A stretch of DNA of 64,000 nucleotides from Pyropia yezoensis (taxonomy: Eukaryota; Rhodophyta; Bangiophyceae; Bangiales; Bangiaceae): contig CM020620.1 of assembly GCA_009829735.1 (NCBI GenBank), positions 11,901,420 through 11,965,419 of the forward strand. The letters run 5' to 3'. The stretch's first letter is position 1. Every line of letters starts with the position of its first letter. Of this stretch, positions 1 to 64,000 are shown in pieces. The translations under genes were made by a program, and so were the position numbers. The notes under the pieces are model-generated. The model was given only the letters and a program-made list of their open reading frames with translations, had not been told where the DNA came from and made no database searches.

Positions 1-830
1 GGAGGGGGCTGGACGGCTAGTGCCGGCTGCCGCGGGTCGCCGTCGGTTGGCGTCGCCGCGCCGGCGGCAGCCGGCGAGCTGATCACCCACCACCCCTGGC
101 TTTTCGCCCCCCCCCGCAGAGGTATCAAGCGCTTCACGCTCGACGCGGGCCCGGTTGGCCCGTGGGAGGGGGAGGGTGGGGGAGGGAGGGGGGGGGGGGG
201 CTGGACGGCCAGTGCCGGCTGCCGCGGGTCGCCGTCGGTTGGCGTCGCCGCGCCGGCGGCGGCCGGCGAGCTGATCACCCACCACCCCTGGCTTTTCGCA
301 CCCCCCCGCAGAGGTGTCGGGCGCTTCACGCTCGACGCGGGCCCGGTTGGTCCGTGGGAGGGGGAGGGTGGAGGAGGGACGGGGGGGGAGTGTTGGACGG
401 CTAGTGCCGGCGGCGGCGGGCCGCCTTCTGTTGGCGGCGCCGCGCCGGCGGCGGCCGCCGCGCTGGTCCCCTGCCACCCCTCGCTTTTGTCGCGCCCCCG
501 CAGGGGCATCAAGCTCGTCACCCTTTACGCGGGCGAAGTGGGCCCGGGGGAGGGGGGGAGAGGGAGGGGGGGGGGGGCTGGACAGCCAGCGCGGGTGGCG
601 GTGGGCCGCCGTCGGTTTGCGGCGCCGCGCCGGCGGCGGCCGGCGAGCTGGTCACGCTCCACCCCTAGCTTTTGACGCCCGCGCGCCGGGGCATCAAGCG
701 CGTCACGCTTTAGGCGGGCTAAGTGGGCCCGGGGGAGAGAAGGGGAGGGAGTGGGGGGGGAGCTTGACGGCCAGCGCCGGCGGGGTGGTGGCGGCCGCGG
801 GTGTGGTCGCGTCGGTGTAGGCGGCCGCGC
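1..830. repeat. Tandem repeat, ~185-192 bp unit, about 4.5 copies
   Basis: The anchor CTGGACGGCTAGTGCCGG and its variants recur at 9, 201, 393, 578 and 763, giving periods of 192, 192, 185 and 185 bp. Each unit runs from a G-rich tract through a GC-rich CGCCGGCGGC core and a CCACCCCT(G/C)GCTTTT segment to a GGGCCCG(G)TTGG-like end. Open frames across it are low-complexity and I see no gene. The remainder up to the LTR at 1083 is G-rich and unremarkable. Confidence 0.85.
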
Positions 831-1087
831 GGCGGTCAGCATGGATAATGGAGGGTGGATCATGCACACGATGGGACGCGGCGGCAGGAAGGGGAATGGC
901 CGGCTTTGGGGAGGGCGGGAGGGGGGGGACGGAGGGAGGATGAGAACGATGGAGATGGGCGCGGAGGGGAGACGGGGGGTTGCGGCAGAAGATAATTGGG
1001 TGGAGGAGAAGCGCTGGCGGGATGAATTGGGCGGGGGGGGCGCGGGGGGGGCGCGGAGAAAGAGAACGCCAACGTTGATATGTGTGG

Positions 1088-1094
1088 TATAAAA
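1088..1094 (+). promoter_or_regulatory. TATA box in LTR, oriented toward the antisense ORF
   Basis: TATAAAA lies 5 bp inside the LTR edge on the plus strand. Read this way, a start about 30 bp downstream would give a transcript crossing the rest of the LTR and entering the antisense frame. The motif is identical in the other two LTRs (55949-55955 and, inverted, 53219-53225). The antisense-promoter role is inferred. Read in the pol direction it sits at the extreme end of the LTR, where it could only act outward. Confidence 0.5.
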
Positions 1095-1364
1095 CTCGAT
1101 CCTCTCAGACACGTGTCAATATCCCTCGGGGGAAAGGGACAGGTAACGCAGAAAGGGGAACTACGAGAATGGTATGCCTGTTGCCTCACGTGCCTGCTTG
1201 CAGGGCAAACAGATACGCACGGTAGTGCACACGGGGAAGAGGAAAGCAAACGCGCAGTTGTCTTTTTCCCTGAGGGCGCGGGCCGAGGGCGCCTCGCTGT
1301 CCCTCTTAACGTGCATCTGGGGGAACCCCGGCACGTTGGCCCGGTAGCCCCCCCATAACCCCGA

Positions 1365-1406
1365 GTGGCCCCGACCCGAGTCTAACCTCGTCAGGTCGGG
1401 GGCCAC
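1365..1406. other. GC-rich hairpin inside the LTR
   Basis: GTGGCCCCGACC and GGTCGGGGGCCAC are inverted repeats about 17 nt apart (12-bp stem, one bulged G). The hairpin is conserved in the LTRs at 52659 and 55944. On the plus strand it is followed by an A/T/C-rich segment of CTCA-type repeats. It could act in termination, polyadenylation or packaging; the sequence does not show which. Confidence 0.5.
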
Positions 1407-1646
1407 TATCACTACTAATTCTATTCCCACTCACTAATCTCACACTCAAATTCTCTCAAATCAAGTCCCTCACAAATATGCAAAAACACATCAGAAATCC
1501 CTCTCTCGCGTGTGGATAGCGTAGTCCACCGCATCCCAGTGCCGGGCACGGGCCACGGCCGCCAACCATCGCCACACGGCGGGCGTGTTCTGGCACCTGG
1601 TGCCCTCTGGTTGCAGTCCCGGGTCGGCGCCAAGTCGGGGCCAGGG

Positions 1647-3956
1647 ATGCTACATAGCTCCCTCCCTAGTCCGGCACGTCCTCGGGCCGAACCAGGTGCC
1701 ACCGTGCACAGCCTCGAGCACGTCCACACCGGTGCCGAGGTCGAGCGTCTTCACCCGGTCACGATCACCTGCCCCGATTCTGCCCCCCCCCCTCCGCTCC
1801 TTCACCTTGGCCCTCTCGTTCCCCGGAGTCTGGACGGTGTGTCCAGTTCCGAGATCCAAGCTGGGCCCGTGGTTCCGGCGGCGAGTGTTGCGGAGGAGAA
1901 CTCGGGTCGTCGTGCCCCTCTCCTGCCTCCGGTTCCTCGGATGTCGGTGCCGGCGCCGGTCGCCACGGCGGGGACGGATCGAGTTCCCCCGGCTTCCGCG
2001 ATGCACCCGGTCGAGGCCCCCCCGGAGGGTCTCCCGGAGATACTTCTTGGGCAGGACCCTCTGGCGGCCCGGCGTTACTCCACGGTGGTCGGCAACGCCG
2101 GCGCGGCCCAGTGCCAGCAGGATTGCATGGACCTCTGGCGCAAGGAACTCCAGCGCGGGGTCTTGACCGAGATGGACAAGGCACGTCTTCATACGGCGGA
2201 CCAGATGCGCCTGGCACAAGACCGCTCCCAGAGCTTCTCGGGTTCCTCTTGGGCTGCTCGTCTGGAGGATCTCCCCTTCGCGCTGGTACTGGATCTACCC
2301 TTGACCGAGCGTCGCGTGTCCGCGTCCGTTCTCCGGTGGCCGGAGGAGGAAGGGTACGTCCACCGGGCGCTCAAGGTCTGGGACGAGGCGCTCAAGGGGT
2401 CGGGAAGCTTGAACTGCGACCCCCGTCCGAGCATGGTCGCTCTGGAGCCGCCTTTCTTGACCCGGAAATACTCCAAGTTGTCGCCGGCACGGGAGCAGGG
2501 TGAGCGACGCGGGCGTCAGCGTGACTTCATCGTGAGCTGCAATCATCAGGAGTTCTGGAAGCTGGACAAGGCCAACCGGGCGGCATACTACCCCAAGGTC
2601 ATCCCGCAGCAGCAGGAAGTCGAGATCCCGGTCGGGTTTGCTCCTTCCAGCATCCCTTGCACCTGGTACTTCTTGGACGCCTTGACTCAGGCGTCGATCA
2701 AGGGCTTCTTCCATTCAATCCCGTACATGATGTACACGTCCGAGATGACAGTCTTGGCGGCCAACCACTGGCTTCACGAGGTCTTGGTGTCCAACCGGCT
2801 TTGGTTTCTCCCCGACCTCCTGATGGTCTGGATTGTCGACAAGTTGACCGTCGACTTCCTGTGCAGCCAGGACGAGGAGTACAAGGAGCTCTTCCAGGCG
2901 ATGATCGACTTCCGGCGTCTGGTACCGGTGCATGACCGGAACTTCTTGAACGTGATTGCCGACCAGAACCGCCCGCGTCGGGATGGCTTCGGTTGGGCGC
3001 AGGTGGTCTACCAGTCTTCTCCGGCTAAGGTGCAGCTGGCGACGCCGCTTCCGGCGTGGCCGCAGCTAGGTAGCTTTCCTGCTCCGGCCGCCCTTGATCT
3101 TCTGCCAGTTGGGCCGCCGGTACAGGAGTCGGGATGGGTCGCGGCGGTCGGTCGGGCGTCTGCGGCGGCTCCGCTTCCTCCTGTTGCCCCTGTCGCCCCG
3201 GTTGCCTCGCCTGAACCGTCACCGGCACGTCCGCGCCCTGTTCCGGCTGTGCCAGTACTTCAAGCTCCTCCGGCACCGCGCTTGTCTGCGGCGAGTCTGG
3301 GAGTGGCCGTGCGGTCGCCGATTACTCCGGCCGCTCTACCCCGGACGCCTTCTTCCAACGCCGGCGGCGCTGTGCCTCCGCTGGAGTTGGGTACTCCGGT
3401 CTCGGGGGCCGTTGTGGACCGTCCGGTAGTGTCATCCTCGGGCCGGTTCGAGATTCCGGCGCCGACTCTGCGCCTCACCCGCTTCCGGGTGCCTGACTGG
3501 TACCTGAACCAAGGTGGTCCAACATGCGACCAGTACGACGTCGGCATGATTGAAGACCAGCTGGGTCGTCTTCCGGTGCAGGTTGAAGGCGTCGGGTCCT
3601 CTCTGGTGCTGGGTACTTACGCCAGCGTCTTGAACGACGTGGTCGACCGGGTGTTTGCTTGCGCGGACAGCGGCCAGATGTCGAACAACCCGGTGGTTGG
3701 CGAACTTCTGACGACTTTGACGCGGCATGGCTTGGCCCAGCAGTGGTCAGAGACCTTCACGGGCTTCCAGCGGCGCCGACGGACATATCTGGATGAGCGG
3801 GAGCCACCGGCAACTACTGGTACTACTCCGATGGCGTCATACCGGGATGCGCCGCGTCCACCGCACTACGTCATCCCGTCTTCCTCCGGTTCCCGTCGTA
3901 CCGCGGAGGCAACGCCGGAGGACACTCCCGCGGCTCAGCGTCCGCGCCGGGAGTAG
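1647..3956 (+). CDS. Antisense ORF of chromovirus (copy A), unknown protein
   Basis: This intact 769-codon frame opposes pol and lies between the 3' LTR and the chromodomain tail. It ends 145 bp before the stop of the convergent pol frame. The ATG at 1647 lies in the last bases of the LTR. Conserved coding probably starts later, near SSSEIQAGP (about 1842): upstream of that point the two copies differ by compensating indels. Copy A has GTG where copy C has an ATG. Layout: a Pro/Ala-rich start, a long block rich in Trp, Phe, Tyr and Leu (for example VWIVDKLTVDF), a Pro/Ala linker, a second conserved block around RFRVPDWYLNQ, and a basic tail. There is no signal peptide, transmembrane span or recognised motif. 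It is not gag, pol or a typical env by inspection. Function unknown. Confidence 0.75.
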   Translation: MLHSSLPSPARPRAEPGATVHSLEHVHTGAEVERLHPVTITCPDSAPPPPLLHLGPLVPRSLDGVSSSEIQAGPVVPAASVAEENSGRRAPLLPPVPRMSVPAPVATAGTDRVPPASAMHPVEAPPEGLPEILLGQDPLAARRYSTVVGNAGAAQCQQDCMDLWRKELQRGVLTEMDKARLHTADQMRLAQDRSQSFSGSSWAARLEDLPFALVLDLPLTERRVSASVLRWPEEEGYVHRALKVWDEALKGSGSLNCDPRPSMVALEPPFLTRKYSKLSPAREQGERRGRQRDFIVSCNHQEFWKLDKANRAAYYPKVIPQQQEVEIPVGFAPSSIPCTWYFLDALTQASIKGFFHSIPYMMYTSEMTVLAANHWLHEVLVSNRLWFLPDLLMVWIVDKLTVDFLCSQDEEYKELFQAMIDFRRLVPVHDRNFLNVIADQNRPRRDGFGWAQVVYQSSPAKVQLATPLPAWPQLGSFPAPAALDLLPVGPPVQESGWVAAVGRASAAAPLPPVAPVAPVASPEPSPARPRPVPAVPVLQAPPAPRLSAASLGVAVRSPITPAALPRTPSSNAGGAVPPLELGTPVSGAVVDRPVVSSSGRFEIPAPTLRLTRFRVPDWYLNQGGPTCDQYDVGMIEDQLGRLPVQVEGVGSSLVLGTYASVLNDVVDRVFACADSGQMSNNPVVGELLTTLTRHGLAQQWSETFTGFQRRRRTYLDEREPPATTGTTPMASYRDAPRPPHYVIPSSSGSRRTAEATPEDTPAAQRPRRE
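1655..1669 (-). other. Polypurine tract of chromovirus copy A
   Basis: In pol orientation the 15 bases directly before the 3' LTR read CTAGGGAGGGAGCTA. This is a purine-rich tract of the kind used to prime plus-strand DNA synthesis. The identical tract adjoins the LTR of copy C at 56516-56530. Confidence 0.75.
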
Positions 3957-4101
3957 TAGTTGGATGCAAGGAGGGTGAGGGTCTTGGGAGAAGCGAGGAG
4001 GGAAGAGGCGGAGAGAAGGGTTGCTCGAGGGGTGCTTGTTTTCCTTGATTGTTCCATGCTTGCGTTGCGTGTTTATCCTTGATATACCCGTTCCCTTCTT
4101 C

Positions 4102-4270
4102 TCAATCCTCTTGTTCCGCATCCGTTGCGGGTGAGCTCGTCTCGTCCCGAGGGTCTTGGTTGGCCCCGTCCTCTGGTCCTCCTCCGTGTCCGACTCCAGA
4201 ATCTTGCCGGCTCTGGCCACTGGAGTGCCCTCGATCCCGTTCCGTCGCGTGTAGGCACAGACGTCCGCGA
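4102..4270 (-). pseudogene. pol 3' fragment (chromodomain tail), copy A
   Basis: The residues after the gap edge match copy C: ADVCAYTRRNGIEGTPVARA, then an acidic tail. A one-base deletion shifts the frame in the acidic tail relative to copy C; the downstream frame still ends in DAEQED and a stop. The chromodomain core itself lies in or beyond the gap. Confidence 0.8.
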
Positions 4271-4568
4271 NNNNNNNNNNNNNNNNNNNNNNNNNNNNNN
4301 NNNNNNNNNNNNNNNNNNNNNNNNNNNNNNNNNNNNNNNNNNNNNNNNNNNNNNNNNNNNNNNNNNNNNNNNNNNNNNNNNNNNNNNNNNNNNNNNNNNN
4401 NNNNNNNNNNNNNNNNNNNNNNNNNNNNNNNNNNNNNNNNNNNNNNNNNNNNNNNNNNNNNNNNNNNNNNNNNNNNNNNNNNNNNNNNNNNNNNNNNNNN
4501 NNNNNNNNNNNNNNNNNNNNNNNNNNNNNNNNNNNNNNNNNNNNNNNNNNNNNNNNNNNNNNNNNNNN
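4271..4568. other. Assembly gap (298 N)
   Basis: Unknown bases. The left flank is retrotransposon pol. The right flank shows no similarity to the element, so the true gap length and join are uncertain. Confidence 1.
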
Positions 4569-7433
4569 GTGGAAAGCGCGACAGACAGTCACTTGACGGG
4601 CTTCGCACTGATGTGTGGTGCCTTTTCTCCTGCCGATGTCGCGGAACGCCTGTGCTCGTGGCGGTCTGACGATGGGGACATCTCAAAAGCTACGTTATTG
4701 GTTATGTTTTCGGCGTGGGCTGAGGGATATGTCGCATCTCTTCTTTGACATTTTCATTTTTTTTAGTTTGTATATTTCTGAGCGACATCTTTCCCCGGCA
4801 CTCCACCTCGGCCGTCTGCTCTGTGACCAGGCGGCCGGCGCGACGGTGGCGGCGGCCGGCGCGACGGCGGCGGCGGCCGCCCCCTCCCCCCACGCGCCCG
4901 GCGCCCTGCGCCGCCGTGGCGGCGGCATCGGCCGGCCGGCCGCCGCCCCCCTGCCTAGGCGACTCCCTCGCGGCGGCCACGGCGGCGACGAGCGCCTCCC
5001 GCTCCAACGCACACAAGCCTGCGAGGAAGGTGACGAGCAGCGTTGGAGTCGCCGCCCGCCGCGGGCGCGTGCGCGGCCGCGCCGCGGCCGTTCCCTGCCG
5101 CATCCGTCGCTGCCGGCCAGCCGGGCGCTGCCGCGGGCGGTGTCGTCGGGGGACTTCCGCCCCTCCGTTCCGCCGCCCTCGGCTCGGGTGGCGGCGGCGG
5201 CGCACACCACCATGGCGGGGACTGGTGACGCCGTGCCGCCGCCGCCGCCGCCGCGGCCGCCGCCGCCTCTGCCGTCACCGATGCCGGCGGCGACGCCCGC
5301 GGCGACGCCGGCCGCGACAACGGCGCTGGCGCCACCGCCGGGGCGGTGGCCGCCGCCGCTGGCGGCGGCGGCTGCGCCAGCCGCCGCCACCCCGTCGGTG
5401 GCAGCGCGCACGTGCGTGGCAGCAGAGGGTCGCACAGCGGGGGCGGGGAGCCGTACACGGTCGCGCCGTGCGGCGGCGGGGAGCCATGCACGGCCGCACC
5501 AGCAGCGAAGGTCGAAGAGGAGTGGGGGGGGGACGCCGGGGGGGGGGGGGCACGGGGACGGGGCGGCGGCAGCTGCGGCAGCGCCACCGCCCGCCACACG
5601 GCGCGGCTGTGCGGGCGGCGACTGGGACGGCGACCGGGACGGCGACCGCGGCGGCGTCCGCGGCGGTGACCTCGGCGGCAGCTGAGGTGGCGCCTGCGGC
5701 TGAGACCGCGGCGGCAGCTGGAGTATCGACCGCGGCGGCGACGGCAGCGGCACCCGCGGCGGAGACCACGGCGGCATCCGCGGTGGCGACCGCACGGGCA
5801 CCCGTGGCGCCGACGGCGACAGCACCCGCAGCAGCAACCGCGGCGGCGCCCACGGCGGTGACCGAGGCGGCGACCGCGGCGGCGACGGCGGGGGCGCCCA
5901 AAGTGGCGACGGCGGCGGCGACGGCCGCGGCATCGGGAAGGGTGGAGGTGGCCGCCAGGACAAGACGGACGGCAGTGGCGGCCGCGGCGCCGCGGCGCCC
6001 GCCGCTGACTGAATGAAAAGAGACAGGAGTTTGTTAACTACAGTGTGTATTTCTGCACGGGCCCCGGCCCTTGTCAACCGACAGCAGTCGTCGACCTTGT
6101 GTGCAGGGGTCGGCCTGGCGGCTGCGCGCATGCGTGGCGGGCGGGCTCCGCGGCGGCCAAGTCAATACAGGACGGGGAGGCCAACGGGGCTGCTGTGCGC
6201 TGAAGTAGCCGCCGTTCCCGTGGCCGGGGGAGCGAGCACCAGTCCCTGTGGCGGGATGGGGGGGAACCGGGCGGGAGACGCCGCCCCCACTGCCGTCCAC
6301 GGAAGGAGGGAAGGGAAGAGCAGGGACAACCACCCGCGGCGCTCCAGGCCACCCCAGGCGCCCTTCACAGAAAGAGACCTTTTTCCACATGTTGTCCTTT
6401 CCTGCGGCGCACGCTCTCTTCACAGTGCCGCCTTCTGTGTGGACGTCTCCGGCGCGCACCCACCCCCGCTCTTCATCTCCACCGCCAGGGACGAGACGGG
6501 CTAATCGACACAAGCGACGTGCCCTTGCGGCCGAAAACAGCTAGTGGGACCAGGTCGGTGCCGGCGCAAGCCACCGCCGTCGGGCCGCAACCAAGGAAAA
6601 GAGGGCGACCCACTCCCCCCTCCTGCGTTCGCGGCGTTGCCGACACCTCGCGCTTTCCAATTCAATCCCAGACTCGAGCGGCGGTTGCCCCCGTTCCGTC
6701 CCTGCTGCAACGGGGCAGAGCCGAAGTGGTGGCGGGTTTTGCAATGAAAGAAGGGGGCACGTGCTCGGATGTCTGCCATCCGGATGCACAGCTACGCCCC
6801 CACCTGTGCCACCCGCCAACTGCTCGGCTGGCCGCGCTGCGGTGCCACATGCCGACTGCCACTGCAGTGGCGGGTAGCACAGACAGAGAGGCAAAGGGAT
6901 AGACATGAAAAGAAGTAGAGTACCGTATATCCTAACGACAAGAGAGAGTTGGCTTGCTGTAGATGGTGAGCCCCGGGCCTCCCCGACGGCTACTCGCTCC
7001 ATAAAATAAATAACACGCAGACACACGCACAGGATGAACAAGAGAGGCCCCCACGGGCAGGAGGAGCAGGGGGGGGGCGACGGCGGAGGGAGGAAGGGAC
7101 GGGGGCTTGGCGGAGGGAGCGACAGCTGCGCCCCGCCGTCGCAGGACACCCCCCCCCCCTTGCCGCCCTAGACCAAGTCAGGGAACGGGGGGGGGGAGGG
7201 GGAAAGAGAAGAAGGAAGAGGGTGGCGTGCGGTGGAGAGAAAAGGGTGACCTGGCCGAGCACTTCCGCCAGGGCACCCTCGCGAGGCCAGTGGAGGAGGG
7301 TGAGCAGGGCGGCGGCTGCGGGGCGGGTGGGCGCGGGCGCCGCGGCCCGCCGCCGCCGGCGCCTGTCGCCCACTACCGTGATGGTGCTCCGCCCCCCTCA
7401 CAGGTACTGGTTGTACGCCTTGGGGCCGACCCC
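4569..7433. other. GC-rich low-complexity DNA, no supported gene
   Basis: After a short mixed stretch (4569-4800), 4830-6010 is dominated by GCC/GGC triplets and a 12-18 bp (GGCGNCNGCGGC)-type minisatellite, densest at 5600-5930. Every frame is Ala-, Arg- or Pro-rich, and long frames occur on both strands simply because stop codons are rare. 6010-7430 is less biased, but I recognise no protein there. Confidence 0.6.
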
Positions 7434-7673
7434 CTAGTAGTCGTGGACGGGGCGCTTGACGTACCCCTGGTTGAGGCACGCCCCCTCGTTCTCGTCCATC
7501 GTCGGGTCGTCGGGGCCGCCGTACCAGGTGGCCCGGCCGCTTCGCCACTTGTCGTCCCAGCCAAAGCCGCCGGCCACGGCGGGGGCGGGGGCCACCGTCA
7601 CCAACGCCGCGGCGGCGGCGGCGGCGGCGAGGAGGAGGGCGGCGGCCGCCCCGACGCGAGGCCTCGGTGCCAT
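7434..7673 (-). CDS. Short secreted expansin/barwin-like protein, probably truncated
   Basis: A 79-codon frame opens at an ATG in a good context (CCGCCATGGCA). It encodes a signal-peptide-like N terminus (Ala/Leu/Val-rich, to about residue 36, ending in AVAGG) followed by a mature segment with SGRATWYGGPDD and GACLNQGY. The ATWYGGPD...GAC pattern resembles the first strands of expansin and barwin-like (double-psi beta-barrel) domains. A TAG follows HDY. Beyond it the same frame reads GVGPKAYNQYL, a second stop, then a segment containing ITVVGDR, so the domain seems to continue past the stops. An unrecognised intron, a base error or real truncation could explain this. Secretion is likely; substrate unknown. 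Confidence 0.45.
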   Translation of the reverse strand: MAPRPRVGAAAALLLAAAAAAAALVTVAPAPAVAGGFGWDDKWRSGRATWYGGPDDPTMDENEGACLNQGYVKRPVHDY

Positions 7674-10600
7674 GGCGGCGGCGTCAGGGGGGTACTGGGG
7701 AAGAGGAGGGGGAGGAGAGGAGGAGGAGCAGGAGCAGGAGGAGGAGGAGGAGAGGAAGAGGGTGGTAGGCAGAGGGAGGATGGGGGGGATGCGAGGGCTG
7801 GGAGGGACGCGGCGGTGAGGTGGGTGGGCGGCAAGACGAGCGGAGGGATGTCGGCGTCAGGGTGTGGGAGGCGGGAGGTAGCCGAGGTGGGTCTGGCGAG
7901 GCGGGTGGTGGCTGCTGGCTGCTGCGGTACGGAAGCGGGTGGTCTGGGTGAGGGACCCCCCCCCGGCGGCGCTTATGTACACACCCTGGGCACGGCGCCC
8001 CCCCCCCCCCCCCACCACCACCCCCCCCCCCCCCTTCTCGCCACAACGGCGGTGCAAGCGCCTGCCCCAGGCTGCCGACGCTACCCCCCCCCCCCCCGCC
8101 GGCCGTGCGCAGCGGCAGTGTCTGCCACCAGGGGCGGCAGCCAGCCAGCCACCGCCCTCCCACCCCCCCCCCCCCCCCCCCCACCTCTCCCAGCAGCGCC
8201 GTGGCAGCCCCCCACTCGTACCTCCGCCCCCCATCTCCGTCGCTCCCCCACCTCCGCTACAGGGGGGGGGACGCGTCGGCATTGGCGGTCAGACGGGCGG
8301 GGGGCGGTGGCGGCCAGTCCACAGGGCGTGTGCGTGTTGGGTCACGCCGCCCCCCCCCCCCCCCCCCCCCCCACCCCCCTCCTTCCCCCGCACCCCCCCC
8401 AGCAAGACTCTGCGCCTCCCCTGCCGGCCGCTGCCGGCGGCGGCATGGCCGCCGCGGTCACGGCCGTCCCACAGCCACAGCCACACCGAGCCGCCCCGGC
8501 GGGGCCACAGCCACCACACCCGCCGCCGCCGCCCGCACCCACCCTCCGCACGCCTCCGCTACCCCCCCCCCCTCCCTCCCTCCCCCCCTCCCCCCCCCCC
8601 CAAACAGACTCAGCCGCATCTCCCCGTCAGGCAGACGCCACGCTGCCGCCCATTGCCGCTGCCGCTGCTGCCGCTGCTGCCGCCACCGCGGCAGGGGGGG
8701 GGGGCGGGGCGGGCGGGACGGGCGGGCGGGCGGGCGGGCGGGCGGCACACCAAGAGGGGCGGGGAGGGGAGGGGAGGAGGAGGGGGAGGGGGAGGGGGAG
8801 ACGAGACACCCAGTCTCTCTCACCCCCGCTCCCCTCCCTCGCCGTCGGTCGGCGGCGGCAGGACGGCGGTGTGCGGCGGCACGTCGGGAGAGGGGGGGCA
8901 TCGAGCGAGAGAAAAGAAAGGGGGGGGGGGGGGGGGGAGGGGGGGGGGGGAGGTGGGGAGGGCAAGAGAGAGAGGAGCAAGAGGGCAACGGCGGGTGTCG
9001 CGCAGAGTCCGACGCCCCCGTCCCGCCCACATCCCATCCCACCCTCTCTGCCCACCGCAGCTCTCACCCCCCCCCCCCCCCCCACCCCCCCCCCGCCCGG
9101 CCCCCCCCTCCCACCGGGCATATTTACGAGCCAGAGGGGCACACGTCGCGATGCGGGCGACAAAACGGATTCCGCCCCCCCCCCCCCCCCCCCCCCCCCC
9201 CCACGCACCCCCCCCCGCCGCCGCCACCACGCCACGCCACACCACACCACCCCCTCCCGCGAATGGGGTGGATACGCCTCCTGGCGGGCGCGACGGTTCA
9301 CCCGGTGGCGGCGGCGGTGCGCGCCCACTCCCCCCCCCCCCCACCCGGGGGTGAGGCGATAACGGCAGTGTGGGCGCAGGGGGCGTTGGTGTTCTGGGCG
9401 CAGGGGGCGTTGGTGGGGGGCGGCGCCTGGCGGGGGGGGGGGTGCGCCAGCCACGTCGGCGGCGGCGGGGTGGGGCTGGTCTCCGCCCAACTCCGCCCGC
9501 CGCTGTCGCCCTCCAGCGGGGGATGCCTCGGCAGCCTTGTGGCACCATGGCACGACGCCGCTTCGGGGGCAAGAACGCTGCCTGATTGTGCCGCGTGCGT
9601 ATCGAGACACGGCGGGCAATATGGCACGAGCACCTCATTGGCCGAGGCGCGTGGCCCGAAGGTTGTCCGAGAACCGACAAAAGAACGCCCCTTGTATCTT
9701 TTTTCTGCAACGTACCATATTGAGCTTTTCATGAGCGAATGGTGGGTCCTGCCTGTATCCGAGTCATTTTTGTGTCACTGAGTGGTGGGTTTAATGACCC
9801 TAATTTTCGTCGCAGACCAAGCCACCACCTGCTGAGCCGTGGCGCGTCACCGCCTTGGTGATGTGCGCCTTGTGGGCTGCTTGAGAGGCAGTGATGCGCG
9901 AGTGCGTGTGTGCGTGTGTGAGTGTTTGAGGGGCAGTGAGGCGTGAGTGCAAGTCCCTTGGCGGCAGGAGGGTGCGGGGGGGCCAAGTCGCTTGGCGGCA
10001 GGAGGGAGCGGGGGGGCAGTGCGACCTTGTACTGGGGGAAAAGGCCCACGCCGTGGTCGAGGCAGTCGCCAGCCCTCCCCAAACACTCTGACGTGGCCGA
10101 GGGGCTCATGGCTCGTCGATTCGAGCGGGGCGCGTGGGGGTGCGGACGGCAAGGACGGTGGGGACGGCGAGAGAAGCAGAGACGACGACGTGGGTGGGGA
10201 CAAGGAGGGAGGTGGGAACGGAGGGGCTTTTGAGCATGACTGTTGAGACTGCCGAGGGCGCAGTGGCGAGGGGTGTGGTGGGGCGAAGAGGGACGGCGGG
10301 GACAAGGCCGAGGTTTCGGTGGCGGCGATGGTGGCCGCTCCAGTGGCATCTTCTTTCGGGCAATTGCTGCGCCACATGTCTCCTGCTTCCGGCTGCGGAT
10401 GGTCGGTCACCAAGCGGCATGGTGGACGATGCCGTGGTCTCGCCAATAACACCACCGACTAGGTACAAGGTGAGCTGCGGTGGATGCGCAGGGGGACCGG
10501 TATGTACGTCGGGGGGGTGAGGGTCGGGTGAGGGACGAGAGATGACGGGCACGCCGTTAGGGGGAGAGAGCGTCTGTGGGCTCCTGTGGCAGTGGGGGGG

Positions 10601-11559
10601 GGGGGGGGGGGGGGGGAGCATGGAGGGGAGGGTTCTGCAGCAGCATGGCAACACTGGCGGTAGTGACGGTGGCGGCGAGGGTGAGCCCGTGGAGGGGGAC
10701 GCCGCGCATGCGGCTTGCTGGCCGGCGGTGCCTGCCCCTCCGAGCAACTGGCTGGTTGTCTCACCGCGTATACCTAGCGGTGGAGACCGGTGGAGACCGA
10801 CGCGGACGACGACCGACGACGAATACGTCCAAATCCCGGTACTCGAAAAGACCCAGGCTCGCCCCACACTTGCCCCTCGCGTCGAGTACAGAGGGGGGGC
10901 GGGGGCGATCCACAGACGGCCGGGGCGGACGGAGTGGACAGAGTCGACACAACAGCGACGGGCGATGGACAGCAACTTCGTAGGACATGGACGGGACAGG
11001 CGTACGAGGACGACGGAGAGCGGCTGATCACGGGGTAAAGGACAGTGGACGCCAGGCAGGGATGTACCGATACAATGAGCTTTCACCAGCAGGCCTCCGA
11101 TGAATAGGTGGCCAGGTGCCTGCTTGCCTCCCAACCGACTCTCAGCGGCGTCTGACCGACCGACTGGCAGTGTGTCGGTGTAGCAAGGCATGGCCCATGC
11201 ACCGCCAGTGCCAACATTTGAAAGGCACGCAGTCAGTGACAACGACAGGGCCAGCCGGCGGGCAGAGGTGTGCCAGCCCACACCATTGCCGACGAGGTCA
11301 AACCATCGAATCACGTACCTGACGAGGCCATTACATGTCTGGCAACGGCACCGCACCCGACTCGTGAATGGTGAACAGGTAAGTTCAACTTCTCGCCCCC
11401 CACAACACCCCTTTCCCTCATGAAAGTTGTCAATTCGCCGAAAAGACATTAACAAAGACCAAAGAATCAAAATCATGACGCAATCGGAAAACAATTATTC
11501 ACGCGTGCACACAAAAGAACAACTTTGTGACCGCCCAACTCGTTTCCTTATGCACCAAA
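7674..11559. other. Homopolymer-rich intergenic DNA, no supported gene
   Basis: This stretch contains very long C or G runs, including C20 at 8163-8182, C23 at 8350-8372, C28 at 9175-9202 and G23 at 10594-10616. Long Pro/Gly/Arg frames occur on both strands and are composition artefacts. 9600-9800 and 11000-11560 are closer to average composition but hold no frame I recognise. Confidence 0.6.
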
Positions 11560-12235
11560 CGCGAGACGTCAGCTCTGGCGAACAATTTCGACAAAGATCC
11601 GAAGAGCGTTATGTACATAACGCGCCACGATCTGTCTGCCATGCCTCAACGCCCAGATTTTCCAAAGGCTCACCTGTCGCGTTATGTACGGTTAGCTCTG
11701 GCGAACAATCTCGACAAAGATCCAAAGAGCGTTATGTACATATTGTGCGTCCCACAAAAAGTAGACGTGCACGGGTCGTGCAGTGTGGGTTTGATTGGTC
11801 CAGTGGCCCATATTTGACATGATCACGACACGAGCACGTCCACTTTTTACGGGACGCACTATAACGCGCCACGGTCTGTCTGCCATGCCGCCAAACCCAG
11901 ATTGTTCAAGGGCTCACATGTCGTGTTATGTACATAACGCGACACGGTCAACCCAGGCTAGTTATCGTGACGATCCAAGTGCTCGCCAGACACGTTCTGT
12001 ACATAACGCGCCAAGGTCTGTCCACCATGCCACAACTCCTAGATTCTCAAAAAGGCTTACCTCACGCGTTATGTACATAACGCGACACGGTCAGCCATGG
12101 CAATCTGTCGTGACGATCCCGAGTGCTCGCCAGACGCGTTATGTACAAAACGCGACTCGGTCTGCCCTGGCCAAGTCCCGACCAACATCCGACCGTGGAG
12201 CGTACCCATCTGTTGCGTTATGCACATAACATGGC
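11560..12235. repeat. Array of 18-bp palindromes at ~73-bp spacing
   Basis: The palindrome GCGTTATGTACATAACGC or a close variant occurs at 11606, 11679 (left half only), 11729 (split by a MITE), 11923, 11992, 12066, 12136 and 12215. Spacings are mostly 69-79 bp, with one of 50; the 11729-11923 interval is 73 bp once the MITE and its duplicated TA are removed. Spacers fall into three recurring types: one containing CGAACAAT(T/C)TCGACAAAGATCC, one containing CCAGATT.TC.A.AGGCT, and one containing CGTGACGATCC(A/C)AGTGCTCGCC. The array is AT-richer than its surroundings. It may bind a dimeric protein or be a satellite; the sequence does not decide. Confidence 0.8.
11743..11861. mobile_element. 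119-bp MITE with TA target duplication (Tc1/mariner-like)
   Basis: The termini are inverted repeats, TTGTGCGTCCC at left and the complement of TAGTGCGTCCC at right. Similarity extends inward for about 37 bp (about 31 matches). It is flanked by TA on both sides (11741-11742 and 11862-11863). Removing the insert and one TA restores a GCGTTATGTACATAACGC palindrome exactly and restores the normal array spacing. Length, TIRs and TA duplication fit a non-autonomous Tc1/mariner-type element. No transposase is encoded. Confidence 0.85.
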
Positions 12236-12313
12236 GTGACTCAAGACTAATGGTGGTACCATGGGCCACACACGCCCCCGCCCCCCCCCCTCACCCCCCC
12301 CCTCCCCATCGCC

Positions 12314-12382
12314 CAACAAGAGTGCCTTGCCATATGAACCTTTCTCCAACAAGAGTGCCTTACCATATGAACCTTTCTCCAA
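12314..12382. repeat. 33-bp tandem duplication
   Basis: CAACAAGAGTGCCTT(G/A)CCATATGAACC... occurs twice head to tail at 12314 and 12347, with the first bases of a third copy at 12380. The copies differ by one base. The surrounding 12236-12563 otherwise holds C-rich tracts and no gene. Confidence 0.85.
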
Positions 12383-12563
12383 CCTGTCACGCCACTCAAA
12401 ACGTCAACGACAGCAGTTGTCGACTACACTGGGGAACAACCGGCCACAACATGAAAAGCGACACCTTCAAAGCATAAAACAGAGGGGGTGCCGTACAGTC
12501 CCACCCCCCCTCCCCCCCGCCCCCCCCCCCCCCCGCCCCCCCACTCGACGCTGAAACCCCCGA

Positions 12564-15500
12564 CTAGTACACCCTGTCGGGAGCCACAATGTCGATGTGC
12601 TCGCGGCCCGGTAGACTTGGCCGCCTCCACCTACGGCGGACGTTGTCCCACCAGCTCTTCCAGACACCTCCAGAGCTTGAAAGGTAGTCCATGTCACCAA
12701 TCACGTGAAGATGGCTCTGTGCCCGCGACATCATGACGTTCATGCGCCGCTCGTCGGACAAAAAGTCGGTGCTCCCGCCGGGTGTCACCCCAGGCTCTGA
12801 CCGCACGAGGGAGAGTATGACACAATCCACAGAAGCGCCTTGGCGGCCATCCACGGTGGACACCCTGACGTTTGCATGTGGTCTGTCCGGCAGCCGCCCG
12901 CTCTCTGTCACCGACCGCACGACTTCATTCAGCTTGTTCCGCTGCGCAGTGTACGGGGTGAGAAGCATCACCTTCAGCTCGGTAGCCCCTCTGGACGTCG
13001 CCCACGTAAGCAGTAGATCCGTAAGAGCCATCTCGACCAACCGAAGCTCTGCAACGTTAATCAGGCTCTTGTTGTTGGGGGTGGTGGAATCCAACTTGTG
13101 CGCCCGATCGTCGGCCGGCAGGCGGGAAGTGTCTGTCACTTGCAGCCCACCGAAGCGAGTACGCCGACTCGGATGGTTTAGCCATGCGGGTATTCCAAAC
13201 CCCTCCTCATGGCAGGCCTTGGGCCCGCGCCCGTCCGACCACATGCCAATGTGCCTGTAAAAGACTTGTCGGAGGAGGGACCATAACAGCGGCCGCATGC
13301 GGTACTGCACGGACAGGATGACGCAAGCGGTTAGAAACCTGGCGAGCCGCTAAAAAAACGCTCTATGTCATCGGCCGTGTCTCGCCTCTGTACAATATGC
13401 CGGCGCTCGGCCTCAGCTGGGCATTGTCGCCAATAAGGACAATGCACTTGGACCGCTCTGCCGGATGAACGTCCTCTTCTTCGTCTGACGAGCCACCCGC
13501 ACGCCCTGCCCGCTTGACGCGAACAATGGCGGCGATAGACGCAGGGACGCTTGTTGCCGCACCCTCGTCAATGATAATGGCGTCGAAGCCTTGACCCCCC
13601 ACGAGCCCCCCCGTCGACGTTGATGTCGGTGTGACAATGACGGACGCACCGCCCACGATGCGCTTGCGGAGCTCCCTTTCTGCACGCTGCTGGCGACGCA
13701 AGGCAGCCTCCAGGGCTTTCTCAGCATCGGCACTCTCCTCGAGGAGTTTGTGTGACCCACATGCGTCCGGCTCTGCACCCTGGGCGCGGGAAAGATCCAC
13801 ACGACCGCCCACATCGGCCACCCGTGCCCTTGCCCGTTCCACCGCGACTGTCACGGACGGGTAGGCGACAGGAAGGCGCTCGTCCACCACGGCGTCAATG
13901 TGCGTCGTCCTGGCACGGTGGCCACCCGGAGGCGGTTCACCCACATGGAGGAGCGTCACGGCATCGGGTTTCGCGACGCCGTGTCGACTGACAGCCCCCG
14001 ACGGACAGAACAACTCGTGCACTGCGTCCAATAGCTCGTCACACGCCGTGTTGGTGCGCGACGTGAGCAGGACCCGCCCGTCCGGCAGGGTCCCAAGTAC
14101 CATGTCCACCATGGAAAAAATGGCGCGTGTCTTGCCCGTCCCGGGGGGGCCCGTCACCAGCTGCACGTCACACTCGTCCGACAACAGCCCCGGCGCATGC
14201 AATTGACTGCGTGCCACTGGAACCCGTCCAGGTGGGCGTAGCGTGGAGGAGCGCTCGGCAGGAGGGGAGGCCCCGGTGCCGGTACAGGTACCACCTGCTG
14301 TCCCCCGTGCGGAGGCGTTGCGTGGATGGCGAGCGCCCTCCGCATGACTGACGGAAGAAGGTCCCAGTGGCTGAGGCCGCCAAACTCGCGGCTGTCCGAC
14401 AGGACACTGTGAGATAGGGTGACGACCATATTCGCCGACCGGCAATGGCACACCCGCTGCACGTCTGAACGACGCACCGCAGACCACCACCGCCGGGGAG
14501 GACCGGAAGCGCCACATTGGCGTGCCGTGCCGCCTTCATCGTCCTGCTCGTCTAGCCCCGGGCAAGGCGTCTTGTCCACCCACCACTGGCCTGCCCCCGT
14601 GGGCGGTGGGCCACCAACCCCCCCGCCGGGTTGCCCCTCCTTGTCCTCGCAGCGGCCAATGAAAACTGCGTCCAGGGGGGTGCTGCACACCGAGCCCACG
14701 GGTTCCAGAACCCACAAGGCACACAAATCACCCGGGGTGGCGTCTGTGGGGTCCACTTGACACTCTCCCCCGCGGTCCTTGTGGCAGCGGTGGCGCCCAG
14801 CGGATCCCCTGGTAGGGTGGCCGCCCCCTCCGAGGGGACCACTCCGGGGGGCGGGCATACGCACGAGCACGCTGTACATGCGACACGCCCGCGGGTCGTC
14901 CAAGATGGAGCCACCCACCTACGGCGACGACAGGGTGATGGGCGCGTCGATGCGAGCCACGCCAAAGCGGGAGCCCAGCGACGACGTGGTCACACGCCCA
15001 CTGCGTCCGCCGCCGCCATGGCCCTTGTTGCTCCCTTCGATAGACTGTGCCACCGCCTCTGTACCGCGGGCGGCGAGCTGGCACAAGGTGACGACAACGA
15101 TGGCCTGCCAGTGGCCCCCAGCTCCTCTTGCGTACAACGGGGACAGGCGCAGGTGGGTTGGGACACGCTTCCACCCAGACTCGAACGTACAAAGCGTCAA
15201 CTGACCGAGCGCCACACGATCACCATCCGCGCCACACAGCAAGGGAGGACTGGCCTCGGTGGCACCACCCCCCGCCGCCGCCGCCGCCACGGGTAGAGGT
15301 ACACCGGTGGAGGACGCGCCCCCCCCACCAGCCGGGGCCCTGATACCAGCGCCCACACCGACATTCGCACCTCGAACAACAGCGGCACCCGCGTCCGCAA
15401 CTGCAGCGCCGGCGGCAGAGGGCTCACCACCCAGAGCCACTGCCGAGGCCACTGCAGCCGCACCCGCGGCGTCGGCTGCTGCAGCGGTACGAGGAGGCCC

Positions 15501-17300
15501 AGCAGCAGCAGGAGCCGCTCCGCCAACGCCCGCCGCGTCGGCCACGACCGTCGCATCCACGGACCCTGCGACTATACCCGCAGCCGATGCAGCGCCTGGA
15601 GCAGCGGTAGCAGAGACCTCTGGTACGGAGGGCCCGCCTCGGACGGCTGCAGTCGCGGCGGAGGTTGCAGCACTTCCAGGCACTGCTGCACGGGCGCCCA
15701 TTTGGACCACCCGGGCGACACTGACGACAGTCACACCATCGTTCTCTGCGTCATCCCAGTCATCGTCGTCGTCAATGAACACAATGACGTTACAGGGTTC
15801 CGCATTGTAGACAGGGGAAGCTGCCTGCCCAGCCAACACATTGTCTGGGACCGCCACTGCGGGAAGGTAGCACGCAAACTCGACTTCGCCCCACGCGTCG
15901 TCGCCAATGGAAATGGCGTCTGGGTCACCGGATGGGCTCGCCCTGTCCTTACCGGGCGTTGCGGGTGGCAGTCCATCGTCCTCGGCACCCGAGCCGGCAC
16001 CCGCCCCAGCGGCAGCTGCTGCACCCGCCCCAGTGGCAGCCGCCGCAACCGCACCAGCCCCGACGACAGCTGCTGCTGCACCCACACCCGCCTCTGCGTC
16101 GTCTGGCACAGCATACCCGCTCAGTATTTCGTCGATGCGCTCTCGTAGTCGTACGACCAGGGGGCTGGCCCGCTTGCCAGGCCTGGCCGGCGGACAGAGC
16201 GCACTCCTCAGCGCGTGCAGGGCCCCCGGACAGGTCGTACCACCGATTTTTCCGACCCAGGGCCGCAGGCCCAACGGTGACGCCAACCAATCCAACGTTG
16301 ACTGGGCCAACACCCGCCGAGATGCCCACACGCCAACCGCAAGAGGGGTCCGCACCAGGTCACGGACGGCCGCGAAGGACAACCAGTTGTATAGCGACCG
16401 GCCCGCCTCCTCGTGCCCGACAAGAACCTCCCAAAGCCACGGGAGTGCCTCCACCCACTCGTTGACAACGGGGGCCAGGTTGGCCACGTCCATGATATCG
16501 AAGTGTGTGCAGAACTGCTTGCGGTCGGAGAGTAGGATGAGGCACGAGACAAAGACCCTTCGGACGACACCCCGTGTGCCCGTCACGTCTCAGTGGATGC
16601 CCAGTCGCATGAGCAGGTGAAAGACACGGGCGAGCGCCCCGCTCGCCCACAGGTTAAGCGACTCGCCGGGTGAGTCCGCAGGCGGGCGCCCCGCACCCAC
16701 GTCCGCCAACACTTGTCGGCTGCTCCGCACAAACGCCATACGTACGGCAAAATGCTGCAGGGGGACACCTTTCCAGGCACGATCATCCCGGCGAGCGCGC
16801 ACAGAGACGTCCAGCAAGTGCAGGGGGTTTTCGATGAAGCGCAGGGCGTCAAAAGGTCGTGGGGGGCCACTCGAAGACAGACCCGGGGCGGGAGCGCTGG
16901 TGGTCTCGCGGGCGGACACAGCGCGCCCCCCCTCATCGGACGGGACGGGTGCACACCCATCCAACAGGTCCGTGATGGACCACGACTCAGACCCACCGCC
17001 CCCCTGCTCACCCACACCGGACAGGCAGCGGATGACCTGCCGGGCGGTCCGTCGGAAGTGTGAACTGGGGGCTACCAGCCACCCGACGCCAGTGTCTGAA
17101 GCAGTCACACTCGCAAAACATGAAAACAGGGCCGCAGCCGGCGCGACAGCAGTAGGAGCACCCGGAGAGCCCAGGACGGACGAAAACAGCAACGCCGTCT
17201 TGTCACATATGACGGTTTTCCATGCGTCGACCTCTTTGAAGGCGACGAAGAAGTCTGTCGGCAACATTGCCAACGAAAGACTTGTGCCTAATACATGCAT
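12564..17300 (-). pseudogene. Sen1/senataxin-type SF1 RNA-DNA helicase, disrupted
   Basis: Superfamily 1 (UPF1/Sen1 group) helicase motifs appear in order on the minus strand: motif I GPPGTGKT (14128-14151), motif II DEGA (~13570), motif III GDNAQLRP (~13415), motif IV QYRM (~13305), motif V VDGRQGASVDCVILS and motif VI RRMNVMMSRA (~12730). A long N-terminal part (to an ATG at 17300) includes helical segments and an Ala/acidic linker and precedes a 1B-like segment. Family members unwind RNA:DNA hybrids in transcription termination. The frame is broken by an in-frame TGA at 16587-16589, an in-frame TAG at 14919-14921, and frame changes near 14200, 13378 and 13330, where conserved sequence simply continues in another frame. 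Nothing near the breaks makes a convincing intron, so I favour a decaying gene; assembly errors remain possible. It diverges from NAA20. Confidence 0.75.
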
Positions 17301-17657
17301 GGAATGGTATAGTGTTTCCCGGGGGCTCAACTATCCTTTCCCCACCAGGATAACTTGTCTTACTCAGACGTGCATGCTCATAAGTATGTACTGTATTTCT
17401 GTACATACTGCACATACGTCCCACTATTTAATGCAGTCCATCGCCGCAATGGTGGTGGCACCGCTCGACCGCACGAACGCGTGTTTTCTCCAGTATGCCC
17501 AGAGTTACCACCTGCAGCGCGGCGACGCGAGTTTTTTCTTCATCTTGCGTTCTTGTTCTCCTCTCTTGCTCGCTTCGTCCTCCTCACCTCGTCAGGGCTT
17601 TCCGTGCCACACGGTGACCTTGGGGACAGCGGCGGCGGCGGCGTGACGCGGCGGGCC
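17301..17657. promoter_or_regulatory. Shared upstream region between the divergent helicase and NAA20 genes
   Basis: This 357-bp stretch is AT-richer than its flanks and lies between the two outward-facing start codons. On the minus side it contains a TTAAATAG-like box. A CATGCATGG-type sequence overlaps the helicase start. A pyrimidine-rich TTCTTGTTCTCCTCTCTTGC tract precedes the NAA20 ATG. The division of promoter function is inferred from position only. Confidence 0.4.
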
Positions 17658-18984
17658 ATGGCGACCACCCGCCGCTTCCAGCCCAACGACCTCCTCCGCT
17701 TCAACGCGGTCAATGTGGACAAGCTCACCGAGACCGTACGTCCCGCCGCTGCTCCGTGCTGCCCGCACGGGTGCGCCCGTCGCCCGTTGAGGGAGGGTGG
17801 AGGGGGGGGCGGACGGGAGGAAGAGGTGTAGAGGGGGCTGGCGGCGCTCTCTCGGGCGCCGAGCCGCCACGGTAGGTGGCTGACTGCCTGGCAGCAACTG
17901 GTTTTTTCTTACCACCAAGGAACCGCCCGTGGTCGGGGGGTTCTTTTGTTGTGTTTGTGGTCGAATCCTTCTGGTGCGTCTCTGCCGCCGCGTGCGGCGC
18001 GCGCCTACTCGTTCCCCTCTCCTCCCCATGACACCCTGCCCCACCCACACCTTGCCCCCCCCCCCCCCCCCCCGCCTGGGCGGTGGGCGGTGGTGGTTGC
18101 GGCGGTGCTGGTGACGGCGACGGCGGCGGCGGCCGTGGTGGCCACCCGGACGCGCCTGTGGTACGCGCAGTACAACGTGGGCTTTTACTACACCTACCTG
18201 ACGCAGCACCCCGACATCCAGGTGGTGGTGTCCTCCCCCGCGGACCAAGTCATTGCGTACAGTACGTTTGGGCGGCCGCTGCCCTTTGTGGGTGCCTACG
18301 CGCTGGCGTCGCCACGCTCCTGACCCTCCCCCGCCCCCCCCCCCGCGTCCCCCCTGGGGGAGCAACCACCGCCTTACGGTGAGAACCGCCTCGCACCTGA
18401 GCGTTGTCGGTGCGTTGCCGGCGGGCCGCTGCGCCCGCTCTCGCCCCTCCCACGCCGCACGTGCAGCGACTGACGGCCGGCATGACCCACGCAGGTCATG
18501 CCCTCACGTTGCTCTCCCGCCCCCTTCTCTCCTGGCGGCGCCCCCTGCTCCCCCCCCACCGCCCCTACCCCCCTTCTTTCCCCCCCCCCCCCCCCCCCCC
18601 CCCGTGCTGGCCAAAGGGGAGGGCCCCCCCCCCCACCACCACGGCCACCTATCGGCAGTGACGGTGGCGCCCACACACCGGCGGCTGGGCCTGGCCGCCC
18701 GGCTGCTCGCCAGCCTCGAAGCCACCTGCGAGTCCTCCGCCATTCGCGCCACCTTTGTGGACCTGTACGTCCGGTCGGGTAACGCGGTGGCGATTGACAT
18801 GTACAGGCGGTTTGGATACGTCGCCCACCGGATCATTCGCGGATACTACTCTGGAGGGGGGGGGGAGGGGGAGGGGGGGGAGAGCGACGCCCTCGACATG
18901 CGAAAGGGCCTCGCCTGGGGGCGCCCCGCCGTCGAGATGGAGGGGGGGGACGTCAACGTACGGGAGGTGTACCTGTCATTGTAA
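17658..18984 (+). CDS. NAA20: N-terminal acetyltransferase B catalytic subunit NAA20, three exons
   Basis: Exon 1 (17658-17735, 26 codons) encodes MATTRRFQPNDLLRFN...LTET, the hallmark NAA20 N terminus, and ends at a GTACGT donor. Exon 2 (18171-18261) encodes YNVGFYYTYLTQHPD...IAY and ends at another GTACGT donor. Exon 3 carries the GNAT core: HGHLSAVTVAPTHRRLGLA (acetyl-CoA binding R/Q-x-x-G-x-G/A type loop), FVDLYVRSGNAVAIDMYRR and YYSG...DMRKGL, ending in TAA at 18982-18984. NAA20 acetylates Met-Asp, Met-Glu and Met-Asn N termini in the NatB complex with NAA25. The exon 3 acceptor is unclear: after a C24 run (18580-18603) the only nearby AG is within the Lys codon of the expected GKGEG motif. 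A low-complexity Gly/Glu insert lies in exon 3. Identity is secure; exon 3 start is not. Confidence 0.9.
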
Positions 18985-19172
18985 TGGAGGAGGGGGGGAG
19001 GGGGGGGTCGGGCAGCGTTTCCTCTCCCACATGGCGAGCATGACCGCTACCCCAGCCGGCGGGCTCTGGCTGACGGGTGGGAAAAACTAAGGATGGGGCG
19101 TCCGATACCCCAGAGCGATGGCAGTGCATCTGGTGGCCGGCTGCCCAGCGGGCGCGCGCGCACGCACCCTCC

Positions 19173-22100
19173 TCAGCCTAGAGGCCTATGCCGCCCCCTG
19201 GCGGGGCCGCCGGCCCACACCGCGGCCGTCCCGCGCGGGCGGCATTCCCCCCCCGCGCCGCCGACACCACGCGCCCGCGATAGGTGCCATGGCCGCGCGG
19301 CGGCCAGCTGCTCGCGGTGCCGGCGGTCCGCCCTCCCTCCCCCCACCACTAACAGGATGGAGCACAGAAAACGGTGCGCGCCAGCCACCCAGCGGCCAAA
19401 CACCGCACCGTCTGTTCTGCCGGCGGGGGGTCGATCAGACCCCCCCCCCCCCCACCCTCGGGCGCCGCCACCCCCCCTCCCCCTCCCCCCCCCCCCACCA
19501 CCACGGCCGCCATCCCCACCCCCCGTACGCCCCCCCCGGCGCTTCTTGTAGCTGACGCCCATGCGGACGAGCCACCCCTCTGTGCGGCCGCGGCCAATGG
19601 AAAGGCCAGCGCCCGCAAACGCCGCCTCCACCGCCTCCACGTCTACCGTCTCCGCGGCCAGCACCTCGTCGTACAGGCCAGGCACCGCGCGCACGGCGGC
19701 GGCGAGCGCACCGGGCGAGGGAGGAGGGGCCCGCTTCTTGGGCCGCCGCCCCCGCGGATCCGCGGCCGGGGCGGGGGGAGTGCCCGCCACCGCCGCCGAC
19801 GGCGACCGCGACGGCGATGGCGATAGCAGTGCCGACGGCGACGGCGGCGCACCACTACCCACAGACGGCGGGAGGGGAGCGGGTGGGGGGGTGGATGACG
19901 GCGACTTGGAGCCGAAAGGGGGGGTACCGCCGCCGTCGCCGTCGCCGCTGCGCGGCAAGCGGGCGGCCGGCGGCGACAAGAGGCACACCGAGGAGGGTGG
20001 GGACGGCGATGGCGTCCGCGACCGGGACAGCGACTGCAACGGCGGCGCGCGCAGCCACGGCCGCAAGCCAAGCGCCGCCGCGGCGGGCGGCGATACGAGG
20101 TCGAACACCCCCTTCCCGCCCCCCGCAACGGGCGCGCCTGCGGCGGCGGCGGCGGCGGCGGCACTCGCACCCCGCCGCTTGTGGGGGGGCGGCGGTGTGG
20201 ACGGTGCTGCTGCCGCCGCCGCCGGTCCCGCCGGTGACGCGCCCAGCGAGCCAGCGGCCAGGGGGGTGCCGTCGCCGGCCGCCCACAGCACGCCCCCCCT
20301 CCGGCGGGGGTCCCGTTGCGTCAGCGGGGCGGCGATCCCCCCCCCAACAGTGCCGAGCGCGCCACCAGTGGGCGGCGCGCCCACGTCGAGGCGCGGCGCC
20401 CATGGGGCGGGGGGGGCGCCAGCACGCGGGGGCGACCCCCCGGCGAATGGCGGGGGGGCGGGCGCTCCCCGCCCCTCCCCCGACGAGATGGACCCGTCCG
20501 CGGACGGCGGGGGGCCGCCGCCGCGGAGCGGCGTCGGCACCCCAACGCCCTGGTCGGCCCAGGCGTCATCGTCGGGGCCCCAGGGGAAATCGTCTGCGTC
20601 GACGGGGGCAGGGGAGGACCAAGGGGGGGTGTCCCCGGGTGGTGGGGGGGTACCGTCCCGTGGGGGCGGGGAGGCGGGGGAAGATGCGCCAGCGCGGGGA
20701 TGGGGCGGGGGGAAGGATGACGTCGACCGGACGAGGAAGGGGGCGGCGGGAGGGCAGGGCGAGCGGGAGGGGGAAAGAGAGCGAGAGGCGCCCCACGGGC
20801 TCATGGGCTGCGTCAGCAGTGGGGGAGACGCGGACTGGGATGGTGATGATGGGGGCGGGGTCCAGGGGGGGGGTGACGGTGGGGGGGGGGGGACGACGGG
20901 CGCGGCAGCGCCGCGGTCGGAGGCGACGGGGGCGGCGACGACAGGGGTGCCGACGACGAGGGCGGCGCCACGGGGGGGAGCGACGACCGGGGCGGCGACG
21001 GCGGCAGGGGCGGCGACAATGGGGGCGGCGGCACAGGCGGGGACCGAGGGCGCGAGTGCACAGCAGCCCGCGACGATCGCACGGCAGCGCGCCGCCCGCC
21101 GCCACCCGGCGGTGCCACTGGCGGCGTCGGCGTCGGGCTGTCGTCTATGTCGATAATCTCCACTTTTGGGCGTGGCCCCCGGGGAACACCCGCCGTGGCG
21201 GCCGCCGCTGCCGCGTCGACGGGGCCAGCCATCCCGCCCGTCGGGCCAGTACCAGGCGCAGCTGTAGTGGCGGCGGCGGCAGCGGCGGCGCCACCCGCGT
21301 CCATGGCGGAAGCGGCGGCGGCGGCGGCCGTGGCGGCGGCCGCCGCAATCGTCGCCGCGTTGGCAGCCGCGGTGGCGGCCGCCGCCGCGGCGGTGGCGGT
21401 GGCGGCGGCCGTGGCCGCGTCAACGGCGGTGGGGGAATGGCGACTGCCGCCGCCGGGGACACCCACCGCCGTCGCCGTCGCCGCCGCGGCAGGCTCGGCC
21501 GCCGCAACCGCCTCCACATCGACGGGGGCGGCGGCGGTGGCGGCCGCAGACGCGGCGGCGGCCGCAGCGGTGGTGGCGGCGTTGGCCGCGGCGGTGGCCG
21601 CCGCGGCGGCGGTGGCAGCCGCGGCGGCCGCGCCGGGGGGGGTTGGGGGGGGCGCCCCAGCGGGGACCGCGGCGTCCACGTCCACGTCAACGGGGGCGGC
21701 AGGGGCAGCCGCCGGTGCGGCGGCCGGCTCGCCCGCGTCCGCGTCGACCATGACAATGACGGGCGGTGGGAGCCGCCGCCCCGCCGGCGGAGGCTCCCCC
21801 CGGTTGGTCGGGCCAAATCCCCACGCGGCAACGGCCTCCCCCCCCTCCCCCGCCAGCGACGTGGGCGAAAACTGCAGCGGCAGCACCCGCCCCCGCGCGG
21901 CAAAGGCGGCCACCGACGCGCCCCCCCCCCCCCCCCCCCCACGACCTCCCCCTCCCCACTCGCGCCATCCCCGCCCCCACAGTACAAGCACGCGTCGGCG
22001 CGGGCGACCGCCACCCGCGCCGCCGCCGCGTCCCGCACCCCCCGCAGGCGGCCGAGCCGCGCAGACGGCACGGACCGCAGGGCCGCCAGGCCGCCTACGC

Positions 22101-23447
22101 CGGCGGCGGCCAGGCCCGGCGCCGCGCGGCGGAGGCCCCGGCGGGAGAGGAAGGCGACCAGCGCCGCTGCGTCGGGGGGGGGCGGGGGGGGGGCGGGGCG
22201 CCGCCGCCGAGGCGGCCGCTTGCCGCCGCCGCCGCCGCCGCCGCCGCGGCCACCTTTCGCGGGGGCCCCGCCGCCGCCGCCGCCGTCGGTCACCGACGCC
22301 ACTGCCGCCGCTACTGCCGATGCGACCGCCGCGGCCGCGTCGGCGGGCAGGACCGGCTGCAGCCGATGCGCGCGGCGGACGCGCGGTGTCGCCGAGGCGC
22401 ACACCGGTAGGGGGGGTGGCGGCGGCGGCCGCGGCGGCGGCGGCGGCGAGGGCGGCGACGATGTCGACCGCGGTGCCGGCAGCGATGGGGGTGACGGTGG
22501 CGGCGGGGCCAAGGGCAGTGGTAGACGTGGTGGGGGCGACCTGCCGGCGCGCGCAGCACGCGCGCATGGGGAGGCCGCGACGGCCAGAAGTGGAGGGGAC
22601 GGGGATGCCAGCGGGGAAGAGGAGGAGGGCGGCGACGGCGGCGTGGGCGGCGTGGGGGGAGCCGGGGAGGGGGGGGGGTCAGGAGCAATGGGGGGGCGGG
22701 GGTAACGCCCCGCCCGCCGACGCCGCCGCCGCCGTCACCACGGCCACCACCGCCCACGTCGGTGCCGCCACCCGTTGATGGCGGGGACGCTCTCCGTCCA
22801 CACTGTGTACCGCCGCGTGCGTGGGCGGTGGTGACCGTAGCGCCAACAGCGGCGGCGTCACTCCTACAGGCCCAGACGGGGGCGGCGGCGGTGCGGGGGG
22901 TGGCGGCGGTGACAAGGACGGCCGCACGGGGTGGCGGCGGCGGCGGCGGCGGCGGCGGGTGCATGCCGCCGCCACCTTGCCCGACGGCGCCACCGGCAGC
23001 CTCGCCGGCGACCGTTGCAGCAGCATCCTCAGGGCGGGCAAGCGGCGGCGGGCTGCTCCCTTCCCGCAACCCCCAGCCCACGCCACCGCCGCTGCCGTCG
23101 TCGTCGCGGCTGCTGCTGCCGTTGCCGCCGCCGGCCGCGTCGTTGCCGTCGCGGGCGTCGGCGACGGGGGGGGCAGCAGCGGCGGCGGGGGCGGCGACGG
23201 CAGCGGCGGGGCAGGTCACGGTAGCGGCGGCGGAAACAAACGCTGTGGCGGTGGGGGTGGGGGTGGTGGCGGGAGCGCGGGCCACGGCGGCGGCGGCGGC
23301 GGCGGGGGGGGGAGGGGCGGCGGGGGCCGGGGGGGGGGAGCCCCCCGCGTGGCGGTCCAGGCACGCATTGACGTGCGCGGCGGCCTCGCGGGGCGGGTAG
23401 TCGCCGAGGGCGGCGGCACAGAGGGGGCACGCCGCAGAGGCGGTCAT
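19173..23447 (-). CDS. SLX4: SLX4-like structure-specific endonuclease scaffold (UBZ, SIMs, C-terminal domain)
   Basis: The ATG at 23447 opens MTASAACPLCAAALGDY..., a UBZ4/RAD18-type zinc finger (C-x2-C-x14-H-x3-C, residues 7-29). A SAM-like helical segment (DAAALVAFLSRRGLRRAAPG, 22173-21990) follows, then two hydrophobic-acidic motifs like SUMO-interaction motifs, VIVMVD (~21750) and VEIIDIDDSP (~21150). Near the 3' end (~19700-19560), VPGLYDEVLAAETVDVEAVE...WLVRMGVSY matches the pattern of the Slx4 conserved C-terminal domain, which binds SLX1. SLX4 scaffolds nucleases at Holliday junctions and crosslinks. The blocks lie in different frames (2, 0, 1, 2), with switches at long G/C runs such as 21921-21939. 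Undetected introns or homopolymer errors are likely, and the exact stop is uncertain. Linkers are extremely Ala- and Pro-rich. Confidence 0.6.
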
Positions 23448-24665
23448 GGAGAAGAGGGGAGTGAGGGCGGAAGTGGGGGGAGTGGGGGGGTGGCGAGGTG
23501 GATGGGTGAGGGCGAGGGGGGGGAGGGGGGGACGGACGACGAGGGCGGGGGCCACGACGCGGTCGGGCTGGCGGTGGTCTGCCGGGCTGGGCCCTCGGGC
23601 TGGGGAGAGGCAGGGGGTCTCTCTCTCCCCCTCCCCATCGGCGTGCGCGGGACAGGTTGGATGCCGCGCGACCGTTGGCCGCGGACTTTCTGTGAGCTAT
23701 TTCAAAAGAGCAAGGGAATTGTCAAAGCCCCCGCCCCGCGCGCCAGTGCCCGATTCACACCTGCCTCGCGGAGGAGAAATAAAGGCTCAGGTGCCATGCA
23801 CATACGAGATTCCCAATTCAGCTGGCCAATGGAACCTGACCTCTCTGTTAACGTGGGGACCTCGTGCCCAGCTGTCGACCTATCCTGGCCGCACCACCAA
23901 TTTAGCCACAAATTGAAGCGCCTCGTGTGGTCCATGTCAGCAATCGCCCCCCACGGGCCATTCTGGCGCGGCGATAATTGGCGACGCGGCGACGCCCCCA
24001 AACGTCTTCTCGGCCACTGTGCGGGCGCCACGGAAGTTGAAAATGTGTGTCAGCATCAAACCCAGGAGGCAAGCCTTAACTGGCCGTGGTGTTGGCGAGA
24101 GCTGAGCGCCGCAAAATGTCACGCACGTCTTTGTTTGTGCTTGCACGAACACAGTTTTCTCATATTTTTGTGTACCACGGTGCATCGTGCTTGTTTGCAG
24201 AACATGAATCTGAACATTTGCGATTTCTGCACGTTGCCCTCGACGTGCGCCGCCACGAATTCGACCTCTGGTCCGACTGCTTTCCCCTTATGCGCATCGG
24301 CCGTGGCGGCGCCCTCCCCCTCCCCTCCGCGGCGACGTCGCCTTCCTCTTCCCCTTGGCGACGCCATCTTTGTCTTCCCCGCAGTGGCGGCCTGGAGCAG
24401 GGGGCGCTGTGGCCGGTCCTCCCCTCTCTCGGCGGCTGTTGCCGTCGCCCAAATCCCTTTCGGGGGGGGTTAACCACCTAGGTACCGGTTCGGGGGAGTA
24501 CCGTGCGCTAGCAGTCGTGGCCTCAAGCCATCCCCCCCCTCACCCCCTCTTCACTCCCCCCCTACCCACCACCCGCCTCCTGCCCCCCCCGCCCGCCCGC
24601 CTCCTGACCTCCCATCCACCCCCCCTCTAGCCCCCCCCCTCAAACGCGGTGGGGGGGGAAACACC
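23448..24665. other. Intergenic region between the SLX4-like and RS-rich genes
   Basis: This region separates the divergent SLX4-like and RS-rich genes. 23690-24300 is near average composition, with short frames only and no recognisable protein. C-rich tracts precede the ATG at 24666. It presumably holds both promoters; no clear TATA box was found. Confidence 0.5.
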
Positions 24666-26647
24666 ATGGCGAGCCGCCACCCCCCCCCCCCCCCGGGCCT
24701 CGCCGCCCTCACCACCCTCGTTGATGAGACGCTCGCAACAGAGCGCCGCCGCGCGGCCGCGGCGGCCGCGGCGCTGGCCGCCGCCCGCGAGGAGCTCAGC
24801 ACCTGGTCCCGCCGCCTCAACGCCCTCCGCGCGTACCAGTCGGGGGCGTACACGGGGGGGCCGGGGGGAGAGGGAGGAACAGCGGCGGGGGCTGTGACGA
24901 CGTTGGCGCCGCCACCCCCGCCGCCGCCGCCGCCGCCGCTGCCACCGCCCGTGTCGGTGTTTGCGTCGGCCGCGGCGGCGGCCGCCGCGGTCGTGTCAGC
25001 GTCAGCGCCGCAGCCGCCGCCATCGCCGCCGCCGCCGCCGCCGCCACCGGTGGCCCCTGCGCCACCCCCGCCGTCGCCATCGTCGTCGGTGGTCCCCCCT
25101 CCGCCGCAGCCGCCCGTCCCAGCTGTTGCGGACGCGACGCCCCATTCTGCCCTCGACTGCAGCCCGGCGGCGATGCAGCCCGGCGGCGGCGGCGGCGGCG
25201 ACGGTGGCGGCGGCAGTGGCGGCCGCGACGGTGGCGGCGACGCTGCGGCTGCCACTTCGGCCGCCGCGCCGTCGCCCCGCTCTGCGGTCTCCCCCGTGGC
25301 GGTGGCCCCCCCCAGCGCGTCCTGCTGGGCACCCCCCGAGGCGGTGCCCCCGCGGCGGGGGGGGGGCGCTTCCAGCAGCCACCCCCGCAGCCACCGGTCC
25401 CGGTCACGGTCGCGGGCGCGTGTGCGGTCGCGGTCGCGGTCACGGTCCCAGTCACGGTTGCGCTCGCAGTTGCCTGGCGAGCGGGCGGGCGGTCGGGCGA
25501 CGGACGGCGGCAGTGGCAGCCGCAGCTGTGGCGGTGGGGGTGGCGGCGGGGGTGGCAGAGGAGACGGCGGCAACAGCGGCGGCAGCGGGGGCGGCTGTGG
25601 CGTGCAGCGGCTGTCACGCCGGGACGGCTCGCCGCCATCAACGGGGGCACGCGGCGGCGGTGGGACACCCAACCCCCCCGCGCGGCACCGCCGGCCGCCG
25701 CGGCGGCAGCCGCGGTCGCGCAGCGGCTCGCCGTCGCGGCACCACGCGGAGCACCCCCCCCGCCGCTCCCGCCCGCGGTCCCTGTCGGCGGCGGGCGAGG
25801 CGTCGGCGGCAGGCCGCGCGGGCACGCCCGGCGCGTCGTCGCCGGGAGCCGCGTCGCGGCACACGCCGCCGCCGTCCGCCGAGCGACGGCGGCGGGATGG
25901 CAGCAGCGAGCCTGGCCACCGTCGCCCAGCGGGCGGGGGGGGTGCGGGTGGCTCACCACCCCCACGGCGGGCCGCCGCCTCACCGGGCCGCCGCGGCGTA
26001 GCCGGCCGACCACCGCCAGGCGGTCGGCCTCACGCTCACCGTCGTCGTTGTGCCGAGGCGGTGGTGGTGGCAAGGGTGGCGGAGGCGGCGGCGGCGGCCC
26101 GTCGCGGTCGCCCTCCTCGCCCGTACGGGCGCACCGGATCTGCGACCGCCGGGGCAGCGGCGGTGACGGCGGCGGCAGCGGCGACGGTGGTGGCGGCGGC
26201 GACCGCGGCGACAGCGGCAGCCGCGATGATCGCGACGGCCGTGGTAGCCGCGGCCGCCGCCGCCGCCGCGTGCTGTCGCGGTCGTCGTCGCGGTCGCCGG
26301 GCCGGTCGCGGTCGCAGTCGCCACGGCGGGGCGGCGGCTGGCGGCGGGGCGGTGGCGGGGCCGTCCGCCGGCGGAGCCGGTCGGCCAGCCGCGGGCCCGT
26401 CAAGCGGCCCCGCGGGCCGGTGGGGGCTGGTGCAGGCGCGGGTGCGCCGGGCGGTGGGCCGGCGGGGCGTGGCTACTCGCCGCCGCCGCCGCCGTCTCCC
26501 GGCTGGGGCGCCCCGCCGGCCGCCACCGCTGCTGGCAGCGACGCCGCCGTGCGGGGCGGGTCGCCGGTCTATCGCCGCCCTGGCCGGCACACCTACCGCC
26601 CACGGTCGCGGTCGCCGCCACCACCCGCGGGAGGAGGGCGCTACTGA
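24666..26647 (+). CDS. RS-rich nuclear protein (splicing-factor-like), frame change inside
   Basis: The ATG sits in a strong context (ACACCATGGCG). The N terminus (to about residue 60) is a predicted coiled coil (LTTLVDETLATERRR...AAREELSTWSRRLNALR). Long Pro/Ala and Gly stretches follow, then an RS domain beginning around 25380 (HRSRSRSRARVRSRSRSRSQ). More RS/SP repeats near 26270-26400 and 26590-26640 (YRPRSRSPPPPAGGGRY, then TGA at 26645-26647) lie in another frame, so an intron or homopolymer error falls between about 25900 and 26050. RS domains mediate protein contacts in pre-mRNA splicing and are SR-kinase substrates. No RRM is visible, so it is not a classical SR protein; SRRM-like is possible. 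Low-complexity content limits certainty. Confidence 0.45.
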
Positions 26648-26697
26648 TGGGCGGGCGGCGGGCAGTCGACGTCCGGCGGCGCACATTCCGACTGATA

Positions 26698-26780
26698 TGC
26701 CGGTGGCGGCGGTGGCGGTGGGGGCAGCGGCGACGAACGCCGCCCCCTCTCCCCGAGGCCCCTATATGGTGGTGGCGGAG

Positions 26781-26811
<31 letters not shown>

Positions 26812-27370
26812 GGGCGGCGACGACGGGGGCGGCTACAGCGGCGGCGGCTTCAGCGCCTTTCCCCACCGCGGGGGTCCGCCGCCGCGGCACCCGTCCCCGC
26901 CACGGCACCCGTCCCCGCCGTGGCGGTCATTTTCGCCGCGGCATCCGTCGGCGGCCCGCGGTGGCTCCTGGCCGCGCGGCGGTGGCGGCGGCGGTGGCAG
27001 CGGCGGTGGCGGCGGCGGCGGAGGTGGCGGTCGCGGAGGTGGTGGCGGTGGGGGTGGCGGTGGTGGGGGCGACCGCGGTGGCGGTGGGGGCGGTGGCGGC
27101 CACGGCGCCGCCCCCCCCGACATGTACTACTCTGATCCCCCCCCCGGGGGACGACACAGCGGCGTTTTTCCCGGCCCCGGCCCCCCCCCGCCGGGAGGCG
27201 GCGACGGCAGTTGTGATGGCGGCGGCGGCGGCGGCGGCGGTGGCTATGGTCGCCCCGCCGGCGACGCCCCTGCCGGCGCGTACGACGATGGGCGGGGTGG
27301 CGGCCGCGGCGGGCACCCCGGCGGCTGCCGGTACGGCGGGGGCGGGGGGCCCTACCCGAACCGCTACTAA
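26698..27370 (+). CDS. Gly/Tyr/Arg-rich (RGG-like) protein or C-terminal part of the RS-rich gene
   Basis: In the frame of the upstream RS segment, but after two stops (26645-26647 and about 26693-26695), the sequence reads YAGGGGGG, RPLYGGGG, YSGGGFSAFPHRGG, a duplicated PPRHPSPPRHPSPP, a long poly-Gly run, MYYSDPPPGGRH, YGRPAGDAPAGAYDDGRGGG and ends GGGGGPYPNRY-TAA at 27370. Gly-rich segments with Arg and Tyr are typical of RNA-binding proteins. No ATG begins the block, so it is either a downstream exon of the RS gene or a separate gene with an unseen first exon. Confidence 0.35.
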
Positions 27371-29140
27371 CGCGCCCGCCGCCAGTGGCCGGTGGGGCGG
27401 CGGCGGGGCCGACGCGCGTCCATGGCGGGAGAGGGGGGCGTACGCGTGGCATACGCCCGCCGTGCACCCCCCCTTCCGCCTTGCTCACCTTGCACCCTCG
27501 TTGCGGTGGTCGATGCCGGCCATGCTGCGGTCTCTCGTGGAACGCCTCCGCCGCGGGCGCCACCGCGCCGGCCGTAGTGGCGCCCGCGACGGGCCAATAT
27601 GCAGGTGCGCGCGCACCCTGCTCGCGCGCAAACCTCCTATACGCGCGGGTGCTTCCCCCCCCTCGTTCCGCATCCCCTCCCTTGATGCCTCCCAGCTGCT
27701 GCATAGAATACCCCGTTTGTGTGTGGCACTCGTTTCCCTTCCTCACCTTTTATCCCCTTGCTTCCTTCCACAGTCGTACATTAACCATGGTGGTCACTGT
27801 GGTTTTTTTTCAAGCCCCGTCGGGGGTACCACCTACATGGGCACCGAGCTAGCGCGCTTCTTCAACCACGCCCGCGACACGTGGGCGTCGCGGCAGCCCT
27901 AGAGGAGTGTCCTGCTACGGCGGCGGGGGGGGTGGGGGGGGGTGAGGGGTGGGTTTTGGGGGGTTGAGAGCTGCAGCGCCTCAGCGGTGGCGCGTGCTCC
28001 ACCACGCGCCGACGTACCCGCGGGCATCCCGGCAGTTTTGTGAGAGCCTGGGAGGCCGAAGGGGGGGGCGAGGGGCAGCGCAGGTGGCGCGGCCGGGGTG
28101 GAGACCGGGGCGACTGCCCGGTTACCGCCCGCGGCCACGACGCGGCGGCAGCCGCGACGGTCACTCGGGGCGCGCAGTGGGTGCGCCAACGTATGGGTGA
28201 GGCTAGGAGGCGCGGGGTGGCCAGGTTGTGAGCGCAGTGCCCGCCCGTGGGGAATCTGTGTTGCCCACGGGTGCGGAAAGTGGCTGATGGGGGCGACGAG
28301 ATGGGACAGCGTGCGGGTGTAGGGGGAAGAAGGGAGGGTGCCGGGGAGGGCGGCGGCGCTGGTTTGGGCGGCGCCAGAGGGGAAGGCACGTGCCCGCCGC
28401 GGTGGCGGCGGCGGGGTTGTCGCCTGCCGTCAGCCGGTGCTACGCGGCGGGCGCCAGCCGCGCCACGGAGCAGCCCGCAACCCGCAGCGGCGCTGGCAAA
28501 TCGAAAAAGAGAAAAACAGAGAACAGGTGTCGTGCTTGGATCCACGCACCTTTCCTCCACTTCACTGTCTCAGAAGACTTGTCTCCCTAGCAAACCACAC
28601 TCACCGTCATCGACGCCCTCACTACGGGCTGGCTTGCAAACGGGCGCCCGCACGGCGGGCGTCCACACCCCTGTCCTCCCGTGTTCCCTCAGCTGCTCCG
28701 GCCGGCCATCCCCTTGCCCCCACTAGCCGCAAATCCGCAGCGGCGGCGCCCGCATCCATGTCAATGCCCCCGCGTGCACGTGCGCGTCCAGCGGCTGCAC
28801 GTCAGGCCCGGCGCTCACCCCCAGCACGGGTCGGAGCACTTGTGCCCCGCGCCCATCCGCTTGACGCACGTCGTCGCGCCCCGGCTGTTGCGCGTGCACA
28901 CCTCAACGACAGATACCTCAGCAGGTGCCCAACCGCCGCCCGCCGGGCCGGGGTGGACCCCCTGAACCACATGGCGTCGAGCGCCAGCGCGGTCGCCCCG
29001 CGAGGGACGCGTCGCACCTCCACAAATGACCCTCACCGCCCTTCCCATCCCTGCCCACCGGCTCGTGTGTCGCAGCAGCCCTCGGACGTGCACCAACAGA
29101 CAGCCAAACCCCACCTACACCTCCCCACCCCCTCCCCACC
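27371..29140. other. Intergenic, no confident gene
   Basis: Mixed GC-rich sequence. One minus-strand frame near 28815-29114 contains EVCTRNSRGATTCVKRMGAG and KCSDPCWG, a Cys-rich pattern followed by a possible GTGAGC donor. It could be an exon of a secreted protein gene, but I cannot extend it. Other frames are low-complexity. Confidence 0.4.
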
Positions 29141-29614
29141 CTACCCGCACTACCACCACAAAGAAGATGAGAAGGAAAACGAGCACCCGGCGTGCAGAGG
29201 CGCACCAGCCTCACCCCGCACAACCCCCCACGCTACCCGCACTACCACCACAAAGAAGACGAGAAAAAAGACGAGCACCCGGCGTGCAGAGGCGCACCAG
29301 CCTCACCCCGCACAACCCCCCACGCTACCCGCACTACCACCACGAAGAAGACGAGAAAAAAGACGAGCACCCGGCGTGCAGAGGCGCACCAGCCTCACCC
29401 CGCACAACCCCCCACGCTACCCGCACTACCACCACAAAGAAGACGAAAAAAAAGACGAGCACCCGGCGTGCAGAGGCGCACCAGCCTCACCCCGCACAAC
29501 CCCCCACGCTACCCGCACTACCACCACAAAGAAGACGAGAAAAAAGACTAGCACCCGGCGTGCAGAGGCGCACCAGCCTCACCCCGCACAACCCCCCACG
29601 CTACCCGCCACCAC
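29141..29614. repeat. 92-bp minisatellite, about five copies
   Basis: CACCCGGCGTGCAGAGGCGC recurs at 29184, 29276, 29368, 29460 and 29552, exactly 92 bp apart, with an A-rich segment (AAAGAAGACGAGAAAAAAGACGAG) in each unit. Units differ by only a few bases. Because 92 is not a multiple of three, a single frame cycles through all three readings of the unit. Confidence 0.95.
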
Positions 29615-29805
29615 CCCCTCTCCCCTATCCCAGACGTCTCCATACTAACTCATGCAACTCCGTGAAGCGCTGGGTGTGGGCGTCGATGGAGCGGGGCCGG
29701 TGGGGAGGCGTGTCAGGGTGCTAAACGGAGACGGGGACTGTGACCCGACACGTGCGTTTCGCACGACGACCCGAGCCCACCTGGACGACCGGCCGCACTG
29801 ACTTG

Positions 29806-29995
29806 GGTGGCGGCGGTGGTGACCCAAAGCGTATGCACGCGACCACCCAGTCAAAAGTGACCCAAAGGCAATGCAGGCGACGACCCGGCCGGTGGGCCGT
29901 GGTGGCGGCGGTGGTGACCCAAAGCGCATGCACGCGACCACCCAGTCAAAAGTGACCCAAAGGCAATGCAGGCGACGACCCGGCTGGTGGGCCGA
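29806..29995. repeat. 95-bp tandem duplication
   Basis: GGTGGCGGCGGTGGTGACCC begins at 29806 and again at 29901. Each copy contains ATGCACGCGACCACCCAGTC and GTGACCCAAAGGCAATGCAG. The two copies are nearly identical, implying a recent duplication. Confidence 0.9.
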
Positions 29996-31002
29996 TCCCT
30001 ACGATCGTTGGACGCCTGCCAGTCGGTCGACAGCTGGAGTCCTCTGGCGGATCTGGAGCAGTCGTGACACAGAAGCATATTTATCACCGAAATTATACCC
30101 ACGTACGGATTTCGCTCGGAAGAGACATGCGCTACAAGGGGCTCTGGGGGGGGTTCGTCCTTCCCATTGATCATTGGCACTTCTTTCCGCGTGGGGCATC
30201 TGGTTTGGCGGTGGTGGTTTGGTGGGTCCCCAGATCCGCCGCGCTGGTGGTGGGCTCCTGGTCAGACGCCCTCGCCATCGACACGCTGGTCGTAATGGTC
30301 GGTGGGAGAGGAATGCTTGCTGCTTCCTCGCAGAGGACCGGGGCGGAACGGATGGCACGCAGCGCAGCAAGGTCGTCGGGCATCAGCCTATAGAATCCTT
30401 GGGATAACACTTTCACTTCATGACTTCGACCACCGTAAAAAATGACACGAAATATGACATAGTGTCGACTTTTGGAACACATGTCCGTCGCGGGTGCAAC
30501 GACCCAAACGCCCTGCAGAGGAGGGGGGAGACAGACAGATGGCGGCGGGTGGGGAGGGGAGGTGTGAGGGGGGGGGGAGGTCAGGGTGTGGCGGCGGGCC
30601 GCCTCGAGGTGGCGGGCGGGATCCTCAGAGGGGTGTCGCTCCCTCCCCCCCCCCCTTCCCCCGCCCCACCCTGCGAGAGCCGCCAGCCGCGCCACTCCCG
30701 CCGCGTGCCTTTGGTCGGGGGGGGGGGGCGGGGGCGGACACCCGGCGGCGGCGCCCGCCCTCGAGGCCCCGCCCGTCCTCACACGCCCCACGTGCGTGGC
30801 GCGGTGGGTGACCGCCACGGCCGGCGACCGCCCCCTATCTACCCCCCCCCCCCCGCCCCCCCCCCCCGCCCCTGCTCACTCGAGGGGGGAGCGCACCGCG
30901 CCGGGCGGGGGAGCGTGCACGTGCCCGCCGTGCGGGCGGCGCCGGCGCCGGCCGTAGCGTCCATGGTGTTTGTAGCGTACGTGGGCGGCGGGCAACGGCG
31001 GC

Positions 31003-31033
<31 letters not shown>

Positions 31034-32554
31034 ACGGCAGCGGCGGCAGGGGCAGAGGCGGGCAGTTCCCATCCCCCCCCCCTTCCCCCACCCTCCCCCT
31101 GGACATGGGGCCGGACCCCGCACGGGGGACGCACGCGGGCCGACCCGGGTCGTATGTATGTATGGTATGTACGTACCCCCCCTTCCCTGGGGGACACGCC
31201 CCACACCCATCATCCCGCCGCGAGAGTGCGCGGCCTGCCTGCCCGCCCGCCACTGCGACGGGGGACCCGCCCCACGACCGCGGGGGGGGGGGTTGGGTGG
31301 TGGGGGCTCTGGGGGGTGGGGGGGACACCCCCCGGGGGGTGTGACTCTAGGTACTCTGGTACCAAAGATCCCCCGCCGGCAAGGAGATCCGCGCCGCGCA
31401 CGCGCACGCCGCGGCCGTATCTGCCGCGCCCGCCACGCCCCGGCGCGAGGCAGGGGGGGGACAGATTCGGTAGTGGGGCGGGGGGGGGGGGGTTGGGTTG
31501 GGATGTCGATGGGGGGGGGGGGGGGGGGGGGGGTGGACGGAGCGGGCGAGCGTCCAACGGATCCCGCCCGCCGCCGCCACCTCACCCCCTCCGCCGCGGT
31601 GGCGTGCGCGTCGTCGCCCGCCCCGCCGTGCGACCGGCACCTCTCTACAGTACAGTACATACCGCACGGCAGCCGGTGGGGGTGGGGGTGTGCGCCGGTG
31701 GGACGCCCACGCGGCGGACCGCCGGGGCGCCCGCGCGCCGCGACGGGACGGCGGGTGGGCGGGCGGGCGGTGGGGTTGGCGCCCTTGGGGGTATGTATCG
31801 AGCCGCCCGTGTCGGGCGGCGGCGGCGGCGGCGGCGGCGCGGCGAGCGGGCGGTGGGGCGGGCGCCCGGCGCCCGCGCGCGGGGGCGTGGCGACCACGGC
31901 GCCGCGGGGGGGCGGCCAGGGACGCTTCGTCTACCAGCCGCGCCCGCTGTCGGTGGCACCAAGGAAGGCCGGCGTACTGTACTGTGCACAGCCCCCCGGC
32001 GATGCTGCTGCCATGGGATGCTGGGCAGTAGATGCCCGCGCACCTTGGCCGCCCCTTCTGGGGGTGTCCGTGCCTCCAGTCGGGTGCTGGGCAAGACACC
32101 CCAGGACACAAGGCCAGTGGCAAGGCCGTTGAGTTGTGAGAGGCCAGAAAAGTACAGGACCCGCTACGGGCGGTTGTGTATTCTATCTCATTGGTAGCTG
32201 CGTGTGGACGCGACAGGCTGCGCAAGGCGCCAAAGGGGCCGCCGCGCAAACTCCCCTGCCCTCTGCGGTGTGGGCGCGGGCGCGGATGCGACCAGGTGGG
32301 TGCCGGACTCGCCCCCGCCCCCCTCCCCAACCCGTGACGCTGCGTATCAAGTGAATACTTTAAAGGTTGTGTTAATGCTTGTGGGCTGCTGGTCCAGGCA
32401 GTGGCACCGCCGGCCGCCCCTTCATCCGTTGCCCTCGCCCCTCCACCTCCCCCTCCCCCTCCCCCGTCCCCCCCGCGTCGCCCCGCTCGCCCCCTCCGCC
32501 CTCCCTTTAGTACAGCCAGGCGGAGGTGGCCCGTCCGTCCCCCCTACACCCCAT
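29996..32554. other. G-rich intergenic DNA, no supported gene
   Basis: This stretch has many G and C runs (G23 at 31511-31533) and Gly/Arg/Pro-rich frames on both strands. 30000-30500 has ordinary composition but no recognisable protein. 32350-32554 is the region downstream of the secreted-protein gene. Confidence 0.5.
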
Positions 32555-34717
32555 CTAGAATTGGAACCGCGCCGTCGGCGAGGCCGGCGGTGCCACCACG
32601 GCAAGCGAGGCGTCGAGGCTCGCCAGGTTGGTGGTCGTTGCCGCCGTCGACGCGGTAACGCCCGTGGCGGCCGTCTCGCTGGCCGTTGCGGCCGTCTCTG
32701 CCGCCGCCTGCTGGGCGAGGAGCGTCAAGGGGGCGGCGCCGCCGGCAAAGAAGGCGCTCACCTGCGCGTTGGCGGTGGAGAGGGCGCCCGCCGCGGCGGT
32801 CTGCTGGGTGGTCGCTTGGACGACGCCCGCCGCCGCGGCGGCGGCGGCGGCCTCGGCGTCGGCCAACTGCGCCGCCGCGGCGGCGGCGGCGGCCGTCTGG
32901 GCTGCCGTCACCTGACCGGGGGGGATGGCGGCAAAGGCCGCCGCGATCTGGGCTGCCCGCGTCCGGGACGTCGCCAAGTTGGCCTGCGCCTGCACATTGT
33001 CCGTCGCGGCGGTGGTGGCGGCCGCGTCGGCCCGCGCGGCGGCGGCGATGGTGGCGTCCAGGGCCGCCTGGTCCGCCGCGCTCAGCTGCGGCGCGACAAC
33101 GGCGGTGACCAGCGGCAGCTGGGCCGCCAGGGAGGCGCTCAATGGGGGCACGCCGTTGGCAGACGTTGCGACCGTCGTGGCCGCCGTGGCAGCCGCCGCC
33201 ACAGCAGCGTTGGCAGCCGCCACCTCCGTGGCAAAGTTACCGACGGCGGCGCCGCCAGCGAGGAAGGCGTCCGACAAAGCGACCGCGCCGTCGAGCGCCG
33301 TCTGCGTCGCGGCCAGCTGCGTGGTGGCCTCAGCGAGGCCAGTGGACGCGGCGGCCGCCAGCGCCTCGACCGCAGCGAGGTCCTGCACGGCCTGTGCGGC
33401 GGCGGCAACCTGCGCGGGGGTGCGGCTGCCGACGGGGATGGCGGCAAAGGCGGTGGCAACCTGCGCCGCGACGGCGCGGGCGGTCACCAAGTTGGCCTGC
33501 GCGCGACCATTGTCAGCCGCCGCGGCGGTGACGCTCGCTTGCGCCGCCGCCTGTGCTCCACGGAGGGAAACCAGCGCCGCGCCGGTCTGGGGGTTCAACG
33601 ATAGGGTGCCAATGGTCACGCCACCACCCGCGCCGCCAGTGCCGCCAGCGGCACCCCCGTTGGCGCCGCCGTTGCCTCCGTTGCCGCCGTTGCCAGCCGT
33701 GATGGGGCCCGCCACGGGGGCGGCCGTCGCACCCACAATCGTGACACCGCCACCGACGCCGCCATTCCCGCCAAGCCCGCCGTTAGGGCCCGCCCCACCA
33801 TTCCCGCCGTTGCCGCCGTTGCCGGCCGTGATGCCAGTGTTCGCCGTGGCAGTCGCCACCGGTGCGCGGCTCGCCACGGGCGCGCGGGACGGCACTGGCC
33901 TGCGGGTCCGCACAGGTGTCGCGGTCCGCACCGGCGCCCGGGTGGCAATCAGCACCCCATAGTTCACGCCCGGAGTCACGAAGATGACCTTGGCCGGCGG
34001 GGCAGTGGCCCGCGGCGCAGGCTTGAAGACCACAAAGGTGGTCACGACCTTGCCCGCCACCGTCTTGACCACCCGCTTGGGTGACGGCGTGGGCGTCGGC
34101 TTGGGGCACGCGACCAAGCAGACCTTCTTGACCAGCACGTCGCGGGTGCACGTCTTCTTGGTTGTCACATTCTTCTTGCAAATCTTGAGCGCCTTGCCCG
34201 CCGCGTCAAAGAACTCGGCCGTCTTGGGGCACGTGACCGTCACGAGGGCGGTGGTGCTACAGTCAAAGCTCTGCTTCTCGATGAAGCTGCAGTCCTTTTT
34301 GATGAGGCACGGCGTCGGCTTTGGCGTCGGCGTCGGGCACAGCTTGGCGCACGTGCGCTTCTCCACCACCGTCGTCTTGCAGGCGCGGAGGGTGGTGGTC
34401 TCGAGGAAGCAGGTGGTCTGCGTGCCCACCCGGTAGACGGTGGCGGTGGACGTACACGGCACCTGCTGGGTGCTCTTGGTCGCGCACGTCGCGTCCACCA
34501 CCTTCTTGATGGAGCAGTCAAACCGGATGACGCAGGGGGTGGGCGTCGGCTTCGCCGTTGCCTTGACAACCAACGTGGTGGTGGTGGTGGTCGTCGTCGT
34601 CTTGGCTTGCTTGGCAGCCGCGTCCACCACCGTCGCGGTGGCACCAGCGGCGGCCGCCGCAACGGTGGCCACAAGCAGCCCAGCCGCAACAGCCACACCC
34701 CGACGGAGAGACACCAT
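32555..34717 (-). CDS. Secreted Cys-rich, Gly/Asn-repeat and Ala-rich extracellular protein
   Basis: An uninterrupted 720-codon frame begins ATG at 34717 and ends TAG. It has a signal peptide (residues 1-25, VAVAAGLLVATVAAAAAG), a Thr run, and two homologous eight-cysteine domains of about 85 residues (from CVIRFDC and CLIKKDC), separated by TPTPKPTP-type linkers. A basic Pro/Arg segment with repeated RAPV motifs follows, then two GNGGNGGNGG stretches. Last come two tandem Ala-rich helical repeats of about 150 residues, sharing QANL.T.R..AAQ.A.AFAAIP and ending near AFLAGGAA/AFFAGGAA. No membrane anchor is seen. The architecture fits a cell-wall or matrix protein. I do not recognise a named family. 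The clean frame and a TATA box upstream support a real gene. Confidence 0.9.
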   Translation of the reverse strand: MVSLRRGVAVAAGLLVATVAAAAAGATATVVDAAAKQAKTTTTTTTTTLVVKATAKPTPTPCVIRFDCSIKKVVDATCATKSTQQVPCTSTATVYRVGTQTTCFLETTTLRACKTTVVEKRTCAKLCPTPTPKPTPCLIKKDCSFIEKQSFDCSTTALVTVTCPKTAEFFDAAGKALKICKKNVTTKKTCTRDVLVKKVCLVACPKPTPTPSPKRVVKTVAGKVVTTFVVFKPAPRATAPPAKVIFVTPGVNYGVLIATRAPVRTATPVRTRRPVPSRAPVASRAPVATATANTGITAGNGGNGGNGGAGPNGGLGGNGGVGGGVTIVGATAAPVAGPITAGNGGNGGNGGANGGAAGGTGGAGGGVTIGTLSLNPQTGAALVSLRGAQAAAQASVTAAAADNGRAQANLVTARAVAAQVATAFAAIPVGSRTPAQVAAAAQAVQDLAAVEALAAAASTGLAEATTQLAATQTALDGAVALSDAFLAGGAAVGNFATEVAAANAAVAAAATAATTVATSANGVPPLSASLAAQLPLVTAVVAPQLSAADQAALDATIAAAARADAAATTAATDNVQAQANLATSRTRAAQIAAAFAAIPPGQVTAAQTAAAAAAAAQLADAEAAAAAAAAGVVQATTQQTAAAGALSTANAQVSAFFAGGAAPLTLLAQQAAAETAATASETAATGVTASTAATTTNLASLDASLAVVAPPASPTARFQF

Positions 34718-34891
34718 CGTAGAGGACAGGGGACAGGGGCAAGCGGGGGGGGGGCAGGGCGGCAGGGGAGGGGGCCCAGGGGCGTCGGCGGGAAGGAAAG
34801 GGAGGGCCGGTGCGCTCGGGGCCGGGTGCGCGGTGTGGGTCTGCCGGTCTGGGCAACGACGACAGCAGGTCCCACGCCGCGGGGGGAGAAC

Positions 34892-34899
34892 CTATATAC
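34892..34899 (-). promoter_or_regulatory. TATA box of the secreted-protein gene
   Basis: On the minus strand GGTATATAGG lies about 178 bp upstream of the ATG at 34717. It is the only AT-rich element in that GC-rich stretch, at a distance compatible with a 5' UTR of about 145-150 nt. Confidence 0.6.
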
Positions 34900-35552
34900 C
34901 CATGGACGGCGGCGGCCGCCGGCGGCCGCCCCCGCCGCCGCCGCGGCGGCCAGTCGCGGTTGCCGCCACGAGACACCCCCGCAGCCGCCGCCCCCCACGC
35001 CCGCCACCGCCGCCCCCCCCCCCCCCCCCCCCGCGCCCCCACTCTCCGCTACGCGACGGCCAGCGGGCCAGCGGGCAGCGTCGCGCAAGCGACCGGCAGC
35101 CGCCGCAGCCGCCGGGCAGCGCCGGGCGGGGGCGGGGACGGGCCCTCCCCCCCGGCGGCAGGGGCGCAGCCGCTGCCAACCTTGCCGCACAGGGCAAAGC
35201 AGCCGTCTCCCCCTGCCGCCGACCCCCCCCCCCCCCCCCCCCCCTCACCCCCCCCCCCCCCCCCCCCCCGAGGCTCCCCCTGTCCTGCCAGCTGGCCCCC
35301 TTCCCGCCCCTTCCCGCCCCCGCTCCCGCTCCCGCCCCCGGGCCGACAGCCGCCCGCCGCCCCCCCCCCCCCACCGACGGCAGTGGCCGGCCACTGCCGT
35401 CGGCGGGGAAGGCCCGGCGCCAGAGGTGGGCGCAGCGACGACGCGGGCGGCACAGCCCAGCGGCCACCCCCCCCACCCCGCGGCGGCGGCCGGCGGCACC
35501 GCCGCCGGCCGACACGCGTGGAGGGGGGGTTGACCCCCGCGCCGACGGGTCG

Positions 35553-35602
<50 letters not shown>

Positions 35603-36214
35603 GCCGCCGCGCCGCGCGCGGCGGCGCGGCGGCGTAAGGCGGGGGAGGGGGGGGGGGGGGAACGGCGCGGCGGAGTGGGGTCTCGTGCGGCGGCCGTCAA
35701 GGCGCGGCAGCAGACGGCTGGCGGCCCTGTTGGCGCCGTCCCGCCACACCCCTCACGCGCACGCACAGCGGCTGTCAGACACCGCCCCGCGCCGGCACCA
35801 CGCCCCGCCCGCCTGCCCGCCGCCTCCATCCCCCCGAGACACCCCCCACCAGTCATCGTGCCCCCCCCCCCCCCCGCCCCCTCCTCCACCTCACGTACCC
35901 CGCCTCTTCTACCTACCTACCCCCCCCCCCCCCCCCGCCGCCGATGTCCGTCCCTGCCAGCAATCATGGGAGGGGTGCGGTTGGGAGCGGCATGCTGCAA
36001 ACACCCCCGCCCCACCGCCCACCCCCCGAGCGCCCCGGCTGGTTCTTCACGCAACCTTTCATCATACAAGCCCATCGCCGCGGAGGCGGGGCCAGTCATC
36101 GTAGCTCGCATCCGCGCGGGCACGCAAAGAGAAGAAAAAAAAAAGAAAAAAAAAAAAGAGGTGGGGGGGCCGGGGGCGGGGTAGGTGGCGGCGATGGCTG
36201 CAACGCGGGAGGAA

Positions 36215-36255
<41 letters not shown>

Positions 36256-37520
36256 GTGGGGCGCAGGGGGGGCAAGCCAAGTGGATGGCAACGGCAATGG
36301 CGGGCACAGCTCCCCTGCCGATCCCGTGGATCCCCCCCGCCACGGGCTGCAGCGGACACCCGCCTTTCCCCTCATCGTCAACAGTCACCTTTTCCGGCTC
36401 AATCCCCGCATCAAGATCCAGGAGCGCTGTGGCCGCTCCGAATCGAGTGTGGTTGATGAAGCTGCTGATGTGCACCGGACTTCGCTGAGGAGTGATCTGT
36501 TCCGCGCGGCGCCCGGGTCCCGAGCGCGATCTGCGCGCCGCAATTTCATTGGCGTCTGGCCTACGGCGTCGTCAGAGGAGCCTGGGCTGCGTGACAGTGA
36601 CAGGCCGTCCTCAGGGGTTCCTGGCGGTACCTTTGGGACTGCGGGACAGTCCCTCCAGGGCGGACCAAGCGAGGGCACGCCCTGAAGTCCCTCAGCGATG
36701 ACAAGCAGGCGCTGACTGACAGCTGGCCGTCCTTCCTCTGCACCACTGCAGCTCGCACCACGAAAAGCCACCCCGCCACCGCCGCAACTGCGACTGCCAC
36801 CACCACCCCCTCCCTCGCCGCCGCCACTACCGCACCGTGATCGCTTCTGGCCGTCCCTGCACTTTTGCACCACTGCACTCTTGGCTCCGTCGCTACAAGT
36901 CTGCCCGCCCTCCCTCACCGCCGGCCGGGCCTCGGCACAGGCTGCGGCGGCGCGCTCGGGCGTTGAAGTTCATCACGACGGACGCCCTGTGCCCCGCGAC
37001 TGCGGTTAGCGGGAGCTGCAAAGTCTCGCATCTGTCGGTGTGAGAGAGCCAAGCGGGGATGAAGAGTCCAAGGTGGGGAGCTGGCGTGAGGGGGGGGGGA
37101 ATGGACGGGGAGGGCGTGCGAGGATGCAGAGAGGAGAATGGGGAGGTTTGGGGGGAGAATGCTGAGAGGAGGAGTCACAGTTGGTGTTGGGGAAGGGGCG
37201 ATGGCTGTCGCCACCGCCGCGAACTCACCGAGGCTGCTGCTGAGAGCGCTCTGGAACTGTTCCCTCTCGAGATGGTGTCGGGCTTGTGCTCGCGCGCGGA
37301 GGGGAGGGGGAGGACACGTGCGAAGATGAGCACAGGGAGCGTAGTCAGGAAGTTTTCGAGTGAACGTTCCTCATCCTCGGGTGTTTCAATACGTGGCGTG
37401 TGTACGTGTGTGCTCTGATGTCGCTAGTGTGTGTGTGTGGCCTATTGCTCTGTGTGACACTATACTTCTTTTCTTCTTGCGTCTCTCTGCAGCTCATGGA
37501 GGGGCGGTGGTGCCATTGGG
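34900..37520. other. Simple-repeat-rich intergenic DNA, including (CCG)n and G40
   Basis: This region contains a CCG-triplet run at about 35554-35602 and an uninterrupted G40 at 36215-36254, with dense C runs around 35220-35270. Frames are Pro/Gly/Arg-rich. One minus-strand frame (36475 down to about 36260, with FINHTRFGAATALLDLDAG) has ordinary composition, but I do not recognise it and it dissolves into poly-Pro. Confidence 0.6.
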
Positions 37521-37569
37521 GGCATGCATGCATGCATGCCGAGCGGCGCCCATATGGGCGCCGCTCGGC
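37521..37569. repeat. Two overlapping perfect palindromes (20 bp and 32 bp)
   Basis: GGCATGCATGCATGCATGCC (37521-37540) is a perfect palindrome. It overlaps by GCC a second perfect 32-bp palindrome at 37538-37569, centred on CATATG with arms GCCGAGCGGCGCCCAT. Together they could extrude as two adjacent cruciforms. Confidence 0.9.
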
Positions 37570-40500
37570 CAGCTTAGGCTTGGGAGCCACGTGCTGCTGG
37601 CCGTGAGGGTACGGGGTGGCGCTCTGCAAGAAGTGGTGATGGGCAGGCTCTGCTAGTGCACGGCGCAGCGCTTCCGGCGGTATTGAGGGGTCGGTGGTGC
37701 TCGTAGGCGGCGCAGCACTGCTGCTGACGGTGGCCGTGTGCGGCGCCGCGCTGCCACAGATAACGATGCGCGGAACCGTCAACTTGGGGGAGCTACGATA
37801 CGCCACCCACTACGCTGGGGGCGGGAGTGGTGAGGGGTCGCCCGCACTGCGTGGGGGGGTGGCTCTGCGTTGCCCTCCGCGCTGGGCGTGGGAGCGGTCA
37901 GGTCGGCGGCCACGCAGTGGCCGTCAACTCGGGTCCGACCTGAGCTGCTGGCACGTGTATTCCTCTGATAAAAGTTTGCTTTTCCATTGGTTCAGTTTTG
38001 TTGACCAATCTAACATCTCTTGATGCGGCATCTGCGGCGAGTCACCCTGATGTCGTATCCAAACCAGTTGGCACTAGCTCAGTGATGCAGATCACGTGGG
38101 CTCAGGTTGTGCACGGATTTGCGGTCTTGCTTCAAACATGTCTGCAGACTGCTGACGATGGAGCGTCCCGCTGGGGAGCCCCCCGCCCTGCCGTCACTGG
38201 GCTCGGGCAGCGGCGGCGGCCGCGCGGCGGGTGCGCCCGCCGAGGGTAGGCGGGGGGGGGGATCCCGCGCGCCCCCCCCTCACTCTGACACTCACACCTG
38301 GCTCGCGGATCCCGAGACGACAAACTGCGCACGAGAGCGCGCGCGCGGGTAGAGCACATTGGTGCGCCTACATACAGTGCTGTGCCGAGTCCCGACCGTC
38401 AACGTCGGATCCGTGACTGCCCTGACCTCTCCGCACCATGACGCGAGGGGGGAGGAGGCGGGGGGGAGAGGGGGGGGGAGGTGGGGGGGCGGCCGGCGGT
38501 GACCTGCTGCCGCCCAGTTGCAGAGGCGGGGCGGGAGGCGTCCCCTCACGCGCCAGTCTCTCCCCACCCCCGCACCTCGGCGGGGGAGCGCGACGTGTCA
38601 GAGGGGAGGCAGCAAATGTCCGTTGGGGAAGAAAGAAGAGGAAGAACCCCCGTGGCCGGGGGTGCGGGGTGGGGTGAGGGACGGAGGGGGGCGGGGGGGG
38701 GTGGGGGTGGCTGGAGGAAGAGGGGGGGAAGAGGGGACCGTGGGTGCTGCTTGCTTGCACCTGACACGTCCTCGCCACCCCTTACCCATGCCTCGGTGTC
38801 TGCTCCGCGGCGCCGCGGGGGGGGCGAGCCCCCCAACGTCCCCCCTCCTCCGCTACCGCCCGCCGGCAGCTGCCACGGCAGACGGACTGCCGGCCCGACG
38901 GCCAGCCTCACCGAGCGGCCGACGGCGCCGTTGAGGCTGGCCGGTCACGACGAAGGAAAACCAACAAAAAAATGACACACTCGCTCCTCGCAGGCATCGC
39001 CTCATCGCCTCCCGTGAGGGGAGGAGGGAGGGAAAGAGGGGGGGATGGGGGTGGGGGGGGGGGGGGGGCGGGGGAGGGGAGTGCTGCCACTTCCCGCCTA
39101 AGCACTTCCTCCGCCGAGCCCCGCGCTTCGCCCCCCGCCCCCTTGTCCTCATCCCCACCCTGTCCACTCCCTAGTCACGGGCCCCCGCCGCCGCCCACGA
39201 GCCCCCCCCCCCCCCGCCCCCTCCGCACCCCGCTTCCCGTCCCTCCCGCAATGCGCTCCCATCGGCCCTTGCCGGGAGGTGGCAGCCGCGGCGCCACCCC
39301 CACTGTACCCTTTTTTTTGTATGGGTCCTTTGGGGGGGGGGGGGGGGCCCACCCCCTGTGCGCGGTCAGAGCAGCCTGCGGGGGCTCCCCCTCCAGCCCC
39401 ATGATGATGGGCCGGCCGACAGACCCGGCTGCGGGGGGGCCGCGGCGACTCTGAAAGGGATCGGCAGCTTGGCGCCACGCGGTGGGGGCATGATCGGCGG
39501 CGTTCTGCCGGTCCTGTGCCACAGCAGTGGGCCGGGCAACGAAGGAATGGGGTGGGGGGCGGGGCGAGCTGAGCGACGTCCATCCGCTCCCCAGTGGCAC
39601 AGGGGGGTGCGCTAAGTAGGGGGGGGCACAGGGGAGCGCGATTTACATGAGCAGGGCCGGGCCACGCCCCCCTGGGTCCTCCAACCGGTCTGTCGGCCGC
39701 CCTTCGGGCCGCCGGCATCGTGTCTTCCAGTGTCTCTCTCGTACCAAGTCGATGGTATGGATGGGTCGAGGCTCCAGGTTGATCCGAAAGACGCCACCCC
39801 TCCCGGCCCTGGCCGCTCGTCCTGTGTTGCCATACAGCAACCCGTGGTGGCTTTCCCGCTCCTCCCCGTATTTGACCAGTAGCGACCGTACGCCCGCCCG
39901 CCCGGCGCAACCACCCGAGGTACCCATGAGGTGGGTCTTGGGGCTGGCCCCTGCTCTCGTCCACGGCTGGAGGCACGGCGCGCGACTGAAAACGGCCATC
40001 CGTCAACCAACAATGGTTTGACGCCCCGCTGCCCGTCGGCGCCCCGCATCAGCCGGACGTGCGTCTCGCATCAGCCGCGCTGGGTCCCGCATCAGCCAGG
40101 CTATGTCCCGCATCAGCCCCCCTGCAAACACGAAGGTACGATCGGCGGTCAGATCCGATACGGATCAGGCAGCTGGTTTGGGTCTGCACCCACTGAAGGT
40201 GTCGGCGCAGAGATCACGGTGTCAAGAGAAACCCTTAAAACCAATTGACCGTCATTGGCGGGTAGGCTTGGATATCACGTGCCGACCCGCACGTGACGTG
40301 CGATCACGCCCGATCACGCCCGATCACGGGGTAGTCACGCCCCTTTCAGCGCGTGTCACGTATAAAGTAGCCCACATGCCTTTGCATGTAGACTGTGGTG
40401 AGTTTTAATGCACCCCTTCCCGTGCTCCAATCCACACCGAACTCTCCCACATGTTTCTCCCCGGCCCCTAGAGTCTCAAGCCACCCTCCCTTCCCTTCCC

Positions 40501-40589
40501 GGCCACCGCCGCCCACCCCGTTTGTCCCCCCCCAAATCGCCCCTGTATGCATGAAGGGGCTGCATCACACATTGGATCACACCTCCCGC
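37570..40589. other. Intergenic DNA with short repeats, no supported gene
   Basis: GC-rich with long G runs (38450-38720, 39040-39070, 39330-39350). At 40053-40132 the motif CGCATCAGCC repeats four times, about 22-28 bp apart. At 40300-40330 CGATCACGCC repeats three times, followed by GTATAAAGTAGCCC (~40361), a good plus-strand TATA box with no recognisable gene after it. Confidence 0.5.
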
Positions 40590-41012
40590 TTCACCTCGCA
40601 CTTACGGATCGCCTGTTGCAGGTACCACATGAAGTCGAAAACATTGCGCAGCAGCACACCTTTCGCCGTGGTCCGCCTACCCACAAAAGTTAATCACGCC
40701 TGCCCGCGCAGGTGGCGCGCGTGGCCGATGGACGGCACCCACCCGTCAAGGGAGATGATGGCGGCGAGGGAGCGGCGGAAGGAGGGGGAGGGCGAGCCGC
40801 TCGTTGAGCACCCGCACGTAGAAGGTAGTGAAGAAGCGGGGGAGGTGGGGGGGGACGCCGACCGCGGGTGGGGGGGGACGCTGACCGTGACCACCCGCAG
40901 GCGCCGCCGCTGCCACCTTCACCATGGCCGCCAACACGGCCACAACCGCTGCCGCTGCCGCCGCAACCACCACCACCGCTGCTGCCGCAACCGTTGCCGC
41001 AACCACCGCCAT
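40590..41012 (-). CDS. Putative small gene of unknown function, possibly spliced
   Basis: Three minus-strand segments look protein-like but sit in different frames: a hydrophobic Ala/Val-rich start from an ATG at 41012 leading to FFTTFYVRVLNERLALP, then SFRRSLAAIISLDGWVPSIG, then GRRTTAKGVLLRNVFDFMWY...REV with a TGA near 40590. A TGATTAACTTTTGTGGGTAG sequence before the last segment resembles a branch site and acceptor. No family is recognised, and I could not define donors. Confidence 0.2.
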
Positions 41013-42542
41013 CCTAATGTAAAGCGGAAGGAATCCATCTGGTTAAGGTGGAGAGGGCGCCAGCAGCGGGGGCAGCACACCCGATCTCGTCGCTGCTCGC
41101 CGCGGGCGACCTGGCGCGCCCCACTGGCGGCCCGCCACCGTCACGACCTCCAATGTCGAGGTCACCGCCACTGCCATCGCTGCGGCTGCCGCTGTGGCTG
41201 CAGCTTCCACTGCTGTTACCGCCGCCTGTGCCACCACCGCCGCCACTGACGCCGCTGACGCCGCTTCCACCGCCGCCGCCGCCGCCAGCACCGCTGTAGT
41301 CCCTGCTGGCGGACGTAACGGCGCTCGCTACCGGCGCCGCAGCGGCTATATGTCACATGGACGCCGGCGTTCGGTGCGCGTCGCCGAAGCGGATGCGGGG
41401 CGTCGCTCGCGGTGTGCTGTACAGGGGGGGGGATAAAAGTTTACGATCACCTTGAATTTTGAGCGTACCAAATACGCACATGTTCTGTTTCTCTTCCTCC
41501 CCAGGGCGCGCACAGAGGTAGCAGAAGCCAGTTTTTTTGTCTCTATGGGAAGAGAAGACGTCCCTGAGTCCCTACATACGTGGACACCTGGAGCGTGGGA
41601 AGACGCGGGAAACCATTCCGACCGCATGGACAGGGCACACGACGTGTGTGTGTGACCCTGAGGCAGAAACAAGCATCAGAAAGTGAAGCCTTGGTCATCG
41701 TGGTCGTCATTCGCTTTTTTCTCTGTGCAAAGGTATACGTCCTGCATGACACGCCGACTGTGACACCCGGGGACGGCCAAGACTGCAATACGGATGGCTT
41801 CGGAAGCTGTAGAAAGGCTGTCATGTCGCTATTTTGTGCAATTCGTGTCTCCCGCTTCCTGGTTTGGCCGGCTGGAGCGCCTCGAGGTGTGCGCTAGACA
41901 ATTGCGAGCGTGGACAAAACTCCGAAGGAGGCGAAAGACGTCGGGTGCGGCGCTTCTCGATACGCCGTATTTTCACTCAGGCAGTCCACGCATGGAGGAG
42001 CCTAGGCACGAAGTGGCGGCCGAACGTGGCATTTGACCATGCTGACCCCTTCCCCCTGCTCCTGGCATCCTCTCTTACCACTGACGGCGCACACGTAGAC
42101 GTAGGGCAGGGCGAGGTGGAACTATCCGAGCTGTACCCTGCCGCAGGTCACGCGGCAAGCACCTGTGACGCGCCGTGCGATGCGCGAAGGAGCGCGCCGC
42201 AGAAGGAGCAGTCCGCTGTCGCAGACGATGTTGGCGCAGAAGGCGCACAGGATGAAAGAGAGACCCGTTGATCAAAAAGTATCCCGTACTTTTGACTGGA
42301 AGTCGGCACCTCCCCCCCTCTGGGGACTCACCAGAGCGGTGGCGGAAGCGACGTGGTCGTCCTGCTTGAGATGTGGGTGGCAATGCTGAAGGCTTGCCGC
42401 CGGGGCTGATAAACTCCGATCTGATCAATGAACGGTCGTAATTGAAACGAGCCAGCCAACCAGAGCGGTGTTCGTGTTAAAAAGCAATAAGAGCCGGTTG
42501 ACTTGGAGTTGACTATGCGTGCCCCCCCCCTTATCTTTTTTC
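41013..42542. other. Intergenic DNA, no supported gene
   Basis: 41013-41340 is rich in GCC/CAC triplets (Ala/Thr frames on both strands). 41400-42540 has near-average composition with only short unrecognised frames. A minus-strand stretch upstream of 41012 may hold the promoter of the putative gene there. Confidence 0.4.
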
Positions 42543-42765
42543 ATGGATCCACCTTTTTTAAAGTCCAGGGAACGCAAAGATGGAAAGGGGTCGGAGTGGC
42601 GTGCAGCAAAGGTCGTTGTGGGACTGGGACGTGGGGGAGCGCGGCGGTGGGGTGGTTGCCGGGTGGAGAATGCTGCGCCGAAGACGGCGGGGAGGAGGCG
42701 GTAGATGCATCGGTCTCCTGCACTTCCTTCTCTCTCTTGCACTTGCGATAGGTGCGCTTCGATCT
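42543..42765. repeat. Dispersed repeat, copy 1 (~220 bp)
   Basis: Begins ATGGATCC(A/G)CCT..TTAAA, then CCAGGGAACGCAAAGAT.GA and ends GGTGCGCTTC. A diverged copy in the same orientation lies at 46342-46558, collinear over its length. The sharp left edge at ATGGATCC suggests a mobile or formerly mobile unit. No coding capacity or target duplication was seen. Confidence 0.7.
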
Positions 42766-43279
42766 ATGCCATGTTGGCATGCCAGGTGGCGGCCGAGCAC
42801 CCCGCACGTGTCAGCGTCAGGGCTGGCGGGACTTGAACTTGTTGCGTCACGGCCCAATAATATAAGGCCTTGGGTGCATGCGTCGAATCGCGTTGTAGTA
42901 TGTAATCGACCGGAAAGGGGGCAGTGCGTGTGGCAGTTGTTTCTAGTGAGGTACAGCGGGAACCCTCGACAAAAAGGGAGGGATGAGACCTGGGGGGCAC
43001 CACGAGAGTATCATCCGGCGGGAAAGCATACGAGCGTGGACCGAAAGCGACACAGTGTGCGCGTGTGTGTACCAGAGTATGGGCCCAGAGCGTTGAGCTC
43101 ACGCCCACGGCCCTGCTCACCCACGCCACGCCCCACTTCCGACGCTGTCACGCGTGCTGGACGAGCATTTCCGCTGCCTTCCCCGGCCAAGATGGAGGGG
43201 ATGACGCCAGAGGCGGAGGACCGATCGTGAGGAAGTGTACCCAGGCTCGACGATGACTAAATCACGTGCGCTCTGCCGT
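42766..43279. other. Intergenic, no supported gene
   Basis: Ordinary-composition DNA between the dispersed repeat and the trihelix-like remnant. I see short frames only. Confidence 0.4.
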
Positions 43280-44600
43280 TCAAACCTGATTTAGTAACAA
43301 AGGACCTGTCGTAGCCGATAGAGGAGCCGCCCCCACCTGATCCTCTGCACTGTCACGCGCTTGACGAAGGTCACACTCTCGCAGGCCGTCGAGTGCCGCC
43401 ACACGCTCGGGTAGACTGAGGGTCGCACCATTGTACCAGGGGGTAAACGCGGTCAGGGCGAGCTTGTACGCCTGCACACGCCGATTGTTCTCGTGGCGGC
43501 CATGCCTCTGCTTGGACTCCTTTTCCATAGTCATTGCAATATTGTCCGTCCTGCCCAGAATCGCGTCGACGTCGGTGTCCCCACGCTCCCCAGTGCCCTC
43601 TCGCTTCCGCCTTCGGGCATTGTCTAGCTTAGCCGCCTTGCCCCCTTGAGGCCGCGCCTTGCGCTCTGACGCTGCGGCGGCTGCGTCAACCACTGCGTCG
43701 GCGGCACCAGGCGGTGCAGCCGCATTGGATTCCCCGGGGCTCTCTGCCGCACCTGCCCCCTCAGCTGATCCGATAAGCTCTGCGCCAGTTCGCAGCACGG
43801 TTGTGTTCTCGGAGTGGTAGACCCAGCACTGAAAGAACTTTAGTGGGTCGCCGACTGGGTACTCCTGGTCCATGGCGATCGCCGTCAGGTGCTTTGCCCT
43901 GGCGACCATTCCCGTCTTATCTTGATGTGCACTGAAGAAGGCCAGGGGACACCGCAGCACCCGTTCCGGCTTTGGGTTCCAAGTCACACGGCCAACAGCT
44001 TGTTCATAGACAATCACTCCGCCATTACAATGTCCCACCTCTTCTTGCATGCTGGTCCTGTCCGTGCCCCCCACCGGCGCGAGTTATTCTCGCAGTCCGA
44101 TCCCACCTCTGTCCTGCTCTGCGCCTGCGTGCGCTCGATGAAGCGCGCCCGTATGCGTAAACCCGTCATGATGATTGTCTCACCGCTGCTCACGTCGGCG
44201 TCCTCCAGGAGTCTTGCGCGGTCTTGGTCGGCGCTAGCAGCTCCATTGTTGACCAGGCAACTTTCTTGCCTGCCTTACCTCTCGTGGGGGCTGCGTCCGG
44301 AACGGTCTCGGGGCCCTCCGGGACAGTGCAAGCCGGCAACGGTGGAGACGTGGGAGAGGAGAAGAACATGCCATGGTGTAGCGAAGAGAGAGCAAGGTCG
44401 GGGCGGGGGCAAGGGGGGGAAACAGGAGCAGAGGCGCGACGAGCTCGCGGACACGGTCGCGCAGTTGCCTGCCAGCTCTCCCCGGCCGCGCAGGTCGGAT
44501 GCCGAGAATGTCTTGTATCGGTTTGATGGTTGTAGCGCCCTGTTTGTGGCGCCCCAAGTGCTTGGCCCCATCGCCGCCGCACTGTCACGGAACGCCTCTG
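43280..44600 (-). pseudogene. Trihelix/SANT-like DNA-binding protein remnant
   Basis: An intact 264-codon C-terminal frame (44074-43280) contains DPLKFFQCWVYHSENTTVL, an Ala-rich linker, and a basic region QGGKAAKLDNARRRKREG followed by ERGDTDVDAIL. Upstream, in two other frames, are KKVAWSTMELLA (~44250) and a segment ending RRWGARTGPACKKRWDIVM (~44050). The latter resembles the third helix of trihelix/Myb-SANT-like domains, as found in NAM-like and PIF/Harbinger-associated proteins. The domain is thus split by frame changes near 44245 and 44040. It may be a transposon-derived protein. Role inferred from motif resemblance only. Confidence 0.4.
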
Positions 44601-46341
44601 AGACGGACTCTCAGCGTATCAGATACGCCGCTTGGACCGACTCCGAGGCCGATGCGCCCCCACAGACTGAAGCCGCCTCTTCTGTCTTCACATCTCGGGA
44701 GAAGCAAGTGGATCTGAGAGCTCGTCTGAGAGAGTCGGTCTCGGTCCACTAGAACAGAATTCAGAAACAAGCAATGGTGGGGCTGATAGCGCTGTGCAGC
44801 GAATACGGCACCCGTAAAATTCCAAATTTGACTCCATGTCTCGGTCTCGGGCCAGCGGGGCAGAGTTCAGCAAGCGACAATACCCTGCAAGATACTTGAG
44901 CTTTTGCACACCGTAATCTCCTTCCCAGATCGCACCGCGAATCGATGCGATGTAGAAGCGATGACTAAATGCTTCGGATCATCGATGGGTGAAGTGCACG
45001 TGCGAAAATCAATCCAACGCGGACACGGCGCTCTTGCCCTCCCGTGGAGGTGGCCGGTCACGGCTGACTGTGTCTAGCGGGGCGTGCGTTGACCTTCAGT
45101 AAAGAATCAAATGATGGAAGTCATCTTCCTGAACTCCCTGCAGCCACCACGGATACAAATCCGTTGGGTGTCTCACGAGCTTGTAGAGGGCGGTCGGGAG
45201 CTCCCGCACATCCCACGTATATATGTCTACCCCGGATCGAGAATCTCTTGTCATCTGGTGGCGCACGTGTTAGATAGTCGTCTTGCAGCCGACAGCCCAG
45301 ATCCCAGCAGACACAATACCACCGACCGGTGATGCTTCCAACGGCCCTCACGTGGCTTGCCATCATTCTCTCATGTGGGCCGGGAGCGCCAAGGGTGTTG
45401 GTACCTCAGACACCGGCGAGAGAGAGATGAAGAAAGCGCCGGGCTCCAACAAAGAAGCGGGGTGTCATGCACAACTGAGTGGGAGAGCAATCTCTGTGCA
45501 CAGGGCTCTTGTGCCCCAATCGGCCCCTTCTGGAGTGCATAGCCGTTCAAGTCCTTTGTTCTCCTCCTCTCAGTCGCTTTAAATACGAAGGAACGGTCTC
45601 AGTATATATGACCCGACCCCTTTCTCCTTTATCACTTCCCAAATGTTCAGAGTAAGTACAATAGTGGTGTACATACGTGTGACATGCTTCGTTCTTGAGC
45701 ACGTTGACAAGTAACGCAAGCAGGTCGACCGCGCAAGGTCCCACAGTTTTAGGACACCACTAGGCAGTGGTGCATAACTATGCCTCGACCACGTGCAAGT
45801 GCGGTCCTGCCCAGAAGCACTTTGTATATTGTCGGTGTGCTTGCACCATAGGCGCAAAAAAAACGTTCTCATATTGCTGCACAGCGCAACTTCTTGCAGG
45901 GGGCAACATGCGGACAACTGATCCGGCCTGGCTGTTGTGCACCAGCGCAACGTCGCCCGCGAATGATATATACTTTGTCTCTCCTTTTTATTGCCCAATG
46001 GAACGGCCCAGATGACATCGCTTCTACGATTGAAGACATTTGACTGGTCGCCGCTCCACATGGAATACTGGGAATGTTTTTTTTTGCTCTGGGGGCGCAC
46101 TGCATCGGGATGCTGACTTGCATCTTCAGTTGCATGTGAGGGCAGGGCATGCTGTGCGAAGCAGATCCCAGTTCGGGGCCCCTTCGAGGGCCTGCGCCGC
46201 CTCACCACGCGGGGTGGTGCGTCGCCCTACCAACGAACGAGGACCATCCGGGTCAAGTACGCGCGAGAATCTGCCCATCCCCAAGCGCGACGCCGCCCCG
46301 GCCAGTTCGGCCTTGGTTGCAGTGACGCGGAACTACACCAT
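44601..46341. other. Intergenic, no supported gene
   Basis: Near-average composition with many short frames. I recognised no protein, RNA gene or repeat in this stretch. Confidence 0.4.
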
Positions 46342-46558
46342 GGATCCGCCTCCCTTAAAACCAGGGAACGCAAAGATAGAAAGGAGCCGGCGGGGCGCAC
46401 ATCAAAGATGTTTGTTGGAAAGTTACGGGGGGGAGTGCGGTTGCGAGGTGTGGGGCAGGGCGGAGAGTGTGGCACAGATGACGGCTGGGAGGTTCCATCA
46501 GATGCATCGGCCTGCAAAGCACCTTTATTTCTCTCGCACCAGCTTTAGGTGCGCTTCT
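46342..46558. repeat. Dispersed repeat, copy 2 (~217 bp)
   Basis: Diverged copy of the repeat at 42543-42765, in the same orientation. It shares ATGGATCC, CCAGGGAACGCAAAGAT, GATGCATCGG and the closing GGTGCGCTTC. The pair is 3.8 kb apart. Confidence 0.7.
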
Positions 46559-47899
46559 CTCTCTGCAAATCTACTGAATCTGAGCCCCCTTTCCTGGCCG
46601 ATCCCCGTCCATACTGTGTGAGTGACAGAATATTGACAAGAGCGCGACGCAGCCAGTGGCGTGTGGGTGTGAACGTGCAAAGAGAAGAAAAAGAGACGGT
46701 GGATCGCGTGCGCCTGTGTTGGGAAGTCATGGGCAAGTGGTTGGGGAGCGCGACTTGCCGGTGGTGACGGTGACAAAATGCCAGAGCGCAGGCAGCGAGT
46801 GCACACGGTACAAAAATAGCAGTGAAGCACTTAATTGGGGATCCAACTGGAGTATTCAAGGTTGCCACAAGTGTGGCGCAGCATGGCTTTGGCCGATGGC
46901 ATGTGGAATAGCGATGGCCGATTGCAAGACATGTCTGGCATTTTTTTTTATAGACGTCTCATTAGTTGCGGCACTTGAAGTTTGTCGTTTCTAGGGCAGT
47001 AGTCGATGCAGTTCGTCGAGTTCTCCGTGCTTTTCGTTTTGTCCTTTCTCCGCTTTTCTCTGTGTTGTACGCCTCCTTCTCTCTCTGGGCATGTTATTGC
47101 TGTTCTCCTAATTTTGGCCGATCCGGACGAGAACAACAGTGACTGCAAACAACAGTGCAGGCGACAATTCTTTAAAATAATTGAGAGTAAAGGATGTAGC
47201 CCCCTGCAAAAAAAGCTTCAATCTGTCACTTTATTGTCACGGTGGGGAGGATTCTTGCTAGAAAATTGAGATTTTAGGGACCACTAGGGCTGAAAGGTGA
47301 TGGGTGGACAACAGCTGTCTTGTGCGGTGTTGTCATTGGTCCATGGAAGTCCTCTCGTTCCTGACGCAGTCCGGACAGCTGTCGCGTTTTCTCGACGAGA
47401 TGTGAGTTGTTCCGGGTTCATGCTGCTGTCACAAGCAGAGGGACGAACTCGGGCCGAACTGGGGGGCTGTCGGGCAGATCCGTGGGCTCTCGACAAGCGA
47501 CCGAGGACGAGTGAGAGGGAACATGAGGAAAGTGGGCATGCTGCAGCTCGACCGGCCGGGAAAGGACGGAAGTTGAGGACGTTGCAGCCCGACCGGCAAG
47601 AACAGGAGCACCCTGCTGAATACTGTAAGCACGTAAACGACGCCAGCACAGGGGTAATTTCTTACAGACCTGGCCGGTCGAGGTCAATCACCAGCCTTCC
47701 CCTCTTCGCCCACCCGACGCGTGCCCAGCGCACGCCTGCATCGCGCGCCCGAGTGCCAGCCCCCCCTCCCCCCAACCCCACCTCCCGTGGCACAGTGTTC
47801 GCTCCGGCTTTTCCCAAACTTCTCCCTCGCCCCCCCCCTCTCCCCCCCCAGCCCCATCCGTCTTTCGCAGTTGTCCTCGGCTGCTCATCCGTCCCCCCG
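46559..47899. other. Intergenic upstream of the transposase remnant
   Basis: AT-richer than the rest of the window around 46950-47280. No recognised gene. The left end of the DNA transposon probably lies here, but I could not identify terminal repeats. Confidence 0.35.
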
Positions 47900-49423
47900 A
47901 TGCTCTCGGAGGAGACGCGGCACCACTTGGTACGCCTGGTCATGCACGACCACGCGACCGTGGCGTTTGCTGCGCGGTCGCTACACGTGTCTACCCACTC
48001 GGCCACGAGGTACCTGATGTACTACCGTGAGACGGGCGGCGCGGTCCGTTATGACCCTGCAATGTGTAACCATCACTGTGATAACGTCCGGGATGACGAG
48101 CAGCTGCGTGACGCCATCTTTGTGGCAGTATTGACCCCCAGGTAGGGGGGCAACACGTGCCATGCAAGGGGCGGCAGGCCACTAGCCTGATCCGTTCCTC
48201 CCCCTGCATTTGGGTCCATATTCCCTAAGTTTGGGATAGTTAGCTTAGTAGTAAATCCAACTTGGATTTGAGGGTTTTCTGCATTTATCGTCTTGAATTT
48301 TCGTGTGGCCCGGTGGGCAGGTGCTGGGGTGGGAGATTCTGAGTGGCGAGATTCTGAGGGGACCCTGGGGGGATAAGGGGAGGGACAGCGGGGCTTGGCC
48401 CTGCGTCCCCGTCCCGACGAAGAAACTGTTGGACCACACACCATCTTCTTGTTTGTCAGTGGGGGGATTGCCCCACAACAGGGATAGAGTGTGTGCGACT
48501 TGCACTTCTTCCGGTTCCCCCGACACGGGAGGCAGCCCTTTTAAACCGCCCCAACTTGGGTGTCGTGTGTGCAACTGGTTTTTGCCACAGTCTTGGCGGC
48601 CGTTGAGGAACACCCCGAGATGTTCTTGGAAGAGATGGCTGCCGCTGTTGCTCATGTTGTGGAGCTGGTGGCGACCGGGGTGAGCGTCTCTGTTTCCTCT
48701 GTGAGTCGTGTGCTTGCTCATAAAAGCTTTACTCGTAGAATCTTTGAGAAAGCGTTTTTTGCCCGCAACGAGGCACTGCGCGCGGCGGGGTTGAGTTTCA
48801 GTGGCGTATTCCTTCGCGGTGTCGCGTCTATGCTGACAAGGCACACAGATGTGGGCGCGCTGCGGAGAGGCGGTGGTCTTGGGCGCACCGGAGAGAGAGG
48901 GCTGAGTGCTATGTGGAGTCCTCTCGCGGTGTGCGCACGAGTTTTTTGTGGCCATGGCAAACGACGAAGTCTTGGACTAGCACATCACTCGGCCTCCTCC
49001 TGTGCAATCGTCGGTCGACTTTTTGTTGTTTGTAAGGAACTTCCTGCTTCCGCGTATGACTGCCTATGACGCTACGAGGGAGTGGGATGCCCAGAAGGGA
49101 AGGTGCGTGTTGGTGCTGGACAATGCGCGTGTGCACGACCAGCTGGCGTTGACCCGAGTGCGGGACGCGGGCGTGTTTGTGATGCTCTTACCACCGTACT
49201 CCCCGGCTTTTAATCCCATTGAGGATGTTTTTTCGGTCGGGAGTAGCTGGCTGCGGCGCTACATCTTGCCACAGCAGTACAACGTGTGGCCGATGACAAC
49301 TATTGACGGCATGCTGAGCCACATCACTGGGGACAACAGTGCGGGTTTTGTGCGTGCGGCTGTCCGCCGGTACATCCTGTACGTCCGAGAAAATCATTCA
49401 AATTTCGCTGCAGTCCGTCCCTG
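47900..49423 (+). pseudogene. IS630/Tc1-type DDE transposase, decayed
   Basis: An ATG at 47900 opens an N-terminal helix-turn-helix (VRLVMHDHATVAFAARSLHVS...ATRYLMYYRETG). After about 440 bp of unrelated sequence, VEEHPEMFLEEMAAAV and VSSVSRVLAHKSFTRRIFEK continue. A displaced frame then carries VYADKAHRCG...RRWSWAHRRERA, likely the first Asp region. From 49002 the frame holds VLVLDNARVHDQ (second Asp) and LLPPYSPAFNPIEDVF (Glu), the signature of DDE_3 endonucleases. The 440-bp interruption begins at CAG/GTAGGG and ends at TTTTTGCCACAG, so it could be an intron, but the simple join is out of frame. Other frame shifts make this copy inactive. Confidence 0.8.
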
Positions 49424-51019
49424 ATCATCAGAGAGAGGTCCTTCGTACCGGATCAATCCGAGCGCAACGCAATCCGTGCGCTCGACGGGGATGTCGGAAG
49501 AGGCATTGCATGCTCGAGGTGGAAGCATCTCGGGAAATTTTGTAAAATTCGAGGCTTGCCCTGTCGAGTCGAACCCGCGCTCCATGGGCGCAGGCTACTT
49601 ACATCCGACTCGACGGCCCGCCCCCCCCCACTTGGCGGTCAGTCCCACTTCCGCCGACGCGTGCTGCCGTCGTCATTGGCTCCCACCGCAACTGCCTTGA
49701 GGACCCCCCTGCCCGTGCAGGTTACGCCCCCCCCATCCGTCTCCCCCCCCCCGGTTTGCTCTTACTCCTTGGATGAGCGACTTTTTCGGTTCCCACGTCA
49801 AGAACTACGCGCTGTTGAGGCTGTGGCGATGGCGCCGCGCATTTGGCGCGGTAAACCGCGCCCCGGCCGGCTGCGAGGCCGCCGCTCTTCTTGTAGCAGA
49901 AGTCGCCTTGAAATCGCCGGAAAAATCGATGTTGGATGCCCGGAATCGACCCCACTCCATGGAACATGTGGGGGTTTACCGCACCTCTCGGACTAGGGGC
50001 ATCTCCGATCAGGGGGAGGCGGATCGTGGCGACGTCTGCCCTTGACCAATCGGGGGAAGGAGGGGGTCGCTCCTCCCTCGGGAGGGGCACGCCACGTCAT
50101 CCTCGCTGGATCCCCGCATGAATGGGGGGGGAGAGAAGATAACATCGGGTAGAGCGATTACGCCCGCCAGATTGGAATTGGCCTTTTGGCTAGTGAGGGG
50201 AAGTTACCTAGGGCGGGCTACTTCCGCCCCAATCTGGCCGAGATTTAGTGAGATCCGTCCACTGAGCGTGTTTTGCGTGGAGAGATGTGCTGGAGGGTTC
50301 TGAGTGTTTTGATTGGGTGTTTTGTGTAGGGAGTGTTGGCCCGCACTCCGGGGTCCCACAGCGGGCCCTGGACCGGCGGGCCAAAGAGGGATATCTTCGC
50401 GTGGGGCTGTGCCCGTTGCTTCCCCCTCACAAAAAATCAACCTTGCGTTACCCTCGTGTTCCCTGTCCCGGACGCTTCCACCTTCGCGTGGAGCTCTACG
50501 TTCCGTCGGTTCTGACTCCAGGGTTTATACCCCGGGTTCCCCACCATCTCCTTCAGGAGGATAAGGTACCTCGTTGGTGTGGGCTTACGCCCAGATAGCT
50601 ACCACAGAAGGTATGTTAACCAGGCGTGGTGGACCACTGCGCCACGGGTTGAATCCTTGACATCCTGAGACAGATAGTGGGTTTACCCCCCAAATCCTCA
50701 CAGCACCGACCGCTGGGCCCGTCATCCGTGGCAGTCGCGATACTGCAACAGTTCTCTGCGCTCGCGCGAGGCAGGCCCTCCTGACCGCGTCTGCTCCGCG
50801 GCTACCCCGACAAGCGTCTGAGGGGCAGCTGGCGGGAGATGCCGCGATTCTGTGCCAGCGGCAAGCGCGGCCGGGGGAGGGCGTGGCGGCTCTCTACCTC
50901 TGCCTCTTCGTCGATGGCTGAGGTCGCCGCCGGGGGGGGGTGGAGGAGGGGTAAAGATGACGAGGCTGCTTCTGCCGTACGAGAGGAGGGCAGCGGAGCG
51001 GATGAGGAGTGGATCCGCC
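49424..51019. other. Intergenic, no supported gene
   Basis: Mixed sequence. An inverted repeat GTCGAGTCG...CGACTCGAC near 49565-49620 looked tRNA-like but does not fold as a tRNA. The right end of the DNA transposon may lie in the first part. No gene recognised. Confidence 0.4.
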
Positions 51020-52560
51020 TCCTGGTGCGGTGCTCACGTCAGTAGGGGGGAGTGCCCAAACCCTGCCGTGCGTTCTTGGCGAGTGCGCCCGCCACCTTCG
51101 CGTGGCGACCGGGGGGCCGTGGCGTGGCGGTGGGGGGGGCGCCCTGCTCTTGTGCACGTCAGCTCGCGCACAGCGCGGCGTTGGCAATGAATGGAAGGGA
51201 GACACAGGGGGGTTGCCCGTCGCTTGGGCAGTCCCTGTCCGTCGGGGTGGAGGAAAAGGAGCCCGTTTCTTCCTCGGCTGCCTCGGTGCCGCCACGTAGG
51301 GCGGGAGTTGCCCACTGCGCCGCGACTGCATCCCACCCGAGGTGGGGTGGGGGGGGCTCCCGGGTCTGCTGCGTTTGCTCTTGCCCCGCGCTGTGGGGGG
51401 GCGACTGCTTTCCTTTTTTCGGCTGCGTCCACCCCGTGGTGCAGGGGGGGGGCTTTCCATTTTGGTCACGGCTGCCTCGGCCCGCCGTGTATGGGGGGGG
51501 CTGCCCACACAGCCGCGGCTGCGTCTGCCAAAAGGTGGGGGAGGGGAGGCTGCCCATTCTGCCGCGGCTGTGATCACTCCGAGCTTGGTGGGAGCGGCCG
51601 CCCAGTCCGCCACGGCTTCGTCTTCCCACCGCGCGGTCGGGGGGGGGCGGTTTGCGGTCCTGCCAAGACTGCCTCTGCCCCGCGGTGGGGGAAGGCGCCT
51701 GCCTAATCTGCCACGGCTGCCTCTACCCCGTGGTGCGGGGGGGGGACCTGCCAGTTTGATTCATGGCTGACTCGGCGCAGACTAGTAGGGGGGGGTTTCC
51801 CACACCGCCGCGGCTGCATCTCAGCCGAGGTGAGGAGGGGGGGGCTGAAAGCTCTGCCGCAGTTGTCTCCACCCCTAGGTGAAAAGGAACGGCTTCCCAC
51901 GTCGCCACAGTTTTATCTGCCTATCCCGCGGTACAGGGGAGCGGCTGCCCGCTCTGCCTCGCCTGCCTCTGCCCCGAGGTGGGGGGGGGCGCCTGCCCTG
52001 TCGGCCACGGCTTTTTCCGCCTCGCGGTGCCCGCGGGGGCTGCCACTTTTGCCGCATCTGCATTGCCGCCGCCGTGTGGGGGGAGGCTGCCCTCTCCGCC
52101 GCGCCTACATCAACCGCGAAAGTGTAGGGGGGGGGCTTCCCGTTCTCGTGCGGCTGCCATTGCCCCGCTGTAGGCGGGGGCCACTGCCCCTATCACTTGC
52201 GTCTGCCTGTGCCCCACGATAGGGGGGCGCTGCCGACTCCCGCGCGGCTCCCTTCGTGTCGCTGCTGGGCGAGTCGGCTGCCCAATCTCATAGCAGATGT
52301 TGCCCAGTGGTGGAGTGCAAGCGCTCATTATTACGCCGCGACTGCCTCTGCCCTCCGGATTTGGGGCGAGGCGGCCCGTTCTGCCACGGCTGTGTCTGCC
52401 CCGCTGTGGGAGAGTGCCTCTGCGTATTCCACCGCGGCTGTCTCTGCCCCGCAGTGTGGACGGGGGCGCTGATCTTTTCCACATCGGCTGCACGCGCACC
52501 GCAGTGGGATGCGAAGCGGCGGAGGAATAGTAATAGGGGAATCGTGGTGCAGTGCCGCCG
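51020..52560. repeat. Degenerate ~48-bp minisatellite, about 30 units
   Basis: The core GCGGCTGCCTCTGCCCCGCG followed by G5-9 and CTGCC recurs about every 48 bp. Measured anchors: 51563 to 51611, and 51671 to 51719, both 48 bp. Units are diverged. One frame reads a 16-residue pattern like LPRLPLPRGGGGRLPN, and all frames stay open for long stretches. No function is implied by these frames. Confidence 0.8.
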
Positions 52561-52658
52561 GCCGTGCTGTGGGAGGTGGTAATGGATGGCCGCGGAAGCC
52601 TTCCTTTGCACTTTCGAAAAGTGGTGCTGGCGTGACCCCGCGGCTGGGGGGGGGGATG

Positions 52659-53230
52659 TGAAGCATCCCTCGCCCTGACTTGGCGTCGACCCGGGATGGC
52701 GACCAACGGACACCAGGTGCCAGGACACGCCCGCCGTGTGGGGATGGTTGGCGGCCGTAGCCCGTACCCGGCACTGGGATGCGGTGGACTACGCTACCCA
52801 CACGTGAGAGAGGGCCTTCTGATGGATTTTCGCATATTTCTGAGGGACTTGATCTGTGAGAATTTGAGTATGAGATTAGTGAGGGAGAACAGAATTAGTA
52901 GTGATAGTGGCCCCCGACCTGACGAGGATAGGCTCGGGTCGGGGCCACTCGGGGGTAGGGGGGGTCTGCCTGGCCAACGTGCCGAGGCTCCCCCAGATGC
53001 ACGTTAAGAGGGACAGCGAGGCGCCCTTGGCCCGCGCCCTCAGGGAAAAAGACAACTGCGCGTTTGCTTTCCTCTTCCCCGTGTGCACTACCGTGCGTAT
53101 CTGTTTGCTCTGCGAGCAGGCACGTGAGGCAACAGGCATACCACTCTCGTAGTCTCCCTTTCTGTGTTACCTGTCCCTTTCCCCCGAGGGATATTGACAC
53201 GTGTCTGAGAGGATCGAGTTTTATACCACA
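52659..53230 (+). mobile_element. Solo LTR of the chromovirus, 572 bp
   Basis: Begins TGAAGCATCC and ends ATACCACA, aligned end to end with the LTRs at 1083-1654 and 55944-56515 and the same length. No internal retrotransposon sequence adjoins it. Five-base flanks are GGATG and TATTT, so no target duplication is visible. It carries the same TATA box at its edge (53219-53225, minus strand) and the same GC hairpin. Confidence 0.9.
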
Positions 53231-53849
53231 TATTTGGTGGAGCAGCAGGGGATGATTGGAGTGTTTGAGAAGAGACATTTGGGAGCAGCGGTTGGGTTGT
53301 TCCTGTTCTGTCTTTTTCGGTGGTTGTGGGGGGTGCCGCCGCTGGGCGTAACGATCTTTGGGGAGGTGGGGGTGGTGGACGGCCTGTCGGGGGGGGGGGG
53401 GGGTTCGACGCCACGCGCGTTAACCTTGCCATTGTGGTGGTGTTGTTTGGGTGAACGCCGGCTTCCCGCCGAAGGCGCGGAGGGGGAGTGGGGGTGCAAG
53501 AATTCTGCTGATGCGCGCGTAACTGGCGGGGGCTGCAGGCCTGCAGCTGCCAGGTCAGGATGACTGGAATGGGGCGTAGTGCGTGAATCACCCGGTATCC
53601 CGCAGGTCCGCGGCGGCGCTGCCGCTGACGCTTTCACAGCATTTTTCTTGGACTCCACCGCCCCTGGTCATGCATCTCGGGCACCTTCGTGCGTGAGCAC
53701 AGTGGGGGGGGCGGCGAGGGTGCGTCGCGCGGCTTCATCCCCCCCCGCACCCCGCATGTTCCTTTCCCTACCGATCCGATCCCTTCGCTCCTCCCCTCCT
53801 CGCACTCTCACCAGCACACCACAGGCCCTCAGCAAAGGTCACCTGCCAT
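53231..53849. other. Intergenic, no supported gene
   Basis: G-rich stretch between the solo LTR and the helical-protein remnant. Only short unrecognised frames. Confidence 0.4.
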
Positions 53850-55505
53850 CCCCGCGCCCCCCCTTCGGGCCGTCCACGCCCGCCGCGGCGCGCGCAACGA
53901 CAGGCTGCGGTTCATGAGGCCGCCGACGGTGGCGCGGTGGTGGAGCTTCCCGTCGGCAAGGCGCATCCCACCAGCCCACCGACATGCGGGCGGGCGTGCG
54001 CCCGCCGCGAGCGCTGTCACCGCTGCTGTCGCAGCCGCCGCCGTAGCGGCCTCCGCCTTCACCACTAACGCCACTGGCATCGGCCACAGCGGCGCGGCAC
54101 GCCCGCACAATCCCGGGAAACAGGATGCGTTCTGCAAGGGAGACGGCGTGAGTGGTGGGGATCGTGGCGGCGCCAGCGGCCGCCGCAGCGGGCGCCCTCG
54201 CCGCCGCCGCCGTCGCGGCTGCCACCGCCTCCTAGCCATAGCTCCCACCTCCGCCGCCGCTGTCGCTGCCGATGGCGCTTGCGCCGTCGCCCGTGCAGTG
54301 CGCCGGTGGCGTCTCGTTTTTAGCGGCACCAAATTGGTCGTACAGTCCCGCAGGCAGAGGCGGTGGCGGCGTCGGGGGCGGCCGTGGCGGTCGTTGTGGC
54401 GGCGATGCAGCGGGCGGGGAAGCCGACGGCGGTGGCAGCGGCGGCTGCTGCGGCGGCGGCGGTGGCCCCCACGGCGGCGGCGGCGACCGACGCGCGGGAA
54501 GAGACGACCAGACAAGCGGCGGTGAGAAGGTCGTACAGTGGGAAGCGGCCGACGGCGGCGAGGACGTTGGAAAAGAAGGGCGAGCGAAGTGGCGGCATCG
54601 ACGGCGCCACCGGCCGTGGACGCCACCATGGAGCCCCTGGCGAGCGCCGACGAAGCCGACATGAGGGACAGGAGAGGGGACGCCGCGCCGAGGAAGGGGG
54701 AAGTCGCCGCTCCAGTGGGGGCGTCGTGGGCTCCGGCACCTGGGACCGCGGCGGCGGCAGCATCGGTGCCGCCGGCAGGCACAGGGCTGGGGGCTGCCCC
54801 GGTAGCGTTGTCGGTGGCAATACGGGGCCACGCGTCGCTGCTGAGGGCGTGATCTGCCACTAGGCGACCGCCGCCATCGCCGCCGACTCTCGCCGCCACT
54901 CGCTCCCCAATACCCGCAAGCGCCCGACGGTGGAGCGCTGCGCTGGCAGTCAGCGAAGGCTCCACCACTGGCTGCAGCAGTGCCCTAAGCAGGCTCTGCA
55001 AAGGCGGCGGGAGCGCAGTGACCACCGAGATGACAGAGGGGACACGCACCGGCGGGGCGCCCCCATCTCCGCCTCCTCCAACCACCCCTCTGGCGGCATG
55101 CGTCGCATCCTCCACCGACCACCGCGCCGCCAGCGCCTCCTAGACTGACCGCGCCTCGGCGGTAGCGGATCGGAGCTCCTCGGTAAGCAGCTGCAGCGCC
55201 ACCACCAAAAGCTCCCACACGCTGGCGAGGGGGCCCTCGTGGTCGCCTGTGAGTGCGGCTGCCGTCACCTCGGGGGCGGAGCAGATGGGATTGCCTACTG
55301 TGCCGCCCAGGAGGGGGTCCGTCGGACCCTGCGGAATGCGCCCGTCCCCGCCGCCGCCGACGAAACCGCCACGGCTGCCACCCCTCCCGACGCCGCCACC
55401 GCCGCCGCCTCCGCCACGGCTGCCGACAGTCAGTGTGGACGACGGCGACAAGCAAGCCGTGGCGGCACTCCCCACCCCGACCGACGACGGGGTCGATACA
55501 GACAC
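53850..55505 (-). pseudogene. Ala/Leu-rich helical protein gene remnant, unknown family
   Basis: In one minus frame, PLASVWELLVVALQLLTEELR is followed by an in-frame TAG (~55140) and then EALAARWSVEDATHAARGVV and VISVVTALPPPLQSLLRALLQPVVEPS. These look like amphipathic helices of a HEAT-type repeat protein. Further downstream, FFSNVLAAVGRFPLYDLLTA (second frame, ~54590), HAVSLAERILFPGIVRACRA (third frame, ~54130) and RLADGKLHHRATVGGLMNRS (~53960) look like continuation. The scatter over three frames plus the TAG suggests a broken gene, although unrecognised introns are possible. No family was identified. Confidence 0.35.
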
Positions 55506-55943
55506 GGACGTGCGCCAGCCTGGCGGTCAGTCGCCCCCAGATGCAGAGCTGCCCGCGTCGCTGGCGGCAGGAGCGCCGCCCCCCCCTGTCTCCCACCGCT
55601 CATCGGGGCGGCCCCCCCTCCACGCCCCCCCGCGCCCGCGGCGCCCCAACGCCAGCCTCAAATCCTGCCAGCCACCCCTGCCGCAGCCGCGGCGCCCACA
55701 GCGGGGCCCACCGCGGCGCCACGAGCGTCCAACGCGGCAACCTCCCGAGCCACGCCGCCCACTACGCCCGTGCCTACGAGGCCGTTAAGGCGGCTAACGC
55801 CACAGGCGGCTGCATCTTGACCGTTGCTTCAGGCGCCGCCACCGCCGCTGCCGCCACTATCTGCCGCCCCCGCGCCGCCCCTCCCCCACAACGGAGGTGG
55901 CGGTGGCCGCGGGCAGCGGCGGAGTTCAGCACACACAGAGTCC

Positions 55944-56515
55944 TGTGGTATAAAACTCGATCCTCTCAGACACGTGTCAATATCCCTCGGGGGAAAGGGA
56001 CAGGTAACACAGAAAGGGGAACTACGAGAATGGTATGCCTGTTGCCTCACGTGCCTGCTCGCAGAGCAAACAGATACGCACGGTAGTGCACACGGGGAAG
56101 AGGAAAGCAAACTTGCAGTTGTCTTTTTCCTGAGGGCGCGGGCCAAGGGCGCCTCGCTGTCCCTCTTAACGTGCATCTGGGGCAGCCTCGGCACGTTGGC
56201 CAGGTAGCCCCCCCATAACCCCGAGTGGCCCCGACCCGAGTCTAACCTCGTCAGGTCGGGGGCCACTATCACTACTAATTCTATTCCCACTCACTAATCT
56301 CACACTCAAGTTCTCTCAAATCAAGTCCCTCACAAGTATGCAAAAACCCATCAGAAGTCCCTCTCTCACGTGTGGATAGCGTAGTCCGCCGCATCCCAGT
56401 GCCGGGCACGGGCCACGGCCGCCAAATAATCACCACACGGCGGGCGTGTTCTGGCACCTGGTGCCCTCTGGTTGTAGTCCCGGGTCGGCGCCAAGTCGGG
56501 GCCAGGGATGCTACA
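55944..56515 (-). repeat. 3' LTR of chromovirus copy C, 572 bp
   Basis: Nearly identical to LTR A (1083-1654), with scattered substitutions and no net length change. TATAAAA lies at 55949-55955 on the plus strand. The internal side abuts the polypurine tract at 56516-56530. Confidence 0.9.
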
Positions 56516-58817
56516 TAGCTCCCTCCCTAGTCCGGCACGTCCTCGGGCCGAACCAGGTGCCACCGTGCACAGCCTCGAGCACGTCCACACCGGTGCCGAG
56601 GTCGAGCGTCTTCACCCTGGTCACGATCACCTGCTCCGGTTCTCCGCCCCCCTTCTCTCCTTCACCTTGGCCCTCGCGTTCCCCCGGAGTCTGGACGTCA
56701 TGTCCAGTTCCGAGATCCAAGCTGGGCCCGTGGTTCCGGCGGCGAGTGTTGCGGAGGAGAACTCGGGTAGTCGCGCCCCTCTCCTGCCTCCGGTTCCTCG
56801 GGTGTCGATGTCGGCGCCGGTCGCCACGGCGGGGACGGATCGGGTTCCCCCGGCTTCTGTGATGCACCCGGTCGAGACCCCCCCGGTTGGTCTCCCGGAG
56901 ATGCTTCTTGGGCAGGACCCTCTGGCGGGCCGGCGCTACTCCACGGTGGTCGGCAACGCCGGCGCGGCCCAGTGCCAGCAGGATTGCTTGGACCTCTGGC
57001 GCAAGGAACTCCAGCGCGGGGTCCTGACCGAGATGGATAAGGCTCGTCTTCACACGGCGGACCAGATGCGCCTGGCACAAGACCGCTCCCAGAGCTTCTC
57101 GCGTTCCTCTTGGGTTGCTCGTCTTGAGGATCTCCCCTTCGCGCTGGTGCTGGATCTACCCTTGACCGAGCGTCGCGTGTCCGCGTCCGTTCTCCGGTGG
57201 CCGGAGGAGGAAGGTTACGTCCACCGGGCGCTCAAGGTCTGGGACGAGGCGCTCAAGGGGTCGGGGAGCCTGAACTGCGACCCCTGTCCGAGCATGGTCG
57301 CTCTGGAGCCGCCTTTCCTGACCCGGAAGTACTCCAAGTTGTCACCGGCACGGGAGCAAGGCGAGCGACGCGGCCGTCAGCGTGACTTCCTCGTGAGCTG
57401 CAACCATCAGGAGTTCTGGAAGCTGGATAAGGCTAACCGGGCGGCGTACTACCCCAAGGTCATCCCGCAGCAGCAGGAAGTCGAGATCCCGGTCGGGTTT
57501 GGTCCTTCCAGCATCCCCTTCACCTGGTACTTCTTGGACGCCTTGACTCAGGCGTCGATCAAGGGCTTCTTCCACTCGATCCCGTACATGATGTACACGT
57601 CCGAGATGACAGTCTTGGCGGCCAACCACTGGCTTCACGAGGTCTTGGTGTCCAACCGGCTTTGGTTTCTCCCTGACCTCCTGATGGTCTGGATTGTCGA
57701 CAAGTTGACCGTCGACTTCCTGTGCAACCAGGACGAAGAGTACAAGGGGCTCTTCCAGGCGATGATTGATTTCCGGCGTCTGGTGCCGGTGCATGACCGG
57801 AACTTCTTGAACGCGATTGCCGACCAGAACCGCCCGCGTCGGGATGGCTTCGGTTGGGCGCAGGTGGTCTACCAGTCTTCTCCGGCCAAGGTGCAGCTGG
57901 CGACGCCGCTTCCGGCGTGGCCGCAGCTCGGTAGCTTTCCTGCCCCGGCCGCCCTTGATCTTCTGCCAGTTGGGCCGCCGGTCCAGGAGTCGGGATGGGC
58001 CGCGGCGGTCGGTCAGGCGTCTGCGGCGGCTCCGCTTCCTCCTGTTGCACCTGTCGCCCCGGTGGCCTCGCCTGAACCGTCGCTGGCGCGTTCACGCCCT
58101 GTTCCGGCTGTGCCCGTACTTCAAGCTCCTCCGGCACCGCGCCTGTCTGCGGCGAGTCTGGGGGTGACCGTGCGGTCGCCTACCACTCCGGCCGCTCCGC
58201 CTCGGACGCCTTCTTCCAACGCCGGCGGCGCTGTGCCTCCGCTGGAGTTGGGTACTCCGGTTTCGGGGGCCGTTGTGGACCGTCCGGTGGTGTCATCCTC
58301 GGGGCGGTTCGAGATTCCGGCGCCGACTCTGCGCCTTACCCGCTTCCGGGTGCCTGACTGGTACCTGAACCAAGGTGGCCCGACATGCGACCAGTACGAC
58401 GTCGGTATGATTGAAGACCAGCTGGGTCGTCTTCCGGTGCAGGTTGAGGGCGTCGGGTCTTCCCTGGTGCTGGGCACTTACGCCAGCGTCTTGAACTACG
58501 TGGTCGACCGGGTGCTTGCTTGCGCGGACAGCGGCCAGATGTCGAACAGCCCGGTGGTTGGCGAACTTCTGGCGACCTTGACGCGGCATGGCTTGGCCCA
58601 GCAGTGGTCAGAAACCTTCACTGGCTTCCAGGGGCGCCGACGGGCATATCTGGATGAGCGGGAGCCCCCGGCAACTACCGGTACTACTCCGATGGCGTCA
58701 TACCGGGATGCACCGCGTCCACCGCACTACGTCATCCCGTCTTCCTCCGGTTCCCGTCGTGCCGCGGAGGCAGCGCTGGAGGACACTCCCGCGGCTCAGC
58801 GTCCGCGCCGGGAGTAG
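56508..58817 (+). CDS. Antisense ORF of chromovirus (copy C), unknown protein
   Basis: A 769-codon frame from the same LTR-edge ATG as in copy A and with the same stop. The likelier start is the ATG at 56700 (MSSSEIQAGP, 705 codons), because the preceding 100 bp differ from copy A by frame-shifting, mutually compensating indels. Over those 705 codons there is no net length difference from copy A. Many differences are third-position (for example GACAAG/GATAAG). Conserved blocks include DLWRKELQRGVLTEMDKARL, SCNHQEFWKLDKANRAAYYP, IPYMMYTSEMTVLAANHWLH, VWIVDKLTVDFLC and, after a Pro/Ala linker, RFRVPDWYLNQGGPTCDQYD. There is no membrane span, signal peptide or known motif. Convergent with pol, whose stop lies 145 bp away. 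Probably transcribed from the LTR TATA box at 55949. Confidence 0.8.
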   Translation: MLHSSLPSPARPRAEPGATVHSLEHVHTGAEVERLHPGHDHLLRFSAPLLSFTLALAFPRSLDVMSSSEIQAGPVVPAASVAEENSGSRAPLLPPVPRVSMSAPVATAGTDRVPPASVMHPVETPPVGLPEMLLGQDPLAGRRYSTVVGNAGAAQCQQDCLDLWRKELQRGVLTEMDKARLHTADQMRLAQDRSQSFSRSSWVARLEDLPFALVLDLPLTERRVSASVLRWPEEEGYVHRALKVWDEALKGSGSLNCDPCPSMVALEPPFLTRKYSKLSPAREQGERRGRQRDFLVSCNHQEFWKLDKANRAAYYPKVIPQQQEVEIPVGFGPSSIPFTWYFLDALTQASIKGFFHSIPYMMYTSEMTVLAANHWLHEVLVSNRLWFLPDLLMVWIVDKLTVDFLCNQDEEYKGLFQAMIDFRRLVPVHDRNFLNAIADQNRPRRDGFGWAQVVYQSSPAKVQLATPLPAWPQLGSFPAPAALDLLPVGPPVQESGWAAAVGQASAAAPLPPVAPVAPVASPEPSLARSRPVPAVPVLQAPPAPRLSAASLGVTVRSPTTPAAPPRTPSSNAGGAVPPLELGTPVSGAVVDRPVVSSSGRFEIPAPTLRLTRFRVPDWYLNQGGPTCDQYDVGMIEDQLGRLPVQVEGVGSSLVLGTYASVLNYVVDRVLACADSGQMSNSPVVGELLATLTRHGLAQQWSETFTGFQGRRRAYLDEREPPATTGTTPMASYRDAPRPPHYVIPSSSGSRRAAEAALEDTPAAQRPRRE
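56516..56530 (-). other. Polypurine tract of chromovirus copy C
   Basis: In pol orientation CTAGGGAGGGAGCTA directly precedes the 3' LTR, identical to copy A at 1655-1669. Confidence 0.75.
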
Positions 58818-58962
58818 TAATTGGAGGCAAGGAGGGTGAGGGTCTTGGGAGAAGCGAGGAGGGAAGAGGCGGAGAGAAGGGTTGCCCGAGCGGGTGCTTG
58901 TTTTCCTTGATTGTTCCATGCTTGTATTGCGTGTTCTCCTGGATATACCCGTTCCCTTCTTC

Positions 58963-59241
58963 TCAATCCTCTTGTTCCGCATCCGTTGCGGATGAACTCG
59001 GCTCGTCCCGAGGGTCTTGGTTGGCCCCATCCTCTTGGTCCTCCTCCGAGTCCGACTCCAGAATCTTGCCGGCTCTGGCCACTGGAGTGCCCTCTATCCC
59101 GTTCCGTCGCGTGTAGGCACAGACATCCGCGATGGGTAGCCGGTTTGAGGGTTCCCAGGTATCATCTGCCGGGTTAAAACCGAACCAGCGTACTCGCAGG
59201 TACAGGCGTCCGTCTCTCCAGGCATGGTCCACAAACTTGAC
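58963..59241 (-). CDS. pol: chromodomain segment (after in-frame TAA)
   Basis: In frame with integrase but separated by TAA at 59242-59244. It reads VKFVDHAWRDGRLYLRVRWF GFNPADDTWEPSNRL, a chromodomain with aromatic cage-type positions (Trp in WF and TWEP). A tail GTPVARAGKILESDSEEDQE and a TGA at 58963 follow. Chromodomains on integrases guide insertion to chromatin marks. In this copy it would be made only by readthrough. Confidence 0.85.
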   Translation of the reverse strand, partial: VKFVDHAWRDGRLYLRVRWFGFNPADDTWEPSNRLPIADVCAYTRRNGIEGTPVARAGKILESDSEEDQEDGANQDPRDEPSSSATDAEQED

Positions 59242-60981
59242 TTAGACATATTCCCGACCTTCTTCTTGGGATAGCCAGGGTACTGCGGCCCGCTTGCGCC
59301 GGGTCAAGTCCCGTTGGCTTGGCGGTGGAGCTCGTGTGACATGGTCGCTGCTCACGCGGTACGGGGAGCCATCCACGTCTAGAAGAAAGGTCCAACCGTC
59401 CGTATTCAGGATCTCATAAGGTCCATCCGTCTTCGAGTCCAGCTTCCCCCGGGTCTTGCTATGGTTGTCCACAAAAACCCAGTCGCCACCACCCAGTTCC
59501 TTGTTCTTTTCCCGAACGCCCTTGTCATAGCCCCGCTTGTATCGCTTCTGGGTCTTCGAGATTGACTCCTTGACTCTTGGGAGCAGGAGCTTCAGTTGTT
59601 CCAGGAACTCATCCTTTGCCTTGGGACCTGACTTCAGTGCAGGCTGGAGACCGTCTGGTATTCTTTCCAGGGAGAAGTTGGTCAGCCGCCTTGGGGTGAC
59701 AAAGTCGAGTGGAGCGACCCCCGTTGTCCGGTGAACTCGGGAGTTGTAGGCTAGAGTGAGGACAGCCAGGAGCTCGTCCCAGTCTTCTTGGTGCTCCTCC
59801 ACGTAGTGCCGTAGCATGTCTACTAGGGTCCGGTTGAATCGTTTCACCTGGCCGTTCGTTTGAGGGTGGTACGTCGTAGTGTACAAGTTCTTGATGCCCA
59901 TCAGGTCACAGACTCCTTGGAAGAACAGGGATGCAAACTGGGGACCGTTGTCGGTTAAGACGGAGTCTGGAGGGCCGTAGGCAGCTATCCAGTACTCGCA
60001 GAAGGCTGACGTGACATCCAGAGCCGTGCTGGTCCTCAGCGGGATTGCTTGAGTGAACTTGGAGAACCGGTCACAAATGATGAGCAGGTATATGTTGCCA
60101 CTGGATGTTTCAGGTAGGGGCCCCAGGATGTCCATGCTTAAGCTTGCAAAGGGCTCCGCCGCCGGGAATAGGCGTAGCTTAGAAGTCTTCTTCCTCTGGG
60201 ACAACCGGTTCCTTGCACACGAAACACAAGCCTCCAGGTACTTATGGACATCACTGGCCATGGTTTCCCAGTAATAGTGTCGTCTCATGGAAGCATACAT
60301 CCGATTGATACCAGGATGTCCGGCCTGGGGAGACGAGTGCTCCAGGCGTAGGATGTCAGCTCGTAGGCCCCGGGGTACGTAGACTTGAGTGGCCCCATCG
60401 AAGGGTGACACCCGTACTAGGAGTCCGTCCGTAGACTCGGAGAAACGACTGTTCCGGTTCAGGTCCATTTGGTGGCGAAGCTCCAAGCATTGAGGATCCG
60501 TCAGTTGTGCCTCCAGCATCCGGTGAATGGTCACCGGTTGATGAGCTTCAGGTGTCTCATACAGGGGAGCGTGCCAGCCACGTCCGACATTCGGGAGGAT
60601 GAAGCAAGGTATTTCCTCCGGGATAGGACCGGTGTCGGCTGCAGGAGTCTCCAGCCGGGACATGGTGTCGGCGCAGTGGTGCTCCCTCCCTGCTCTGGTG
60701 CACACCTTGTACTTGAACTCCGAAAGGCGTAGGCGCCACCGGGCGACCCTTCCTTGACTGCTGTCCATACATAGCAGCCACCTTAGGCTGGCGTGGTCCG
60801 TCCGGATGAGGAACTCTTGTCCTTCAAGATATGGCCGTAACAGGAAGCAAGCCCAGACGACTGCCAAGCACTCGCGCTCGGTCGTGGAATAGTTCTTCTC
60901 AGCTGGAGTCAAGACGCGACTGTAGTAGCCTATCGGGAGAAAGTGCCCATCAGGTTGCTGCTGGAGTAGTGAGCACCCCAC
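59242..60981 (-). CDS. pol: RNase H, integrase and GPY/F module (between in-frame stops)
   Basis: Continues the reverse transcriptase frame after TAA at 60982-60984. The RNase H remainder shows VGCSLLQQQPDGHFLPIGYY and TDHASLRWLL. Integrase has the zinc-binding HHCC pattern (HSSPQAGHPG...CVSCARNR), the first Asp in SMDILGP and the second in LTDNGPQF. At the position of the catalytic Glu, 35 residues after the second Asp, it has Lys (QVKRFN, codon AAA at 59842-59844). GPYEIL marks the GPY/F module. With Lys in the DDE triad and two flanking stops, this copy's integrase should be inactive. Confidence 0.9.
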   Translation of the reverse strand: MGCSLLQQQPDGHFLPIGYYSRVLTPAEKNYSTTERECLAVVWACFLLRPYLEGQEFLIRTDHASLRWLLCMDSSQGRVARWRLRLSEFKYKVCTRAGREHHCADTMSRLETPAADTGPIPEEIPCFILPNVGRGWHAPLYETPEAHQPVTIHRMLEAQLTDPQCLELRHQMDLNRNSRFSESTDGLLVRVSPFDGATQVYVPRGLRADILRLEHSSPQAGHPGINRMYASMRRHYYWETMASDVHKYLEACVSCARNRLSQRKKTSKLRLFPAAEPFASLSMDILGPLPETSSGNIYLLIICDRFSKFTQAIPLRTSTALDVTSAFCEYWIAAYGPPDSVLTDNGPQFASLFFQGVCDLMGIKNLYTTTYHPQTNGQVKRFNRTLVDMLRHYVEEHQEDWDELLAVLTLAYNSRVHRTTGVAPLDFVTPRRLTNFSLERIPDGLQPALKSGPKAKDEFLEQLKLLLPRVKESISKTQKRYKRGYDKGVREKNKELGGGDWVFVDNHSKTRGKLDSKTDGPYEILNTDGWTFLLDVDGSPYRVSSDHVTRAPPPSQRDLTRRKRAAVPWLSQEEGREYV

Positions 60982-63074
60982 TTAGACGCCACAGGCATCC
61001 GTCTCCAGGACAAACTGGCCCTCCCGCTTGGGTAACGCCAGTGCTGGAGTGGTGGTCAGGCGCTTCTTGAGCTCTTCGAGGGCCCCGGTCTGCTTCTCGT
61101 CGAACACCGGGAGTTGTGCGGGAAGCTTCTTGCTGGTCAGCTTGGTCAGTGGCCGGGCAATCAGAGCATAGTCCCGTACGAACCGGCGATAGACGTTGCA
61201 CATACCCAGGAAGCTCTTGAGTTCCGTCTGGGTTTTGGGTTGCCGTGCATGCCGGAGGGCCTTGATGTTCTTCTCATTGACTCGGAGCTCCCCCGGACTC
61301 AGCACATGCCCCAGATACTCCACCTCAGTCTCAAACAGGTGGCACTTCTCGGCCTTGAGGGTAACTCCAGCCTTGGACAGGAGGGCCAGGACCTCCCGAA
61401 GGTGCTCCAGGTGTTCCGCTGGGGTCTTGGAGAAAACGATATTGTCGTCCAGGTAGACCAAACATGTTCTCCACCTTAGCCCGGACAGGATGATGTCGAT
61501 GGCTCCTTGGAAGGTGGCCGGAGCATTGGTGAGACCAAAAGGAAGACGCTTGCACCGGAATAGTCCCAGGTGGCACGTGAAGGTGGTCTTGTCCTTGTCC
61601 TCGTCAGCCAGAGGGATCTGCCAGTAACCGGCATTACAATCCAGCGTCGAGAAGAGGGTGGCATCACCAAGAAAGTCGAGGCAATCATCCATCCGGAATA
61701 TCGGGTATACGTCCTTGACTGTCATCTCGTTCAGGCGCCGGTAGTCAACGCAGAAACGGAAGTGACCGCCGGTTTTCGGGACGACTACCACCGGGAAAGC
61801 CCACTCGCCATCAGACGGCTCGATAACATCCATCTTGAGCATCTTGTTAACCTGCTTCTCAATCTCATCCCGGCGATGAGGTCCAGCCCGATATGGTTGC
61901 ATGTGCACTGGCTTAGCTTCCGGCTTGAGTTGAATCCGGTGTAGAGTGGCGTCCATCTTGCCCAGCTCTCCCGACCACAGGTGCCGATATTCCTGGAGAA
62001 GCTTCTCCAGTGCCTCCTTCAAGTCGGGAGGGACATTTTCTTGCTTGACCTTCGGCATCCCGGGTGGTGCTTGTTCGGGTTTCGGAGTAGCGCTGCCAGC
62101 CTGCTCTTGTTTCGGAGGTACGTCTAAGGCCGTCAAGTTGGATGCCAGTTCTTGTTGCAGGTTCAGGAGGTCATCCTTGCTCATAGCACGGGCGGATCCC
62201 CGGTAAGGCTCTGCTGTACCAACTCGGGTGCCCTTGGCGAGGGTTATTGGCTTCCGGCTCACGTTGACGATTAGCACCGGGAACGGGGTGTGCCTTTCTA
62301 CGTTCTTGTGATGTCCGTGGGCCAAGTATAACCGGTGCTTCGCCAGAAATTCCTTACGTCCGTAGATCAGGCATTGACCTGCAATCCGGGTCGTTACTTG
62401 AACCTTGGTCTCCGAGCGAGGAGGTAGGAGCACCGGTTTGAAGAGAGTCAAGGTAGAGGGTGGGATGCGTTCCCCCTTGATCTTGGCTACACGAACCTTG
62501 GCGTCCAGATGCTCCAATACCGGTGACACAAACCCATGGTTGAACTGGACCTTCCCTTCTCCGGGTAGGATGCTCTTGACATGCTGCTTCTGGAAGTCCC
62601 AGCCTAGGATGAGGGGGACTGATAGGGTCTTGACTACTAGAAAGGGAAAAAGCATTGGTTCATTGTTGACATAGATGGCGACAGGAAGACGGCCAAGCGG
62701 TCGTAGGGTTTGACCCGAAGCGTCGACGATGTGGGTCCGGGTAGGCGCTCTCCAGGCATGTCGACGCCAGCCCGGAGGTAACAGGTTCTCAGTGATGACG
62801 CTTGGTCCGGCTCCCGTGTCAACCACCGGCGTAACAGCTTGGGGGAGGCTATCCCCCACACGCATACGAGCATTAATCTTGAGGTTTTCTTTACGCAGGA
62901 CGAGCAATGTCCCCTTGAACAAACAGGGTGTCCAGGCGGCTACCGGTTGAGCAGGTAACCGCCGTCCTTTCTCCCGGCACGCAAGGGGAGAACAGGTAGA
63001 AGTACCCTGCCGTCGGAGATTCGGGAAGACACTTGGGGAGAGCGCCTGCCCTACTCGTTTCCCGGGTCCGAGGA
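60982..63074 (-). CDS. pol: protease, reverse transcriptase, start of RNase H
   Basis: The frame is open from just upstream of the gag stop and is entered by -1 frameshifting at 63057-63063. Protease active site VVDTGAGPS (~62810). Reverse transcriptase shows FRFCVDYRRLNEMT, FSTLDCNAGYWQIPL, LPFGLTNAPATFQ and the catalytic YLDDN (~61450). The RNase H start FVLETDACGV runs into TAA at 60982-60984, inside the RNase H active-site region. Lengths and motif spacing match intact Ty3/gypsy pol, so this is a single nonsense change rather than truncation. Confidence 0.92.
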
Positions 63075-64000
63075 GTCCTTAGAGGTTTGGGTCTCCAGGT
63101 CAAAGTCCGTAGGAGCTTCCCTTGCCAGAGCCTCCGTGATGCTCTGTAAGGTTGCCACTCGGATTGCGTGTACCTGTGCCTGGTCCATCTTGGAGGGTGC
63201 TCGCCGGTCAGCCCAGTTGACCGCCTTTGCAAACACCAGTCCTTGACGCTTGAGTTTCTCCTGGAGGTCCTTGGGAATGGTCGGGCACTGGTAGGACATG
63301 TGATCCTCCTTCTGGCACAGCCAACAAGACCGGAACCGCTGGTTCTTGACTTGCTTGGGGGCGACCAGGGATGGTTGTTCCTTGGAAACGAAGCCACCCC
63401 ACTTGTCCCCTGACCCCATGGGTGAGGCCTCGCCAACTGCGAGTACCGGTACAGGGCTATCACCTCCCTTATACTTGTCGGGTCCGGGTCGAACTCGCGA
63501 CAACGGCTTGGGAGTTGATACCATGGGAGCTTGGAGGGCCCTAGCTTGCCGGTACTTGCCCTGGGTGTAGGCCATGAACTGCTGGAAGGTATGTTCTTGA
63601 TGTTCCTGGTTGTAGTTCTCCGCATCCACTTGAAGATATTCAGGAAGCCCTTCCGAGAAGATCATCTTGAGCCTGTCCTCAGGGTAAACGTTGCCACAAG
63701 CATCGCTCATCTCCCGGACACGACGGGCGAACGCCTCTGGAGTCTCTTGTCTTTCCATGGTTGCCCGGTTCAGCCTGCCGACTGCTTTACGCAGAGAGTC
63801 CGCGTCAGCGTAGTTGGACAGGAGCCAGTTGACCGCCTCCGGATAACTCGCGACGGAACGTCCGACAATGTGTCCGGCAGAGTCTGGTAGAACCTGTGCA
63901 AACCGCTGTTCCGCTTCTCCGGTCATGAAGTTAACCAGGAGGTAGAGAGCCTTGCCCTCGGACACATCGTTGTCATTGCATGCCTTGACAAACCGGCGCA
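63051..64000 (-). CDS. gag, 5' end beyond window
   Basis: The frame is open from the window edge (RRFVKACNDNDVSEGKALYL...) to TAG at 63051. It includes a capsid-like helical block (LLVNFMTGEAEQRFAQ, RQETPEAFARRVREMSD, MIFSEGLPEYLQ) typical of Ty3/gypsy Gag, and one CCHC zinc knuckle, CWLCQKEDHMSYQC (~63290-63330). Gag packages the RNA and builds the particle. Its start lies to the right of this window. Confidence 0.9.
   Translation of the reverse strand, partial: RRFVKACNDNDVSEGKALYLLVNFMTGEAEQRFAQVLPDSAGHIVGRSVASYPEAVNWLLSNYADADSLRKAVGRLNRATMERQETPEAFARRVREMSDACGNVYPEDRLKMIFSEGLPEYLQVDAENYNQEHQEHTFQQFMAYTQGKYRQARALQAPMVSTPKPLSRVRPGPDKYKGGDSPVPVLAVGEASPMGSGDKWGGFVSKEQPSLVAPKQVKNQRFRSCWLCQKEDHMSYQCPTIPKDLQEKLKRQGLVFAKAVNWADRRAPSKMDQAQVHAIRVATLQSITEALAREAPTDFDLETQTSKDSSDPGNE
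63057..63063 (-). promoter_or_regulatory. -1 ribosomal frameshift site GGGAAAC
   Basis: In gag phase the bases read CCG GGA AAC GAG TAG, so G-GGA-AAC is a canonical X-XXY-YYZ heptamer three bases before the codon preceding the gag stop. A -1 slip (GGG AAA CGA GTA GGG) enters exactly the frame that stays open through protease and reverse transcriptase. I did not identify a convincing downstream pseudoknot. Confidence 0.8.

Follow-up and report, generated by a model that had tools for sequence, protein, structure and literature searches.

The window, the whole stretch of 64,000 nucleotides of Pyropia yezoensis DNA analysed here, contains two copies of one LTR retrotransposon, copy A near its left end and copy C at its right end. 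Between the end of pol and the 3' LTR of copy C, a frame of 705 codons lies on the opposite strand; we refer to this antisense gene as aORF. The features of both copies are listed below, in window coordinates unless stated otherwise.

1083..1654, minus strand: 3' LTR of copy A; right end placed by alignment
1839..3956, plus strand: aORF of copy A, open, with GTG replacing the start ATG; 95.3% identity to copy C
55944..56515, minus strand: 3' LTR of copy C, 572 bp, by sequence comparison
56516..56530, minus strand: purine-rich tract (PPT) adjoining the 3' LTR, by sequence
56516..56699, plus strand: leader of 184 nt from the LTR to the aORF start, presumed 5' untranslated or promoter region of an antisense transcript
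56700..58817, plus strand: aORF, antisense gene of 705 codons, by open frame, dN/dS and copy comparison
58818..58962, no strand: gap of 145 bp separating the convergent stops of aORF and pol
58963..59241, minus strand: end of pol, past an in-frame stop of copy C; chromodomain scored in the open copy L013
59242..60981, minus strand: pol, RNase H and integrase, by ORF list and Pfam
60982..62922, minus strand: pol, protease and reverse transcriptase (RT), ending at an in-frame stop in copy C
63051..63998, minus strand: gag, with a zinc knuckle match under Pfam's cut-off
C3:11966443-11967013, beyond the window: 5' LTR of copy C, 571 bp

The two LTRs of copy C are 97.7% identical, have TG...CA termini and are each flanked externally by an AGTCC target duplication, and a stretch resembling a primer binding site (PBS), with TGG as its first bases, lies four bases past the 5' LTR. 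The pol domains follow the order protease, RT, RNase H and integrase, as in a Ty3/gypsy chromovirus (Pfam). C-terminal of the integrase in L013, a chromodomain (PF00385) was matched with E=6.6e-5 and 23.2 bits, slightly below the cut-off of 25.1. Judged by its domains, LTRs, target duplication, PBS and PPT, copy C is classified as a minus-strand Ty3/gypsy chromovirus; the LTR ends, the 5-bp target duplication, the PBS and the PPT were established on this copy only. Its sense pol is broken, as a preliminary description of this DNA had stated, with in-frame stops at 60984 and 59244 and a Lys in the integrase motif. Copy A, as far as it is readable, is a 3' fragment consisting of LTR, aORF and the end of pol (alignment to copy C, window 1083-4270). 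Repeats are reported to make up 48% of the P. yezoensis genome, LTR retrotransposons foremost (PMC7423979); the assembly measures 107.5 Mb. A tRNA scan of the whole window and an Rfam scan of 55900-64000 returned no matches.

The preliminary description had reported two antisense frames in the window, free of net indels from SSSEIQAGP to the stop and with many differences that look synonymous. Both are present in the ORF list, and the two window copies align across 2118 nt with zero indels, all indels between the two 2310-nt frames lying upstream of codon 1 of the conserved part. The aORFs of copies A and C differ at 101 nucleotides (23, 16 and 62 at codon positions 1, 2 and 3); among the 97 differing codons, 61 are synonymous and 36 nonsynonymous. 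The start, on the other hand, had been placed at 56508, an ATG that sits in the final bases of the 3' LTR (55944-56515). The conserved start is the ATG at 56700, 184 nt inward of the LTR, which is an ATG in 45 of 46 close copies. Among the 12 copies tabled, M1 is present in nine and M68 is an ATG in all, and the latter could be the true start of the product; copy A, which is outside this table, has neither, with Ile at the second position. The start position is uncertain, since residues 1-45 evolve loosely between distant subfamilies.

To 46 full-length, indel-free copies taken mostly from best-match lists (excluding the truncated L002 and L042, a repeat of L007), all six frames were applied. 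The aORF frame is open in 41, a share that may be lower genome-wide given this sampling; each of the five other frames is open in none, with a median of 8-19 stops per frame. Stops in most copies, which the preliminary description had named as evidence against the gene, were not what we saw: in this sample, drawn mostly from best-match lists, five of 46 carry them (L004, L006, L044, L056 and L058). Open length alone is weak evidence for aORF because the window is GC-rich (57-81%) and holds frames of 720-1078 aa elsewhere. These frames, and the 98-99% identity of many copies, would suit a long chance frame in GC-rich DNA whose apparent conservation is due to the youth of the copies. A second-order Markov model of the aORF stretch, however, gave at most 595 open codons over six frames in 2000 runs, none of which reached 700.

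Following the dN/dS check suggested in the preliminary description, we found values that are not near 1: against copy C, aORF gives 0.17-0.36 in all 11 copies compared, at 76-99% identity and dS up to 0.58 (L013 0.17, L042 0.25, L049 0.30, L056 0.25, L058 0.23, L051 0.30, L053 0.24, L057 0.28, L050 0.36, L052 0.26 and L054 0.28). In the same comparisons, four of the five other frames give 0.81-2.64, and the minus frame that shares the third positions of aORF gives 0.22-0.47, above the aORF frame every time. A maximum-likelihood codon model of 13 copies yielded a dN/dS of 0.262 for aORF and 0.215 for the integrase control, the aORF likelihood (lnL -8559.8) being 231 log units better than that at dN/dS=1 (-8790.8; kappa was likewise set in the neutral run, to 2.5). 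Integrase compared with copy C in nine copies falls at 0.11-0.17 in seven; the exceptions are L042 (0.28, a very close copy) and L050 (0.46, with seven stops). Binned by pair, aORF lies at 0.20-0.27 versus 0.12-0.22 for integrase and is thus somewhat looser. The diverged subfamilies entering these comparisons were found by patterns that forbid one main-family synonymous codon while keeping a 9-10 residue peptide; such patterns catch only copies keeping that peptide and place no condition on the remaining codons of the 705. Other diverged copies were found by protein similarity, and both ways of finding favour conserved copies a little.

Among 12 bootstrapped aORF pairs, no upper limit exceeds 0.43 in the ten that include copy C or L013, and the pair L053/L050 gives 0.39 (0.32-0.48). 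For L051/L053, a decayed pair of old copies from one subfamily, aORF dN/dS is 0.79 (0.60-1.16), as expected for copies that decay without selection. Between two subfamilies (30 A-like and 7 C-like copies, with the truncated L002 and 9 multi-allelic columns excluded), 36 fixed differences are synonymous and 16 nonsynonymous, versus 44 synonymous and 60 other (57 + 3 stops) among singletons (Fisher P=0.002). Third positions hold 52 of the 104 singletons too, so the third-position excess is partly mutational, and it is the contrast between fixed differences and singletons, not the raw excess, that counts as evidence. Low dN/dS at such synonymous divergence, the Markov runs and this contrast all argue against a chance frame, as does the finding of low dN/dS between diverged subfamilies yet not between decayed copies, the very pattern that should speak against it; we consider such an origin exceedingly improbable.

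The synonymous divergence of aORF tracks that of integrase (r=0.98 for 17 copies and 136 pairs; none of 2000 Mantel permutations reaches it), which indicates that aORF travelled and was inherited with the element. At up to 3 mismatches, tags for aORF, RT and integrase occur 406, 523 and 508 times in the genome. Of 97 integrase places (a subset of 100 listed; C1, up to 36.43 Mb), 55 have the exact aORF 24-mer as far away as expected and on the other strand, and some of the other 42 bear variant aORFs (e.g. L049 and L056); some elements may be without the gene. No integrase is present in the 3.7 kb of two frameshifted loci, L052 and L054. With dN/dS, the open-frame comparison and co-inheritance with integrase in agreement, the central claim of the preliminary description, that a chromovirus carries a conserved protein-coding gene on its antisense strand, holds: we state with high confidence that aORF is a genuine gene, the third in a red-algal chromovirus of high copy number, and that purifying selection has kept it.

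In two distant copies, L053 and L051, the LTRs share 92% identity with those of copy C (L063 and L064, upstream of L053 and L051, together with L065 and L066, compared with 55944-56515), against a dS of 0.44-0.55 for aORF and integrase in the same copies; such LTRs seem to be either under strong constraint or shared among subfamilies by recombination. At L055 (C2:16967207-16975254), four pattern matches recur with a period of 2673 bp. The stretch read there, 1.5 units, contains an LTR together with portions of aORF and pol, and repeats with 99.8% identity across 1328 bp; on these features we classify the locus as a young local tandem array.

The aORF product has a mass of 76.8 kDa and a pI of 6.6. 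The dN/dS of its parts, for near and far comparisons, divides it as follows.

aa 1-45: 0.37 near, 0.71 far; 1.14 in the pool of bootstrapped pairs
aa 46-95: 0.46 near, 0.46 far
aa 96-395, conserved core: 0.15 near, 0.19 far
aa 396-540, Pro/Ala-rich linker: 0.36 near, 0.31 far
aa 541-655, second conserved block: 0.16 near, 0.18 far
beyond aa 655, looser tail: 0.33 near, 0.34 far

The first 45 codons (56700-56834) combine loose amino acids between distant subfamilies with a dS that is nevertheless low, as if cis signals overlapped them. A simple motif scan of the copy C product found no nuclear signal; an RRRR run is present near residue 650 in copy A and in the database protein P0001.

The preliminary description had recognised no homology for this protein and had proposed a profile search, and in the searches made no homologue outside the repeat family was found. 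The product matches nothing in Pfam, PHROGs, NCBIfam or PADLOC; for 10 aORF sequences, Pfam returned 0 families up to E=10, and thus neither PF04195 (TRP28) nor a plant mobile domain. The protein search covered 5.8 billion proteins, detecting relatives that share 5-residue words and scoring the best 8000 candidates. It initially gave a single match, P0001, at 98%; a ten-sequence profile gave 14 matches and a broader profile 15, the lowest listed identity being 56% (P0003). The profile matches lie on contigs no longer than 4.2 kb or are gene models that lack contig data. A search of the window's genome with P0003 found 673 candidates, of which 124 were scored and gave at least 248 matches. P0002, P0004, P0005, P0007 and P0008 are EukProt models with contig_*_g* names and represent pieces of aORF. 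They may derive from the P. yezoensis draft, which was annotated by AUGUSTUS with cDNA and EST hints (PMC3594237), and would even then be no sure sign of transcription. Weak PDB matches were read as chance, to mitochondrial Rieske protein over the Pro/Ala linker (profile, best E=0.022) and one to a defence-associated reverse transcriptase (single sequence, E=0.24); the broader profile gave zero PDB matches up to E=10. Viral and prokaryote contigs, searched with six short peptide patterns each, and plasmids yielded no confirmed relative, records of the element's own genome possibly lying outside these sets.

These searches bear on where the gene came from. An inverted copy of gag or pol was considered and dropped, the best match (E=0.042, to the RT half) being a short low-complexity stretch. 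This absence of beyond-chance similarity to gag or pol, with no other origin found, would fit a cellular gene taken up by the element in reverse, as the preliminary description had suggested. The capture of a host gene has gained no support so far: no homologue outside the repeat family and no host copy emerged within the reach of 5-residue words and the best 8000 candidates (the presence of LTR or pol was checked for part of the genome matches), and the two loci lacking a nearby integrase are frameshifted. We regard it as quite unlikely. A movement factor, also suggested there, or an env-like protein letting the element leave the cell would suit the location between pol and the 3' LTR. Against this, the gene is antisense to gag-pol, its product matches no family, and a crude hydropathy scan found no clear membrane span (best 19-residue value 1.54, with the top windows internal), making such a role highly improbable.

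As aORF faces pol, it is unreadable as a normal frame from genomic RNA, and an antisense transcript is needed. It would be translated from a separate transcript that begins within the 3' LTR or shortly inward of it and runs toward pol, for which a promoter in the 3' LTR or in the 184-nt leader would be the simplest source. The convergent layout could yield overlapping transcripts, and the stretch might then act as antisense RNA, through dsRNA and self-limitation of the element, rather than through a protein, an idea raised for other elements in PMC7264820. Antisense RNA alone leaves the codon-periodic constraint and the 41 open frames of 46 unexplained; we judge it very unlikely as the sole function, and it could act in addition.

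The protein itself would work in the nucleus as a trans-acting factor, its target being DNA, RNA or chromatin of the element that encodes it. Our leading guess, held tentatively, is that it may be a nuclear regulator or anti-silencing factor; this draws on the comparable gene of maize Grande, which has its own promoter and antisense transcription and a nuclear product (PMC7264820). Such roles have been put forward for the Grande and Retand antisense ORFs (PMC7264820, PMC11963269). The main rival casts the protein as a helper of the particle or of integration, partnering Gag or integrase structurally instead of regulating expression or silencing. The lock-step of aORF with integrase would agree with this, whereas the lack of beyond-chance similarity to gag or pol does not favour it, and we consider it possible but somewhat doubtful. 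A further-reaching form of the regulator hypothesis is unlikely, if conceivable: that aORF is the first member of a new family of proteins with no relatives in the searched databases, encodes a trans-acting anti-silencing or transcription factor that helped the element to hundreds of copies in a 107-Mb genome, and is an HBZ-like gene of independent origin outside land plants, fungi and animals.

Antisense additional ORFs between pol and the 3' LTR (aORF-3R) have been described for maize Grande (gene23), rice RIRE2, Silene Retand, bean PvRetro13 and Botrytis Boty (PMC7264820). Like these, the P. yezoensis aORF is a long ORF antisense to pol and located between pol and the 3' LTR. The aORF-3R are reported in most copies, conserved and with products lacking clear homology (PMC7264820); aORF is likewise conserved roughly as other proteins of its element (0.26 versus 0.22 for integrase). 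It differs from what the consulted sections of PMC7264820 describe in its red-algal host, in an element with a chromodomain and in the codon-level selection test over diverged subfamilies, and its product matches no Pfam family, hence neither of the domains named there (Transposase 28 and SMC). TRP28 (PF04195) of the Retand lineage has the same place and strand (PMC11963269), whereas Pfam gave nothing for aORF up to E=10; that source calls Retand a non-chromovirus and describes TRP28 as confined to flowering plants. The plant mobile domain proteins MAIN and MAIL1 offer a functional lead, their domain being linked to Ty3/gypsy elements and host versions acting in silencing (PMC5418596, PMC7156037); compared by sequence alone, aORF differs in having no such match in Pfam. 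HBZ of HTLV-1 is likewise the product of an antisense protein gene in an LTR-bearing retroelement, by analogy only (PMC11963269). In the open-access literature we found no published account of a red-algal or chromoviral antisense gene, and the word 'antisense' occurs 0 times in PMC6317226 and PMC5348765. Antisense ORFs at this position are a known kind, described from plants and a fungus; what differs here is the red-algal host, the chromovirus and the orphan protein, along with the direct test of selection.

Most reports of antisense genes in LTR elements concern flowering plants and some retroviruses, and they often leave open whether the protein matters. Several diverged subfamilies within one genome allow selection on the aORF protein to be measured directly, and this selection is strong; an orphan antisense gene in a red-algal chromovirus suggests that antisense accessory genes may have been invented more than once. 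Annotators should also be aware that pieces of aORF already stand as gene models (EukProt).

Elsewhere in the window, a further LTR in reverse orientation (52674-53230) is 92.3% identical to that of copy C, with no internal region recognised, and appears to be a solo LTR or a fragment. Positions 1-761 hold a tandem repeat with a 192-bp unit in about four copies. The low-complexity frames at 24666-27902 and 19817-22705 (1078 and 962 aa) are probably by-products of GC-rich DNA. Finally, ORFs on the minus strand at 12564-14517 contain a TGPPGTGKT stretch and presumably resemble an SF1 helicase gene.
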